Source: Boswellia sacra
Taxonomy: Eukaryota; Streptophyta; Magnoliopsida; Sapindales; Burseraceae
Assembly (NCBI GenBank): GCA_013180625.2
Contig: SNVD02011186.1
Coordinates: 186,001-250,000 of the forward strand
DNA: 64,000 nucleotides
Direction: 5' to 3'
Numbering within the stretch: the stretch's first letter is position 1; each line of letters begins with the position of its first letter. The position numbers and the translations under genes were made by a program. Under the pieces are notes generated by a model. It was not told where the DNA came from. It searched no databases and was given only the letters and a program-made list of their open reading frames with translations. Shown here in pieces: positions 1 to 64,000 of this stretch.

Positions 1-41
1 AAAATAATTATTCATATTTAAGTATCAACTACCCTTGCTAT

Positions 42-334
42 TAGAGGCGTGCAAATTAAACCGACATAACCCGACCCGATTGGGTTAGTCAGGTTTTAAT
101 TGGGTTGCAATTGAAAATAAGCCAAATTCGGATTACAAAAGTCGGGTTTTGGGTTAATCGTTTTGAAGTGTGATCCAATAAAACTAAAACCCGATCCGAC
201 CCAATATAACGGGTTATATGTCGGGTTCATAGTTAAAAAAAAAAACTCGATATCGGATTAAAATCCGACAACCCGATGTCGTGTCAGGTCGAGTCGGGTT
301 TCAGAAAACCCGACCCAACCTGTGTGCACCGCGG
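42..334. mobile_element. Short hAT-like non-autonomous element (MITE)
   Basis: A 293-bp element flanked by a perfect 8-bp direct repeat, cttgctat, at 34-41 and 335-342, the size of a hAT target-site duplication. Its ends are imperfect inverted repeats (tagaggcgtgca at the left; the right end reads ccgcggtgcaca in reverse complement). The interior is made almost entirely of acccga/cgggtt motifs and has no coding capacity. The nested element at 13232 has the same style of interior. The flank 343-699, leading into the first P450 copy, holds no other feature I can support. Confidence 0.75.
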
Positions 335-699
335 CTTGCTATATATTGTCAAGTGAGTAAGAACTAATTTTTGTAATATAATTGTATCTTGACTTTTAAA
401 GATCTTTTACTATATTAGCCTTTAATATATCATACATATCGGGACTGTTAATATTTGTTTTTATTCTTTTCCCCCATTCATTAATTAATTTTTTGACTAA
501 CAATTATGTTAGTGAATAAAAAATTAGGCATAGAATCTTTTATAATTCGAATTATTACTAATAATAGAGGACAATTTTTAGCCTGGCTATCAAAACTTCC
601 ATTAAATGTTGTCACACACATCGTTATACGCAAAGCAGGCAATCTCACCTTCTCAAAGTGATCATCTTCGTGAAGTGGAATCCGAGGCTAGACAGAACC

Positions 700-2950
700 A
701 TGTTGTCGACAGGTGTTTATGTACTTGTTCCCTTGGTGATCATAGCCATTTCCCATTGGAAACATAAATGGAGGAATCCCACATGCAACGGGAAGCTCCC
801 TTCAGGTTCCATGGGCTTGCCTTTGATTGGAGAGACTCTTCAGTTTTTCATCTCCAGCAAGTCTTTAGATATTCATCCTTTCATCAAAACACAAGAATAC
901 ACAAGTTTAGTGATCATCAATCAATATTATCATATTTCTTCAATTAGTTATTGATCAGTTTTTAATATTATATTCTTTGTATAATTTTGTACTGTTAATT
1001 AATTTTAGATATGGGCCTCTGTTCAAAACGAGCTTGGTTGGTCGACTGGTTGTCTTTACATCTGATCCGGATTTCAGTCATCTAATCTTTCAACAAGAAG
1101 AAAAGCTGGTAATATGGTGGTACATGGACTCTTTTGTTAAGCTTGTTGGTCTGAGTGGCTCGGATAAAGATGGTTCATGCAATATTCTTGCTGGAAACCT
1201 ACACAAACACTTAAAGAAATTGGTTTTGGATCAGTTTGCTCCTCTAAACCTGAGAGAGAAGCTTTTTCCTGAATTGGAAGAAATGATCAACCAATCCTTG
1301 TCTAATTGGACCACCCAGCCATTTGTGGAAGTGAAGCAAGCATGTTCAGCGGTCAGTTCTTCTCTTGTTAACACACACACACACACACACACTAATTTAT
1401 ATATATTCTTTATTACGGAAATTAAGCTAACCTAGATGTTCTAATTTCTATTGCAGATGATAATAGATTTCACCCTGAGACATATTTTTTGTTATAGTCT
1501 TGAAAAGTATGGAGAAGTTTTGGCTGAAGAATTTACTGATTTCTTTGAAGGGCTTATGTCTTTGCCAATAAATGTTCCGGGCACTGCCCAACGCAGGTGC
1601 TTCCAGGTAATATATATATATATTATCTAGAATAAATAAATTCGTTCGATGTTCACATGAGTTAGTTCTACAAACTGTTTTAAAATTGTGTTTATGCACG
1701 TTCAGAAGCAAAAGAGTACAGTAAAGATGATGGGGAAGATGATAGAGGAACGAGAGGCATCCGCAGAAGCAAGACGAGGGGACTTAATTGATCTTATTGT
1801 GGATGACATGAAAACCAATAAATTACTCACATATGATCTTGCGCCTTATATAATGTTCGGTCTTCTACTTGCCACCTTTGAGACAATCTCGACCACCTTA
1901 ACAATGACCATGGTGTCACTCACAGAACACCCTTTGGTGATGCAAGAGTTCGAGGTATTTGATTGATGCCACTACCTTATCCAGCATAGCATTCTTCTTC
2001 AATTGTTCAAGTTTTCTGTTTTTGATGCAAATTTTCTCTGTTGAGCTTGATGGGTATATATTTCCTGCTTAATTTCTGTTTCATACATCAGAAGGAAAAC
2101 GAGGAAATTCTTCCGAAACAGAGAAAATAAGGGAAGTAAGATGACATGGAAGGAATTTAAATCAATGAACTTCACGATGCAGGTGAGGCTTGAAATTGAA
2201 TTTTTTCTTCCTAGGAATTGCCAAGTTTCAGTATTATCTCCATTCACATCGGCTTATGCAGGTCATTAATGAATCACTTAGAATGGGCAACTTTGTACCA
2301 GGCTATTTGAGAAGAGCAATTAAAGATATGACCATTTATGGTACACTCGTAACAAGTAGCTTCATTGCTGATATCTGTATCATGATCTACTCTTCTAATA
2401 AATAAGACAAAATTTGCAGGATATACAATTCCGAAAGGCTTGACAATAATGGTTGCTCCATCAGCTATTCACTTCAACCCACAAACATATGAATACCCAC
2501 TTGCATTCAATGTATGGCGATGGAAGGTTATACTTAATTACATTTCGTTATATTCTAAAATTAATATTTCCTAAAAATACACTAGCTCCATAACCATAGG
2601 ATTCACTACTTCTGCCTCACAGCTTATAACGGATGTGGCAGCAAATAAGACGGCAAAAAATTTTATCCCTTTTGGTGGAGGAGTGAGGTTATGCCCTGGA
2701 GTTGGTTTCAGTAAAGTGTTCATTTCTGTATTTCTCCACGTAATGATCACGAAACACAGGTAAATAACTTCTTAGTATTTATAGCTTTCTTTAATTTGTA
2801 TGAGATTTCCTCATCCTGACTGTTTCAATCAGATAGAGACTAACCATTGCGTGTATATATATTTGAATCTTCAGCTGGTCGAAAGTGAAGAAAGGAGAAA
2901 TCTTTCGAGCACCAATCATGGGATTCGGACAAGGTTATTACATGAAGTAG
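700..2950 (+). pseudogene. CYP87: CYP87-like cytochrome P450, copy 1 (all nine exons recognisable, frameshifted)
   Basis: Plant P450 of the CYP87 type, a family that oxidises sterol and triterpene-like substrates at the ER. Exons by splice signals and alignment to copy 2: 700-904, 1009-1351, 1457-1606, 1706-1954, 2092-2182, 2262-2340, 2420-2526, about 2642-2759, 2875-2950. Seen: N-terminal membrane anchor, then PSGSMGLPLIGE, exon 2 WWYMDSFVKLVGLSGSDKDG (CYP87-like), I-helix region GLLLATFETIS, and heme loop FGGGVRLCPG with the axial Cys. Lesions: a 2-bp insertion near 891 in exon 1, a 1-bp insertion in exon 5, a weak exon 1 donor (gtttag), and loss of the exon 8 acceptor AG (copy 2 keeps cacag). 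The ATG at 700 matches the copy 2 start. Exons 2, 3, 4, 6, 7 and 9 are open. The family is certain to P450; CYP87 is from recognition. Confidence 0.85.
1371..1392. repeat. (CA)n microsatellite
   Basis: About eleven AC dinucleotides in intron 2 of P450 copy 1, absent from the matching intron of copy 2. Confidence 0.95.
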
Positions 2951-3473
2951 CGAAAAAATAAGGGAAATCCACACATAATTTGCACTAAGCTTAAAATAGA
3001 GCAATGCTAAATCTACCACCAAATTCTATCATAACTCTTTACAATTTGAGTTGTAAAATTTCATATGAGAGTAAAAAAATATAAATAGAAAAGGAGAGTT
3101 AAAATAGATGATACAGTAATTATCTTTCAAGTAGCTAAGATTTTGCCAACTACTTAAGTTGTAAAGAGTTAGTTGTATATTTAATATTATTATTAAGGTT
3201 AAGATAGTAATACTAAAGCTAATTCTGAAACTGGTATTGAGGCCAGCTGCATCTGCTGAGAAAGATTCAAGTTCATGGCGATCTGCCATGACTCTTAATC
3301 TTAGTGAAAATAAAATAAAATTACACTGCCAGTTATACTAGAAAATTTGAGTGTATTGGCAAGACCAAAGTTCTTCCTTGAATTGATTTTAACTTCTATT
3401 GATCTAATCAGTAATTACTAATAGATAAAGAAAAAAAGGTGAAAGTATTTACATTCAAGAAAATATATAATCT

Positions 3474-3519
<46 letters not shown>

Positions 3520-4439
3520 ATTCATAAACAAAATTACCCATAAAGACAAATTTTTCTTAATAATTAAAATAAAATTGTTCTTCATCACAAATATCTACGT
3601 ACCATGAACCCTAATTTTCTCCTTCATCATTTGTATATCTGCTTCAGTCCATATCCATGAACTCAATGTGAAAACTGGGGGATGCTATCATTTGTCTGTT
3701 ACTAATGTTGAGTTTTGGTTACCACAATGTCCGTAGTGGGGAAGCTTATAATCCTTTGTTGCTTATCTATATTCCTTAAATCTTGAATATTGCATAAAAT
3801 TAACCGTGTGCGCATATAATTAATTTTGAATATGGAATATTATGAGTCATTTTTTAAAATAAAGAGAAAAACCCTCTAATCATCATTAATGGAAATTTAT
3901 TTCTTTTCTTTTTCCCTCTTATTTTTCCCCCCTCAAAATTCCAAATTAATTTTTAACAATGAACGGGTATCTCTAACATGAGATCATGATCAAAGAAGAA
4001 ATAGAAAAGCAGTACTCTACTAATTGTTGAACCAGAAAACTTTTGAGTTATAGAATTATGAAGTAAATTATAAGAACACACAATCATGTTCAATTCAAAG
4101 TTATTTTCAAAATATTAGAGGGTGCATTAAACAAAAAGTTAAAGTTTCAAAATTTGTAAATTCATTTATTGAAAATAATTTTTGGGTGCAAATTGCTGCA
4201 CCCAAATAAATAATTCTAGATATATATGTAAACAACTTATGCAATTACTCTTATATATAGCCTGATATGATAAAATATTATTGGATGTCACATTATTATT
4301 ACAATCCTCTTCATTTATTATAAATGTTGTCAGTTCAATGATATCATACCATATATCATGTTGTAAGATTAAGTTGTTTATGTACGTAGCATTGCTTAGA
4401 AAAATTATACTAGAAAATGAAGAATATAATAAAGGTTAA
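2951..4439. other. 3' flank of CYP87 copy 1 and AT-rich spacer
   Basis: Roughly the first 400 bases resemble the region downstream of copy 2 (24568 onward; for example a shared stretch around ttcatg..atctgccatg), so the tandem duplication extended past the stop codon. An (AT)n microsatellite of about 42 bp lies at 3476-3517. The rest is AT-rich with no gene I can support. Confidence 0.6.
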
Positions 4440-5216
4440 GACTATTTGCATCCACAACTATATGATTTCTACACCATTTACCTAATGCACCATCCTTTAT
4501 TATTCCAAAAATAACTCTGAATATTGAAGGCAACATTCTATCTACACCCACCTATAATTCTTATCTCTTTCTTTTTATTTTGCCATTCTCTCTCATTAAA
4601 CCCTAATCTAAAAGATCTAAAAAATGTAAAATGTCAAGTACCAATCACCTAAACAATTTATTAACCACGTATTGTGATTTTTTCTTTTTCAATATCAAAG
4701 TCAACAAATTTGAGCATGTGGAGAGCTAAAAAGGGAGCATAAGGAAAAATATATTAAATATCTTTTTTAAACCATGCATTTTATCAAACCAACAGAGAAG
4801 ATTATGGAGTAAATAGAATCTTAGTTTAAAAGAGGTTATAATGATAATAGATAAAAGAGTTATGGGAAATCTAAGCGATTTTGATTAATTTCATTGCAAG
4901 CTACTTAACCATTTCTTTTTTTCCTTCTTTCGTATTGCTTGTAGATCAATAGTAATTATAGAAGAAAGGTGAAGAATTCTAAATCAAAGGATTTATGAGA
5001 GTTAGATACAATGGAGAACAAATAAGTTAAGGATTTAGATATGTAGAAGAAAAGAGAGTTTGAGAATTTTAATTAAGTAATGACTATTAGATGGTTGCAA
5101 ATTAAAAGCATTTCAATTAGAATGATATGTTTTTTATATATAATTTTTTAAGGATATTTTACTATATTAAAACAGTTTACTTTAAAATGGTGTAGAAATC
5201 ATATTTGTGAGTGCAT
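4440..5216. mobile_element. Mutator-like or MITE-type element, 777 bp
   Basis: The two ends form terminal inverted repeats of about 35 bp. The shared core is atgatttctacaccattt near 4460 and its reverse complement near 5185. Flanks are a near-perfect direct repeat, ataataaaggttaa at 4426-4439 and ataataaatgttaa at 5217-5230 (one mismatch). Part of the 14-bp match may be chance in AT-rich DNA; a 9-11-bp duplication would fit a Mutator-like element. No coding potential inside. Confidence 0.6.
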
Positions 5217-5948
5217 ATAATAAATGTTAATAACATATAGGTAATAAAATTCATGTTAGGACGATGTTTTAAAAGTTTATAAGAGAATGAGATGGAGAGG
5301 ATACACATGCATTTGCATATTAACGTTAAATATATTTTTCAGAAAACAAATATTCAACTAATCGAACTATTTTAACACATAGCTCCCCCCATTGTCTCAT
5401 GCATAAATGCAAACAATAAATTAATTATTTAAGTCCAATCATCACTTCTCAACAACTCTTCAACAACTATGCCTTTCGACATTTGTCTCTTCTGAAAATG
5501 CAGATTAAAACGGAACGAAATGTTTCCAAAAGCGGCAAGCCGGCAGATTAATTAAGAGCAAATTCTATTTTTGTTGATAACTTTTACTTAATATAAATAA
5601 TTAATACAAGGACTTGAATCATGTGTGCAATAAAAGTGCAATGTTTTTTTTCATGTATTAATTTAATCGATAATAATACTATATTTATAAAGTCTATATA
5701 TAAAATTTGTATATAGAATTGATGTCGTATTAAGTGAATGAAAGATCAATATCCTAATGTCAATATAATAAATATTAATAAGTAATTTAATATTGAATGA
5801 ATGATGTCATATTAACTTAAAATACTTACTTTGTAAGTATAATATTACTTTTTAATTAATTAGAGTAATCTATCCATTTCTTATCCATTTCATAACTATC
5901 TATTGTTAATTCATTTTATAATTGTGGAAAATCAAAAACAATTTGCAG
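5217..5948. other. AT-rich spacer without a recognisable gene
   Basis: Nothing with coding periodicity or terminal repeats was recognised between the element above and the P450 exon remnant. The sequence just before the remnant ends in an intron-like acceptor, atttgcag. Confidence 0.5.
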
Positions 5949-6041
5949 GCCGATATGTATATACATACAATGTATTTTAGAAAGGCTGGATGGTAATGGT
6001 TACTCCATAGCTATACAAAGACCAAATTCAATCGATGGCGT
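5949..6041 (+). pseudogene. Decayed CYP87-like exon 7 (third P450 copy)
   Basis: After the acceptor atttgcag the sequence follows exon 7 of both P450 copies: aaaggctggatggtaatggt against the copies' aaacgctggacgataatggt, then gttactccat, ttcaat and gatggcg. It has indels and no reading frame. A CACTA element was inserted immediately after it. No neighbouring exons of this copy were found, so it marks an additional duplication that has otherwise decayed. Confidence 0.6.
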
Positions 6042-6789
6042 TTAATCACTACAAAAAAAAATATTTTATAAGTCGCTCTTTTGCGGCTGCACTAAAACCC
6101 GACGTAAATGAGTTTGCGCGAACGGCGCCTCCAACCCCAAATAAGGCAGTGTTACCCCCAGCGCAAATGACTTTTAATCTTTTTGTTAACCCTAACATCA
6201 ATTCTTCTGCATTTGTTAACTCTGTTGCGATTTCTCTCTGATCAATTCTTCTGCATTTGTTTTTGTTTGCGATTTCTAGAATGCAGTTTTGGTAATTTGC
6301 GTTTGCTCTCTTCTCTTTCTCTTCTCCTTTGATTCACACATTTGTTTCTGCTTTTTTGTGAGTTAAATTTGCGTTTGCCACAGATCTCTCTCTATCTAAT
6401 CAGGCGTTTTGGTAATTTGCGTTTGCTGTCTAATCTTTCTCTTCTCCTTCTAGCTCTACTCTTGCATTTGCTGATTGAGGTAACTATTTACTCTTGCGTT
6501 TGCTATAGATTAAAGTTTTTTATTACGGTTTTTGTAGTTGCATTTGCATTTGCTGACATTTGGTTTCTATTTGCTCGATCTGTTTTGTCAAAGCCTTCAT
6601 TTCTTCTGGTTTGGAGAGTGGTTTCAACAGGTGTGTAAAGGAAAGCTTCATTTTGCTTTCCTAATTTTGAATATCTAATGACACGTGACTGTTATGGAGC
6701 ATGGACTCTGCACTTTCTTTTTCTTCCTTTGTTCTTAATTGGAAGAGATTTTTTTAGTAATATTTTTGCTCATATGGTTCCCTACACAG

Positions 6790-6876
6790 GCCTTAAACTC
6801 TTGAAAAATCTTGAGCTGTCTGATACTGAAGTTGGAAGTGATGGGCTTCTCCATTTATCTGGTTTGGATTCTCTCT
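6790..6876 (+). pseudogene. Captured leucine-rich-repeat gene exon fragment
   Basis: After a splice acceptor-like ccctacacag the sequence reads LKLLKNLELSDTEVGSDGLL and continues HLSGLDSL. That is one and a half LRR units of the cysteine-containing/RNI-like type found in plant leucine-rich-repeat proteins (L..L..LeLS.T.v...GL..Ls.L). The frame is lost shortly afterwards, at about 6880. It lies about 740 bp inside the CACTA left end, so I read it as a fragment of a host gene picked up by the transposon. Whether it is transcribed cannot be seen. Confidence 0.6.
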
Positions 6877-9695
6877 ACTTACCATCTGATACTTTGTAGT
6901 TGGTGGTATAAATAGTTAAAATTAAATCAATTTGTTGCCTATTATCATTTTCTTTTTCTCTTAAAATATATATTGAAGATAATGGTCATTATTTATTAGG
7001 ATATGATTCAGCTTTTTGCATCTATATGGGAATTGATCTTTAAGGATCTCAAGATTTCTCTTTCCTTTTTTTAATCTTAACTGGGAGGGAATGTCGGAAG
7101 CATAATTATGAAGAGTGCATTCTGGTCTGCAGGCAGGGGTGGTTCTGTCTTTTGTGTAGCGTTTTGCTCCCAAGTTGGTGATGCTATCTTTGTAGACACC
7201 CAGTCTACTTCATAAATTTAACTCATTTTTATATTTAGTATTATGTTTTCAGTCTACTATCTGAGAAAATGAGATTATCTTTCATTTTTACTACATAAGC
7301 AAACAAATGAGACAAGGCTTTGTCATATGAGTTGCTCTGCTTTGAATGGTCTTTTGTGACCTTGTCACTGAGTTTTTTTTTTTTTTAAAATATTCATTTT
7401 GTGAAAAGCAGAGGCCTTCCCAGAGAAGTCCCTCAATATCCTGCATGCTTAAAGCTGTTTTTTGGTGACAGTTGACTGTTATGGAGCATGGACTCTGCAC
7501 CTTCTTTTTCTTCCTAGCAATAGACTATAACTCCTTTGTTTCCATTGCAATATTTAGTAATTACTATTCATATGTGGACAGCAACATATGAATAGTAATT
7601 ACTAAAATTTGTTTTGTATCTTATGAAAAAAATAAAATAAAATTTGTTAAGCCAGTGATCATTTGTTGCATTCGGTTGTTTGCTCACTGATAGAAGAGTT
7701 TGTTTCTGCACTGTGCTATGAAGATTTTGTTCTCTTGTTTTATTTTTTTAGTTTTATTTTTATCTGGCTATCTTAGAAACTATTAAACTGGGATGCAGGT
7801 TCTGGTTGGTCAAAGTAATTATCTTTCTGATAGAAGGCTTTGTCTAGATTTTGAGTTTTAGTATTTCTGCAGCATGGTGAGATTAAGATTTGGCTGCTGT
7901 GGTTATTAATTTATTCTTACCAGTGGCAATTGGTTCTCAGTTAACAGAAATGATTAAAGCTACATTATATTCCGACAGATGGCTGAGAAATGTGTATAAT
8001 GAATTTGAAATATATGCGAACGTATGAGTTTATTTTGTGCTGTGTGGGCTTATTTACAAGCCTGATACTGGCCATGGTTTTTGCTAGCTGGATATGCAGT
8101 GTGTTGGATTCAGAAGTATAACTTAAAATTACAACCAATCTGGATAGTAATTTGGCTGTATTTTAAAAAATTGGCACGAAATAAAAGCCATATTCAGACA
8201 GATGCAAATAAACACTTTGTTTCTTTTCCTCTATACTTTCAATAGTAGTTTTAGTGTCCATAACAGTGGATTATGTTGACTCATAGAAGGCTTTGGTAGG
8301 AACATTGTAATGGAATATTAACTTCAATTTACAGCATATAGTGGAATAATCACCTAGATAACACAAGTTTATTAAACAGGATGTTTGAAATAGCCTGTTG
8401 CAGTTTCGTCATGGCTTATCACTCTGTAGTTGGCAGGGGGCACACAATATTTTGTTCAGTTTAGTTTCCTGCTTTTGATGCATATGTTTGCCCCTATGTG
8501 CTTTACTTGAAGCTTGTAACAAATGTTTGTGGATTTGAATAATTACTTTTTGCATTCGGTAAAATATTATTTCCCATTTGAAGAAAGATATTTGTATTGA
8601 TCTAGTCCTTTGCCAGCTCTTGGTAAATTATTGACATTATCGTCTCTTTGAAAGCACATTTATATGCGTCCATTCATTATTTATACCTCGAACATGGATG
8701 GATCCTCATACATTAGCAAATAGAACTACTAGTCTACTAGCTTCTGCTTTTCCAATTACTGTTCGTGAAGATAGTGGACACCTCTTGTCGGATAGTATCT
8801 GAATTTTGCTTGTTAATATCTTTTTGCAGTGCTTTTATGATTGCGGGTTAGTAAACTATTGACAACTGCCCGCTGCATAGTACACAGGTAGTCTAGTCAA
8901 TTGTGCACTTTTGATGTATATGTGATATTTATTGAAGAATATCTGAAGTCTTAATATCTCTAAGACTTCAAGGTATTGATCTGATATCACCATAACCTTA
9001 ACTAACAAAAGACCTTGTTTGGAGTTCAATTCTCCAATTGAGTTCCTTAGTTTTATATTATAATTTGAATCTTGATTCAGACCTTAGTTTTAGACATTCT
9101 TGCTTCTTGCTTAAAATTCATGTCTGCATGTTGAAAAATTGTTGCTTACAATGCTTAAAATTCTTGTCTGCATGTTGAAAAATTCCAGTATATCTATTAA
9201 TTACAATGCTAATATCCAGGATTTTATCTTAGGCTGCTGAGTTCTTTGATTCTGATTGCACAAGAGGTACGTTTATTCTATTAAACCCATATTTCATTCT
9301 ATTATTTCACTGTTTCATGAGCGATCTTATCTTGTAAATTGTAAATTATATGTTGATAAGATGTAAATGTATGAATATTACATTGTATGCATGTTTGATT
9401 GTTTCATGTAAATTGTATATTAATAAGATGTTAAAAACTAAATGACTTGTTTTCTTGTATACTTAGATTAACATTATGAAGCACTTAATACTTAAAACAA
9501 AATTACTTAAACAGAGGATCAAATTATGAAAATCAAGCCAAACATAAATTGCTTAAACACCCCATAACCAAAATCAATTCATCTAAACAGCCCATAATCT
9601 AAATTAATTGTCTTAAACACCCATAACCCAAATCAATTCCCATAGACACCCTATAACCTAAATCAATTCACCCAAATACCCATAACAATTTGAAG

Positions 9696-9941
9696 ATGGA
9701 GCATGACACTTTGAAGGATGAACATAATAATATGAAGGTACAATTTGAGCTAATGCAATCATTCTTGCAAAGTAATTTTCAGAATTTTGATGAGGAGATG
9801 CGCCAAACAAGGAGTGAACAGGTATAAAAGAAATTCTTAATCATATTTCTTAGAAAATTTAGTATTTTTAAGATAAATTATAAGCTTTATGTTTTTTATT
9901 GACAGGTTCACGATACATCTAGTGCGCATCGATTGCATTAA
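9696..9941 (+). pseudogene. Remnant C-terminal exons of a CACTA-encoded coiled-coil protein
   Basis: Two short open exons: 9696-9821 (42 codons, beginning MEHDTLKDEHNNMKVQFELM, charged and heptad-like) ending at a gtataa donor, and 9906-9941 after gacag, ending in a stop after ..SSAHRLH. The composition matches the C-terminal coiled-coil tail of plant En/Spm-type (Ptta) transposase-associated proteins. Being inside a CACTA element supports this as the remnant of its own gene rather than captured DNA. The assignment is from general resemblance only. Confidence 0.4.
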
Positions 9942-11715
9942 CTTATGGTTAGTATTATTTGTTGTGTATCGAGTATTTGTATTACGATTTGGAATTTACA
10001 TTCAAATGGTTTTTTGGCTTTTACAGTGCAAGTTGGATACTTGAAGTTGGTTGTGAAATTGAATGATTTTTTAGTATGAATCAACTACTGGTTTGTTAAT
10101 TATTATTATTCTAAATGGCTTGCTCATGATGTTGATTCATGTGTTTTGGAATTTTTGTGGAAGTGCAGTGAGTTAATGGGTTTGTTACTGAGTGCTCTTA
10201 TTTGCTTGAAAATTTTTGACAATGCTTGAAGTGTTATTGTTGAGCATTGAGGAATGTGATTGCAAGTGGGTTTGGTGATCCTTGAAGGGTATTTGTTGGA
10301 GATGATTGTTTGATTAACATATTCCTTAATCATGCACTAATTGGACAAAGTTAGCTTTGAATTGATTGATGATTGATCAGCCTATTATCTTGTTTGTTTA
10401 AAGTTAAATTGATTTAAAAAGGATATTTAATTGAAGGGTATTTTTCTGGTTTATCAACCTATTAAAGTTAGTTCAAAGTTGTTAAATCACTAGTAATTGG
10501 AGAGAAATCTTGTGAGGATAGTAAAGATTCAGAACATGATGGATTTAATAATAGATTAATATGGTGGCAGTTTCTTGCTGAGTTGTTGTATTGATTGATA
10601 TTCATTGATGGTTTTCTTTGCTGGTGTTGTTTCATTGCTTCATGATGTAGTTAGTTAGTTTGTGATTTTATGGAGATGATAGTTCATTTACCTTTTGGAA
10701 CTTGTATTAATGTTGCATGATGGGATTTTATTACCTGCTACAGATGAACTGTCAAGAACTGAATTTATTTATTTATTTTTACTTTCCAGGTGAAGGTAAA
10801 AGGCTGGATAGATGATGATAAGGGTGAAGTTGGGTTGTTCAAGTTCTTCAACGATTTTGCATGTTTTAAATAGATTGATAATTTGACATACTTACTAGGT
10901 TTTGGATGGCATGAGAAGTGTAGTTAGGTTTTGGATGGTTTTTTCAATGAATTTTTTTGTTTTCTTTTGTTTATACTATTACCTGTTAAGAAATTTGAAA
11001 ATGTTTGATTGCTATGCTAGTAGGGTTTGGCTGAGAAATTTGAGTTTTGATGTGTAGTTAGATTTCTCTGGTATAATATGTTAAACCTTTGAACTTTGTT
11101 GGCAATTGAGAAATTAGAAATGACTTTAAAGTGTAGTTGAATAATTGAGTATATATTTTTGGTATGTTAATAATTTTTACAAAATTATTTTGTTGATTAT
11201 GTCCTTTAATATTGTTAGAAACAAATGCTACTGAATAAGGAGAATTAAATAAAAAGTACTTTTTAAAAGAATTTTATTAAGTTAATAAACAATGGTAAAT
11301 TGGTAATTTCAAGTAATACTAATAATTGATGGTAAAATTATAATTCTATAAATCTTAAAATTATAATTATAATTTTTAATTTTAAAATCGCATTTCAAAA
11401 CAAACAACTGATACAAGCAAAATTTAAATTTGAATGGATTTCAAATAAGGGGTAAATTAGTAATAGTGGGCCATTGAGTCTTTTACGGCGGGGAAATAGC
11501 CGCCGTAAATGAGGTGATGTATATGAATTTTTACGGCTGCAATGAAGCCGCCGTAAATGACTATGATCCAGCCACAATTGACCTAACGGGCCGCCGCAGA
11601 AGATTTACGACCCATATTATCTACGTCGGCCTAAGGCCCGCCGTATGGCCGACGCAAAAGACCTTTTACGGCGGCAAAATAGCCGTCGTAAATGATCCTT
11701 TTTTTTGCAGTGAAT

Positions 11716-13068
11716 GTTAACATGATCTTTCACTTATCATGCATGGATAATATCAATCTTCCTCACCCAGAAATATACATGAACAAACAACGAAACACTC
11801 AAAACACATATATAGAACAACACACATGGCAAGTGGTCCAATACACATCATCCTAGCCAGGGCACTTGAATATTTTTTAATTTTATCATAAATATTAAGG
11901 AAATTAATTCACCTAAAAACTTGAGCTCTTAGGCATAGATATAATTATAGGATATAAATATTTGAAATATATTTGTGAGATTTGGAAAGGATGTAATAGA
12001 ATTTGAAATTATATATTATCAAATGGGCATATAGCATATAATTGTTTTGATAATGTAGATCTTTCGAAGGATTAACTAACAGAATAGGAATTTGTTATGT
12101 TAATAAATCTCGAAGTGATACCCTAATAAATTATATTAACAAGGTAAATGTCTCTTGGTAGCAGTGAAGGTCTGTTGTTTTGGCTAATATATTCGTTACA
12201 GGAGCTTTTTTGGAATACTAAAATTGTTTTATGCTGCTAGTGGATTAAATTTTTACCACCAGTACCAGTCAGCATTTTCATACAATAATTTAATGATGCC
12301 GGCCGAATTTTAATTATTTGGAGTTCCAGCCATTTAATCTCCTGTTAAAGTAAAAATTGTTGGCTTCTTATTAGTATATATATGTTAAAAATACACATTA
12401 GTCAACCTTGCTCCAGATCAGTCACACTAAGTTCACTCGACAGCTCACTTATCAGCTCACAGTAGTCTACTTGTCAGTACATTAACGTTACTGTGTAATT
12501 AGTTACAGGTTGCTGTAGTCAATTACATCAAATTATGTTTAGCTTGGACAATGATGATTAATATGTAATTAAAATTGCCTAGACTTACAACAAATCAGCA
12601 GAGCTGTTAGGTTATTTGGCAGATCCAGTTATTTGTAATGTCAATCTCTCGTGGGCTTGTGATATCCTTAATTTATATTCAATGAATTGTCTAGAATAGC
12701 CTTTTGAGCGTGTTCTAAATTTTTTTTTGTTCCGCGTCTCTAAATTTCCGCGTCTCTCATAGGCTTGTAATGTCCTTTATATTCACTGAATTATTGACCT
12801 CTGCTACATTTACTTGTACGTTCTCAGAATAAACCCCCGTTTAATTCCTTTCTATCACTCACTTTACATCAACTTAAACGCGCATATACAATTTATATAT
12901 ATTATAAACAACAAATATTTTATTTATTTATGTTTGGGTGCGTCTGGTTTCCATTTAAAAATTATTTATGGCCGGTAGCAAAAGCGAGAAACAAAGCTAC
13001 TAATATTCATTATTCAAAGTTTAGCAACCATTATATATATGTCAGTAGCCGATCTCAAACTTCTCAAG
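11716..13068. other. Upstream region of CYP87 copy 2
   Basis: About 1.35 kb without coding features. It contains an imperfect direct repeat of about 45 bp (near 12645 and 12762; shared core gggcttgt/aggcttgtaatgtcc.. ttatattcaatgaatt). Only the last 15-20 bases before 13068 (cttctcaaggtg) align with the leader of P450 copy 1, so the duplicated promoter has diverged or been replaced. Confidence 0.45.
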
Positions 13069-13231
13069 GTGACCACTAGGGATGGCAAAACAATCCGGCC
13101 GGGATTGGGGCCCCAGAAAATCCGGTCATCCGGGGCCGGGGAATTGCCCGAAAAACCGGGGTAATTGGCCGGGGTCGGAGTGTAATTTTTCTGCCCGGTC
13201 GGGGCCGGGGACCCGGAATTGAACCTGGGTA

Positions 13232-14319
13232 TAGGGGTGCACACGGGTCGGGTTTCGTAAAATCCGATTTAACCCGACGAAGCATCGGATTATAAGAATT
13301 TGATCTGAGATCGGGTTTTTCAATTATGCGATCCGACATAGAACCCGATTTCTCGGATCGGATCGGGTTGATCGGGTTGGTCTACATGAAAGTTCAGAAT
13401 TACTTCGGCAACTTTGCAAGCAAGGAAGCAACTCCTTCATGTTCAATCAATTGAAAAAATTACTAAAGAATTTAATTAAAAAAAAATCAACATTTCAGAT
13501 AGTAGTTTTCGTTCCTAATCTGCCGTCAAAATATATTATCAAAATATAATACACAATCTGTTCCATTAAAGTCAATTCATAACAAATAATTTTCAAGATC
13601 AATACCGATGCCTTTGAAAATCATATGCAAGATTCATCAAACTTTGTAGCTAGATTAGAGGCAAGCCGAATCTTGATTCTTGTACTACCAAAATAATATG
13701 GCTGGGAAGGCAAGGAGAGGCAGTTGTGACTCGTGAGCTTGAGCAAGGAGAGTGGAGGCTGCTAGCGTAAATGGAGGAGTTGTAGTGGCAGGGTTGGAGG
13801 CAGATTGTGAAGGAGAAAAGGTGGTGGGGTTGGTGAAAGAGGAGAGAAGTTTGGTGGAGGTGACAGTAAGCATGAGTGAGGAGAGTGGGAGCAAGAGAGG
13901 AGAGTGCAGGTTGCTAGCGGCAAGGGAGAAGTTGGAGGCAGAGGCTGGTTTGTGAAGGAGAAGACTGAAGAGGCGGTGGGGTTAGTGTGAAAATGTGAAA
14001 GAGAAAAGAAAAATTAGGGTTTCAACGGCCAAGTGATTTTTTTATATAACTAATATAGTGTTGCAGGATTCACAAAAATATTATGCATCCCACTAATGAA
14101 AAATTGACACGTGTTATATTTTAATTTTTTAAATAATAAAATAATCGGGTTGGGTTTTTCGGGTTTTCTGCAATAAATCCGATCATAACCCGATTTTACT
14201 TAAACCCGATATTTAAAACCCGATTTCGGGTTTTTATAACATCATAACCCGTAAAAAACCCGATAAACCCGATCAACCCGATCGGGTCGGATCGGGTCGG
14301 ATTTTTTTGAACACCCCTA
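13232..14319. mobile_element. hAT-like element B nested in element A
   Basis: Terminal inverted repeats of about 12 bp (taggggtgcaca at the left, the right end gaacaccccta). A perfect 8-bp target duplication cctgggta lies at 13224-13231 and 14320-14327, both inside element A. The ends are rich in cgggtt/aacccga motifs, like the element at 42. The 1.1-kb interior has purine-rich open stretches near 13.7-13.95 kb on both strands, but nothing recognisable as protein. Confidence 0.88.
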
Positions 14320-14640
14320 CCTGGGTACGTAAATAAATTATAAAACAATATCAATTTAGTCCATCAAATTTGCATTTATAACCCCTAAACCCATAAACTA
14401 TTTTACTAAAACAATTTATAAAAGCCCAAGGCAATACAATCCACACTAAGGCCCAGTCCAGCGGCTCCAGCCCACCTAAATTAAAGTTAATTACTGTTAA
14501 TCAGTAATCAGTATATTTGTAAATTAAAAATACCTAACATAAACTAAAGGGGCAGCAATCTCCTTTGTATGTGCAATTAGCCACATGACACGCCAAAATC
14601 AACTTTGTAAAATAAATTAAATTCACTTGCAATTGGAAAG

Positions 14641-14830
14641 ACTTGAACCTGATCCACCAGGGGGAATATAAGGCAAAGCACCACTGGGCCGCAGCCACTT
14701 TGTGGTGAATATAGGTACAATATCTAAATATATTACCTCTTTAAATAAATTCAATGAAGAAAAATGCAATACAAAGGATATGAACCCGACACCTCTAAAG
14801 CAGCATGCATGATAAGACACCGCTAGGCTG
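14641..14830 (-). repeat. tRNA-like (SINE-type) modules inside element A
   Basis: Read on the minus strand, two modules carry spaced RNA polymerase III-like boxes. One has A-box-like gcggcccagtggt (14680-14692) and B-box-like aggttcaagt (14641-14650). The other has gcctagcggtgtc (14816-14828) and a B-like gtcgggttcat near 14780. A related module occurs in the sister element at 54.5 kb. No tRNA cloverleaf could be completed. Confidence 0.4.
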
Positions 14831-14858
14831 GAGTCGACTTCACATGGAAATTCACTTG

Positions 14859-14898
<40 letters not shown>

Positions 14899-15140
14899 GA
14901 AAGAAATAAATACGAATTTTTAAAAAATTATACAACCCGGGTTTTAATCTCGGGTTATTACAAAACCCGGCTCCGCCCAGGGTGCCCCGGCCCCGGCCCC
15001 GGAAAAAAAATTCCGGGGAATTTCCTGGGGCCGGATTCAAAAACTTAATGCCGGGGATCGTCGGCCTCGGCCCCGGCCTCGGGTTTTGCCATCCCTAGTG
15101 ACCACCCTTCGTGAAGTGAAGTCCTAGGTCAGGTACTGCA

Positions 15141-18094
15141 ATGTCGTTTACAAGTGTTTATGTACTTGTTGCATTGGTGATCATAGCCGTCACCTATTGG
15201 ACACACAAATGGAGGAACCCCACATGTAATGGCAAGCTCCCTCCAGGTTCAATGGGCATTCCTCTGATTGGAGAGACTCTTCAGTTCTTCATCCCCAGCA
15301 AGTCTTTAGATATTCATCCTTTCATCAAAACAAGAATACACAAGTACGTGATCATCAATTCTTCAATTAGCTAGCTATTCAGTTTTTGATTATAATGTTT
15401 TCTTTGTATATATATAATATTGTGCTCTTAATTAATTTGTAGATATGGGCCTTTGTTCAAAACGAGCTTGGTTGGTCGACCAGTTGTGTCACATGTGATC
15501 CAGATTTCAGGCATTCAATCTTTCAACAAGAAGAAAAGCTGGTAGAATGGTGGTATATGGACTCTTTTGTTAAGCTTGTTGGTCTAAGTGGCTCCGATAA
15601 AGATGGTTCATCCGTCAATGCTGGAAACTTTCACAAGCACATTAAGAAATTGATTTTAGACCAGTTTGGTCCCGTAAACCTGAAAGAGAATCTCTTTCCT
15701 GAATTAGTAGAGATGATCAATCAAGCCTTATGCAATTGGACCACCCAGCCATTTGTTGAAGTAAAGCATGTATGTTCGCAGGTTGTGTTCGTGTCGTGTC
15801 GAGCTGTGACACGATAAAGATTGATCCAACACGAACATGACCCATTTATTATTCGTGTCACTGTGACGCGACACGAATACGACACGATTATTAAACGGGT
15901 AACACGACACGACACTCTAACATGAATAATAAACGGGTCATAATCGTGTTAGACACGAACACGACCTGTCTAACACGATTAAGACACGTTTACATTATTG
16001 ACACGACCCGATTGACATGATTATGACCCGTTAACACGATTATGACACGTTAATGTTTTCAACTTTTGTTAAATAACAAAAATATCCTAAGTTTTAAATT
16101 TATTAGGTTTTTAAAATTATATTTTTATTTTAAAATTTGGATACATGTAGAGACTAAAATGTCTAAAAAGTTTAGTATTTTAAATTTAATATGTAATCGT
16201 GTCAATATTCGTGTTAATCGTGTTATTGTGTCAATCGTGTATAATATGTATTCGTGTTATTCGTGTTACTCGTGTCATAATCGTGTTCGTGTCATAATCG
16301 TGTCGTGTCATAATCATGTTCGCGTGTTGAAGACTCTCAACCCGAACACGACACGATTATTAAACGGGTTGACATCTTCGACATGAACATGACACGAACA
16401 CGAATATGCCAAAACCCAAACCCGCTTAAACCCATGTCGTGTCAAGTCGTGTTCGCGTGTCGCGTCAAAAATTGCCACCCCTAGTTCAACGGTCACTTCT
16501 TTTCTTGTTAATGTATAATTACTTCACTACTTGTCCACTTTATAATAATTAATTCTTAATTATAGAAATGAAGCTAACCTAGATGTTCTAATTTCTATTG
16601 CAGATGGTAATAGATTTCACCCTGAGACATATGTTTGGTTATAATCCTGAAAAGTATGGAGAAGTTTTGGCAGAAGAATTTTCTGATTTCTTCGAGAGGC
16701 TTATGTCTTTGCCAATAAATGTCCCAGGGACTGCCTACCGTAAGTGCAGGTATTAATTTTCTCCCTGGAGTGAATAAATCCATTCGACGTTTACAGGTTA
16801 ATTCTATAAACTTCTTTGAAATTGTGTTTAGAGGCAAAAGAGTACATTGGAGATGATGAGAAAGATGATAGAGGAACGACGGGCGTCCCCTGAAGTAAGA
16901 CGAGGAGACTTTCTGGATCTTATTGTGGGTGACATGAAAACCAATAAATTACTAACACATGATCTTGCGTCTTATCTAATGTTCGGTCTTCTACTTGCCA
17001 CCTTTGAGACAATCTCAACAACTGTAACTTTGACAATATTATTACTTACGGAAAACCCTTTAGTGGTGCAATGCAAGAGTTGGAGGTATTTGATTGATAC
17101 CACCACCTTATAGAGCATAGCATGCTTCTTCAATTGTTCAAGTTTTCTTTTTTTTTTTAATGCAAATTTTCTCTGTTGAGCTTGATGGGTATATATTTCT
17201 TGATTTCATGATTCATCCATCAGAAGGAAAACGAGGATATTTTTCAGAAAAGAGAAAATAAGATAAGTAATATGACATGGAAGGAATTTAAATCAATGAA
17301 CTTTACGGTGCAGGTGAGGCTTTGCTTTCTGGAGGATTTGATAAGTTCCAGATATCCTGTTGATTCATATTCGTAATCTGCAGGTCATCAATGAATCACT
17401 TAGAATGGGCAACTTTGTACCAGGGTATTTGAGAAGAGCAATTAAAGATATTACCATTAATGGTGTACCCAAAACAATTCGCTTCATTTTTTATTCCCTT
17501 CTGTAATCATGATCTACTATTACAATTCTTATTTTTGGGAAAAATAAAATAAAATTTGCAGGATACATAATTCCGAAACGCTGGACGATAATGGTTGTTC
17601 CATCGGCCATTCACTTCAACCCACAAAAATATAAAGATCCTTTTGAATTCAATCCATGGCGATGGAAGGTTACACTTAATTTCATCTCGTTATATTCTAA
17701 AATTAATATAATTCTTAGCTCTAGAAGATTCACTACTTTTGACTCGTATATATAACTTACACAGGGTTTGGCAACAAATAAGACGACAAAGATTTTGTCC
17801 CTTTTGGTGGAGGCCAGAGTGAGGCTATGCCCCGGAGTTGATTTCAGTAAAGTGTTCATTTCAGTATTTCTCCATGTATTGGTCACGAAATACAGGTAAA
17901 TAATTTCTTAGTATATAAAAATTTCTTTATTTTGAATGAGATTTATTCATCCTGAGTGTTTCAATCAGATGGAGACTAACCATTGTGGGTCTATTTGAAT
18001 CTTCAGCTGGTCGACAGCGAGGAAAGGAGAGATCTTTCGATCACCAATCATGGGATTTGGAAAAGGTTATCACATTAAAGTAGATGTTAGAAAG
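15141..18094 (+). pseudogene. CYP87: CYP87-like cytochrome P450, copy 2 (multiply broken)
   Basis: Tandem paralogue of copy 1. Exons: 15141-15343, 15443 to about 15780, 16604-16749, 16834-17085, 17224-17313, 17384-17462, 17562-17668, 17765 to about 17896, and the last exon from about 18007. Exon 1 has the intact ..PFIKTRIHK junction with a good gtacgt donor. Lesions relative to copy 1: a 1-bp deletion in exon 2 near 15490; a hAT-like insertion at the exon 2 end; about 5 extra bases in exon 4 near 17066; in exon 8 a 1-bp deletion plus a 4-bp insertion, which keep the frame around the Cys but turn the PFGGG part of the heme loop into SLLVEA; and a 1-bp insertion removing the stop. The exon 3/4 junction lost 4 bases but can splice in frame from an AG two bases further in. 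A Copia LTR supplies the current stop. Not functional as read. Confidence 0.85.
15781..16483. mobile_element. hAT-like element C at the exon 2 end of CYP87 copy 2
   Basis: About 700 bp absent from the matching site of copy 1 (catgttcagcggtcag). The right end, ttgccacccctag, is a typical hAT-like terminus; the left end (caggttgtgttcgtgtcg) is diverged or truncated, and the flanking duplication is not clean (gttcgcag against gttcaacg). The interior is a simple array of gtgtcgtgt / acacgac words in both orientations. It separates the exon from its original donor; the new junction cag|gttgtg could serve as a donor. Confidence 0.7.
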
Positions 18095-18529
18095 TAAAAT
18101 ATATAAAATATTTGATTGTATTGAAAATGATTTAAATCAATACAACCTTAGCTAGCTATAGAACTCTAGTATAGTGAGCACCGTTTAACTTGAACACTAA
18201 TGCACTAGCTATTTTTTCTTCATACAATTTGGAAGTGCAATTGCCTATTTATAGATGTAATAGGCGGTTACAAAAGTCGGTTTCACCATTTGTTTAATAA
18301 TTATTTGAAGTCGGTGCATGGTGTCTAGAAATTGCTGGAAAGAGAAAGTTCATTCGGCTGCATGATATTTGCATGGCTGCATGGTCTAGTAGCTTCAGGA
18401 CTCCCTTACGTCGGTTGCATGTTTGTTGGCTCTCTTGTCCCACATCTGCCGACATCAATCTTGGCTTCTCATTGGCTGATTATCAAGACTACCAACTTTG
18501 ACTTTGAGAATTTGCATCACTTTTCAACA
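18085..18529 (-). repeat. Copia-1 3' LTR
   Basis: Long terminal repeat in element-sense minus orientation, 445 bp, tgttag...cttttcaaca on the plus strand. It supplies the last codons and stop now in frame with P450 copy 2. Confidence 0.95.
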
Positions 18530-18539
18530 CTCCTCCTTG

Positions 18540-20216
18540 ATGCATATTCTAGTAACTCCAATTAATCCTCGAAGCAATTCGAATTTTTCTCGTGATAATG
18601 CTTTTGTAAAAATGTCTGCAAGTTGCTCTTCAGTACGACAATATTGGAGCTCTATTTCTTTTTTTTGCTTCTACTTCTCTGAGAAAGTGATATTTTATCG
18701 CAATATGTTTAGTACGGCTATGGAAGACAGGATTTTTAGCCATTGCTATTGCTGACTTGCTGTCACATTTAATCTTTGTAGCTTGATGTTGTGCTTCTCC
18801 CATATCTTCTAGTATACGTCTCAGCCAAATTGCTTGACTTGCTGTATTTGCTGCTGCCACATATTCTGCTTCTGCTGATGACTGTGCAACATTATCTTGT
18901 TTCTTGGATGTCCATGAGAATATTCCTGAACCCAAAGTGAATGCATATCCAGATGTACTCTTCATGTCATCGACTGATCCAGCCCAGTCACTATCTGTGT
19001 AGCCAATCAATTTTCCTTCAGCAGTGGAGTTAAACCAGATACCGTAATCTTTTGTTCCCTGCAAGTATCTGAGAATTCTTTTACCAGCCCCATAATGGAC
19101 TTGTGTAGGATTTTGCATGAATCTTGAGAGAAGACTTGTAGCATACATGATATCAGGTCTTGTTGCCGTTAAGTAGAGTAGGCTTCTAATGAGGCTTCTG
19201 AATTGTGAAGCATCTGCCTTTCCTGAACCATCATCCTTTCTCAATTTTTCATTAGTAATTAGAGGAGTTGCTACTGACTTGCATTCATTCATGTTGAATC
19301 TTTTCAATAGACTTTCAGTATATTTTTTCTGAGATATGAAGATTCCAGACTTTCTTTGGCTTATTTCGATGCCGAGAAAGTAGTGCATCAAATTCAAGTC
19401 TGTCATCTCGAAAGTCTTCATCATATCTTCCTTAAATTCTTTGAGCAATTTCTCATTGTTGCTAGTGTAGATAAGATCATCCACATATAATGAAACAATA
19501 AGCATGTTGTGATCTTCTGTCTTAGTGTAGAGAGTCTGTTCACATTTGCTCCTCCTGAATCCTTGTTTTGCGAAGTACTCATCAATTCTACTATACCAGG
19601 CTCTTGGAGCTTGTTTTAATCCATACAATGCTTTTCTAAGCCTTAGAACTTTATCTTCTTTTCCTTGGATCATGAATCCTTGAGGTTGTTCTACATAGAT
19701 CTCTTTTTCAAGGAATCCGTTCAAGAATGCTGACTTCACATCTAGTTGATAAATCTTCCATTTCTTTTGAGCAGCTAGTGCAATAAGGGCTCTAATTGTG
19801 TCTAGACGTGCAACTGGAGCAAATGTCTCATTGTAATCGACTCCATATTGTTGTGAGTAGCCTTTTGCGACTAGTCTTGCTTTGTGTTTTTGAATTGAAC
19901 CATCGGAGTTGAGCTTTGTCTTGTAAATCCATTTTACTCCAATGATTTCTTTATCTTTAGGATAGTCCACCAACTCCCAAGTATTATTTTTCTCGATCAT
20001 ATTTATTTCTTCTTGCATAGCCTTCACCCACACTTCTTGCTTTGAAGCTGCTTCATAACTTTCTGGCTCTATTGTAGTGAAGTTACAAGATTCATAAATA
20101 TCAACAAGAGATCTCACCTTCCTTGGCGGTGTCTCTGGAGAAGATTCTTCTTATTGAAGGGAGTCTTCATGTTCTGAAATTGGAGAATCGGTTGAAGTTC
20201 TTGTTTCAGAATCTGA
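18540..20216 (-). pseudogene. Copia-1 reverse transcriptase and RNase H
   Basis: Continues the same frame as gag-integrase, past a second in-frame TAA near 20153. The RT is well preserved (WVKAMQEEI start; GVDYNETFAPVARLDTIRAL; YGLKQAPRAWYSRIDEYF; catalytic YVDDLIYTSN), followed by RNase H (YTDSDWAGSVDDMKSTSGYA; SSAEAEYVAAANTASQAIWL). Near 18660 an eight-A run shifts the frame by one base; in the other frame the usual C-terminus (..[18 protein letters not shown]) continues almost to the 3' LTR. The near-identical LTRs and only three small lesions imply a recent loss of function. Confidence 0.9.
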
Positions 20217-23200
20217 TTATTCAGTTACTGCTTGTTGTTGATGTGGAGGTAGTGATTGAAATGGAACTATGATATTTTTATTTTTAACTTTTTCTTCATC
20301 CCAGTTCCATGAAGCATTTTCATCAAATTCCACATCTCGACTAATAATTATTTTCTTGGACTTGAGACTGTAGATTCTATAGCCCTTGGATTGAGTACTG
20401 TAGCCCAAGAATATTCCTTTTTCTGTTTGTTCATCTAGCTTGCTTCGTTTCTCCTTTGGAATGTGAACATAGCATATACAACCAAAAACTTTGAGATGTT
20501 TTGCTGATGGCTTACGTCCAATCCATGCTTCAACTGGAGTCTTATTTTGGACGGCTTTTGTTGGACATCTGTTAAGGAGATAGACTGTAGTGTAGACTGC
20601 TTCTGCCAAAAATATGTTTGGTAGGCCTTTATCTTTTAGCATTGATCTAGCCATCTCCATCACCGTTCTATTCTTTCTTTCAGATACACCGTTTTGCTGA
20701 GGAGCGTACCCAACTGTTAATTGATGTTCCACTCCTTCATCTTCACAAAACTTGTCAAATTGGTTGGAGGTGTACTCTTTACCACGGTCACTTCTTAGAG
20801 CTTTTATTTTGTGACCACTTTGATTTTCAACATAGGCCTTAAACTTTTTAAAGATCTCAAAAACTTGTGATCTTTCTCGAAGAAAGTAGACCCAAGTCAT
20901 TCTTGAATAATCATCAATGAATAAAATGAAGTACCTATTCTGATTGAGCGAAGCAGTTCTCATTGGACCACATACGTCAGTATGTACTAGTTCTAATAAT
21001 TTCCTTGCTCTCCATGCCTTTCCAGATGGAAATGATTGACGTTGTTGCTTCCCAAGTAGACAACCTTCACATACGCCATCTTTCTCTCTGATATCAGGTA
21101 GGTCCTTCATCATCTTTTTCTGATGAAGAATTCGTAATCCATGAAAGTTGAAATGACCGAATCTTCGATGCCACAACCATGAGTCATCATGTTGTGCCTT
21201 CATTACTGCTTCTTTAGCATATCTCCATTGGAGAGGGAAATTACGTTGCTCCATCTTTACTTTAGCAATCACTATGCTTTTATTCTTTTTATCATAAATT
21301 GTGCATGTATCACCTTCAAAGTGTAGAGAATAACCATTCTGGATCATTTGACCCACACTGAGCAGGTTTTGTTTCAAGCTAGGGACTAATAAGACATTCT
21401 GGATGAACCTCGTTCCCTTCTCTGTCTCCACAGCAATTGTCCCTTTGCCTTTGGCTTCTACTAGAGCACCATTTCCCAGTCTGACTTGTGATTTGTTTGT
21501 AGTATCAATATTACAGAAAATACTTTCATCACCAGTCATATGATTGCTACATCCGCTGTCAATATACCACTTGTTGCTCTTTTCTTCTGATGCGGCTTGA
21601 CAGGCGTAGAACAATATGCCACTTGTATCCTTTTTTTCTGAATAGTTGGCTTGATGGCTTGGTTTTAATCGATAGTCTTTTTCTAAGCACCCAAATTTCT
21701 TACAATTGTAGCATTGTGGTTTGCCATGATGCCAACAATTTTTCTCCAAATGGCTTATTTTCTTACATATGCCACAAGGAGGATATTTTCTATTTTCTTT
21801 ATTTCTAGAGCCGTCTCCTCCTCTAGAAATTTCTTTTGATTTTTTGGGCTCATATTTGGGCTTTGGAGAATGAAAATTAAATTTTGATTGAAATGCATTT
21901 TCTAATGATTCATTTTTATGCATCTTTCTTTTTTCATACGCTTCTAATGAGCCCATTAATTCTGTCACTGAAAGTTTAGTTATGTCTTTTGCTTGTTCAA
22001 TAGTGATGAACACTTAAATATGCATGTTTTATAAGAGTTTAGTTCATCATATTGCATTAATAGTGTCATTAAATTCCTCAACTTAAGCATATTTGTAGCA
22101 TTTGTATCTTTGGAATTAATTCCTCTTAATTTTGGTTTTGTTACAGGTTCGGTAAAATGGGCATAACTTTCTATTTATAGATCAGAATGGTGCAAATATT
22201 AATGTTTTGGAAAGCTTGATTCAATTGTCTACAAGATTGCATTTCACAAGCATCATCAAATTCGGGCTCTTAGTGGACCAAAATTGGGCTTGAAATGAAC
22301 CCATCTACAGTCTCGGCCCAGTCTGACCAGGCCTCAGTATTTGGACCGTATCTCTCAAAATACGTATCCAAATTGTGCAAATCAATATGTTCTAGAAAGC
22401 TGAGAGAAATATCTATAACTTTGATGAAGACATATGATTAAAATTCACAACATTTCGATGTCAAAATTGATGGTCAAAGTCGGTGCCTAATGATCCCAAT
22501 TGTCAAAGATATTTACAACTAATATTTGACAATTATGCCCTTGTAATTTGACAAGTTTGCCCCTGGATGTATCTATAAATAGAGGTGCCTTGTGACCCAT
22601 TAGGGCATCTTGGCCTTGGCTGGAACATTTTGGCTTTGGCTAGGATCTTGTATTGTGTTTTGTGTGTTTATGTTATTAATGAATTTCCTTTTTCTTGCAT
22701 TTTATTTTCTTTCTATTATAATGTTCTTCTAATTTCTCTTTTGCTAAGGTGAAAGAGTGAAACCCTTGATATGAGAATAAGGATTCTCTAAACCTTAATA
22801 TGTGCTTAATAATCTTAATCTTATAATGTTTATTCAATATGATTTATATTTAATTTCTTAATCAATCTTGACACCACTCGTAAAGTGGAGGTCTTGATCC
22901 ATTGTCGACAATCCTTGGCACATCAAATGCTTGGATCCTTTCTAGATGATGTATGGTTCTTCCTTACCGACACGAATCTAGTTAGGAACCTTGATTTGTT
23001 GTAGACATATGATGATTGGCACATTGGATGCTTGAACCCATTTACAAGAAGTGGTATAAATATTGGTAATGAAACAAATATAATTCATATAACTAAAATG
23101 GGTTAATTATCCTTATTTGAAATATCAAGGGCGGATCCCCTAACCTTAGCCTTCATTGTTATTGTGTTAATTCCTCTTGTATTTTAATTATTCTATTGTT

Positions 23201-24070
23201 TATGAACTTTTTATTTTATTTACTATGGTAGGTTCTACCACCTTATGAAATTGTTCTTTAATTTACTATGGTTGGTTATACCACCTATTTCCATGGATGG
23301 TTTTACCTCCTCTTGCTTTTTGTTTTATATTTGAATGGTCGGTAATACCACCTACCATCTTACATACTTGTTGATATTATCATGTCACCTCTTTGAATCA
23401 CCCATATCACATTTGTTTAGCTTATAATTTGTAACGCTTAAATTCCCTTCCTCGTGGATCGACCCCGGTCTCACCGGGTTTTATTACTTCGACACTCCTA
23501 TACTTGGGAGACAATCCTTTTTCGGATGTGACAAATAGAAATCACTATTGAATCATATCTATCAGTGATAGTAACTAATATTTTCTCTACAATTCTTTTA
23601 TCAGTAATATTATCTCCATAAATTCTCAGTTGGTTTACTATCTCCTTGAGTCTAGAGTAATAATCTCTAACAGTCTCAGATTCTTTCATTTTAGTATTCT
23701 CAAAATCTCTTCTTAAAGTTTGTAGTACAGAAAGTCGTACCTGCTCATCCCCGTGGAACTCCTTCTTTAAGATATCCCACGCTTCCTTGGCGCTTGTAGC
23801 TTCAACAATTCTTGGAAATATATCGGCTGATAATGCTTGTTGAATAATAAAATGCGCCTTTGAGTCTTTTTCTTGTAGATTTTCCAACCTCTTCTGCTCT
23901 GCTTCAGATAGACTAGAAATATCTTCTGGAGTTTCAAATCCGTTTTGGATGATACTCCATAAGCCTTGAGACTGAAAGAATGTCCTCATCTTAATACACC
24001 AGTAATCAAAGTTTTCGCCATTGAATACTGGTACTGATACTGGCATTGATGAGGTACTTGATTCGGCCAT
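20217..24070 (-). pseudogene. Copia-1 gag, protease and integrase (interrupted)
   Basis: Gag starts at the ATG at 24070 (MAESSTSSM..; UBN2/DUF4219-type Copia gag: VFNGENFDYWCIKMRTFF) and runs to 23534. It is then split by a solo LTR (22004-23533) and resumes in frame at about 21998 with EQAKDITKLSVTELM. Domains follow in order: a CCHC knuckle CGICKKISHLEKNC, a second degenerate knuckle (CYNCKKFGCLEKDY, missing its His and last Cys), protease YIDSGCSNHMT, the integrase zinc domain (HRRFGHFN..CEGCLLGKQ) and the catalytic core (HTDVCGPM; SDRGKEYTS; QQNGVSERKNRTVMEMARSM). It ends at a TAA at 20217-20219 that lies in frame with the RT below, so it is a nonsense mutation and not a domain boundary. 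Confidence 0.9.
22004..23533 (+). mobile_element. Solo LTR of family S inside Copia-1 gag
   Basis: A 1530-bp sequence starting tgatgaacactt and ending ggatgtgaca. The 5-bp duplication aatag lies at 21999-22003 and 23534-23538. Excising it and one duplication rejoins the gag frame exactly. No internal coding region, so it is a solo LTR. A TATA box, tataaatag, lies near 22572 in plus orientation. Related copies occur at 58339, 63547 and (antisense, truncated) 38728. Confidence 0.9.
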
Positions 24071-24109
24071 GATAGCGAATAATTTATCGCCCCACAATAA
24101 CCGAACGAA

Positions 24110-24121
24110 GCTCTAATACCA
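24110..24121 (-). promoter_or_regulatory. Copia-1 primer-binding site
   Basis: On the minus strand tggtattagagc, one mismatch from the initiator-methionine tRNA primer site tggtatcagagc, one base inside the 5' LTR. Confidence 0.8.
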
Positions 24122-24122
24122 C

Positions 24123-24567
24123 TGTTAGAAAGTAAAATATATAAAATATTTGATTGTATTGAAAATGATTTAAATCAATACAACCTTAGCTAGCTATAGA
24201 ACTCTAGTATAGTGAGCACCGTTTCACTTGAACACTAATGCACTAGCTATTTTTTCTTCATACAATTTGGAAGTGCAATTGCCTATTTATAGATGTAATA
24301 GGCGGTTACAAAAGTCGGTTTCACCATTTGTTTAATAATTATTTGAAGTCGGTGCATGGTGTCTAGAAATTGCTGGAAAGAGAAAGTTCATTCGGCTGCA
24401 TGATATTTGCATGGCTGCATGGTCTAGTAGCTTCAGGACTCCCTTACGTCGGTTGCATGTTTGCTGGCTCTCTTGTCCCACATCTGCCGACATCAATCTT
24501 GGCTTCTCATTGGCTGATTATCAAGACTACCAACTTTGACTTTGAGAATTTGCATCACTTTTCAACA
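24123..24567 (-). repeat. Copia-1 5' LTR
   Basis: Partner LTR, 445 bp, about 99.5% identical to the other by eye. It carries the element's promoter region. Confidence 0.95.
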
Positions 24568-25368
24568 GTAGAGGAAAAACAAATGAAATCGTGGCGCAAT
24601 GTACAATAAGCTTATAATCCTAGTAATACTATATATAGGTAGTTCTGGAAACTAGTCTGGAGTCTGCATCTCCGGAGAAACACTTAAGTTCATGATAATC
24701 TGCCATGGCTTCATTTTCCCTTGCCAGCTTCTCAATCAAGTAATAACACTTTGATAATTATGTTGAAAGTTATGAAGATTTAATGTCAAGTTCTTCCAGT
24801 ACATTTGCTGCTAAGACTAATGTAAGTGAAAATCGAAATTAAAAATTGAGACTGCGAGTTGCTTTAAAAAATGATTGAGGATGATGATAAGACCTTATTA
24901 TCTCCTTATTAATTTGAGCAAAATCTAAAGATCTTACAAGGATTAACAAAGAAAAAAAAATACATATGTGCATATTTAAAGGAATAATCTAATCAATGTT
25001 AACTAAGGATGGGAAAATTCCTCGCGGGAACTGGGGCTGCAGGGGCTCTTCCTTAATTGGGAGAGGATGGGGAAGTGATTTCAGAGATTGGAGAGGGGAT
25101 GTGGCCAAAGCTTCATACCCGTAATTTTTTCGAGGCGGGGATGTGGATGTTAGTCCTCAACTCAAAATTCTTGTACCCAGTTTGAAATATTTAAATATAT
25201 TTTATTATGAAGTTTAATATACTTATTAAGATAAAATATAAAAATCTTTTATTTTTATCTTCAATTATCCAATATAATATCTTAACTGGAAGTTGAAAAC
25301 TAATTAAAATCCAAAAAAAAAGAAAACCTCAAACACTATCAATTAAATCTAATATATCAATTTAAATT
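24568..25368. other. 3' flank of CYP87 copy 2 and decayed repeat
   Basis: The first part resembles the downstream flank of P450 copy 1 (shared cttatgtaagctta-like and tctgccatgg stretches). Around 25008-25150 is a purine-rich ggggatgg/ggggaact segment that looks like the end of a hAT-like element of the tagggatgg type, but I found no partner terminus. No gene. Confidence 0.45.
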
Positions 25369-27015
25369 GGGATAATGTCACAAATCTCTCCTATGTTTTG
25401 CCTTAATGTCATAGAGTTGGGACTTTTACATTTTTTTTCTAAAAAGAGTCTCTACTGTTTGAGAAACGTGTCATAGGCACCCCTTCGGTTACATTTGCCA
25501 TTTTATTTATGTAAATAAGTTGAAGTAACAGGGGTATATGAGTCTTTTAGATTGAATCAGTCAACATTATATAAACATAGTCAAAAATAAAAAAATCCCA
25601 ATCGAGCCCACCACTGATAGTCACGCACACCCCACCAGTTGACCCAAAGTTTCTACTTCAATCAACTGTTCATCTTCTCGCTTCGTGTGAACTCTGTGTA
25701 CGCAGGACGTGCTTTCAAGCCAGTTGCAGAGTGAAGTCCGAACCTTGAAGAAGATAACGACACTCTCATGTTTACCTTCGCTGGAATGGAGAATCATGCA
25801 GGCATCAAATCATAAAATATTACAGTTCATCTGAAACAAGACAATTACAGCTAAAAAGAATACAATTAAACATAACAAAACTTAAGATAAATATTATAAA
25901 GAAACAAGTCTTTTCAAATCCCAATCCATTCTTGGATTGTTTTATCTTCATCTTTCTGTGTAAATTCACATTACAGAAGCATTACTATTAATCCAAACTT
26001 CGAAAAATATATAATGTTAAAACTTAGCCTGGAAAAGTAGTTTGAAATAGACCATCAAACCCACCATCAAACTTATTAGAAAAAACGAAGAAACAGTGGT
26101 TGTTTTCTCAGAAAGTATGGTTTTTTCTCAGAATCTCAAAAACACAAAGATACATAAACTTTTTAAATTAGTTGCATTTGTTAAAGACAGGGAAATGACA
26201 AGAAAAAGATGGCTGACTTGCAGCTACAGCTATAGCCACTGTGCCACAGCCACTACTTTTCGAACACATAGAAATTAAGCACAGAAGCTTCAAACTTTTT
26301 CAATTTTCCTACGTCACATCACATGAGCAAGGCAAAATGTGATTATGCTAACACCTTTAACTCATCGTTTGAGAAAAGCAAATCCAGAAGAAACGTGAAT
26401 ATGCTGTGCTGTGCTGTGCTGTGGCCTCCAAAGATCAAAACGGGCGAAGAGTGCGTTGAAAGTACAGATAAACTGAGAATGAGGATCTTTCTTGGCTGAT
26501 GAACAGTAGAGAAAGTTAGAACAAAAGTGGAAATTCAAAGGCTGGAGATTTGAATAATGCAAAAGCTCTGGAGCTAATAATTATAAAAATAATAATAGAA
26601 GAGAAGATAAAGTTGAGCTTTTTGCAGGGAAGTTCATGGGTGGGCTGGATGGAATAAGCCTCCAGCGGAAAGTGAAGGTTCCATATTTTTAATTATTATA
26701 AAACTTTTCGACTGAATTGGACTTCACACTGCCCAGATTTGTTTTTCATGTTACATTTCAGGGGTAAAATTGTAAATTGATGTATCCTCCCTTGTTTACT
26801 ATTATATACATATTTTCACTTATTTATAGACAGGGGTATATATGTAATTGAAATGTAAATAGATGGAAAGATGATGTCATATAACGGCAAATGTAACAGA
26901 AGGGGTGCCTATGACGCGCTTCTCAAACAGTAGGGACTCTTTTTAGAAAAAAATATAAAAGTTTCATCTCTATGACATTAAGGCAAAATATAGGGAAGGT
27001 TTGTGACATTATCCC
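25369..27015. mobile_element. Mutator-like element with ~140-bp terminal inverted repeats
   Basis: The left end from gggataatgtcacaaatc (25369 to about 25508) and the right end (about 26880-27015) are inverted repeats of about 140 bp at roughly 85-90% identity by eye. The direct repeat aatttaaatt at 25359-25368 and 27016-27025 fits the 9-10-bp duplication of Mutator-like elements, although the word itself is palindromic. The 1.6-kb interior encodes no transposase. The inner segment 25600-26700 is less AT-rich than its surroundings and could be acquired DNA, but I do not recognise it. Confidence 0.75.
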
Positions 27016-27882
27016 AATTTAAATTTGAAGACTATATGTTTAGAGTTCTCTCTCTCTTTAACCATTCAAATTTTTTTCTCAATTTGTCAAAAACAAATCT
27101 TAGAGTTAGAAAATAATTATTGGAGATTTTTAATATTTATTGGGTGGCCACATAGGTTGCAACCCTTTCACCTACATTGGTAACAATTCTCTGAAATATA
27201 TGAACAAACGACGTTGATTTGTTATTGTAAAGAGCAATAAACGATGGATAATTAAGATAAGCATTTGTTTCTGAGTGTAATTCATAGAGCAAAGAAGATT
27301 CACATAATCTTTTGCTATAGCATCATAGATCAAACCCGTGTCAAGTGCTCAATTAGGATCAATTTGGCCAGCTCCCATGGCTAAAGGTGAAGCAATTAAT
27401 GTGTAGTTACTCCAACTGCCGTCTCGGATAGGGTTTTGAGTGTTATCCAATGGGTTTGCTGTGGTCACCATTGTAGAACTAATAGCAGCTAGACTCTAAT
27501 CCTTGTGTGTGCCTCGAAGAAGCACAGCCACACTAGCAACATGAGGGCAAGCCATTGATGTCCTAGAAATAATATTGTAGTCATACTGGACAAGAGTATA
27601 TTTGAACCAATTTGTGTTGTAGCGAGAATTGGAAGCCGAGCAGCCAAAACTTTTGATCCTATTGCCATTATATCTGGCTTTAAGATTCCTTGACAGCTTG
27701 GTGAAGGACCTCTAGAAGTATAGAAAGTTGCAGTTAGTGCAGGCTTTGTCCCCAAAACTGTTTATTGGAACTTGATGCTCGCTAAAGGTTTATCATGAGC
27801 AACTATGACACATTTTTATATGGTTGGCACATCTTTGGGGCTAATCACAATGCCAGGAAAAGTCATCCTATTTATGAGATAA

Positions 27883-28122
27883 TGTTAGTTAGTTGCTCTT
27901 AGGACTGTAACTCCACGTGTTAGATAAATATTGTTTATGCTTCCTTATACGTGTCCACATTTCTTTATGTTTCCCGAAATATGTCCATGTGTCCTGTATG
28001 CTTCCATTTTATTTGTGTTTTTTCAGTTATTAAAATGAGTTTGTCCTAGTCTTTAGGAAGTAGTTAGTTTGTTTAAGACATGTTGCTGTTCATGGCTTGA
28101 TTCTCGGCTACTAAGTTAGTTG

Positions 28123-28165
<43 letters not shown>

Positions 28166-28272
28166 AAGCTTTAAGCATCAATGTAGCGTAGAATTCTCAG
28201 TTTGCATTCCCTTATCCTTCTTCAGTATCAAACAACTCTTCACTCTTTTATTTTTTTACTCTAAAACTAACA
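27883..28272 (+). repeat. Copia-2 5' LTR
   Basis: Starts tgttagttag, ends aactaaca. Contains a TA microsatellite at 28124-28162. Confidence 0.9.
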
Positions 28273-28274
28273 TC

Positions 28275-28286
28275 TGGTATCAGAGC
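28275..28286 (+). promoter_or_regulatory. Copia-2 primer-binding site
   Basis: Exact tggtatcagagc, complementary to initiator-methionine tRNA, two bases inside the 5' LTR. Confidence 0.9.
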
Positions 28287-28324
28287 TCTCTTCTTAAGGG
28301 ATCTGTGTGTGAGTTTGACGCGTC

Positions 28325-31300
28325 ATGGAAGCCAAAGTTAGTTTCTCCTCAATTGCTCTGTCGATGTTCGATAGAGACAACTACTAGATTTAGGCAGTAC
28401 GCTTGGAGATTTACTTTGATGCTTTGGATATTTGGGAAGCAATGGAAGAAGACTATGAAATTCTCGCACTTCCAAGCAATCCCACCATGGCACAGATAAA
28501 ATCATAGAAGGAGAAGAAGATAAAGAAGTCGAAGGCCAAAGCATGCTTGTTTGCTGCGGTGTCATCCACGATTTTCACAAGAATAATGTCCCTTAAGACA
28601 GCCAAGTCTATATAGGATTATCTCAAGGAAGAATATGCAGGAGACGAAAGAATAAAAGGAATGCAGGTCTTGAATTTGATAAGGGAATTCGAGTTGGAAA
28701 AGATGAAGGAATCTGAAACAATTAAAGAGTATTTAGATAGACTTCTAGGAATTGCAAACAAAGTGAGGCTACTCGGGTCTGAATTTAGTGATTCAAGGAT
28801 TGTAGAAAAAATCCTTGTCACAGTGCCTGAGAGGTATGGAGCAACAGTTACAACCTTGGAAAATACCAAGGATCTGTCAAAGATTCCCTTAACAGAATTA
28901 CTTAATTCCCTGCAGGCACAAGAGTAAAGGAGGCTCATGAGGTAAGATGCAATGCTTAAGGAGCTATACTTGAAAACATGATAGAGCTGACAAAAACAAG
29001 AAGAAAAAGAAGAAAGGCCAAGACGGAAATTCAGTTTCTCCTCATTTGAGTAACAACAAAAGCAAAAATGGAAGTTTCAAGGGTAAATACCCTCATTACC
29101 ATCACTATGGAAAAAAGGTCACCCTCCAGTCAAATGTTAGAGCAGACCTAACGCCAATTGTTCCAAATGCAATCAGATTGGACATGAAGCAGTAACTTGC
29201 AAAGGAAAAGCTCAGCAGTAAGAAGTTGAAGCCCAAGTTGCAGATCAAGAGGATGAAGATCAGCTTTCTGTGGCTTTTTGCTTTGCAAGCAGTAGTTCGA
29301 CTGAAAGTTGGTTAATTGACAGTGGCTGTACCAACCATATGACCAATGACAAGGAACCCTTCACAGATTTGAGGCCAACTGATATTACTAAAGTCAAAAT
29401 TGGCAATAGTGATTACATCTCTGTCAGTGGGAAAGGACAATCGCCATAACTGGCACTGCAGGCACAAAGAAAATTTCTGATGTTCTCTACGTATCAAAAA
29501 TTGACTAAAATTTGTTGACTGTGGGTCAATTGATTGAAAGAGGCTTTAAAGTGATATTTGAAGATAGTTTTTATCACATTTTTGATATCACTGCTCAGAA
29601 AATTCTCAAAGTGAGAATGAAGGAAAAAAGGTTTTCTTTTGATCTCATCAAAGAAGAACTTACTTCATTTTCCATCGAAGCTAGCAACACCGAGATATGG
29701 CACAAGAGACTTGGTCATTGTCACTTGTAAAGGATACAACTCATAAAGAAAAAGAAGCTCACAGTTGGCTTACCAACCTGTGGAGATCACTTATCGAATT
29801 GTCATGCATGTCAATACGGTAAACAAAAACGAAGACCATTCGCAAAGTCAACCTAGAAAGCCCTCACAAGTTGCAGCTAGTCCACACATATGTATTGGGT
29901 CCTCAAAGGACTCTATCATTAGTAGGTAGTCGATATTATATTGCTTTCATTGATGCTTTTACAAGATTGTGCTGGATTTTTTTCTTCAAATTCAAGTCAG
30001 AAGTGGCTGGAGTGTTTTGAAAGTTTAAAAAATGGTGGAAAACCAAAGTGGCTGCAAAATTCAGGTTCTAAGGTCAGATAATGGAAAAAAATACACCTCA
30101 AAAGAATTTAATTTGTTTTGTAAGGAAGCGGGCATAGAACACCAGCTTACTACTCCCTACACTCCACAACAAAATGGAGTTAGTGAAAGGAGAAACACAT
30201 ATATAATAGAGAAGACTAGGTATATGCTTCATAACAAGGAGTTGCTAAAGAATTTTTGGGCTGAGGCGGCTAGTACTGTAGTTTTCTTGCGGAATAGATT
30301 GCCTACCAAGGCATTGAAGGAGAAAACTCCATTCAAGGCACGGTATCGCTATAAACCTTCACTCAATTTCCTTAAAGTGTTCGGTTGTTTGTGTTTCTCT
30401 CACGTTCCATAGGTCAAGCATGATAAACTTGACAAAAAGTCATAACTAAGTATCTTTGTCAGTTATAGTTCTTCTTCTGAGGCCTACAAGGTTTATCAAC
30501 CTCAAATAGGAAAGATAATTGTCAACAGATATGTGTTCTTCAATGAAGAAGTGAAACTGGGAACAAAAAAAGAAGACATCCACGAGCAAGCAGAAATCGA
30601 GTTTTCCCTTTCAAACAATAGAAGAGCAAGCATCAGAACAGTAGCAAGAAGAATTGGAAGATGATCTACCAATCTATAGAATAAGACCGCTCTATAATAT
30701 CTATCAGAGATGCAATGTGGCCATTTGTGAACCTGGGGGTTATGAAGAAGCTATTAAAAACCAGAAATGGAAGAAGGCAATGGAGGAGGAGTTGTTAATG
30801 ATAAAAAAGAACAAGCCTTAGGAGCTAGTTGATAGACCGAAGGATAGAAAAGTTATTGGACTAAAATGGTGTTTAGAACAAGCTAAATTCATATGGATCC
30901 ATCAACAAACACAAAGCCAGGCTTGTTGTCAAAGGATATACTCAAGTTTTTGGAGTCGATTACTTAGATACATTCGCTCCTATTGCTAGATTAGACACTA
31001 TTCAGCTGGTGTTAACTATAGCAGTCCAAAATGGATGGAAAGTGTTTCAACTAGATGTAAAATCTTCATTCTTGAATGGTATTCTATAGGAGGAAATCTA
31101 TGTTGAACAGCCTAAAGGATTTATGGAACAAGGTGAAGAGGAGAAGGTCTATCTGCTCAAGAAGGCTTTATATGACTTAAAACAAGCACTTAGAGCATGG
31201 TATAGCAAGATAGATATGCATCTGTCAAGCCTAGGATTTGAAAAAAGCATGTCAGATGCTACTCTTTATGTGAAACATAAAAATATGATTTGCTTATAGT

Positions 31301-32250
31301 CTCTCTTTATGTTGATGATCTCTTAATCATAGGTGGCAACGCTAAGCCCATTGAAGAGTTCAAAATGGAAATGAGGCAAATCTTTGAAATGATAGACCTT
31401 GGGCTAATGACATACTTTCTGGGAATAAAGATTAAGCAGTTAGAAGATGAAGTTTTCATCTGTCAAAAGAAGTATGCCAAGGAAATTCTCAAGAATACTC
31501 ATACGAAGGATTGCAAGGCAATGACTACTCCAATGAATCAAAAGGAAAGCTTAAGTAAGGAGGACGACAAAAACGAAGTGGAAGAAGGCTATTTTAGAAG
31601 CATGATTGGATGTCTAATGTATATAACTACAACCAGGCCAGATATCATTTTTGCTATAAGCATTCTCTCTCGTTTCATGCATTGTGCTAGTGAAGTGCAT
31701 CTTAAAGCAGCAAAAAGAGTTATTAGGTACATCAAAGGAACTATCGACTTTGGTGTAAAGTTTGAGAAGTGTTAAAACTTCAAGTTATTGGGATTTTCTG
31801 ACAATGATTGAGGTGGATCAGTGGATGACATGAAGAGTACATCTAGGTACTGCTTCAGCCTAGGATTAGGAGTTTTCTCATAGAGTTCCAAGAAACAAGA
31901 GATTGCAGCACAGTCTACTGCAGAGGCTGAATTTGTTGCTACTACAACGGCAGTGAATCAAGCATTATAACTGAGGAAGTTGTTATGTGATTTACACTTG
32001 AAGCAACGAATGATACGGAGGTATTTATAGATAATCTAGCAGCAATTGCAATCTCCCACAATTTGATTTTTCATGGAAAACTAAGCATTTCAAGATCAAA
32101 TATTTCTTTTTAAGAGAAATGCAAAGGAAGGTGAAGTGAGCCTCATTTATTGCAGATCTGAAAATCAGCTCACAGATATTTTTATAAAACCTTTGCCAGC
32201 TAACAAGGTCAAGCTTCTCCGACAAAGACTTAAAGTTTATAGCTCCTAAT
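28325..32250 (+). pseudogene. Copia-2 gag-pol, decayed
   Basis: From the ATG at 28325 (MEAKVSFSS..). Recognisable pieces, in shifting frames with stops: gag (28661-28927, ELEKMKESETIKEYLDRLLG), protease WLIDSGCTNHMTND (about 29310), integrase (29512-30412: HKRLGHCH; SDNGKKYTSKEF; PQQNGVSERRNTYIIEKTRY), RT with YVDDLLIIGGN (about 31300), RTRPDI-type C-terminal motif TTRPDIIFAISILSRFMH (about 31630) and RNase H (TAEAEFVATTTAVNQ, about 31920). A different Copia lineage from Copia-1, given the sequence distance and longer decay. Confidence 0.85.
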
Positions 32251-32261
32251 GCATGGAGAAG

Positions 32262-32634
32262 TTTTAGTTAACTGCTCTTAGGACTATAACTTATCCACGT
32301 GTTAGATAATTGTTTTATGCTTCCTTAGATGTGTCCACATTTCTTTATGTTTCCTAAAATATGTCCACGTGTCCTGTATTTTTCCATTTTATTTGTGTTT
32401 TTTCAATTATTAAAATGAGTTTGTCAAAGTCTTTAGGAAGTAGTTAGTTTGTTCAAGACATGTTGCAGTTCATGGCTTGATTCTCGGCTACTAAGTTAGT
32501 TGTTTTTTTAAATATATATTGTAAGCTTTAAGCATCAATGTAGCGTAGAATTCCGAGTTTGCATTCTCGTATCCTTCTTCAAAACCAAACAACTTTTCAA
32601 TCCTCTATTTTTTTTTTAATCTCTAAAACTAACA
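32262..32634 (+). repeat. Copia-2 3' LTR
   Basis: Starts ttttagttaa (mutated from tgttag), ends aactaaca. A purine tract gcatggagaag precedes it. Confidence 0.88.
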
Positions 32635-32940
32635 GATAAATTGAAACAAATATTGCTCCACTTATATGTGACTTCATCTATTTGGTCATGCAGAGACTCA
32701 TTTTTGTCACACAAGATGATAGCATTAGTTGGAGCTTCAGCTAATAATTGAGTTGAGTTGCATGCTAAGGAAGTTATGTTGTGAACTAAAGGAAAATTTT
32801 CTCGCAAAGCACTACCAGGGAACATAGACCATCTGACAATGGTTTGTCCACTCTCCAGAGTCCAAACGTCAGCAAATGAACGATCAATATTGCTTGCAAC
32901 AACAGTTAAGGCCTCAGGGAATTCCATTGTGCAAGCTTCC

Positions 32941-34003
32941 TATAACCGGTCCTTTATTTCCTGCTGAAGATGAGATAAATACACCCTTCTCCGTAGTAGC
33001 AAAAAAAGCTAGTCGACTAATATTTATGTATAGAAAGCACTTGCCTAAATTATGGGATGATCTTTAATTCCTACTTTCTTCATTGTTTTCTTTGTTGTAT
33101 GATATTATGAGTAAGTACGAGCTTAACCTCTTAACATTGAAACATGCTAGTTTAGTAAGCACAACTTGTCGTCGACCACTTGTTGCCAAATGGGTACTTA
33201 GATAATTTGATTTTGATCTTATGAACTCGTGCATCCACTACAAAGTTGTAATTCTCTTGTGCATATGCTTGTCGTACCTTCTTCCATGCTTTAAGCAATT
33301 ATAAGAAATCTTCAATATGAAATGGAAATCAATTGATTGCACTAGTAGTTGCACTGTCTTGTAGGGTTCCTAAGATATTCAGATGTGCCAAGACTCTTGT
33401 GACAACCAACCTTGAGATTTTATTATCTAGAACTAGAAGGACCATACCCCAGCTACTTTTTTCATGTCCAACTCATACTCGAAAAGATTTCTTAGTAGTC
33501 TTATAATTGGCAATGCAAGTTAAGTGAAAGTAAACTGCTTAAATGCTCTTAAATTAAAACTAGAATCAAAGATATTTGTCAATTGTAGAGAACAAAAACA
33601 GTTCATATCTACATAACATTGCAAGTAAGGAAAGGTAAAAAAACATGTACTATATGATTGTTACAGAAACAAAAAAAAAAATCAGTCTAATACAAGTGAC
33701 AATTCTACAAACAGATGCAAATTCTTATCTGCGTTATTGACCTCAAAATTCCAGAAGATAAGGGGAAAATGGAGAGAAGTAGAGAGCAATACAAACTTAA
33801 AGTAATATAGGAGAAACACATAGAAAATCCTTTTTATATAAGCCATATAAGTCAAACCTACAAACAACATTGATAGAGCCAAAACTAATTGCTTATACTC
33901 TGTGCAATATGTTAGAAAATCGTCCGATTACATTCATAATTCATTCTAACTTAATTAAATAGTCCAAGAAGACTTTCATCAAATATACAAACTTAGTAGA
34001 CAC
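32941..34003. other. Unassigned spacer
   Basis: Between the subtilase fragment and the dehydrogenase remnant. On the minus strand near 33200-33300 a stretch reads AWKKVRQAYAQENYNFVVDA before stops; I cannot assign it to a family. The remainder is AT-rich with no recognisable feature. Confidence 0.35.
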
Positions 34004-34456
34004 TTAGCCTTCTATGCAAATGATGCACTTCAGACTTTCTCCTTTCAGCATGTACTCAAATGCCTTGCTAATCTCTGAGAAAGGTACAGAGTGAATAAAT
34101 TTCACCCACTCTAACTCCTTCAACATCAAGGAGGGAAATCAATAAATATAGCAAGCATCAAATCATACAAGGAAGACTATTAAAACAAATTTCAACAGCA
34201 AGATTATGTTTAAGCTATTCTATGCTAATTATTATAACTGCCACCCATTGTTAACCTTGCATGATTTCAATGTGGCAAGCAACTTCCACTTCTTTTGCAT
34301 AAAGCTTACCTTGTTCACATATTTTTCCACAACAAAAGGAAGATAACTAATTGCAAGGTTTGTAGTTCCCAAAGAAAGTAACCTTAGGAGTCATTTCATT
34401 AAGCAGATTCATGGGATGAGATTTGAATGCGTCATCCTTGTTTGGGACACCCCCAC
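34004..34456 (-). pseudogene. Alcohol-dehydrogenase-like gene, 3' end
   Basis: Minus-strand exon pieces of a plant zinc-type alcohol-dehydrogenase-like protein (medium-chain dehydrogenase, NAD-dependent). At 34456 to about 34370 it reads [20 protein letters not shown] followed by FFGNYKP. The last exon, about 34123-34004, reads [20 protein letters not shown], then [19 protein letters not shown] and a stop. The piece between them (about 34250-34350) matches the expected VVEKY..N segment with changes. The N-terminal catalytic domain is missing, so this is a truncated 3' fragment. Confidence 0.65.
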
Positions 34457-34541
34457 CCTTAGAAGCATATAGATTCAGAATTAAAAACAATGTAATTGAC
34501 CTATTTGGGCTTTTATTTTCTTTAAAGAGTAGACAAAAGAG

Positions 34542-34617
34542 CTGGTCTTAAATCAAGCAAGGAGAAATTAATTATTCCAGCACCAATTATAGGATCTGGA
34601 AAAGGATATAACATTAG
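34542..34617 (+). pseudogene. Lone last exon of a CYP87-like P450
   Basis: After an ag acceptor the sequence aligns with the last exon of both P450 copies: ctggtc, then a Lys-rich stretch and aaggagaaat, encoding KEKLIIPAPIIGSGKGYNI (compare KKGEIFRAPIMGFGQGYYMK in copy 1). No other P450 exon is adjacent. It shows that the P450 cluster once extended at least 16 kb beyond copy 2, or that a fragment was moved here. Confidence 0.6.
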
Positions 34618-35449
34618 ATATGGCCCCGAAACTTTAACCTTAGATCTTTGTCGATCCGAGGCTTTAACGGTGGAGATACCAACGGATTTCGAAAGGTCAA
34701 ATAACTGTAAGTTTGTAAGTGGTGGTGGTGTCACCGACTTGCCACTTAGATGGCAGTCAGCAGCAGCTGATGTCCAATAATTTTTTTTTTGAAAATTTAT
34801 TTTAAAAATTTTAAATAAATTTTAAATTCTTAATTTATTTAAATAGATAATTTAAAATTTCAATATAAAAGGATATTTTTGGATTTATATTATTTTATAG
34901 GGATAATTTTGGTATTTTCATTGATTCAAATTCTAGCTTTTCAAAATCAGATTTTCAAAACTTGTCTCTTACTTATTTTTGCAATCTAATACAAAAATAA
35001 ATTCTCCAAGTTGTAGCGTCCTAGACAATCAGTTTTTTAAATGTTTATCAAACACCAAAATAGTTGTAAGCGGTAGCTAGATCTAAAAGCTGTTGTGCAA
35101 CAGCGGGGCCAAACACACACTTAGACTCAATTAATTATATATATTACATAGCATTGATATAGATAAGATGTGACTTCTTCTAGAACATTTATCGATCCCA
35201 CAAGCTCACAACAAGACATTGTCTTATGGGGAAAATACTCTTCTATCCACAAATGGTGACACAATAATAGGGCTACTGACTGTGTGATTTCCAAATCTCT
35301 TCAACCCAAACAAGATCACCAAACGACATTTTTCTTTCATTATCATAATGTTACTTTAGAGTAAGACTATGACTCTGCCTCTCATATTTGTTTCCGAAGA
35401 CCAACGTTTCTAATAAGACCAAAACTTTAGAACTTGTAGGTTTGCTAAC
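34618..35449. other. Unassigned AT-rich spacer
   Basis: About 830 bp. The start (about 34621-34780, gaaactttaaccttagatc) looks like part of a dispersed repeat, but no termini were found. No gene. Confidence 0.35.
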
Positions 35450-36412
35450 CTTGGCCAATAGGTTGTAGCCCCTTCACCCACATTGGTAATAGTTTTCTAA
35501 AATGTCTAAACGAATGATGTTGATTTGTTATTATAAAGAACAATAAACGATGGATAATCGAGATCAACATTTGGGTTGGACCCGTTGTAACTGTTTGATC
35601 TTTTAATGGCCAATATTTGTTTCTAGGTATAATTCATAGAGCAAATAAAGTTCATATAATCTTGTACTATAGCGTCATAGATCAAACCCGGTCAAATGCT
35701 CGATTAGGATCAATTTGGCCTACTCTATGAAACAATTAATGTGTAATTAATCCAACTGCTGTCTTGGATAGGGTTTTGAGTGTTATCTAATGGGTTTGTT
35801 GTGGTCATCATTGCAGACCTAATAGCAGCCGAACTCCAATCCTTGTGTGTGCCTCTAAGAAGCGCAGCCATGCTAGTAGCATGAGGGCTGGCCATTGATG
35901 TCCCATAAATAATATTGTAGTTATTGGACGAGATTATATTTGAACCAATTTGGGCTGAAAAGCGAATTGGAACCCAAGCAGCCAAAACTTGTGATCATAG
36001 TGCCATTATATCTTGCTTTAAGATTCTTAGACAACTTAATGAAGGACCTATAGAAGTATAGAAAGCTACAGTCGGGGTAGGCTTTATATCCAGAATTGTT
36101 TGTTGGACTTGATCCTTGCTAAAGGTTTATCATGAGAAACTGCGACATATTTGTTTATAATTAGCACATCTTTGGGGCTAATCACAATTCTAGGAGAAGT
36201 CTTCACGTATATAGCATCATCTAAAACAAGTATGGGTCTACGCACATGTGACTCATGGATAACATCTATTTGGTTAAACAAAAACAAGGTTTCTTTGCAC
36301 AAGTTGATGGCATCAGCTAGAGCTTCAGCTAATAATTGAGTTGAGTTGCATGCCGAGTAAGTCATGTTGTGAACCAAAGGCAAATTTTTTAGCAAAGCAT
36401 TAGTAGGGAACA
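35450..36412 (-). pseudogene. Subtilisin-like protease, copy B
   Basis: Paralogue of copy A on the same strand. From 36412 downward: MFPTNALLKNLPLVHNM, ACNSTQLLAEA, then the segment preceding the serine block (about 36084-36300), AAWVPIRFSAQIGSN, and the catalytic serine block GTSMASPHATSMAALLRG with its Ser intact, then SAAIRSAMMTTTNPLDNTQN and PIQDSSW. Frames change several times and the C-terminus has stops. At 36413 the gene is cut off by an LTR-like sequence, so the N-terminal half is absent. Confidence 0.8.
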
Positions 36413-36945
36413 TGCGTTGGAAATATTTATAATAAATCTAAAATAATAAAATCAAACAACATTGAAGAAATAATAAAATAAAAATTAAATAAATATAATA
36501 AGTAAAGAGATAAACTAAAAAAAATGAGGCTTGAGCACTTGGGAGGCATGTTAAAGGTATTGTCCTAAAACCAAAGAGTCCTCCCCTCGTGCAGATAATA
36601 TCGGCACTCAGGGGTTCCAAGACATAATCCAATGCTCACAGCCTATCTCCTCGATGAACACGATCATTGGAAGAAAATAACTTGTCTTCATCTATCATGG
36701 TAGTTCAAAAATATAGAAAATACTCAAATATATTATCATTGTGTTAGAACCTTGAGACTCCTTTATATAGTAGTCTCCTAGCTTGGTTAACTTACAAACT
36801 AAATCTTGTAACTCCTAAGCTATAAAGTCTTAATAAAACTTACAACTTATAAAATAATAAACTATTGGAACTCATGAACTTAATCTCATATTAAAATTTG
36901 TAACTCATACTATAAATATTTGTTTAAAACCTTTTATCTTCAACA
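36413..36945 (-). repeat. Probable LTR of a minus-strand element
   Basis: Begins tgcgttgg exactly where subtilase copy B breaks off and ends cttcaaca, followed by gtcctccacaaaagg, whose complement is a purine tract like that before a Copia 3' LTR. Read on the minus strand it starts TGTTGAAGATAAAAGG and has a ctatataaagg TATA-like box near 36770. No second LTR or closing target duplication (gaaca expected) was found. Confidence 0.45.
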
Positions 36946-38727
36946 GTCCTCCACAAAAGGTTTAAAACTTAAAGCTTTATAAAATAAACTTTTTGGATAC
37001 AATACTCATCAATATATATATATAGAAAACCCCACATTAAGAAACATTTTAATGCCTTAACAATAATTCCACAAAATATTAATGCTCTAATTTGTTGAAT
37101 TTTTAAATTAATGGAAATAACAACTAAACTCAAATCACTATTGTACAAAGTTAATAACTAAAAATTTGAAACCTCTTAAAAATTGAAACTCCTATATTAA
37201 CAAAATATTTTTTCAACCCTCACATTAGTAAGATATTTATTGCTAAATTAGCAAATATAATATATAACTCATATATATGTTTAATAATAACTATTAGCAT
37301 TTATACCATAATTTTATTCAACACAATCATATAAGTTATCATAATAAACTATTAATCTTCTTAACATACTCTAAAATTCACAATGTATTAGAAACGATTA
37401 GAATGCAATAATTACAGTAATTATTAACACACACACACACACATATATATATCATGAACAAAGAAGAGGTAATTAGCATCAAACCTAGTCAGCTAATTAT
37501 AATTAAAAATACTAGATAAAGTCATATATATTTTAAAACTCATATTCTCCTAAGTTATTACGAAACCAGTAATCTATTAAAAAAAAAAAAAGTAAAAGCA
37601 CTTGTTAAACACTTCCAACGCACATGCACGTATGTACAAGTTGAAAACAAACCAATAAAAATCAAGTTTAAATTCCAACCAAACAATAGAACAAATGAGT
37701 AATTGCACTCAACAAATTCACTATAACTCTAAATAAAACTTTTAATGGCTCATAACTTAAAATTTAATATCTGCAATGTGATTTTAGACGCAAGAATTAA
37801 AAGAAATTTAATAAGAACAAAATATATATGTGATTAAAATCATAACTCTAGTACTACCACAAACTTGTAAGTTGTAAACAAACATATATTTAAGTAGCAA
37901 CATAAGTAACAAGATGTAACTCCTCAAATCATTATTTACAAAGTTTAATAACTTTTGATATCTTATATAACCACAAGAAACTATTAATTTATAGCACGCA
38001 TATGAGTTTCTAATAAACGCATTTAAACATGTAATAAAAATTTAATGTATGCAAGTAACATACAAATTGAATTCTTAACAGATTCACAATAATATGCATA
38101 AAACATATATTACATACATTTAATAAATAACCTATATCACAAACAATAAACTATTATTATAAATAAAATTTGTATACTTGACATAAAGCAATAATAAGAA
38201 TAACGTATGTTACCTCCTTGACATATTTAATGTATTATACTTACAAGGTAGTTGTTGAAAAGTACATGAACGAGAAATTTAGTCCAAACTTTTTTTATGT
38301 TTAACAATTCCACAACATTAAAATTGTGTAAATGAATACACAAGAAAATATATAAAATAACCAAGTACTTGAGTGACTCTAAAAGTATAAGATATTTTTT
38401 TCCTAGCTACTTATAACACATGTTAAAACACGACAAAAGATGTATTTCAATTTTTTGTCTACATGTTAAGCATAGATGATAAGATTGTACTCATTATTAT
38501 ATGTCAACAATAATTCAATACATATAATATAAAATATGTATTCACAAAATACAAATAACTAATCATTACGCCTTTGCATTTCATTAAAATAGATCAGATA
38601 AGAAGTATTACACATCTACATTTTAAGTAAAACTTGTGGCATTAAAGGGAAAATATTGCACCATAGATTGTTTACTCACTCAAGCTTATAACTCAAGAAA
38701 TATGTCATCTCTATAATTTTACATGGT
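36946..38727. other. AT-rich interior without coding capacity
   Basis: About 1.8 kb, extremely AT-rich, with short simple repeats ((ac)n and (ta)n near 37430-37450). It may be the non-coding interior of the element whose LTR precedes it. No protein similarity seen on either strand. Confidence 0.4.
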
Positions 38728-39539
38728 GTTAAGATTGATTAGAGAAATAAATATAAATCATATAAAATAAATAACAAAGATTATGATTATTAAGCACATA
38801 TCAAATGGTTAGAAAATTCTTATTCTTATATCAAGGGTTTCACTCTTTCACCTTAGCAAGAGATAATTTAGCAAGATATTATAAAAGAAAGAAAACAAAT
38901 TACAAGAAAAAGAAAATTCATTAATAACATTAAAACACAAGAGAGAAAAACACAATAACAAGAGATCCCAGCCAAGGCCAAGATACCCCAATAGGTCACA
39001 AAGCACCTCTATTTATAGATACATTCAGGGGCAAACTTGTCAAATTACAAAGGAACATTTGTCAAATATTTTGTTGACAATTAGGGTAATTAGGTGAACC
39101 AAATTTGACCATCGATTTTGACACTGAATTATTGGGAATTTTGATCATATGTCACCATGAAAGTTGTAGATATTTCTCTCAGCTTTCTAAAACATCTTGA
39201 TTCATATGATTTGGATACGTATTTTGAAAGATATGATCAAAATACTGAGGCATGGTCAGGCTAGGCCGAAACTATAGATGGGTTTAATTTAAGCCCCTTT
39301 TTGGTCCACTAAAAGCCCAAATTTGATGATGCTTGTAAAATACAATCTTGTAAAAAATTTAATCAGCTTTCCAAAACATTAAGATTTACACCATTCTGAT
39401 CTATAAATAGAAAGTTATACCCATTTTACTGAACCTACAACAAAACCAAAATTAAGATAAAGTTAATTCAAAAGATGCAAAGACTACAAATATGCTTAAG
39501 TTGAGAATTTAACGACACTATTAATGCAATATAATGAAT
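38728..39539 (-). repeat. Truncated antisense copy of LTR family S
   Basis: About 810 bp matching, in reverse complement, the first half of the solo LTR at 22004 (for example the caagggtttcactctttcac, ctatttatag and ttaatgcaat stretches). Its S-LTR 5' end is cut off at 39539 by a CACTA element and its other end stops near 38728 without the expected terminus. Confidence 0.75.
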
Positions 39540-41877
39540 CACTAGTAGAAAAATGGCCTACAGCAACGTGCAGGTGCATGTTGCTGTTCTGCATGTTGCG
39601 AAAAGCCCATGACATTCCGCAACGCGCATTGCACGTTGTCGTAGGCGCTTTTGCTTGTTGTCGTAGGCCCTTTTGCTTGTTGCCGTTGAAGATTTGGCAA
39701 CGTGCATCGCACTTTGTTAAATACTCAACAATTACAAACTTTTAGCAATGTGCATTGCACATTGTTGTATCTCAAATAGCAACGTGCAATGCACGTTGCT
39801 ATATATCATAAATGGCAACGTGCAATGCACGTTGCAATATTTGAGGCGACAATTTTTTTGGCAACGTGCAATGCACGTTGCCGTAGGTATAATATATATT
39901 TTAAAAATAAATACATATATATATTTATAAATTTTTGGATAATTTGTAATGCTTGTAATATTTTATAACTATATACATCATAATAGAAATGATTACATTC
40001 AAGTTCACAATTATATATAACATCAAATTGCATATTTAAATTGAAATGAATACAATTACAATAGTAAAAGTTCAAGTATTTTTTTTCTATAATAGTAGCC
40101 TAAATAGCTTAAAATAAGAAAATAGCCAACACTACAATTGGAAGTAACACAAATGAAACACATTAGAAATACTTTCATCTTCTCAAAGCAATCTTTCTGA
40201 CTTATTCTAGCTCTGTCTCTTTTGTTTCCTCTATTTTTTTATCTTTCTGCTTTGCTGTTTGCATTTCAATTATCTGTCTAGCCCTTCACCAACAGAAATG
40301 AACTAGCAATAATTAAAAAAGAGAAAGAGTGACCATTATATGTTGAGTTTTTAGCTCTTCAAGTCTTCAATAGCTACCAATCAATGAGTGGAGAGAGAGT
40401 GAGAGAGATAGATGACATATAAAGAGACAACAAAGAAAAGAAAAGATAGAGAGCATTTAATAGTAAGTCCCACAAAAGAAAAGATACTAAAATGTTTGTT
40501 TGTGCATTCATTCATTCATTCTCTTTCCAACATTTAAAAGTATAGTAATAGTATGTGGCTAGATTCTTTCAAACAGTATTTACCTAAACTAACCCGATAG
40601 TATTTGATTAATCATCCTCTTGTAATGTATGGCATATATTGCAGTGCTCCGATTACCTTAAAAGCTTTGCTTTTTTCCTATAATATAGATGACAATTATT
40701 TAAAAAAAATGTTCCATAAGTTATAAAAGAAAGTAAAATCTTACCTTGAATGCTTTGGAAGACCTTTTTCTTTAACAAAAATCTGCCAATCTTTAGTAGC
40801 TCAGCTGGCCACCCCATCGTCAAATGATAGATAAATATTAGTCATTAGACAGGCACAATTCAACATTAGACATAGTACTAGTATTACTGGAAAAGACATT
40901 ATAGATCTTAGATTTGAGTAAAAGTAAATACATACCCCAAGCAAAGAAGAGAGAGTACCTTGTTCTTGGTGATAAAGTTAACATTAATAGACAGCATCTT
41001 GCTCATCCTTCGCAAATTATAAAATAAGCAAAAAGCATTACATATGAACATTGCAAAATAAAGCAATATATGTAGATCAATATATTAATTTGTGTCCAGT
41101 ATACATGGGCAAAGCAAAGGAATTTTTTTTAATTAATAATGGACTTTGATTTTGCAATTACTAAGTGGCTTGCACATGGATTTTTATTTCTTCTTTAACC
41201 TTTAAGCTTTTAATCTCTAATTTATAATAAGTCTTTGTGCTTGGGTTTAATTAATTAATTACTTTTGATGTTGCCATCACTGCAGATTTGAAAAAGATTG
41301 ATAAATAAATAGAAAGAAAGAAATTGCACTTAAAGCATTAAAGAATTTAGATAACAAGCATAAACGCATACAAAACAAGAATAAAAGTTGCAGTTTAATC
41401 TATTAAAAACTAAGTGAAATGGTTTGTACATACAGACCAATATGCATTTTGAGGAAAAGCAAGACAAATAGAAATCAAACTAATGGATTACTTTATGATT
41501 TTCCAACACAATTTACAAAACTAGGAAGCCTAGCTAGCTGCAAGTTTTACTCTAATCACAGCTGCAAACATTTATGAAAATAAATAAATAATTCAAATTC
41601 ATGTCATCAAACATTTATAACAGAACTTAAGATGGATGCAACTCACTCCAACCGATAAAGCTGTGAAATGACCGAGATCTGCAAACATAACTTCAGTAGC
41701 TGGTGAGAACCATAAATGCCCAAACAATATAACAATTTCGGCATGATATGAGATTTAATCAACAATCAACTGAGAAACCACTTCAACTCAACCACATCAT
41801 GAGATGTGTTTGCACACCAATCAACAATTTAGTAAATGCATCAACTGGAATTTATTTATAAAATTGTACAAGAGTCT
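39540..41877. mobile_element. CACTA element 2, left part
   Basis: Starts cactagtagaaaaatgg inside an antisense S-LTR. The next 350 bp contain about seven copies of a palindromic subterminal motif, gcaacgtgcaatgcacgttg(c), typical of CACTA transposase-binding arrays. The right terminus is missing: the sequence runs unrelated into the Athila LTR at 41878. It carries intron-exon-like host sequence, including a potassium-transporter exon. No transposase ORF. The rest (39900-41600) is AT-rich with possible exon pieces (such as near 40750-40830 on the minus strand) that I cannot assign. Confidence 0.7.
41647..41720 (-). pseudogene. Captured HAK/KUP potassium-transporter exon fragment
   Basis: On the minus strand, after an accag acceptor-like site, the frame reads ATEVMFADLGHFTALSVG and meets a gtgagt donor-like site. 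The (T)GTEAMFADLGHF.. block is a strongly conserved part of plant HAK/KUP/KT potassium transporters. It is a single exon of about 60 bp inside CACTA element 2, so I infer capture of host gene DNA. Flanking exons were not found. Confidence 0.6.
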
Positions 41878-43291
41878 TGGTTACGCCCAAAATATACCGC
41901 GGTTATTGTAGTATACGTTGAGGTGTCGAATCCACAAGGAGGCCTTTGATAAAAGAGGTTAGTAAAACAAAAAATATAAAAGATAATAAAGATATAAAAT
42001 TTAACTTTGAAGTGATTGGTTCTAAAGAAAATACAATGTTTAATAATTGGAAACAATCGATGGTAATTAAGAAGTAAGGCATCGAGAATCACTTATATGT
42101 TTTGTAAATCTAATCTCCACTTTGATTTAATAATTATAACTCAATTGAAAGTTTCACATCCCAAACAATCAATCGGAAAATATGTATAGTATAGCATAAA
42201 TGATAAACACATGTATTTGATATGCATAAACTCTTTACAAGCAATATTTACCAACAACATTCATCCTTACAAGTTATCCAAGAGCGACAATATATCACAT
42301 GACAATATTGTAGTAAAGGATTAACTCATAAAACGAAACTACCAGTAACAATTATAATTCAACATGAATCACATAAAGAAAGCATGACTGAATTTATATG
42401 AAATTGAGAATTATAATTTCTGGATTAAAAAGAAATCACAAGATGAGAAAGAGTTTAACACATAAACAAACATACAATCTTTATAGCCCTTGAGGTAGAA
42501 TGAAAGTGGAGAAATAGATAAACTACACATACAAGTTCATCTCTAGCCTTACCAAGAGTTCTAGCCTAACTTACAATTCATTCTTATCATTTCTAAAGAG
42601 AAAATACAAGAGAGAATTGCAATATACAATGATAAAATGTGAACTCAAATGATTTTTTCTCTCCCCATTCAATTCCTCAAGTTGTCCTTAAATAGGTGAT
42701 GAAATGGAACTATTACACCAAACCTCCACCAATTTTTCCACAATGTCGGCCACCAACTTGCAGCTGATTTTTGACCACCAAATGGACCGAATTGGGCTTT
42801 GTGGAAAACATGAAAGTTGTAGCATTTTGTCTCAGCTTTCCAGGGCCACAGATTCATGCAATTTGGACAAGTATTCTCTGAGATATGGCCCAAATACTGG
42901 ACATGGGTCGGGCTGAGAAACAACTACATTTTGGTTTTGTTGTGTCTCAATTTCGGCCCATCAAATGTTAGATTTTTGGGCTTTTGATTGTTCTTCAACT
43001 TTGTGTAAAATTGAGACATGTTGCTCCAGGTTCAATAATCTCTCCATTTTGATCTATAGATTGAGAGTTGTGTCCATTTTATTAAACCTAAAAAAAATGA
43101 TTTCTATTAATCACAATTTAAGGACAATACTTTATTTCAAGATAAAGACTAAAGAAAATGCAAAAGAAATGAAACAAATGTAAAAGAGGCATAAGCAAAA
43201 TAATTATGCTAAAATATCATAAAAGCTTTATAATACTGTTCAATTAGCATTAATTATTTATGCTTAAGAGTGTACTTTCATGCGTTTATCA
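41878..43291 (-). repeat. Athila 3' LTR
   Basis: A 1414-bp LTR. Its partner has a deletion of about 37 bp (lacking the segment around 42815-42840) and about fifteen other small differences, roughly 1% by eye. Confidence 0.92.
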
Positions 43292-44587
43292 CAATCCCTA
43301 GCCAGCTTATTGCTAGTCCCTAGCAATTCAAGCGTAAATGAAGCATGAAGAACTACTTTAGCATTTCAAACAAAAAGTCAGTTCAAGATCACAATTGCTA
43401 TAAAGGTTATTTCAATCATAACTTCCAAAATTGAGCACATGTGAATCAAGCCAAAACCTTCTTACCACGAACCGCAACACATATAGCCTTGAAAATTACT
43501 CTATGTAAAAGCCTCAACTCCATATCCTCACAGGTGAACGACTGTTTAAAAAGGCTATGATTTCTCTCATGGAGTTGGAAAATAGAATAAACACTCAAGG
43601 AAAGGTCACATTTAAGGACAGACAGACAACTAACATTGATCCAAAGATAGGAAAATCCAATGTTTAGAATCAAACCATTCTTGCAACATGCTACCTTTAG
43701 GACTTCATTTATCTTGAGTGAATCAATACAGCTTGATGAGAAAAGACTGCTTCATAAAACTTCTATATTCTAAAATTGAATGAAGACATTATTGAATCGA
43801 ACTAACTTCTTCTCTTTTTTTTTTCTTTTTTTTTCTTTTTTTTATGTTTTTTTTTTCACAAGAATTGAAATTTCATCTTGAATCGTCCTTTAGCTCAATT
43901 CGAGTAATGACATTCTAAACAAGGATTAATCAATTCAAAGGATCAATGAAAGTTCGTAAGCTGTTTTCTCAACCTCTCCACTCACTCACAAAAGATGTGT
44001 GAGATTAAAAAAATGTGAACTTAAACATGAGAATTCTCTTGGCTATATACATTGAATCATCCATCTTACCACAAGGCTTAACATTGTGCTCAAAATAATT
44101 TCAGAAATCATTCTTTGATAACTTAAATAGAAAAGATGACTCAAACCAATAATTTTGAAATCATACCTAGATAGAAAAACAAACCCATTTAGACAAGAAT
44201 TACCGAGAAAACATGCAATAAGCAACTGTGCATGAAATATAATTCAAAAATAAAAAACAAATCAACTAATTAGAATGCGTTTCAAGAGGTCAAAACTATA
44301 CTCCCTACTCTGCCATTCTGGATCTAATAGATCCAGAATGCGTCTCAAGAGATAATGAACTCTTTACACTGCCATTCTCAGACCAATAGATTTTTTTTTT
44401 TTTTTGAAATGCAATGCAAAACATATGCCTCCTATCTACTCCCAACCAGAACGAAACATTGCCCTCAATGTTTAAATGTAGAAAGAGAAAGTATAGGAGA
44501 CATCACTTGAAGCTTCAGTTATTCAAGAGAAACAAACCTGAAAAACACTTAATAAAATATTGTGAACAAAGCCAAAAGTAAGAAAAG
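43292..44587 (-). other. Athila 3' untranslated region
   Basis: 1.3 kb between the LOG-like stop and the 3' LTR with no coding signal. It holds a poly-T/C tract (43805-43858; purine-rich in element sense), an imperfect duplication of about 60 bp near 44275-44395 (gaatgcgt.tcaagag...actctgccattct), and a strong hairpin at 44314-44340. The purine tract abutting the LTR (rc of caatccctagcc) is weak. Confidence 0.6.
44314..44340. repeat. Perfect 11-bp hairpin in the Athila 3' region
   Basis: cattctggatc - taata - gatccagaatg: a perfect 11-bp stem with a 5-base loop. It could fold in the element transcript or as a cruciform. Confidence 0.8.
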
Positions 44588-45232
44588 TTACAAACGAAGT
44601 GTCAGATCCAATTTTCTCTTATTGCTCATTTCCACTGACCAATTAATTTGAGATGCTTCAGGGTCTGGTTCATAAACAAAAGCTTGCAATTTATCAATTA
44701 GTTCATCAGCAGTTGAGGCAGAGACAAGGATCCGTTGTGCTGATTGTGAGATAAATCTTTGTTCCACAGCTTGATTAACAAAACACAATAAACAATCAAA
44801 GAAATTATTGACATTCAACAAACCTATGGGTTTCTGGTGGATATTGAGTTGGGCCCAAGAGACAACTTGAAAGATTTCTTCCATTGTTCCAAAACCTCCT
44901 GGTAAAGCAATAAAGGCATCTGCATTTACAATCATACGAGCTATGCGTTCATGCATGGATGAGACCTATAATTCCTCTCCAACTGTTTTCCCAGCAACGT
45001 TAACTAAAGCTTTAGGAATAATGCCTAAAACTTGACTTCCTCTTGAGTATGCAGTTGTTGACACACACCCCATTAACCCACGGTTACCTCCCCCATAAAT
45101 TAAATGAAGTTTTCTCTCAGCTAGAACCTTACCAAGATTATGAGCTGCTTCTAAAAAAGCTATATCATTACCAGGCTGAGATCCACAAAATACACAAATA
45201 TTTCGGAATCGACGAGCTGAGGTTCCCTCCAT
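44588..45232 (-). pseudogene. LOG: LOG-like cytokinin-activating enzyme, intronless, carried by Athila (one nonsense codon)
   Basis: 215 codons from the ATG at 45232 (MEGTSARRFRNICVFCGSQP). LOG enzymes hydrolyse cytokinin riboside 5'-monophosphates to free cytokinin plus ribose phosphate in the cytosol. Seen in order: FCGSQPG, IYGGGNRGLMGCVS, VLGIIPKALVNVAGKTVGEE, MHERIARM, the signature ALPGGFGTMEEIFQVVSWAQ (PGGxGTxxE with its catalytic Glu), HQKPIGLLNVNNFFD and a C-terminal SNKRKLDLTLRL. A single TAG at 44966-44968, where related proteins have Lys (GEEL-x-VSSMHER), splits it; both halves are in one frame with no indel. Plant LOG genes normally contain several introns, so the intronless form implies capture through RNA. 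Sense with pol, downstream of the cysteine-rich ORF. Full length for the family. Confidence 0.85.
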
Positions 45233-45463
45233 TTTGATACCTAACTATGTATATGCAAATGAAGAACATGAGATGTATTTATAGAATGCAAAAAGGTGGT
45301 ACAATAATGACATCTATATAGGTAGCTCAACTGTTTGTCTAACAAACGTTGAAAATAAAAATAGAAACTCAAAAATAATAGCAAGAGTGCATATGTACAG
45401 GTAGTTGTGATTGTGGCTCACATCTTCCTCTGGTTTTACGTCCAGTAACGGCTTAAACACCTT

Positions 45464-46012
45464 CTATGAGTTGGGGATCTGCTTCCCATCCAATTTTCTT
45501 ATAAATTGACAAACAGGGTCGTTTTGAGTCAGATTCCCGAGACTATAGCGTTCTTGCTCTTCCCGAAATTGTGTCCATAATCTTAAAATCTCTCGATGCA
45601 CAAGTCCACAAGGATACGTCTCAAGAGTCAACAAGATATTATCTAGAGACTCCTTACTCAGTCCATCCTTAATGAACTGAATCTTATCTTCTCGATTGAC
45701 AGACCCATATCCTAAAGAGCGACATCGCTTGTTACAGGTCCATCGTGCACATTTGTGACAAACTTGTAATTTATTTTCTCTTCGCTTTTTCGCGTAAGAG
45801 CTTTTACCCAAACCAGGCATGAAGGAAACAAAGGCTTTTGAACAGTCACCAGATAATCGAACTTTGGCTTCAATTAACCATCGTATATCAACAGGTAAAC
45901 CCATGAGCATTAACAATTTTAACCTTGCAAACCGTGCTTTGTAAATTTTGAGCAATGTATTTGGAGGAAGAAAAGGAAAATGTCTACGAAGGTTTGAAAG
46001 AATCGTATCCAT
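45464..46012 (-). CDS. Cysteine-rich basic protein, carlavirus nucleic-acid-binding-protein-like, carried by Athila
   Basis: An intact 182-codon ORF in sense with pol, 384 bp after the integrase stop and 231 bp before the LOG-like gene. Residues about 70-130 hold the notable part: GLGKSSYAKKRREN followed by CHKCARWTCNKRC (C-x2-C-x4-C-x3-C) and ..REDKIQFIKDGL. Carlavirus cysteine-rich proteins (Pfam Carla_C4-type; RNA binding, silencing suppression) share the layout G-x-S-x-YA-(R/K)-x-RR ... CH-(R/K)-C ... C-x3-C ... FI-x-G. The N-terminal about 70 residues are aliphatic and the C-terminal about 50 (LETYPCGLVHREILRLWTQF) are unassigned. Longer than the usual 100-130 residues of viral homologues. 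The reading frame is supported by its integrity; the viral kinship rests on motif layout only. Alternative: an Athila-specific zinc-binding protein. Confidence 0.55.
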   Translation of the reverse strand: MDTILSNLRRHFPFLPPNTLLKIYKARFARLKLLMLMGLPVDIRWLIEAKVRLSGDCSKAFVSFMPGLGKSSYAKKRRENKLQVCHKCARWTCNKRCRSLGYGSVNREDKIQFIKDGLSKESLDNILLTLETYPCGLVHREILRLWTQFREEQERYSLGNLTQNDPVCQFIRKLDGKQIPNS

Positions 46013-46396
46013 TTTGAAAGGTAAAAGAATGCACGATTTTTGTTTGGGTTACAGTTTTTTGGGAACTGAAAAACCGACTTAATTAGTCACGGAGTACCGT
46101 ATCCGCCACTTAACCGGGAAGTAAAATAAAACACGCAAAAGAAAATAAAAGCAAAAACAGAAAATAAAGTAAAAATTATAGGACAAACATATAATAAAAG
46201 CAAGACAATGAGATAAAGAAAGCAAAAATAAAGTTAAGATATGGTACATATAGATGATAGAAACAAAGACAAAGTCAAGATATGGGGTAGATAAATAATA
46301 AAAGCAAGGCAATGAGATAATAAAAACAAAAATAAAATCAAGATATGGTACAAAAGTCAAGATATGGTACAGATAGATGAGACAGATGGAACCTGA
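46013..46396 (-). other. Spacer with short repeats between integrase and cysteine-rich ORF
   Basis: About 380 bp with imperfect repeats of aagatatggtacagatagatga-like words (46230-46380). The hydrophobic open frame across it is a by-product of the repeat. It could hold the signals for expressing the downstream genes, but none is recognisable. Confidence 0.5.
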
Positions 46397-48845
46397 TTAA
46401 TTAGGATAGACAGGAGGCTCAAGAGAGATCTCCTCGAGACACATAAACTGACTTTCCCTTTCCACATAATTTTTCAACCGTTGCCTATTAACTTTGAAAA
46501 TTCGCCCATCAGTGGGGTCCTCAATCTCCACCGCTCCATTGGGAAAAACGTGCTTTACGACAAATGGTCCAGTCCATCGAGATCTCAACTTTCCAAGGTG
46601 TAAATGCAATCGAGAATCATAAAGATAAACTCGTTGATTTAGCTTAAAGTTTTTCTTCAAGATTTGTTTGTCGTGAGCCGCTTTCATCTTAGCCTTGTAA
46701 ATCTTGGAGTTGTCATAGGCATCATCCCGCAATTCTTCTATTTCAGACAATTGTAACTTTCTTTGAAGACCTGCAACACTCAAATCAAAGTTAAGGGCTT
46801 TGACAGCCCAATAAGCTTTATGTTTTAGCTCAACAGGTAAATGACAAGCTTTCCCATAGACAAGGCGATAAGGAGACATCCCTAGAATAGTTTTATAATC
46901 AGTGCGGTAAGCCCATAATGCATCAGAAAGGTGTAAAGACCAGTCTTTGCGATTCGGGTTAACAGTCTTTTCTAGAATCTGCTTGACCTCCCTATTTGCG
47001 AGTTCAGCTTGCCCATTTGTCTGTGGATGGTATGCGGTGGAAATCTTATGAAGAACACCATACCTGCGCATCAAAGCTTCAAAAGAACGGTTACAGAAAT
47101 GTGTCCCTTGGTCACTGATGATGACACGTGGCGTACCATACCTAGACAACACGTTTTCTTTTAAGAATTTTACCACGGTTGTGTTATCATTAGTACGACA
47201 AGCCATAGCCTCCACCCATTTGGACACATAATCAACAGCTAGAAGAATATAAAGATAACCAAAAGATGGAGGAAAAGGTCCCATAAAGTCAATACCCCAA
47301 CAGTCAAATATCTCAATAACAAGAATAGGGCTAAGAGGCATCATATGACGGCGAGATAAAGCCCCCAACTTTTGACATCTTTCACATGAACGACAAAAAT
47401 TGTTAGTATCTTTAAACAAAGTGGGCCAATAGAGTCCACACTGTAAAATTTTTGCAGCAGTCTTTTTTATTGAGAAATGACCACCACAAGCATTGCCATG
47501 GCAAAAGTTTAAGACACTAGCAATTTCACTATCAGGAATGCAACATCGCATAATTTGGTCAGCGCAATATTTGAAAAGATAAGGATCATCCCAATAAAAA
47601 TTACGCACCTCAACCAAGAACTTACGCTTATCTTGTACACTCCAGTCAGATGGAACTTCTCCGCAAACCAAGTAATTTACAATATGGGCATACCAAGGTA
47701 CTTGGCTTATAGTGAAAAGATGTTCATTAGGGAAATCATCTTGAATGGGTTGGACATTAGTGGAATCATGGAACTCAAGACGGGACAAATGATTTGCTAC
47801 AACATTTTCGACGCCCTTCTTGTCCTTAATCGTTAGATCAAATTCCTGCAAAAGAAGAATCCATCTAATTAGGCGGGCCTTAGCATCCTTTTTAGAAAAA
47901 AGGTACTTCAGAGCTGCATGGTCAGTAAACACAGTAATAGGTGAACCAATTAAATAAGAACGAAATTTGTCCAAGGCAAAAACAACAGCTAATAGTTTCT
48001 TTTCAGTAGTAGAATAATTCATTTGAGCATCATTTAAGGTTCTACTAGCATAGTAAACAACAAAGGGTTTGCCCTCCCTTCTTTGACCAAGGACTGCTCC
48101 TACAGCATAGTTACTGGCATCACACATAATCTCAAATGGAAGGCTCCAATCAGGTGACTGCATAATAGGGGCAGTGGTGAGTTTGGCAATTAATGTCTGA
48201 AATGCGTCCTCACAAGCTTGAGTCCACACAAATTCAGCATCTTTCAATAAGAGGTTACACAATGGTCTAGATATAGAAGAAAAATTTTGTATAAACCTCC
48301 TATAAAAACCAGCATGCCCTAGAAAAGATCGGACATCTTTTATCGTTTTAGGTGTAGGTAATTTAGAGATCAACTCGATCTTAACCTTGTCAACCTCCAT
48401 TCCTCTTTCTGAAATAATGTGTCCCAAAACAATCCCAGAAGACACCATGAAATGACATTTTTCCCCATTAAGCACAAGTCCTTTTTCTTCACACCTACTC
48501 AAAACAGATTTTAAGTTAAGTAGACATGAATCAAAAGAGTTACCAAAAACAGTCAAATCATCCATAAAAACCTCCATGCTTTTTTCAACCATGTCTGAGA
48601 AAATACTAAGCATGCAACGTTGAAAAGTAGCTGGTGCATTACATAATCCAAATGGCATCCTACGAAAAGCATAAGTACCAAAAGGGCATGTGAAGGTAGC
48701 TTATCCTGATCCTCTAGAGCTATCTCTATCTGGTAATATCCTGAGTACCCATCGAGAAAGCAATAAAAAGGATGACCAGCTACACGTTCCAAAATTTGGT
48801 CAATAAAAGGCAATGGAAAGTAGTCTAAAGAGTGGTTGCCAAAAT
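46397..48845 (-). pseudogene. Athila reverse transcriptase, RNase H and integrase
   Basis: An N-terminally deleted RT begins in one frame (48840-48700: [37 protein letters not shown]). After a frameshift near 48700 an uninterrupted 753-codon frame runs to 46397: [16 protein letters not shown], catalytic [15 protein letters not shown], RNase H ([49 protein letters not shown]), the integrase HHCC domain ([13 protein letters not shown].. [11 protein letters not shown]) and catalytic core ([46 protein letters not shown]), then the C-terminal SH3-like region ([20 protein letters not shown]). The length and openness of this segment are striking beside the damage upstream. Confidence 0.9.
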
Positions 48846-49910
48846 CGAGTCCTTTTATCCTGTGAGTCAAAAACACCAAACACATTAGTTGTATCATCAG
48901 GATAAAATAAATCTTCAAATTCAGAATCAAGAAGGTAGTCTAAAGAGTCAAAATCCTGTTTTCTATAAGCCTCCTCTGAGATAAGTGTGTCTATCATATA
49001 TGAATGGTAGCAATCGTCCTCCTCTCGTGGTTGCTTTCCAATATGAAAAATATTCACCTCAACAGTCATATTACCAAATGACAATTTCATGAGACCGTTC
49101 CTGCAATTAATAAAAGCATTAGCAGTGGCAAGAAAAGGTCTCCCTAAAATAAGAGGAATTTTGGACTCCATATTAACTACAGACTGAGTATCCAAAACAA
49201 GAAAATCAACAGGGTAATAAAATTTATCAATCTGTAATAAAACATCTTCCACTATTCCCCGTGGTTTCTTGACTGATCGGTCGGCCAATTGTAGAACTAC
49301 GGATATGGGTTTGATCTCTCCAAGTCCTAATTGTAAGTAAACCGAATAGGGCATGAGATTGACACTTGCTCCCAAGTATAACAATGCTTGACTGATTTCA
49401 TGTGTCCCAATCTGGCAAGAAATTATAGGACACCCTGGATCTTTGTACTTGGGTGGGGTTTTCTGTTCAATGACTGCACTTACCTGTTCCGTCAAGAATG
49501 CAGTCTTATTGACATGGTGCTTTCTTTTGATGGTGCATAGATCCTTGATAACTTTGGCGTAAGCCGGAACCTTTTTGATTACATGCAACAAGGAAAGATT
49601 AATCTTAACTTGTTTTAAGTGTTCTAGAATCTCACCTTGAACTTTCGAGTTTTTCCCATTAGATCTGAGAGCTTAGGGAAAAGGCATTGGAATCGAAAAT
49701 TTCTTTTCAAGTTCTTTCTCAAAAATGTCCTCCTTTTGTGGGAGAACATCTTTGTTTTCCATGGTAGTGTTGATTGGCAATATAGGCTCATTTAAGATCT
49801 TACCACTTCGAGTAGTGATGGCATTTACCTCTTTGAGATTTTGTGTGTCAGAAATAGAGGCTTGTGCCATGTGTTGCCCTTTTGGATTAGATTGAGTTTG
49901 AGATGGCAAC
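48846..49910 (-). pseudogene. Athila protease region
   Basis: 49909-49673 reads MPSQTQSNPKGQHMAQASIS and VNAITTRSGK, the conserved gag-protease linker. From 49591 the protease domain is open: PGCPIISCQIG, then LLYLGASVNLMPYSVY where Athila proteases normally have (C)DLGAS, so the catalytic Asp is Tyr here. QLADRSVKKPRGIVEDVLLQ and ILGRPFLATANAFINCRNG follow. The frame ends in DSQDKRTRFW, where it runs directly into the middle of RT: the protease-RT linker and about the first 80 residues of RT are deleted. Confidence 0.8.
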
Positions 49911-50184
49911 TTACCTCACTCTTGTATGGTCAAAGCATAGTTAGCTTAGTGATTTGACTTTTGATCTCCTTGTTCTCTTCCACCACTTGTGTAAGAACTG
50001 TTTCAAATTTTTGGTTCGTCTTATGTTGGGCCTCCATAAATGCTTGTAAGGTGTCCTCTAAGGAATTCCTAACTTGTGGTGCATTGTATTGAGGTGCTTG
50101 ATAAGACTTGGGTGGTTGTTGTTCCCGTTTCCATTGCTTGTTGTTTTGGGGGTTAGATTTCCAACTAAAGTTTGGGTGGTTTCT

Positions 50185-51272
50185 CTAGCTAGGGTTATAG
50201 GTTTCAGAATGGGGTGAATAAGGCTTTTTGTACATCCCTAAGGCGTTACATTGTTCCTCGTACACCCCTCTTATCTCACTGTAAGTTGGACAATCCTGAG
50301 CTAAGTGTTCCACCCCTCCACAAATAAAACATGGATCTTGTGATTCAACTTTAGCAACTATATGGGTGACCTTCCTATCTTTGGTTTTCAAGACTTCCAA
50401 TTCCCTAGTTAAGACTTCTAATTGGGCTTTAAGGTTGTCCTCTTCCCTAAGATGGTAAATTCCACTAGATTGTGACCTATTTGTGCTATCTGTAGCACTA
50501 GGTCCAGTCCATGTGTGGGCTTTTTCAGCTAAGTCTTTGAGAAATTCTAAGGCTTCCTCAGGGTCTTTTTGAAGAAACTCCCCGTTGCACAGCATCTCAA
50601 CAAATTGGCGCTCCCTAATTGTTAGTCCCTCATAGAAGTAACTAACCAAGTGCCAATTTTCATACCCATGATGAGGACACATGTTTAACAACTCTTTAAA
50701 TCTCTCCCAAGTTTGGTACAAGGTTTCACTATCTTTTTGGGAGAAAGAGGAAATTTGTCTTTTCAGGCCGTTAGTCTTATGTTGTGGAAAATATTTGTTA
50801 AAAAACACTTGGGTCATTTCTGTCCAAGTTCCTATGGATCTCGGCCTTAAAGAGTATAGCCAACTCTTTGCCCTGTCTTTTAGAGAAAAAAGGAAAAATT
50901 TTAACCTGACAGAATCTATGGCATTGGCCTGACTATGAAAGGTGCCCACTACTTCTTCAAATTCTCTAACATGCACATAAGGGTTTTCACTATCTAAACC
51001 ATGAAAAGTTGGTAAAAGATGTATCATCCCAGGGTGAAAGTCCAATTTTGGTGTATTAGGTGGAAATATGATACATGATGGTGTGGCTGTGCGGTAGGAT
51101 GCAAGTAATCTTTTAGAGTTTTAACGGGGTTGTCCTCATGTTGGCTCATTGTATCAGAATTAGAAGATGAAGATGAACCAAGAATTGATTTTTCTTCGGT
51201 TGCAAAATCTTGTTGTGGTTCTAGTTCTGATTTTTTCATAAATCTCCCTCGTTTGTCTCTAGATTGCTTCAT
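50185..51272 (-). pseudogene. Athila gag
   Basis: Starts at the ATG at 51272 (MKQSRDKRGRFMKKSELEP). A single-base deletion near 51080 (after LKDYLHP) shifts the frame; the main body from about 51075 reads LDFHPGMIHLLPTFHGLDSE, the capsid-like segment (FFLFSLKDRAKSWLYSLRPR; VFFNKYFPQHKT; YFYEGL) and a CCHC knuckle CFICGGVEHLAQDC (about residue 240 of this frame). At 50185-50187 a TAG replaces the expected Trp codon after SETYNPS, and gag-like sequence continues beyond (50184 to about 49920) to a Gln/Lys-rich tail. Gag forms the virus-like particle and packages RNA; this copy cannot make it whole. Confidence 0.85.
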
Positions 51273-51404
51273 ACATCACTCACAATTTGTCTCTCTTTTT
51301 GTTTTTTTTTGTTTTTTACACAAGAAAGTTCTCAAATAAGTCAAAAAGCAATAAGATAACAAAAGTTAGAGAGAATAATAACAACAATAATAATAAAACA
51401 AACA

Positions 51405-52150
51405 AGGTGGCAAAGCCAACCTTTGACAAGTATATATAGAAGAAAAAAAAAATTAAAACAAATAACAAGTAAAGGCGGCAAAGCCGACCTTTAACAAGTA
51501 AAATAATAATAACAATAATAATAATAAAACAAACAAGGTGGCAAAGCCAACCTTTGACAAGTATATATAAAAGATAAAAAAAATTAAAACAAATAACAAG
51601 TAAAAGAAATAAGGCGGCAAAGCCGACCTTTAACAAGTAATAACAATAATAATAATAATAAAACAAACAAGGTGGCAAAGCCGAACCTTTAACAAGTAAA
51701 AGAAATAAGGCGGCAAAGCCGACCTTTAACAAGTAATAACAATAATAATAATAATAAAACAAACAAGGTGGCAAAGCCAACCTTTAACAAGTAAAAGAAA
51801 CAAGGCGGTAAAGCCGACCTTTGAAAAGTAAAAGAGCAAGGCGGCAAAGCCGACCTTTGAAAAGTAAAAGAGCAAGGCGGCAAAGCCGACCTTTGAAAAG
51901 TAAAAGAGCAAAGCGACAAAGCCGACCTTTGAAAAGTAAAAAGAGCAAGGCGGCAAAGACGACCTTTGAAAAGTAAAAGAGCAAGGCGGCAAAGCCGAAC
52001 TTTGAAAAGTAAAAGAGCAAGATAATAATAATAAAACAAATAAGGCGGCAAAGCCGACCTTTGAAAAGTAAAAAGAGCAAGGCGGCAAAGCCGACCTTTG
52101 AAAAGTAAAAGAGCAAGGCGGCAAAGCCGACCTTTGAAAAGTAAAAGGAA
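51405..52150 (-). repeat. Hairpin repeat array in the Athila leader
   Basis: About 16 copies of a unit centred on aaggcggcaaagccgacctt, spaced about 35 bp at the primer-site end (51803-52150) and farther apart, with (aataat)n and acaagtatatata spacers, towards gag. Most units contain the inverted repeat cggc-aaa-gccg; variants ggtggcaaagccaacc keep the ggc..gcc pairing. Lack of stops makes all three minus frames open, giving FKGRLCRL-type repeats, but composition and position between primer site and gag indicate untranslated leader. Confidence 0.85.
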
Positions 52151-52281
52151 TAAGGTTAGTCAAAGTTAGAAAAATTAGGCAAATTAGTCAAAGTTAGGAA
52201 AATTAGGCAAATTATTCCAAGTTAGGCCAAAAAAAAAGAAAAGGAAATAAAAAATACAAACCGTCTTTCGTCCATTTTACC

Positions 52282-52299
52282 TCCCCGGCAACGGCGCCA
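52282..52299 (-). promoter_or_regulatory. Athila primer-binding site (tRNA-Asp)
   Basis: Minus strand tggcgccgttgccgggga, complementary to the 3' end of plant tRNA-Asp including CCA, the primer characteristic of Athila elements. Five bases separate it from the LTR. Confidence 0.9.
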
Positions 52300-52304
52300 A
52301 TTTT

Positions 52305-53690
52305 TGGTTACGCCCAAAATATACCGCGGTTATTGTAGTATACGTTGAGGTGTCGAATCCACAAGGAGGCCTTTGATAAAAGAGGTTAGTAAAACAAAAA
52401 ATATAAGAGATAATAAAGATATAAAATTTAACTTTGAAGTGATTGGTTCTAAAGAAAATACAATGTTTAATAATTGGAAACAATCGATGGTAATTAAGAA
52501 GTAAGGCATCGAGAATCACTTATATGTTTTGTAAATCTAATCTCCACTTTGATTCAATAATTATAACTCAATTGAAAGTTTCACATCCCAAACAATCAAT
52601 CGGAAAATATGTATAGTATAGCGTAATTGATAAACACATGTATTTGATATGCATAACTCTTTACAAGCAATATTTACCAACAACATTCATCCTTACAAGT
52701 TATCCAAGAGCGACAATATATCACATGACAATATTGTAGTAAAGGATTAACTCATAAAACGAAACTACCAGTAACAATTATAATTTAACATGAATCACAT
52801 AAAGAAAGTATGACTGAATTTATATGAAATTGAGAATTATAATTTCTGGATTAAAAAGAAATCACAAGATGAGAAAGAGTTTAACACATAAACAAACATA
52901 CAATCTTTATAGCCCTTGAGGTAGAATGAAAGTGGAGAAATAGATAAACTACACATACAAGTTCATCTCTAGCCTTACCAAGAGTTCTAGCCTAACTTAC
53001 AATTCATTCTTATCATTTCTAAAGAGAAAATACAAGAGAGAATTGCAATATACAATGATAAAATGTGAACTCAAATGATTTTTTCTCTCCCCCCATTCAA
53101 TTCCTCAAGTTGTCCTTAAATAGGTGATGAAATGGAACTATTACACCAAACCTCCACCAATTTTTCCACAATGTCGGCCACCAACTTGCAGCTGATTTTT
53201 GACCACCAAATGGACCGAATTGGGCTTTGTGGAAAACATGAAAGGGCCACCAGATTCATGCAATTTGGACAAGTATTCTCTGAGATATGGCCCAAATACT
53301 GGACATGAGTCGGGCTGAGAAACAACTACAATTTGGTTTTGTTGTGTCTCAATTTCGGCCCATCAAATGTTGGACTTGGGCTTTTGATTGTTCTTCAACT
53401 TTGTGTAAAATTGAGACATGTTGCTCCAGGTTCAATAATCTCTCCATTTTGATCTATAGATTGAGAGTTGTGTCCATTTTATTAAACCTGAAAAAATGAT
53501 TTCCATTAATCACAATTTAAGGACAATACTTTATTTCAAGATAAAGACTAAAGAAAATGCAAAAGAAATGAAACAAATGTAAAAGAGGCATAAGCAAAAT
53601 AATTATGCTAAAATATCATAAAAGCTTTATAATACTGTCCAATTAGCATTAATTATTTATGCTTAAGAGTGTACTTTCATGCGTTTATCA
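52305..53690 (-). repeat. Athila 5' LTR
   Basis: A 1386-bp LTR, same termini as the other. Abuts the primer-binding site on its inner side. Confidence 0.92.
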
Positions 53691-54190
53691 AGCGGGTTGT
53701 GTCGAGTGTCTGGTACCGAGTGTCGAGAGAGTGGTGTCAAGTGTCAAGTGTTTTGTACTGAGTGTTGAGTAAATAGTGTCACATGTTGCATGCAAGACTC
53801 GACATGCAGGTGTGAGTGTCAAGTGCCTAGTTTCCAGTGTCGAACGAAATAGTGTCGAGTGTAGAGCGAAGTTACAGAATCGACCCAAACCCCATGCACA
53901 CTTCTTGAAAGTCCAAGATTTTTCATAAAAATTGTATTTTCTTGAGATTTATTTTAGAAATTATATTCAAAGGTCGTAAGTATATGCATTGGACCTTGGA
54001 TGGGCCGTTTTGAATACGAATCCAAGGAGAATGCGGATATGAAATTATTAGTGTTGGACCTCAGATGGATCGTTTTGGATACGGATCCAAGGGGAACACA
54101 AATATAATAACGTGATGTGTTGGACCTTGGATGGGCCATTTTGGATACGGATCCAAGGGGAATACGAATCTAAATTGGGTGTGTTGGACT

Positions 54191-54954
54191 TAGGGATGGC
54201 AAAACCCAGGGTCGGGGGTCCCCGGCTTTGGACCCAGCCTTCAATTGCACTCCCCGGCCCCAAAAAATTACCTGGAATTTGTTTCCCGGGGCCAGGTCCA
54301 GGGTAACCCGGGCGGAGCCAGGTTTTCCAATAACCCGGGATTAAAACCTGGGTTGCCATTTTTTTTAATTCTGATGCTTTTTTTATCTGTATATATATAT
54401 ATGTGACAGCAAAGTTTTATGTAAAATAGTCTGCGGCCCAATGGTAGCCCGCTGTTTTCATATATTTGAACATAATTTCCTTGGACATGCATTGCAGATA
54501 TATATAGATGGGGCAGCCAAGTTAAATGCGAAATGCTTGCGGCCCAGTGGTGTCGTACCCTTTCTATCCATTGTGGGAGGTGAGTTCGAACCCCGGGGAC
54601 AGCAACAAAATTTTAAGAAAATTTCCTTGGAGATGGGCTGGGCTTGACGCATCTAATGGGTTTGAAATAAAAAATCTTATTAAGAGTTGGGCTGGGCTTG
54701 GGTAAAATTTAAATAAGGGGTGAAAGTGAGAATTAGAAACTGATAGGACTTAAAATTATTTTTACATGACATAATTTTAAAATTACAATTGCATCCCCTG
54801 GGTTTAATTCCGGGTCCCCGGCTCTGGTTCGGGGCCGGGGCAGAAAATTTCTCCCCGCCTCGGCCAAAGTCCCCGGTTTTTCGGGTTATTGCCCGCCTTG
54901 GACGTCCGGATTTTCCGTATCCTCGGCCCCGATCGGATCAAATTGCCATCCCTA
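54191..54954. mobile_element. hAT-like element D in the Gypsy-2 5' LTR
   Basis: 764 bp with tagggatggcaaaa at the left and ttgccatcccta at the right. 8-bp duplication gttggact at 54183-54190 and gttggacc at 54955-54962 (one mismatch). Same family as element A at 13077: identical termini, cccgg-rich ends, and a shared tRNA-like module. Confidence 0.88.
54539..54594 (+). repeat. tRNA-like (SINE-type) module in element D
   Basis: A-box-like gcggcccagtggt (54539-54551) and B-box-like gagttcgaacccc (54582-54594), spaced about 31 bp, as in RNA polymerase III internal promoters. A second, poorer A-like gcggcccaatggt lies near 54433. The acceptor stem of a tRNA cannot be formed. Confidence 0.45.
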
Positions 54955-55472
54955 GTTGGACCTTGGATGGGCTGTTTTGTATACAGATCCAAGAAGAACA
55001 CGAATATAAACTTGATGTGCGAATGAAAATACTTGCTTGACTTATTGTTATTGGTTGTGTAACTATGTAATTGAGTAATTGTTGAATGCTTGTGATTTAG
55101 TATAATATTAGAATCTTTCCTACTGGGCTTTATGCTCACCCCCTCCCTCTACAGGTACACAAAAAGAGGTTCATACTAGTGGTGTTCCAGAGCTTTCTTA
55201 GGGAGTTTGGCGTCTACATGCATGTGATGAATTTGGAAAATGATTTGACTAGCCTAGGTCATCATAGGAAATTTGGTTATGTGACTATCAACTTATGTAC
55301 TGAGTTTGTTCATCAATGTATATATAGTTTATTTTGAACAAATAGTCAGATGTTGTAATGGATTCATGTGGTATGTATATAAAAAATGGAGATATTTTTG
55401 AAGTCTTTTTATTATTTTTTGAATCAATGACCCCTAAAATCTCTAAATAAGAGATGGTAGGGCATAACAGAG

Positions 55473-55485
55473 TGGTATCGGAGCC
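55473..55485 (+). promoter_or_regulatory. Gypsy-2 primer-binding site
   Basis: tggtatcggagcc, one mismatch from the initiator-methionine tRNA site, three bases after the 5' LTR. Confidence 0.85.
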
Positions 55486-55611
55486 TAGGCTTTACTATGG
55501 ACCTGGGAAAAGGATGTAGATGGTTTGGGAGGGGTAGAGTTATGTCTTGTACGCTTGCATGTGCCTTGAATATTTATTGTTATGTTTTTGCCATTGATAA
55601 AATTAGATAAT

Positions 55612-56789
55612 GAGTTCTCGTACGCAAGGTGCATCGAGTTCCAACCCACCTGAGGGTGGTGAGAGGTCAGAGTTTTACAGGGCTATGAGAGATGTGGCCA
55701 ATACATTGGCAAAAACAGTGGCAAACACAGTTAGAGATACTTTTCGTGCTAACGCACCACCACCATCTCAACTGGTATTAGTGACAGGTGTCGACGATCG
55801 AATGAAGAATGCACTTAGAGAGGTCCAACGTCACAATCCACCTATTTTTAATGGGGAGCCCAATCCGAATGTTGTAGAAGACTGGCTTATACAAGTTTAG
55901 CACCTCTTTAATCTTTTGCAAGTTGAAGAAGATTTACGGGTTAGGGTGGCAACTCATTTGTTGACAGGAGAGGCATTACAGTGGTGGACATCTATTTAGC
56001 GTATTAGAGAAGGACCTTACACGGAGAGATTTCTCTACTACTTTTCTGGACAAATATTTTCCTACAGATTTTCGTGATCAGAAGAAAAATGAGTTTATAT
56101 ACTTGACACAGGGGAATATGACAGTGCAACAATATGAGGCATAATTTACTGTCTTATCCCGTTTTGCACTTGGTTTGGTGGCAGATTAGGCTAGCAAGGC
56201 TCAGAGATTTCAAAAGGGACTAAGAGATGACATCAGACCCTCAGTTGCAGTATGTAGATTGACGACATATGTTGATGTGGTAGAGACTGCCTTAGTTACA
56301 GAACAGGAGATTTCTCAAAGTCACAGAGTGGGGGCTATTGGCATACCTTCTAGAGGAATGAGATAGCATGATCGTTCAGTTAAGAGATAGAGAACTCATT
56401 CCAGTAGGCCTTCCTTTAATTCTTAGTCTCAGCAACAGCAATCTCAAGGCTCCATGTCAAGTGGATCTTTACAAAGTCAGAAAGTTTGTTATGAGTGTGG
56501 GAAACCAGGTCATTTACGACGTCAGTGTCCCAGATGTTATAGATGCAGACAATACGGTCACATTCAATGGGATTGTCCAACAGGGATGAGAGGTCCTCAG
56601 AGTGTCACTAGTCAGACCCAACTGACTCCTCGACAAGGGTTAGAGTCACAGTTTAGACCACCGTCTCAGGGACGTAATACCCAGTCATATCAGACATCTC
56701 AGAGGTTTCAGGCAGCTTCTTCTCAATCTGTTAGGCCTCAAAGATCATCTCAGAGCAATAGATATCACGGACAGATGACTCAGGGATGA
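55612..56789 (+). pseudogene. Gypsy-2 gag
   Basis: Begins ATG (MSSRTQGASSSNPPEGG) and reads into the capsid region (RHNPPIFNGEPNPNVVEDWL), with stops at 55898 and repeatedly to 56370. From 56454 the frame carries two zinc knuckles: [14 protein letters not shown] (perfect CCHC) and [14 protein letters not shown], then a Gln/Ser-rich tail. Many of the stops are single-base changes of Gln, Glu or Trp codons. Confidence 0.85.
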
Positions 56790-56826
56790 GTTTTTGCTTT
56801 GACTCAGCCGACAGAGCCTGCAAACA

Positions 56827-58338
56827 ATGTGGTTGTGGGAGGTACATTATTGGTTTTTAACGCATGGGCCCGTGTTTTTATTTGATTCTAGAGCTACTCA
56901 TTCTTTTATATCTACCCATTTTGCATCTGCATTAGGATTAGAGTCTGATTTGTTGGACTCTGTATTACATGTGGAGTCACTTATGGGTAGTACTCTAGAA
57001 GTTGGGAGGATATGTCGTTCTTGTATGCTAGAGATCAATGGGCACAGGTTATCATTTGATTTGATACTTATGGATCTCACTGAGTATGATGTGATATTAG
57101 GAATGGATTGGTTGTCAACTTATCGAGTTATATTAGACTGTCACAAGAAGAAAGTGATAACATACACGCCGGAGGGGATCATTTTAAGTTTTTATGGGGA
57201 CAAATATGCATTATTGCATTACCCTTTGCTTGGGTCGCAAAACAAGAAAGGGGTCAGGAACATGATAGCAAATATACTAGTAGAAGAGACTAATAAAGGG
57301 GTTTCTGAACTTTCTCGTGTGGCAAGTGATTTTCCTAATGTTTCTCCTTAAGAATTGTTCGGGTTACCTCCAACTAGAGAAATAGAGTTTGCTATCGAGG
57401 TGTATCCAGGTGTGGCACCCATATCAGTTGCTCCTTATCGAATGGCTCCAGCAGAGTTAAGGGAGCTAAAGCTTCAAATAGAAGAATTGTTAGAGAAAGG
57501 ATTCATCCGACCCAGTACTTCTCCTTGGGATGCACCAGCATTATTTATGAAGAAGAAAGATGGTTCATTGCGTTTATGTATAGATTACAGGCTGTTAAAT
57601 CGGGTTACACTGAAAAACAAATATCCTTTACCTAGGATCAATGATTTGTTCCACTAATTAAGAAGATCTTGTTATTTTTCCAAGGTAGATCTTCGTTCGG
57701 GTTATCATCAGTTGAGAATAAAGGAAGGCGACATACCCAAGACTGCTTTTCGTACCTGTTATGGGTATTATGAGTTTTTGGTCACGCCATTTGGACTAAC
57801 TAATGCTCCTGCTGCCTTTATAGATTTGATGAACCATATTTTCAGACCTTATTTAGACCAATTTGTGATTGTGTTTATGGATGATATCCTTATTTATTCT
57901 TTAATTGAAGTTAAACTTGAGCAACATCTACGCGTAGCACTTCAAACACTAAGAAAGCATCGTCTTTATGCCAATCTGAGTAAATGTGAATTTTGGCTAT
58001 CAGAAGTAAAATTTTTAGGCTATGTGGTGTCAAGACAAGGAATCTTAGTGGATCCATTGAAAGTAAAAGCAGTTATGAAATGGGAACAACCAAAGAATGT
58101 GTTTGAAGTACGCAGCTTCTTGGGTCTAGCAGGTTACTAACGGCGGTTTGTTGAGAATTTTTCTCGATTGGCTGCACCAATGACTAGGTTAACAAGGAAA
58201 GGAGTCAGATTCGAATGGAATGATGCATGTGAGCAAGCATTCCAAGAATTGAAGAAAAGATTAACTTCAACACCTATTCACTGATGCCTCCTTGGATGGA
58301 CTAGGGTGTGTGTTAATGCAACAAGGTAGGGTTGTAGC
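56827..58338 (+). pseudogene. Gypsy-2 protease and reverse transcriptase
   Basis: Protease: PVFLFDSRATHSFIS (the active-site DSGA is DSRA here) and [102 protein letters not shown] and catalytic FMDDILIYS. The connection domain follows with a stop at 58138, and RNase H starts at TDASLDGLGCVLMQQGRVV after a short deletion at about 58281. A solo LTR at 58339 then splits RNase H. Confidence 0.88.
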
Positions 58339-59702
58339 TGATGAACACTTAAATATGTATACTTAATAAGAGTTTAGTTTATCATATTGCATTAATAGTG
58401 TTATTAAATTCCTCAACTTAAGCATGTTTGTAGTCTTTGCATCTTTGGAATTAACTTTCTCTTAATTTTGGTTTTGTTACAGGATTGGTAAAATGGCCAT
58501 AACTTTCTATTTATAGATCAGAATAGTGCAAATCTTAATGTTGTGGAAAGATAATTAAATTATCTATAAGATTGTATTTCACAAGCATCATCAAATTCGA
58601 GCTCTTAGTGGATCAAAAATGGTCTTGAAATGAACCCATCAGCAGTTTCAGCCCAGCCTGACCATGCCTCAGTATTTTGATCATATCTCTCAAGATACGC
58701 ATCTAAATTGTATAAATCAAGATTTTCTAGAAATTTGAGAGAAATATCTATGACTTTCATGAAGACATGTGATTAAAATTCTCAATACTTCAATGTCAAA
58801 ATCGGTGGTCAAAGTCGGTTCACCTAATTATCCCAATTGTCAAAGTTGGTACATCTAATTTTTGACAATTATTTCTTTGTAATTTGACAAGTTTGCCCCT
58901 AAATGTATCTATAAATAGAGGTGCCTTGTGACCTATTAGGGCATCTTGGCCTTGCTGGGATCTTGTATTGTGTTTCTCTCTTGTATTTTTATGCTATTAA
59001 TAAATCTTCTTTTTCTTGCAATTTGTTTCCTTTCTTTTATAATGTCTTTCTAATTGCTCTCTCGCTAAGGTAAAAGGGTGAAACCCTTGATATGAGAGTA
59101 AGGATTCTCTAACCCTTTAATATGTGCTTAATATCATAATCTTGTGCTGTTTATGTGATTTATATTTATTTCTCTAATCATTCTTGAAACCAATTGTAAA
59201 GTGGAGGTCTGGATCCATTATCGACAATCCTTGGCATATCAAATGTTGGATCCTTTCTAGATGTCATATGGTTCTTCCTTACCAACATGAATCTAGTTAG
59301 GAACCTTGATTTGTTGTAGACATATGGAAATTAGCACATTGGATGCTTGAACCCATTTATAAGAAGTGGTATAAATATTGGTAACGAAACAAATATAATT
59401 CATATAACTAAAACGGGTTGTTTATCCTTATTTGAAATATCAAGGGCAGATCCCCTAACCTTAGCTTTCATTATTATTGTGTTGATTTCTCTTGTGTGAT
59501 TCTCATTTATTGTTTATGAACTTGTTCTTACTTATATTTGTTGATATTATCTTGTCATCTCTTTGAATCATGCATATCATATTTGCTTACTTTATAGTTT
59601 GTAGAGCTAAAATTCCCTTCCTCATGGATCGACCCCGGTCTCACCGGGTTTATTACTTCAACACTCCTATACTTGGGAGGCAATCCTTTTTCGGATGTGT
59701 CA
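58339..59702 (+). mobile_element. Solo LTR of family S inside Gypsy-2 RNase H
   Basis: 1364 bp, tgatgaacactt...ggatgtgtca. Perfect 5-bp duplication gtagc at 58334-58338 and 59703-59707. Excision rejoins [17 protein letters not shown]. Same family as 22004-23533. Confidence 0.9.
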
Positions 59703-61598
59703 GTAGCCTATGCTTCTCGTCAGTTGAAACCTCACGAGCAGAATTATCCTACCCATGATTTAGAACTTGCTGCGGTAGTGTATGCTTTGAAAATTTGGCG
59801 ACATTATCTGTATGGAGAAAGGTTTGAAGTCTTTTGTGATCATAAAAGTTTGAAATACATTTTCACCCAAAATGACTTGAACTAGAGACCATGAAGATGG
59901 ATGGAGTATTGGGAAGACTATGATTTCTCTATCCAATATCATCCAGGCAAGGTAAATGTGGTGACTGACGCATTAAGTAGAAAGTCAAGGGCTATGGTTA
60001 GTGCGATGATAGGAGAGTGGAGCATGTTGTGCTCTATTTATGATTATGATATCTTGGTCGAGGATCGTAGATATCAAATTTGCCTTTTTACACTTGTTGG
60101 CCAACCATCTCTTGTGCATAGAGTGAAGGAGTTGCAACATCAAGATTTAGAGACTAGAGCCTTGTATGAGCAAGTGTTACGGGGTGATGGAAGTGTTGAT
60201 TGGACAATTAGTTCGGATGGGAGTTTACAATTCAAGGGCAGAATCTTTATTCCATCAAGTAAAGAGTGTAAAGATGATATCTTTAAGGAATTTCATCATT
60301 TTAAATTTGTTGTTCATCTTGGTGGTACCAAGATGTATCATGACTTACGTCGACAGTTTTGGTGGAAAGGAATGAAGAAGGATGTTGCTGAATATGTGTC
60401 CCGATGCCTTACTTGTTAACAAGTGAAGGCTAAGCATCAAAGGCCTGCAGGATTACTCCAACCATTTCCAGTAGCAGAGTGTTGGGATTACATCACCATG
60501 GATTTTGTTACTAGATTACCACGTTCTTTAAAAGGGAAAGATGCAATATGAGTGATTGTAGATAGGTTAACAAAAGTATCGCATTTTCTTCCTATACGTA
60601 TAACCGATTCAGTGGATGTTTTGAGTCGGTTGTACATTAAAGAAATTGTGAGATTGCATGGAGTTCCAGTTTCAGTGGTGTCAGATAGAGATCCCAGGTT
60701 TATAGCTCAATTTTAGCAAAGCCTTCAAAGAGCGATGGGTACTCAATTGTTATTTAATACAGCTTTCCATCCTCAAACTGATGGTCAATCAGAGTGCACT
60801 GTTCAAATTTTGGAAGATATGTTGAGGGCTTGTGTGATGGATTTTCAAGGTAATTGGGAGGATCATCTACCACTTATGGAATTTACATACAACAATAGCT
60901 ATTAGTCGAGTATTGGAATGGCACCTTTTGAGGCACTCTATGGTAGATCATGTAGGTCTCCTTTACGTTGGGTAGAAGTGGGAGAAGATACCTTATTAGG
61001 ACCCGAGCTTGTACGAGAGACAACTGAAAAGGTGAAGTTGATACGTCAACATTTACTTTTAGCTCATAGTCGACAAAAAAGCTATGCAGACAAAAGGAGA
61101 CTACCGTTAGAATTCAAAGTGGGTGACCATGTGTTTTTAAAGGTGTCTCCGCGTAAAGGCTTGATGCATTTTGTACAGAAAGGTAAACTTGCTCCATGCT
61201 ATATTGGGCCATTTGAGATTCTAAGGCTGGTTGACGAAGTAGCTTATGAGCTAGCATTGCCACCACGATTATCGGGAATTCATAACACATTTCATGTATC
61301 GATGCTAAGGAAGTATGAGCCTCACCCAACACATGTACTAGATTGGAGTGAGTTGTATATTCAACAAGATGTTTCGTATGAAGAGGTTCCTATTCGAATC
61401 TTGGACACAAGAGTGCAAATCCTATGTGGCAAGACCATTTCATTACTTAAGGTCTTATGGAAGCACCATGGCATTGAAGAGGCCACATGGGAGTTAGAGT
61501 CAGAGATTCAAAGAAAGTATCCAGAGCTTTTGAATGTAAGAGGTAATTTCTCACTCATATTTTCAAATTTTGAGGACGAAATTTTTTTAGGAGGGTAG
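59703..61598 (+). pseudogene. Gypsy-2 RNase H, integrase and chromodomain
   Basis: RNase H continues ([33 protein letters not shown]; ..VTDALSRKS). Integrase HHCC domain around 60290-60420 (HLGGTKMYHDLRRQFWWKGM, SRCLTC), then the catalytic core with stops ([31 protein letters not shown]). From 60918 an open frame (MAPFEALYGRSCRSPLRWVE; ADKRRLPLEFKVGDHVFLKV) ends in a chromodomain, LLKVLWKHHGIEEATWELES, near 61430-61530. The chromodomain places it in the chromoviruses (Tekay/Del-like), whose integrases target repressive chromatin. At least five stops, mostly C-to-T or G-to-A types. Confidence 0.88.
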
Positions 61599-62379
61599 GT
61601 TGTAGAGTTTCAAAAGAAAATAAATATGTATACATTTATATATTACAAAATTTAGAAACCATGTCTAAGGATTAAGTGGGTTGGAAAGTTAGTGGACTTA
61701 GGCCCATGAATTAAGGCCTTGTATATATTAAGAGAAGATTTTTCTGGAATAAAGAGACAAAAAAAAAAGAGTCTTACGGTTACAGGGAGAGGGAAAGAGA
61801 AGAAGGAGAAGAAGAAAAAGAGGAGGAAGAAAAAGAGAGGAAAAGAAAAAAAATCAAAGAGGTATATAAGCTTAAAAATCAAGTAGGGATTTTATAACAC
61901 TATACTTACATCGTATTATGTATTTTATTGTTTTGATTGATATTGGTTTGTTATGCATGTGACTTATTGTAAATTGATTGTTTTGTTGCTCGGATGATGA
62001 ATTATGTGTGAAACTACTTATTATAAATTGATTGTTTTGTTGCTTGGAGGATTAATTATGTGTGAAAATTAAGTGCTTATGAAGTGAAGTAGAGGTTTTT
62101 CTTGAGGGGAGTTGTAGTTCATGTGATTGTTCTGTGTTATTTGAGCTGCTGCATTTTTCTGGATTGTGAATTGTATGATTTTTCATTTGTTTAGAAAAAT
62201 AGAAATATGAAGCTTTAAATAGCCACTAATTTCATTGAATTTAGAGTTAAAATGGATATTTGGTGAATTTTTAAAATTGGAGGTCGAAATCTGGAAATGA
62301 GATGATTCAACCGACATATTAGTGTAGGTTCACAGCTCTGGATTCAGAGACTTACATTTCATCCGACACTACTCGACAC

Positions 62380-62940
62380 TTACGTGTCGAGTGTCCAGCA
62401 GGATGAGTCGATTGTCGAGTGTGATTATGTCGAGTTTTGAGTGGCTACTACTTAGTGTCGAGTGGCATGAGTCGAGTGTTGGGTGTGAATATGTAGAGTG
62501 TTGAGTGGCTGCTGCTTAGTGTCGAGTGGCATGAGTCAAGTGTCGGGTGTAAACATGTCGAGTGTCGAGTGGCTGCTACCTAGTGTTGAGTGACATGTGT
62601 CGAGTGTCGGTTGTGCACATGTCGAGTGTCGAGTGTGTGTCACCGAGACAGTGTCACGTGTTGCATGCACGACTCGACATGCATGTGTGAGTGTCGAGCG
62701 GGTTGTGTCGAGTGTCTGGTACCGAGTGTCGAGTGAATGGTGTCGAGTGTGTCGTATCGAGTGTCGAGTAAATAGTGTCGTGTGTCGAGTGACATGTGTC
62801 GAGTGTCAGAAGTGCAATGTCGAGTGCCGAGTGTGTGTCGCCAAGACTGTGTCGCATGTTGCATGCACGACTCGACATGCAGGTGTGAGTGTCGAGTGTC
62901 TAGTGTCGAGTGTCGAGTGGAACAGTGTCGAGTGTCGAGT
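62380..62940. repeat. GTCGAG minisatellite in the Gypsy-2 LTR
   Basis: Dozens of copies of gtgtcgagt / gagtgtcgagtg words in irregular higher-order arrangement, with the 40-bp block around gtgttgcatgcacgactcgacatgca repeated at about 62655 and 62850. It creates open frames on both strands (Cys/Arg/Val repeats), which are artefacts. Confidence 0.9.
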
Positions 62941-63062
62941 GAAGTTACAAAATCGACCCGAACCTCATGCACACTTCCTAAAAGTCTTGGATTTTTCATA
63001 AAAATTGTATTTTCTTGAGATTTATTTTAGAAATTATATTGAAAGGTAATAAGTATATGGAT

Positions 63063-63245
63063 TGGACCTTGGATGGGCCGTTTTGAATACGGATCCAAGG
63101 AGAATGCGAATATAAAATTATTAGTGTTGGACCTTGGATGGGCCATTTTAGATACTGATCCAAGGGGAACACAAATATGATAACGTGATGTGTTGAACCT
63201 TGGATGGGCCGTTTTGGATACGGATCCAAGGGAAACACGAGTATA
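63063..63245. repeat. Tandem ~65-bp hairpin units in the Gypsy-2 LTR
   Basis: Three units each containing ccttggat ... atccaagg, an 8-bp inverted repeat around gggccgttttg.atacgg. Four corresponding units occur in the 5' LTR (53993 to about 55000). Confidence 0.85.
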
Positions 63246-63546
63246 AACTTGATGTGCGAATGAAAATACTTGCTTGACTTATTATTATTGGTTGTGTAAC
63301 TATGTAATTGAGTAATTGTTGAATGCTTATGATTTAGTATAATGTTAGAATCTTTCCCACTAGGCTTTATGCTCACCCCCTCCCTCTATAGGTACACAGA
63401 AAGAGGTTCATACTAGTGGTGTTCCAGAGCTTTCTTAGGGAGTTTGGCGTCTACATGCATGTGATGAATTTGGAAAACGATTTGACTAGCCTAGGTCGTC
63501 ATAGGAAATTTGGTTATGTGACTATCAACTTATGTACTGAGCTTGT

Positions 63547-64000
63547 TGATAAACACTTAAATATGTATATTTAATAAGAGCTTAGTTCATCATATTGCAT
63601 TAATAGTGTCATTAAATTCCTTAACTTAAGCATATTTATAGTCTTTGCATCTTTGGAATTAACTTTCTCTAAATTTTGGTTTTGTTACAGGTTCGTTAAA
63701 ATGGGCATAACTCTCTATTTATAGATCACAATAGTGCAATTCTTAATGTTTTGGAAAGCTGATTCAATTGTCTACAAGATTGCATTTCACAAGAATTATC
63801 AAATTCGGGCTCTTAGTGGACCAAAATTGGGCTTGAAATGAACTCATCTATAGTCTCGACCCAGTCTGACCAGGCCTCAGTATTTGGACCGTATCTCTCA
63901 AAATACGTATCCAAATTATGCAAATCAATATGTTCTAGAAATCTGAGAGAAATATCTACAATTTCATTGAGACATGTGATTAAAATTCTCAATATTTCAA
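63547..64000 (+). mobile_element. LTR of family S, running off the window
   Basis: Starts tgataaacactt inside the Gypsy-2 3' LTR at a site that is uninterrupted in the 5' LTR (gagtttgt|tcatcaatg). Closely follows the first 450 bp of the LTR at 22004. Whether it is solo or part of a complete element cannot be seen. Confidence 0.85.

Follow-up and report, generated by a model that had tools for sequence, protein, structure and literature searches.

An LTR retrotransposon with two genes downstream of pol

The window, i.e. the whole stretch of Boswellia sacra DNA that was analysed (64,000 nucleotides), holds one LTR retrotransposon of ~11.8 kb on its minus strand; the features of the element described below all lie on that strand. 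The 5' LTR (52304..53690) and the 3' LTR (41877..43291) were delimited by aligning them with each other: 1370 of 1417 columns were identical, and 32 were gap columns. The K2P divergence of the pair, 0.0117 over 1385 ungapped sites, translates into an age of 0.45–0.83 My at substitution rates of 1.3e-8 to 7e-9 per site per year. No clear 5-bp target-site duplication was found at the LTR ends of the window element. Adjoining the 5' LTR, we located by eye a primer-binding site (TGGCGCCGTTGCCGGGGA; 52282..52299), which, by comparison with the 3' end of tRNA-Asp, we take to be of the tRNA-Asp type.

Pfam matches and reading frames were used to outline the coding part. The gag gene (50185..51272) has a frame change near 51030 and a zinc knuckle close to its end; its portion 50185–51045 matched Retrotrans_gag (3.4e-21) and zf-CCHC (2.2e-4). 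A broken frame for the protease and the start of reverse transcriptase (RT) follows (48553..49591), in which the match to Asp_protease_2 (0.0038) fell below the cut-off. The end of RT, RNase H and integrase are encoded by an ORF of 753 residues (46397..48658; RVT_1, RT_RNaseH, Integrase_H2C2 and rve). The gag–pol region of this copy is thus disrupted at several places, within gag and near the junction of protease and RT. On the strand opposite to gag (50663–50769, plus strand), Rfam snoR71 (RF00097) matched with 59.6 bits (cut-off 40).

The domain order between the LTRs, gag-PR-RT-RH-INT, is that of Ty3/gypsy elements, the protease entering it with a match below the cut-off. The available text of PMC6317226 gives an additional archaeal-type RNase H (aRH) as a mark of the Tat elements; RT_RNaseH accounted for the RNase H models seen in the Pfam scan of the 753-residue ORF, a general scan rather than one with a dedicated aRH model. 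The element is a Ty3/gypsy retrotransposon, probably of the Athila type.

Two further genes lie between the integrase frame, which ends at 46397, and the 3' LTR. The first (45464..46012) is an ORF of 182 codons whose cysteine-rich product resembles viral nucleic-acid-binding proteins (Pfam Carla_C4 and Viral_NABP); we refer to it as NABP for short. The second (44588..45232), recognised by profile matches, is an intronless LOG-like gene of 214 codons. The first-pass annotation had placed both genes on the pol strand between integrase and the 3' LTR, and this arrangement was confirmed: one LTR pair encloses the module. It had also described both genes as whole. The NABP frame is indeed open, and the LOG signature PGGFGTMEE is present in an intronless gene, but the LOG-like gene of the window copy is not full-length: an in-frame TAG at codon 89 (44966..44968) splits it into ORFs of 88 and 122 aa. 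Some 180 bases past the LOG stop there is a poly-A run, which at first suggested a LINE-type retrocopy.

Copies and families in the host genome

Is this arrangement peculiar to one insertion? We searched the host assembly (638.6 Mb, 7431 contigs), in which the window NABP and the window LOG-like gene each matched at least 150 places. Taken together with the Pfam matches, these numbers exclude chance. The NABP of a second element family (F3, described below) also matched at least 150 places, with 90–100% identity among the matches listed. Since the NABPs of F3 and of the window's own family, F1, are 72% identical, and since the places at ≤90% identity on the F1 list are absent from the F3 list (contig and position compared by eye), the host genome holds at least 300 NABP places. 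A plant LOG-type query likewise matched at least 150 host places, many of them new; 145 of the 150 matches listed were stop-free.

From these searches we compiled 58 distinct F1-type copies, that is, 60 search loci less 12 repeats of the same place, plus 10 lower-ranked picks. Both genes were present in the same order in all 58 (one NABP was cut by a contig end), which rules out a one-off insertion and bears out the earlier proposal that the pair belongs to a retroelement lineage. The end of integrase was found in 47 of 48 search loci, the remaining contig beginning inside NABP; it was outside the reach of the 10 lower-ranked copies. The start of the LTR was found in 29 of 30 LOG-centred loci. 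Together, the LTR borders and the copies also rule out that the module is a separate, nested insertion. Intact frames were counted in 44 of the 58 copies for NABP, in 35 for the LOG-like gene and in 27 for both; these fractions are biased upward, because the copy lists were ranked by score, which favours intact copies.

Altogether, three element families with ~70% protein identity were recognised, each with NABP followed by LOG. F2 is represented by L154 (L156 and L157 have the NABP end only) and F3 by L155, with 1–3 copies per family. An integrase piece of F2 (267 codons), ~0.5 kb before NABP, is 65% identical to that of F1, with saturated dS and two stops. Its divergence is no lower than that of the module, which fits co-inheritance. 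In the F2 spacer between NABP and LOG (L156, L157), a series of similar units follow one another, their translation reading GDKCGGFVKPHRK or much the same; by eye, no such series is present in the F1 spacer.

Family F3 has a different upstream region. In copy L158, NABP is preceded by a gag-like, knuckle-bearing frame; the frame matched the window gag (BLASTP 8e-11), and the knuckle matched zf-CCHC at 0.035, below the cut-off. In copy L160, what appears by eye to be the part downstream of the gag-like frame leads to the NABP start. No tblastn match to pol or protease was found in L155, L158 or L160, each with ~1.2–1.4 kb upstream of NABP. F3 is apparently a family with gag and without pol (two copies; gag match in one). 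In L155 (C6751), the NABP frame breaks near its end, and the last 31 residues are those of the F1 copy L087, seemingly a sign of exchange between families F1 and F3.

Before NABP in the window copy, the sense strand is pyrimidine-rich and carries three 41-nt repeats (46077–46355, minus strand). The lower part of this stretch (46077–46175) is 82% alike in L160. A splice acceptor or a promoter is a possible function.

A related LOG gene and the origin of the clade

A LOG of the same clade turned up in a Mycobacterium assembly (L143; NZ_LZIL01000012.1, 1-4148). Because this contig has 33.9% G+C, vs. 70.8% in another stretch of that assembly, and carries a plant-type LOG, we take it as probable plant contamination in a public Mycobacterium genome. 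The gene is intact, intronless and 70% identical to the element LOGs. In a protein tree of 19 rows, the element LOGs and L143 formed one group (99/98), which joined the Arabidopsis LOGs weakly (82/61, with a long-branch warning).

The likeness extends upstream of the gene. A TATA-like box, TATAAATA, lies ~45 bases before the LOG-like ATG of the window copy (45276..45283), and its aligned counterparts are TATAAATA in L143, CATAAATA in F3 and a weaker CATAATAC in F2. By its position, it may be a promoter TATA box. The upstream homology between L143 and the element begins ~45 bases past the NABP stop; no match to gag, protease, pol or NABP was found in the 4148-bp contig, nor any NABP match in its assembly.

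Such a gene, standing by itself with a similar TATA region, is what one would expect if the LOG-like clade were a normal host gene subfamily, with L143 a host gene, and if the element had taken the gene together with its promoter. When L143 was used as a query, it matched at least 150 host places, many of them new; contrary to this expectation, the best among the matches listed were element-type copies at 70–72%. The L143 contig is, moreover, short, low in G+C and of uncertain source. We regard capture of the gene from such a host subfamily as a real possibility, if a somewhat improbable one.

The cysteine-rich protein

The window NABP matched Carla_C4 (4.5e-5) and Viral_NABP (7.2e-5), both above the cut-off, and another copy matched the same families at 2.2e-6 and 3e-6. 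All eight members that were aligned matched both families at E up to 1 (best 1.3e-6). The KKRR patch and the C-x2-C-x4-C-x3-C cluster behind it (residues 85–97; 45722..45760), both pointed out in the first-pass annotation, are present, and the four cysteines of the cluster are kept in 52, 49, 49 and 51 of 52 NABP copies, respectively. Searches of NCBIfam, PADLOC and PHROGs with NABP gave no significant match, and the AlphaFold model is unreliable (pLDDT 43).

The cysteine-rich NABPs of carlaviruses and betaflexiviruses (PF01623, PF05515) have the same layout, a basic patch and then a cysteine cluster. They differ from the protein described here in length and in cysteine spacing (for which general knowledge of the viral proteins served as the reference), and the present gene sits in an LTR retrotransposon. 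The carlavirus-like label given earlier is thus borne out weakly, by two Pfam families at E-values of 7e-5 to 1e-6.

E-values of this size would also suit a protein that is not of viral descent, namely a basic zinc finger born inside the element or derived from a host gene. Consistent with such a source, a pattern scan of viral contigs found no NABP relatives, and comparison with the PDB gave no significant relative. On the other hand, the two viral NABP families match overlapping stretches, above the cut-off in the two scored members, and the match recurs in every aligned member. A non-viral descent therefore seems to us unlikely, while still deserving serious attention.

The LOG-like protein: fold, pocket and tail

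When its stop was read as X, the window LOG-like protein matched TIGR00730 at 1.9e-51, and the second half of the gene matched Pfam Lysine_decarbox at 6.5e-31. A pattern scan of viral contigs with this second half found no relatives. The predicted model of the protein from an intact copy had a pLDDT of 82, with a low-confidence tail at residues 195–214; its best Foldseek matches were Arabidopsis LOG structures, with a TM of 0.93 by target. Profile, model and alignment thus agree on a LOG fold with the PGGxGTxxE loop. Identity to the Arabidopsis LOGs is ~50%, vs. an LTR divergence of 1.2%, and on this comparison with Arabidopsis a recent retrocopy of a host LOG was rejected.

We then compared the active site with that of CgLOG, in which R99 and E122 are catalytic, K100 lies at the adenine and the proposed prenyl pocket and E125 lies in the proposed prenyl pocket (PMC4979012, available text). 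The equivalents of R99 and E122 are kept in 51 and 52 of the 53 F1 rows, respectively, and in the sequences of the families examined. The pocket differs. At the K100 equivalent (the fifth place of MHxRK), all 81 LOG references have K; all families examined and L143 have I or M. At the E125 equivalent, three residues past the loop, E in all 81 references is replaced by Q in all families examined and L143. The references comprised 79 bacterial sequences, mostly from Lysobacteraceae, and two from Arabidopsis. The normal LOG motif with Lys was located, by motif, at 15 places in the host genome (reversed-pattern control: 0).

Does the protein, then, activate cytokinin? An ordinary cytokinin-activating enzyme, with which the element would raise cytokinin and so reach dividing cells or the germline, was the function proposed at first. 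The predicted fold and its closeness to the Arabidopsis structures would agree with it, as would the retained R99 and E122 equivalents and PGGxGTxEE loop. The change at the E125 site does not by itself rule out LOG activity, because MmLOG, a true LOG, departs there too, having Asp (PMC4979012, in the portion available). However, both pocket positions are altered in every family examined, and the same portion of that source reports, in summary and not mutant by mutant, that LOG activity was nearly lost when AMP-binding and catalytic residues were replaced by alanine. The NCBIfam equivalog score was also low (117.6 vs. a cut-off of 300, in a library made for prokaryotes). These changes weaken the case for raised cytokinin: judged from its residues, the protein is doubtful as a cytokinin activator, and we hold the enzyme reading to be improbable. 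A nucleotide-binding, host-directed effector would fit better.

The C-terminus offers a further feature. The window copy ends in LDLTLRL (44591..44611), an EAR-like LxLxL tail. As part of a KLDLxLxL tail, LxLxL was present in 53 of 53 F1 rows and in the F2, F3 and L143 sequences examined, and its Leu residues are kept across families while the Leu codons change synonymously. Upon shuffling, LxLxL arose in the last nine residues in 81 of 20000 trials; at any position in the protein, it did so in 3455. The conserved motif lies in a stretch that is predicted to be disordered (low model confidence), as in TOPLESS ligands with an EAR motif. To our knowledge, such a tail is absent from ordinary plant LOGs. 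Compared with the plant LOG phosphoribohydrolases At2g37210 and At5g11950, the element's protein hence has the same fold, catalytic Arg and Glu and nucleotide loop at ~50% identity; it differs in the intronless gene, the replaced pocket Lys and Glu and the EAR-like C-terminus.

Pathogen effectors that combine an EAR motif with TOPLESS are on record (HaRxL21, PMC7446885; Jsi1, PMC8126959; both consulted in part). Here, the motif is found in a retrotransposon protein, and TOPLESS binding is putative, this short motif being the basis of the EAR reading.

Selection on the two genes

Within F1, we aligned equal-length rows, 52 for NABP and 53 for LOG, after dropping 6 and 5, respectively, that were cut or of another length; rows with stops were kept. 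NABP changes seen once numbered 60 nonsynonymous (N), 26 synonymous (S) and 5 stops (N/S 2.31), and those present in ≥6 rows 9N:16S and no stop (0.56; Fisher p 0.004). The corresponding counts for LOG were 80N:27S with 7 stops (2.96) and 16N:13S with none (1.23; p 0.064). The singleton changes of both genes are close to the neutral N/S expectation of 2.25–3.28. When changes in ≤2 rows were compared with those in ≥3, p was 0.010 for NABP and 0.43 for LOG, the latter because the class of 3–5 rows held 12N:1S. For the end of integrase (23 ungapped rows), singletons were 47N:12S and changes above that class 9N:13S with 4 stops.

The fixed differences between two F1 subfamilies were 9N:14S for NABP (p 0.023) and 13N:12S for LOG (p 0.09). 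Pairs of intact copies across these subfamilies had dN/dS ratios (w) of 0.14–0.22 for NABP and 0.27–0.39 for LOG; in pairs with the lower-scoring copies L150–L153, NABP had w of 0.28–0.51, and the broken LOG of L151 gave 0.79. From these frequency and pair tests, we conclude that selection within F1 is evident on NABP, whereas for LOG the signs of it are no more than suggestive.

Between families, dN/dS was calculated by NG86, with both F1 subfamilies included in the LOG comparisons. For LOG, w was 0.14–0.17 between F1 and F2 (dS 1.21–1.38), 0.28–0.35 between F1 and F3 (dS 0.56–0.71), 0.17 between F2 and F3 (dS 1.26–1.33) and 0.19–0.21 between F1 and L143 (dS 0.95–1.09). The F1–F3 dS is lowered by the exchange between families in L155. 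For NABP (partial frames of 125–159 codons), w was 0.10–0.12 for F1–F2, 0.20–0.22 for F1–F3 and 0.12 for F2–F3. The overall ranges, 0.10–0.22 for NABP and 0.14–0.35 for LOG, are rough because dS is high. Nevertheless, in this comparison, which the first-pass annotation had suggested, neither gene has the look of neutral evolution.

Alternatively, the two genes might be captured cargo, pieces of host or viral origin that travel with the element and degenerate, serving no function. This view could draw on the copies not scored as intact (14 of 58 for NABP, one of them merely contig-cut, and 23 of 58 for LOG, including the window copy), on the neutral look of the singletons and on the non-significant LOG test within F1, but it is contradicted by the between-family w of 0.10–0.35, the intact LOG frames of F2, F3 and L143, the retention of both genes next to gag in those F3 copies that gave no pol match and the tail Leu residues kept through codon changes, and we judge it very improbable.

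Proposed role and relation to known elements

We consider it fairly probable that the element belongs to an old Ty3/gypsy lineage, probably of the Athila type, with two accessory genes after pol, and that its LOG-fold protein is an effector rather than a plain cytokinin enzyme. This view is based on the INT-NABP-LOG-LTR order in F1, the copy number, the three families, the low dN/dS between them and the two F3 copies in which NABP follows gag-like sequence with no match to pol. Both proteins, we infer, work to the element's benefit, their target being the host or the element's own RNA. Most likely, the NABP-like protein would bind the RNA of the element, in protection or packaging, or would counter silencing. 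As for the LOG-like protein, its retained catalytic Arg and Glu and PGGxGTxEE loop make it most likely that it can still bind a nucleoside monophosphate, though in an altered base pocket. Its KLDLxLxL tail would dock to some host partner, for which the TOPLESS co-repressor is the simplest candidate, and the protein would thus act as an effector, not as a plain cytokinin-activating enzyme.

A more specific version, which we put forward tentatively and think rather unlikely as a whole, is an effector kit of two proteins that would keep the element expressed: one would bind RNA in the manner of a viral protein, and the other would be a repurposed LOG fold, without the cytokinin pocket, whose EAR tail engages TOPLESS (or which senses a nucleotide and reports to TOPLESS). 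The kit is kept even in relatives seemingly without pol, and on the effector-kit reading it would therefore serve its bearer.

The use of the extra genes of LTR retrotransposons is mostly unknown, and an env-like gene is one of the extra ORFs known from Athila elements. Most OTA elements have extra ORFs, and tRNA-Asp is among the primers of non-chromoviruses (PMC6317226, as far as its available text goes); these traits and the Ty3/gypsy domains are shared by the present element. The extra Athila ORF-1 recorded there occurs in 16% of elements; here, the extra genes are NABP and LOG. Selected genes beyond gag and pol are held rare in LTR retrotransposons in the available part of PMC9289625. Ty3/gypsy consensuses from two Citrus species are listed there with a YgdH/LOG domain, as are, without a count filter, those of poplar, in line with Steinbauerova et al. 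2011, which that part cites. In the text available, the domain of these Citrus and Populus elements is listed without a NABP partner, a selection test or an analysis of pocket or tail. The same source describes an m6A demethylase domain in orchid Ty3/gypsy elements: there, too, a plant gypsy lineage gained an accessory enzyme domain, although the domain and the lineage are different ones. The novelty claimed in the first-pass annotation hence stands in part: a limited search of open-licence literature found no description of the NABP and LOG pair in an LTR retrotransposon, whereas a LOG domain in Citrus and poplar Ty3/gypsy elements is already in print.

Two genes of quite different background have been retained as a pair by three element families within a single genome, one of these families apparently lacking pol. 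The pattern, a LOG fold in which the catalytic residues are kept and the cytokinin pocket is not, with a tail typical of co-repressor ligands, makes a testable claim, and the module gives an opening for studying what plant retrotransposons do to their host.

Other features of the window

A young element, labelled Ty1/copia-like by eye, occupies 18085–24567; its 445-bp terminal repeats are 99.55% identical, and it has open frames of 495, 598 and 199 codons. Repeated fragments ~83–86% alike, with subtilase-like pieces recognised by eye (GTSMASPH), lie at 27145–28272, 32264–32825 and 35452–36413. A gene-like stretch is present twice, at 657–2950 and 15097–18083, in copies that have diverged to 82%, and the frame 977–1435 looks, by eye, like a piece of a cytochrome P450.
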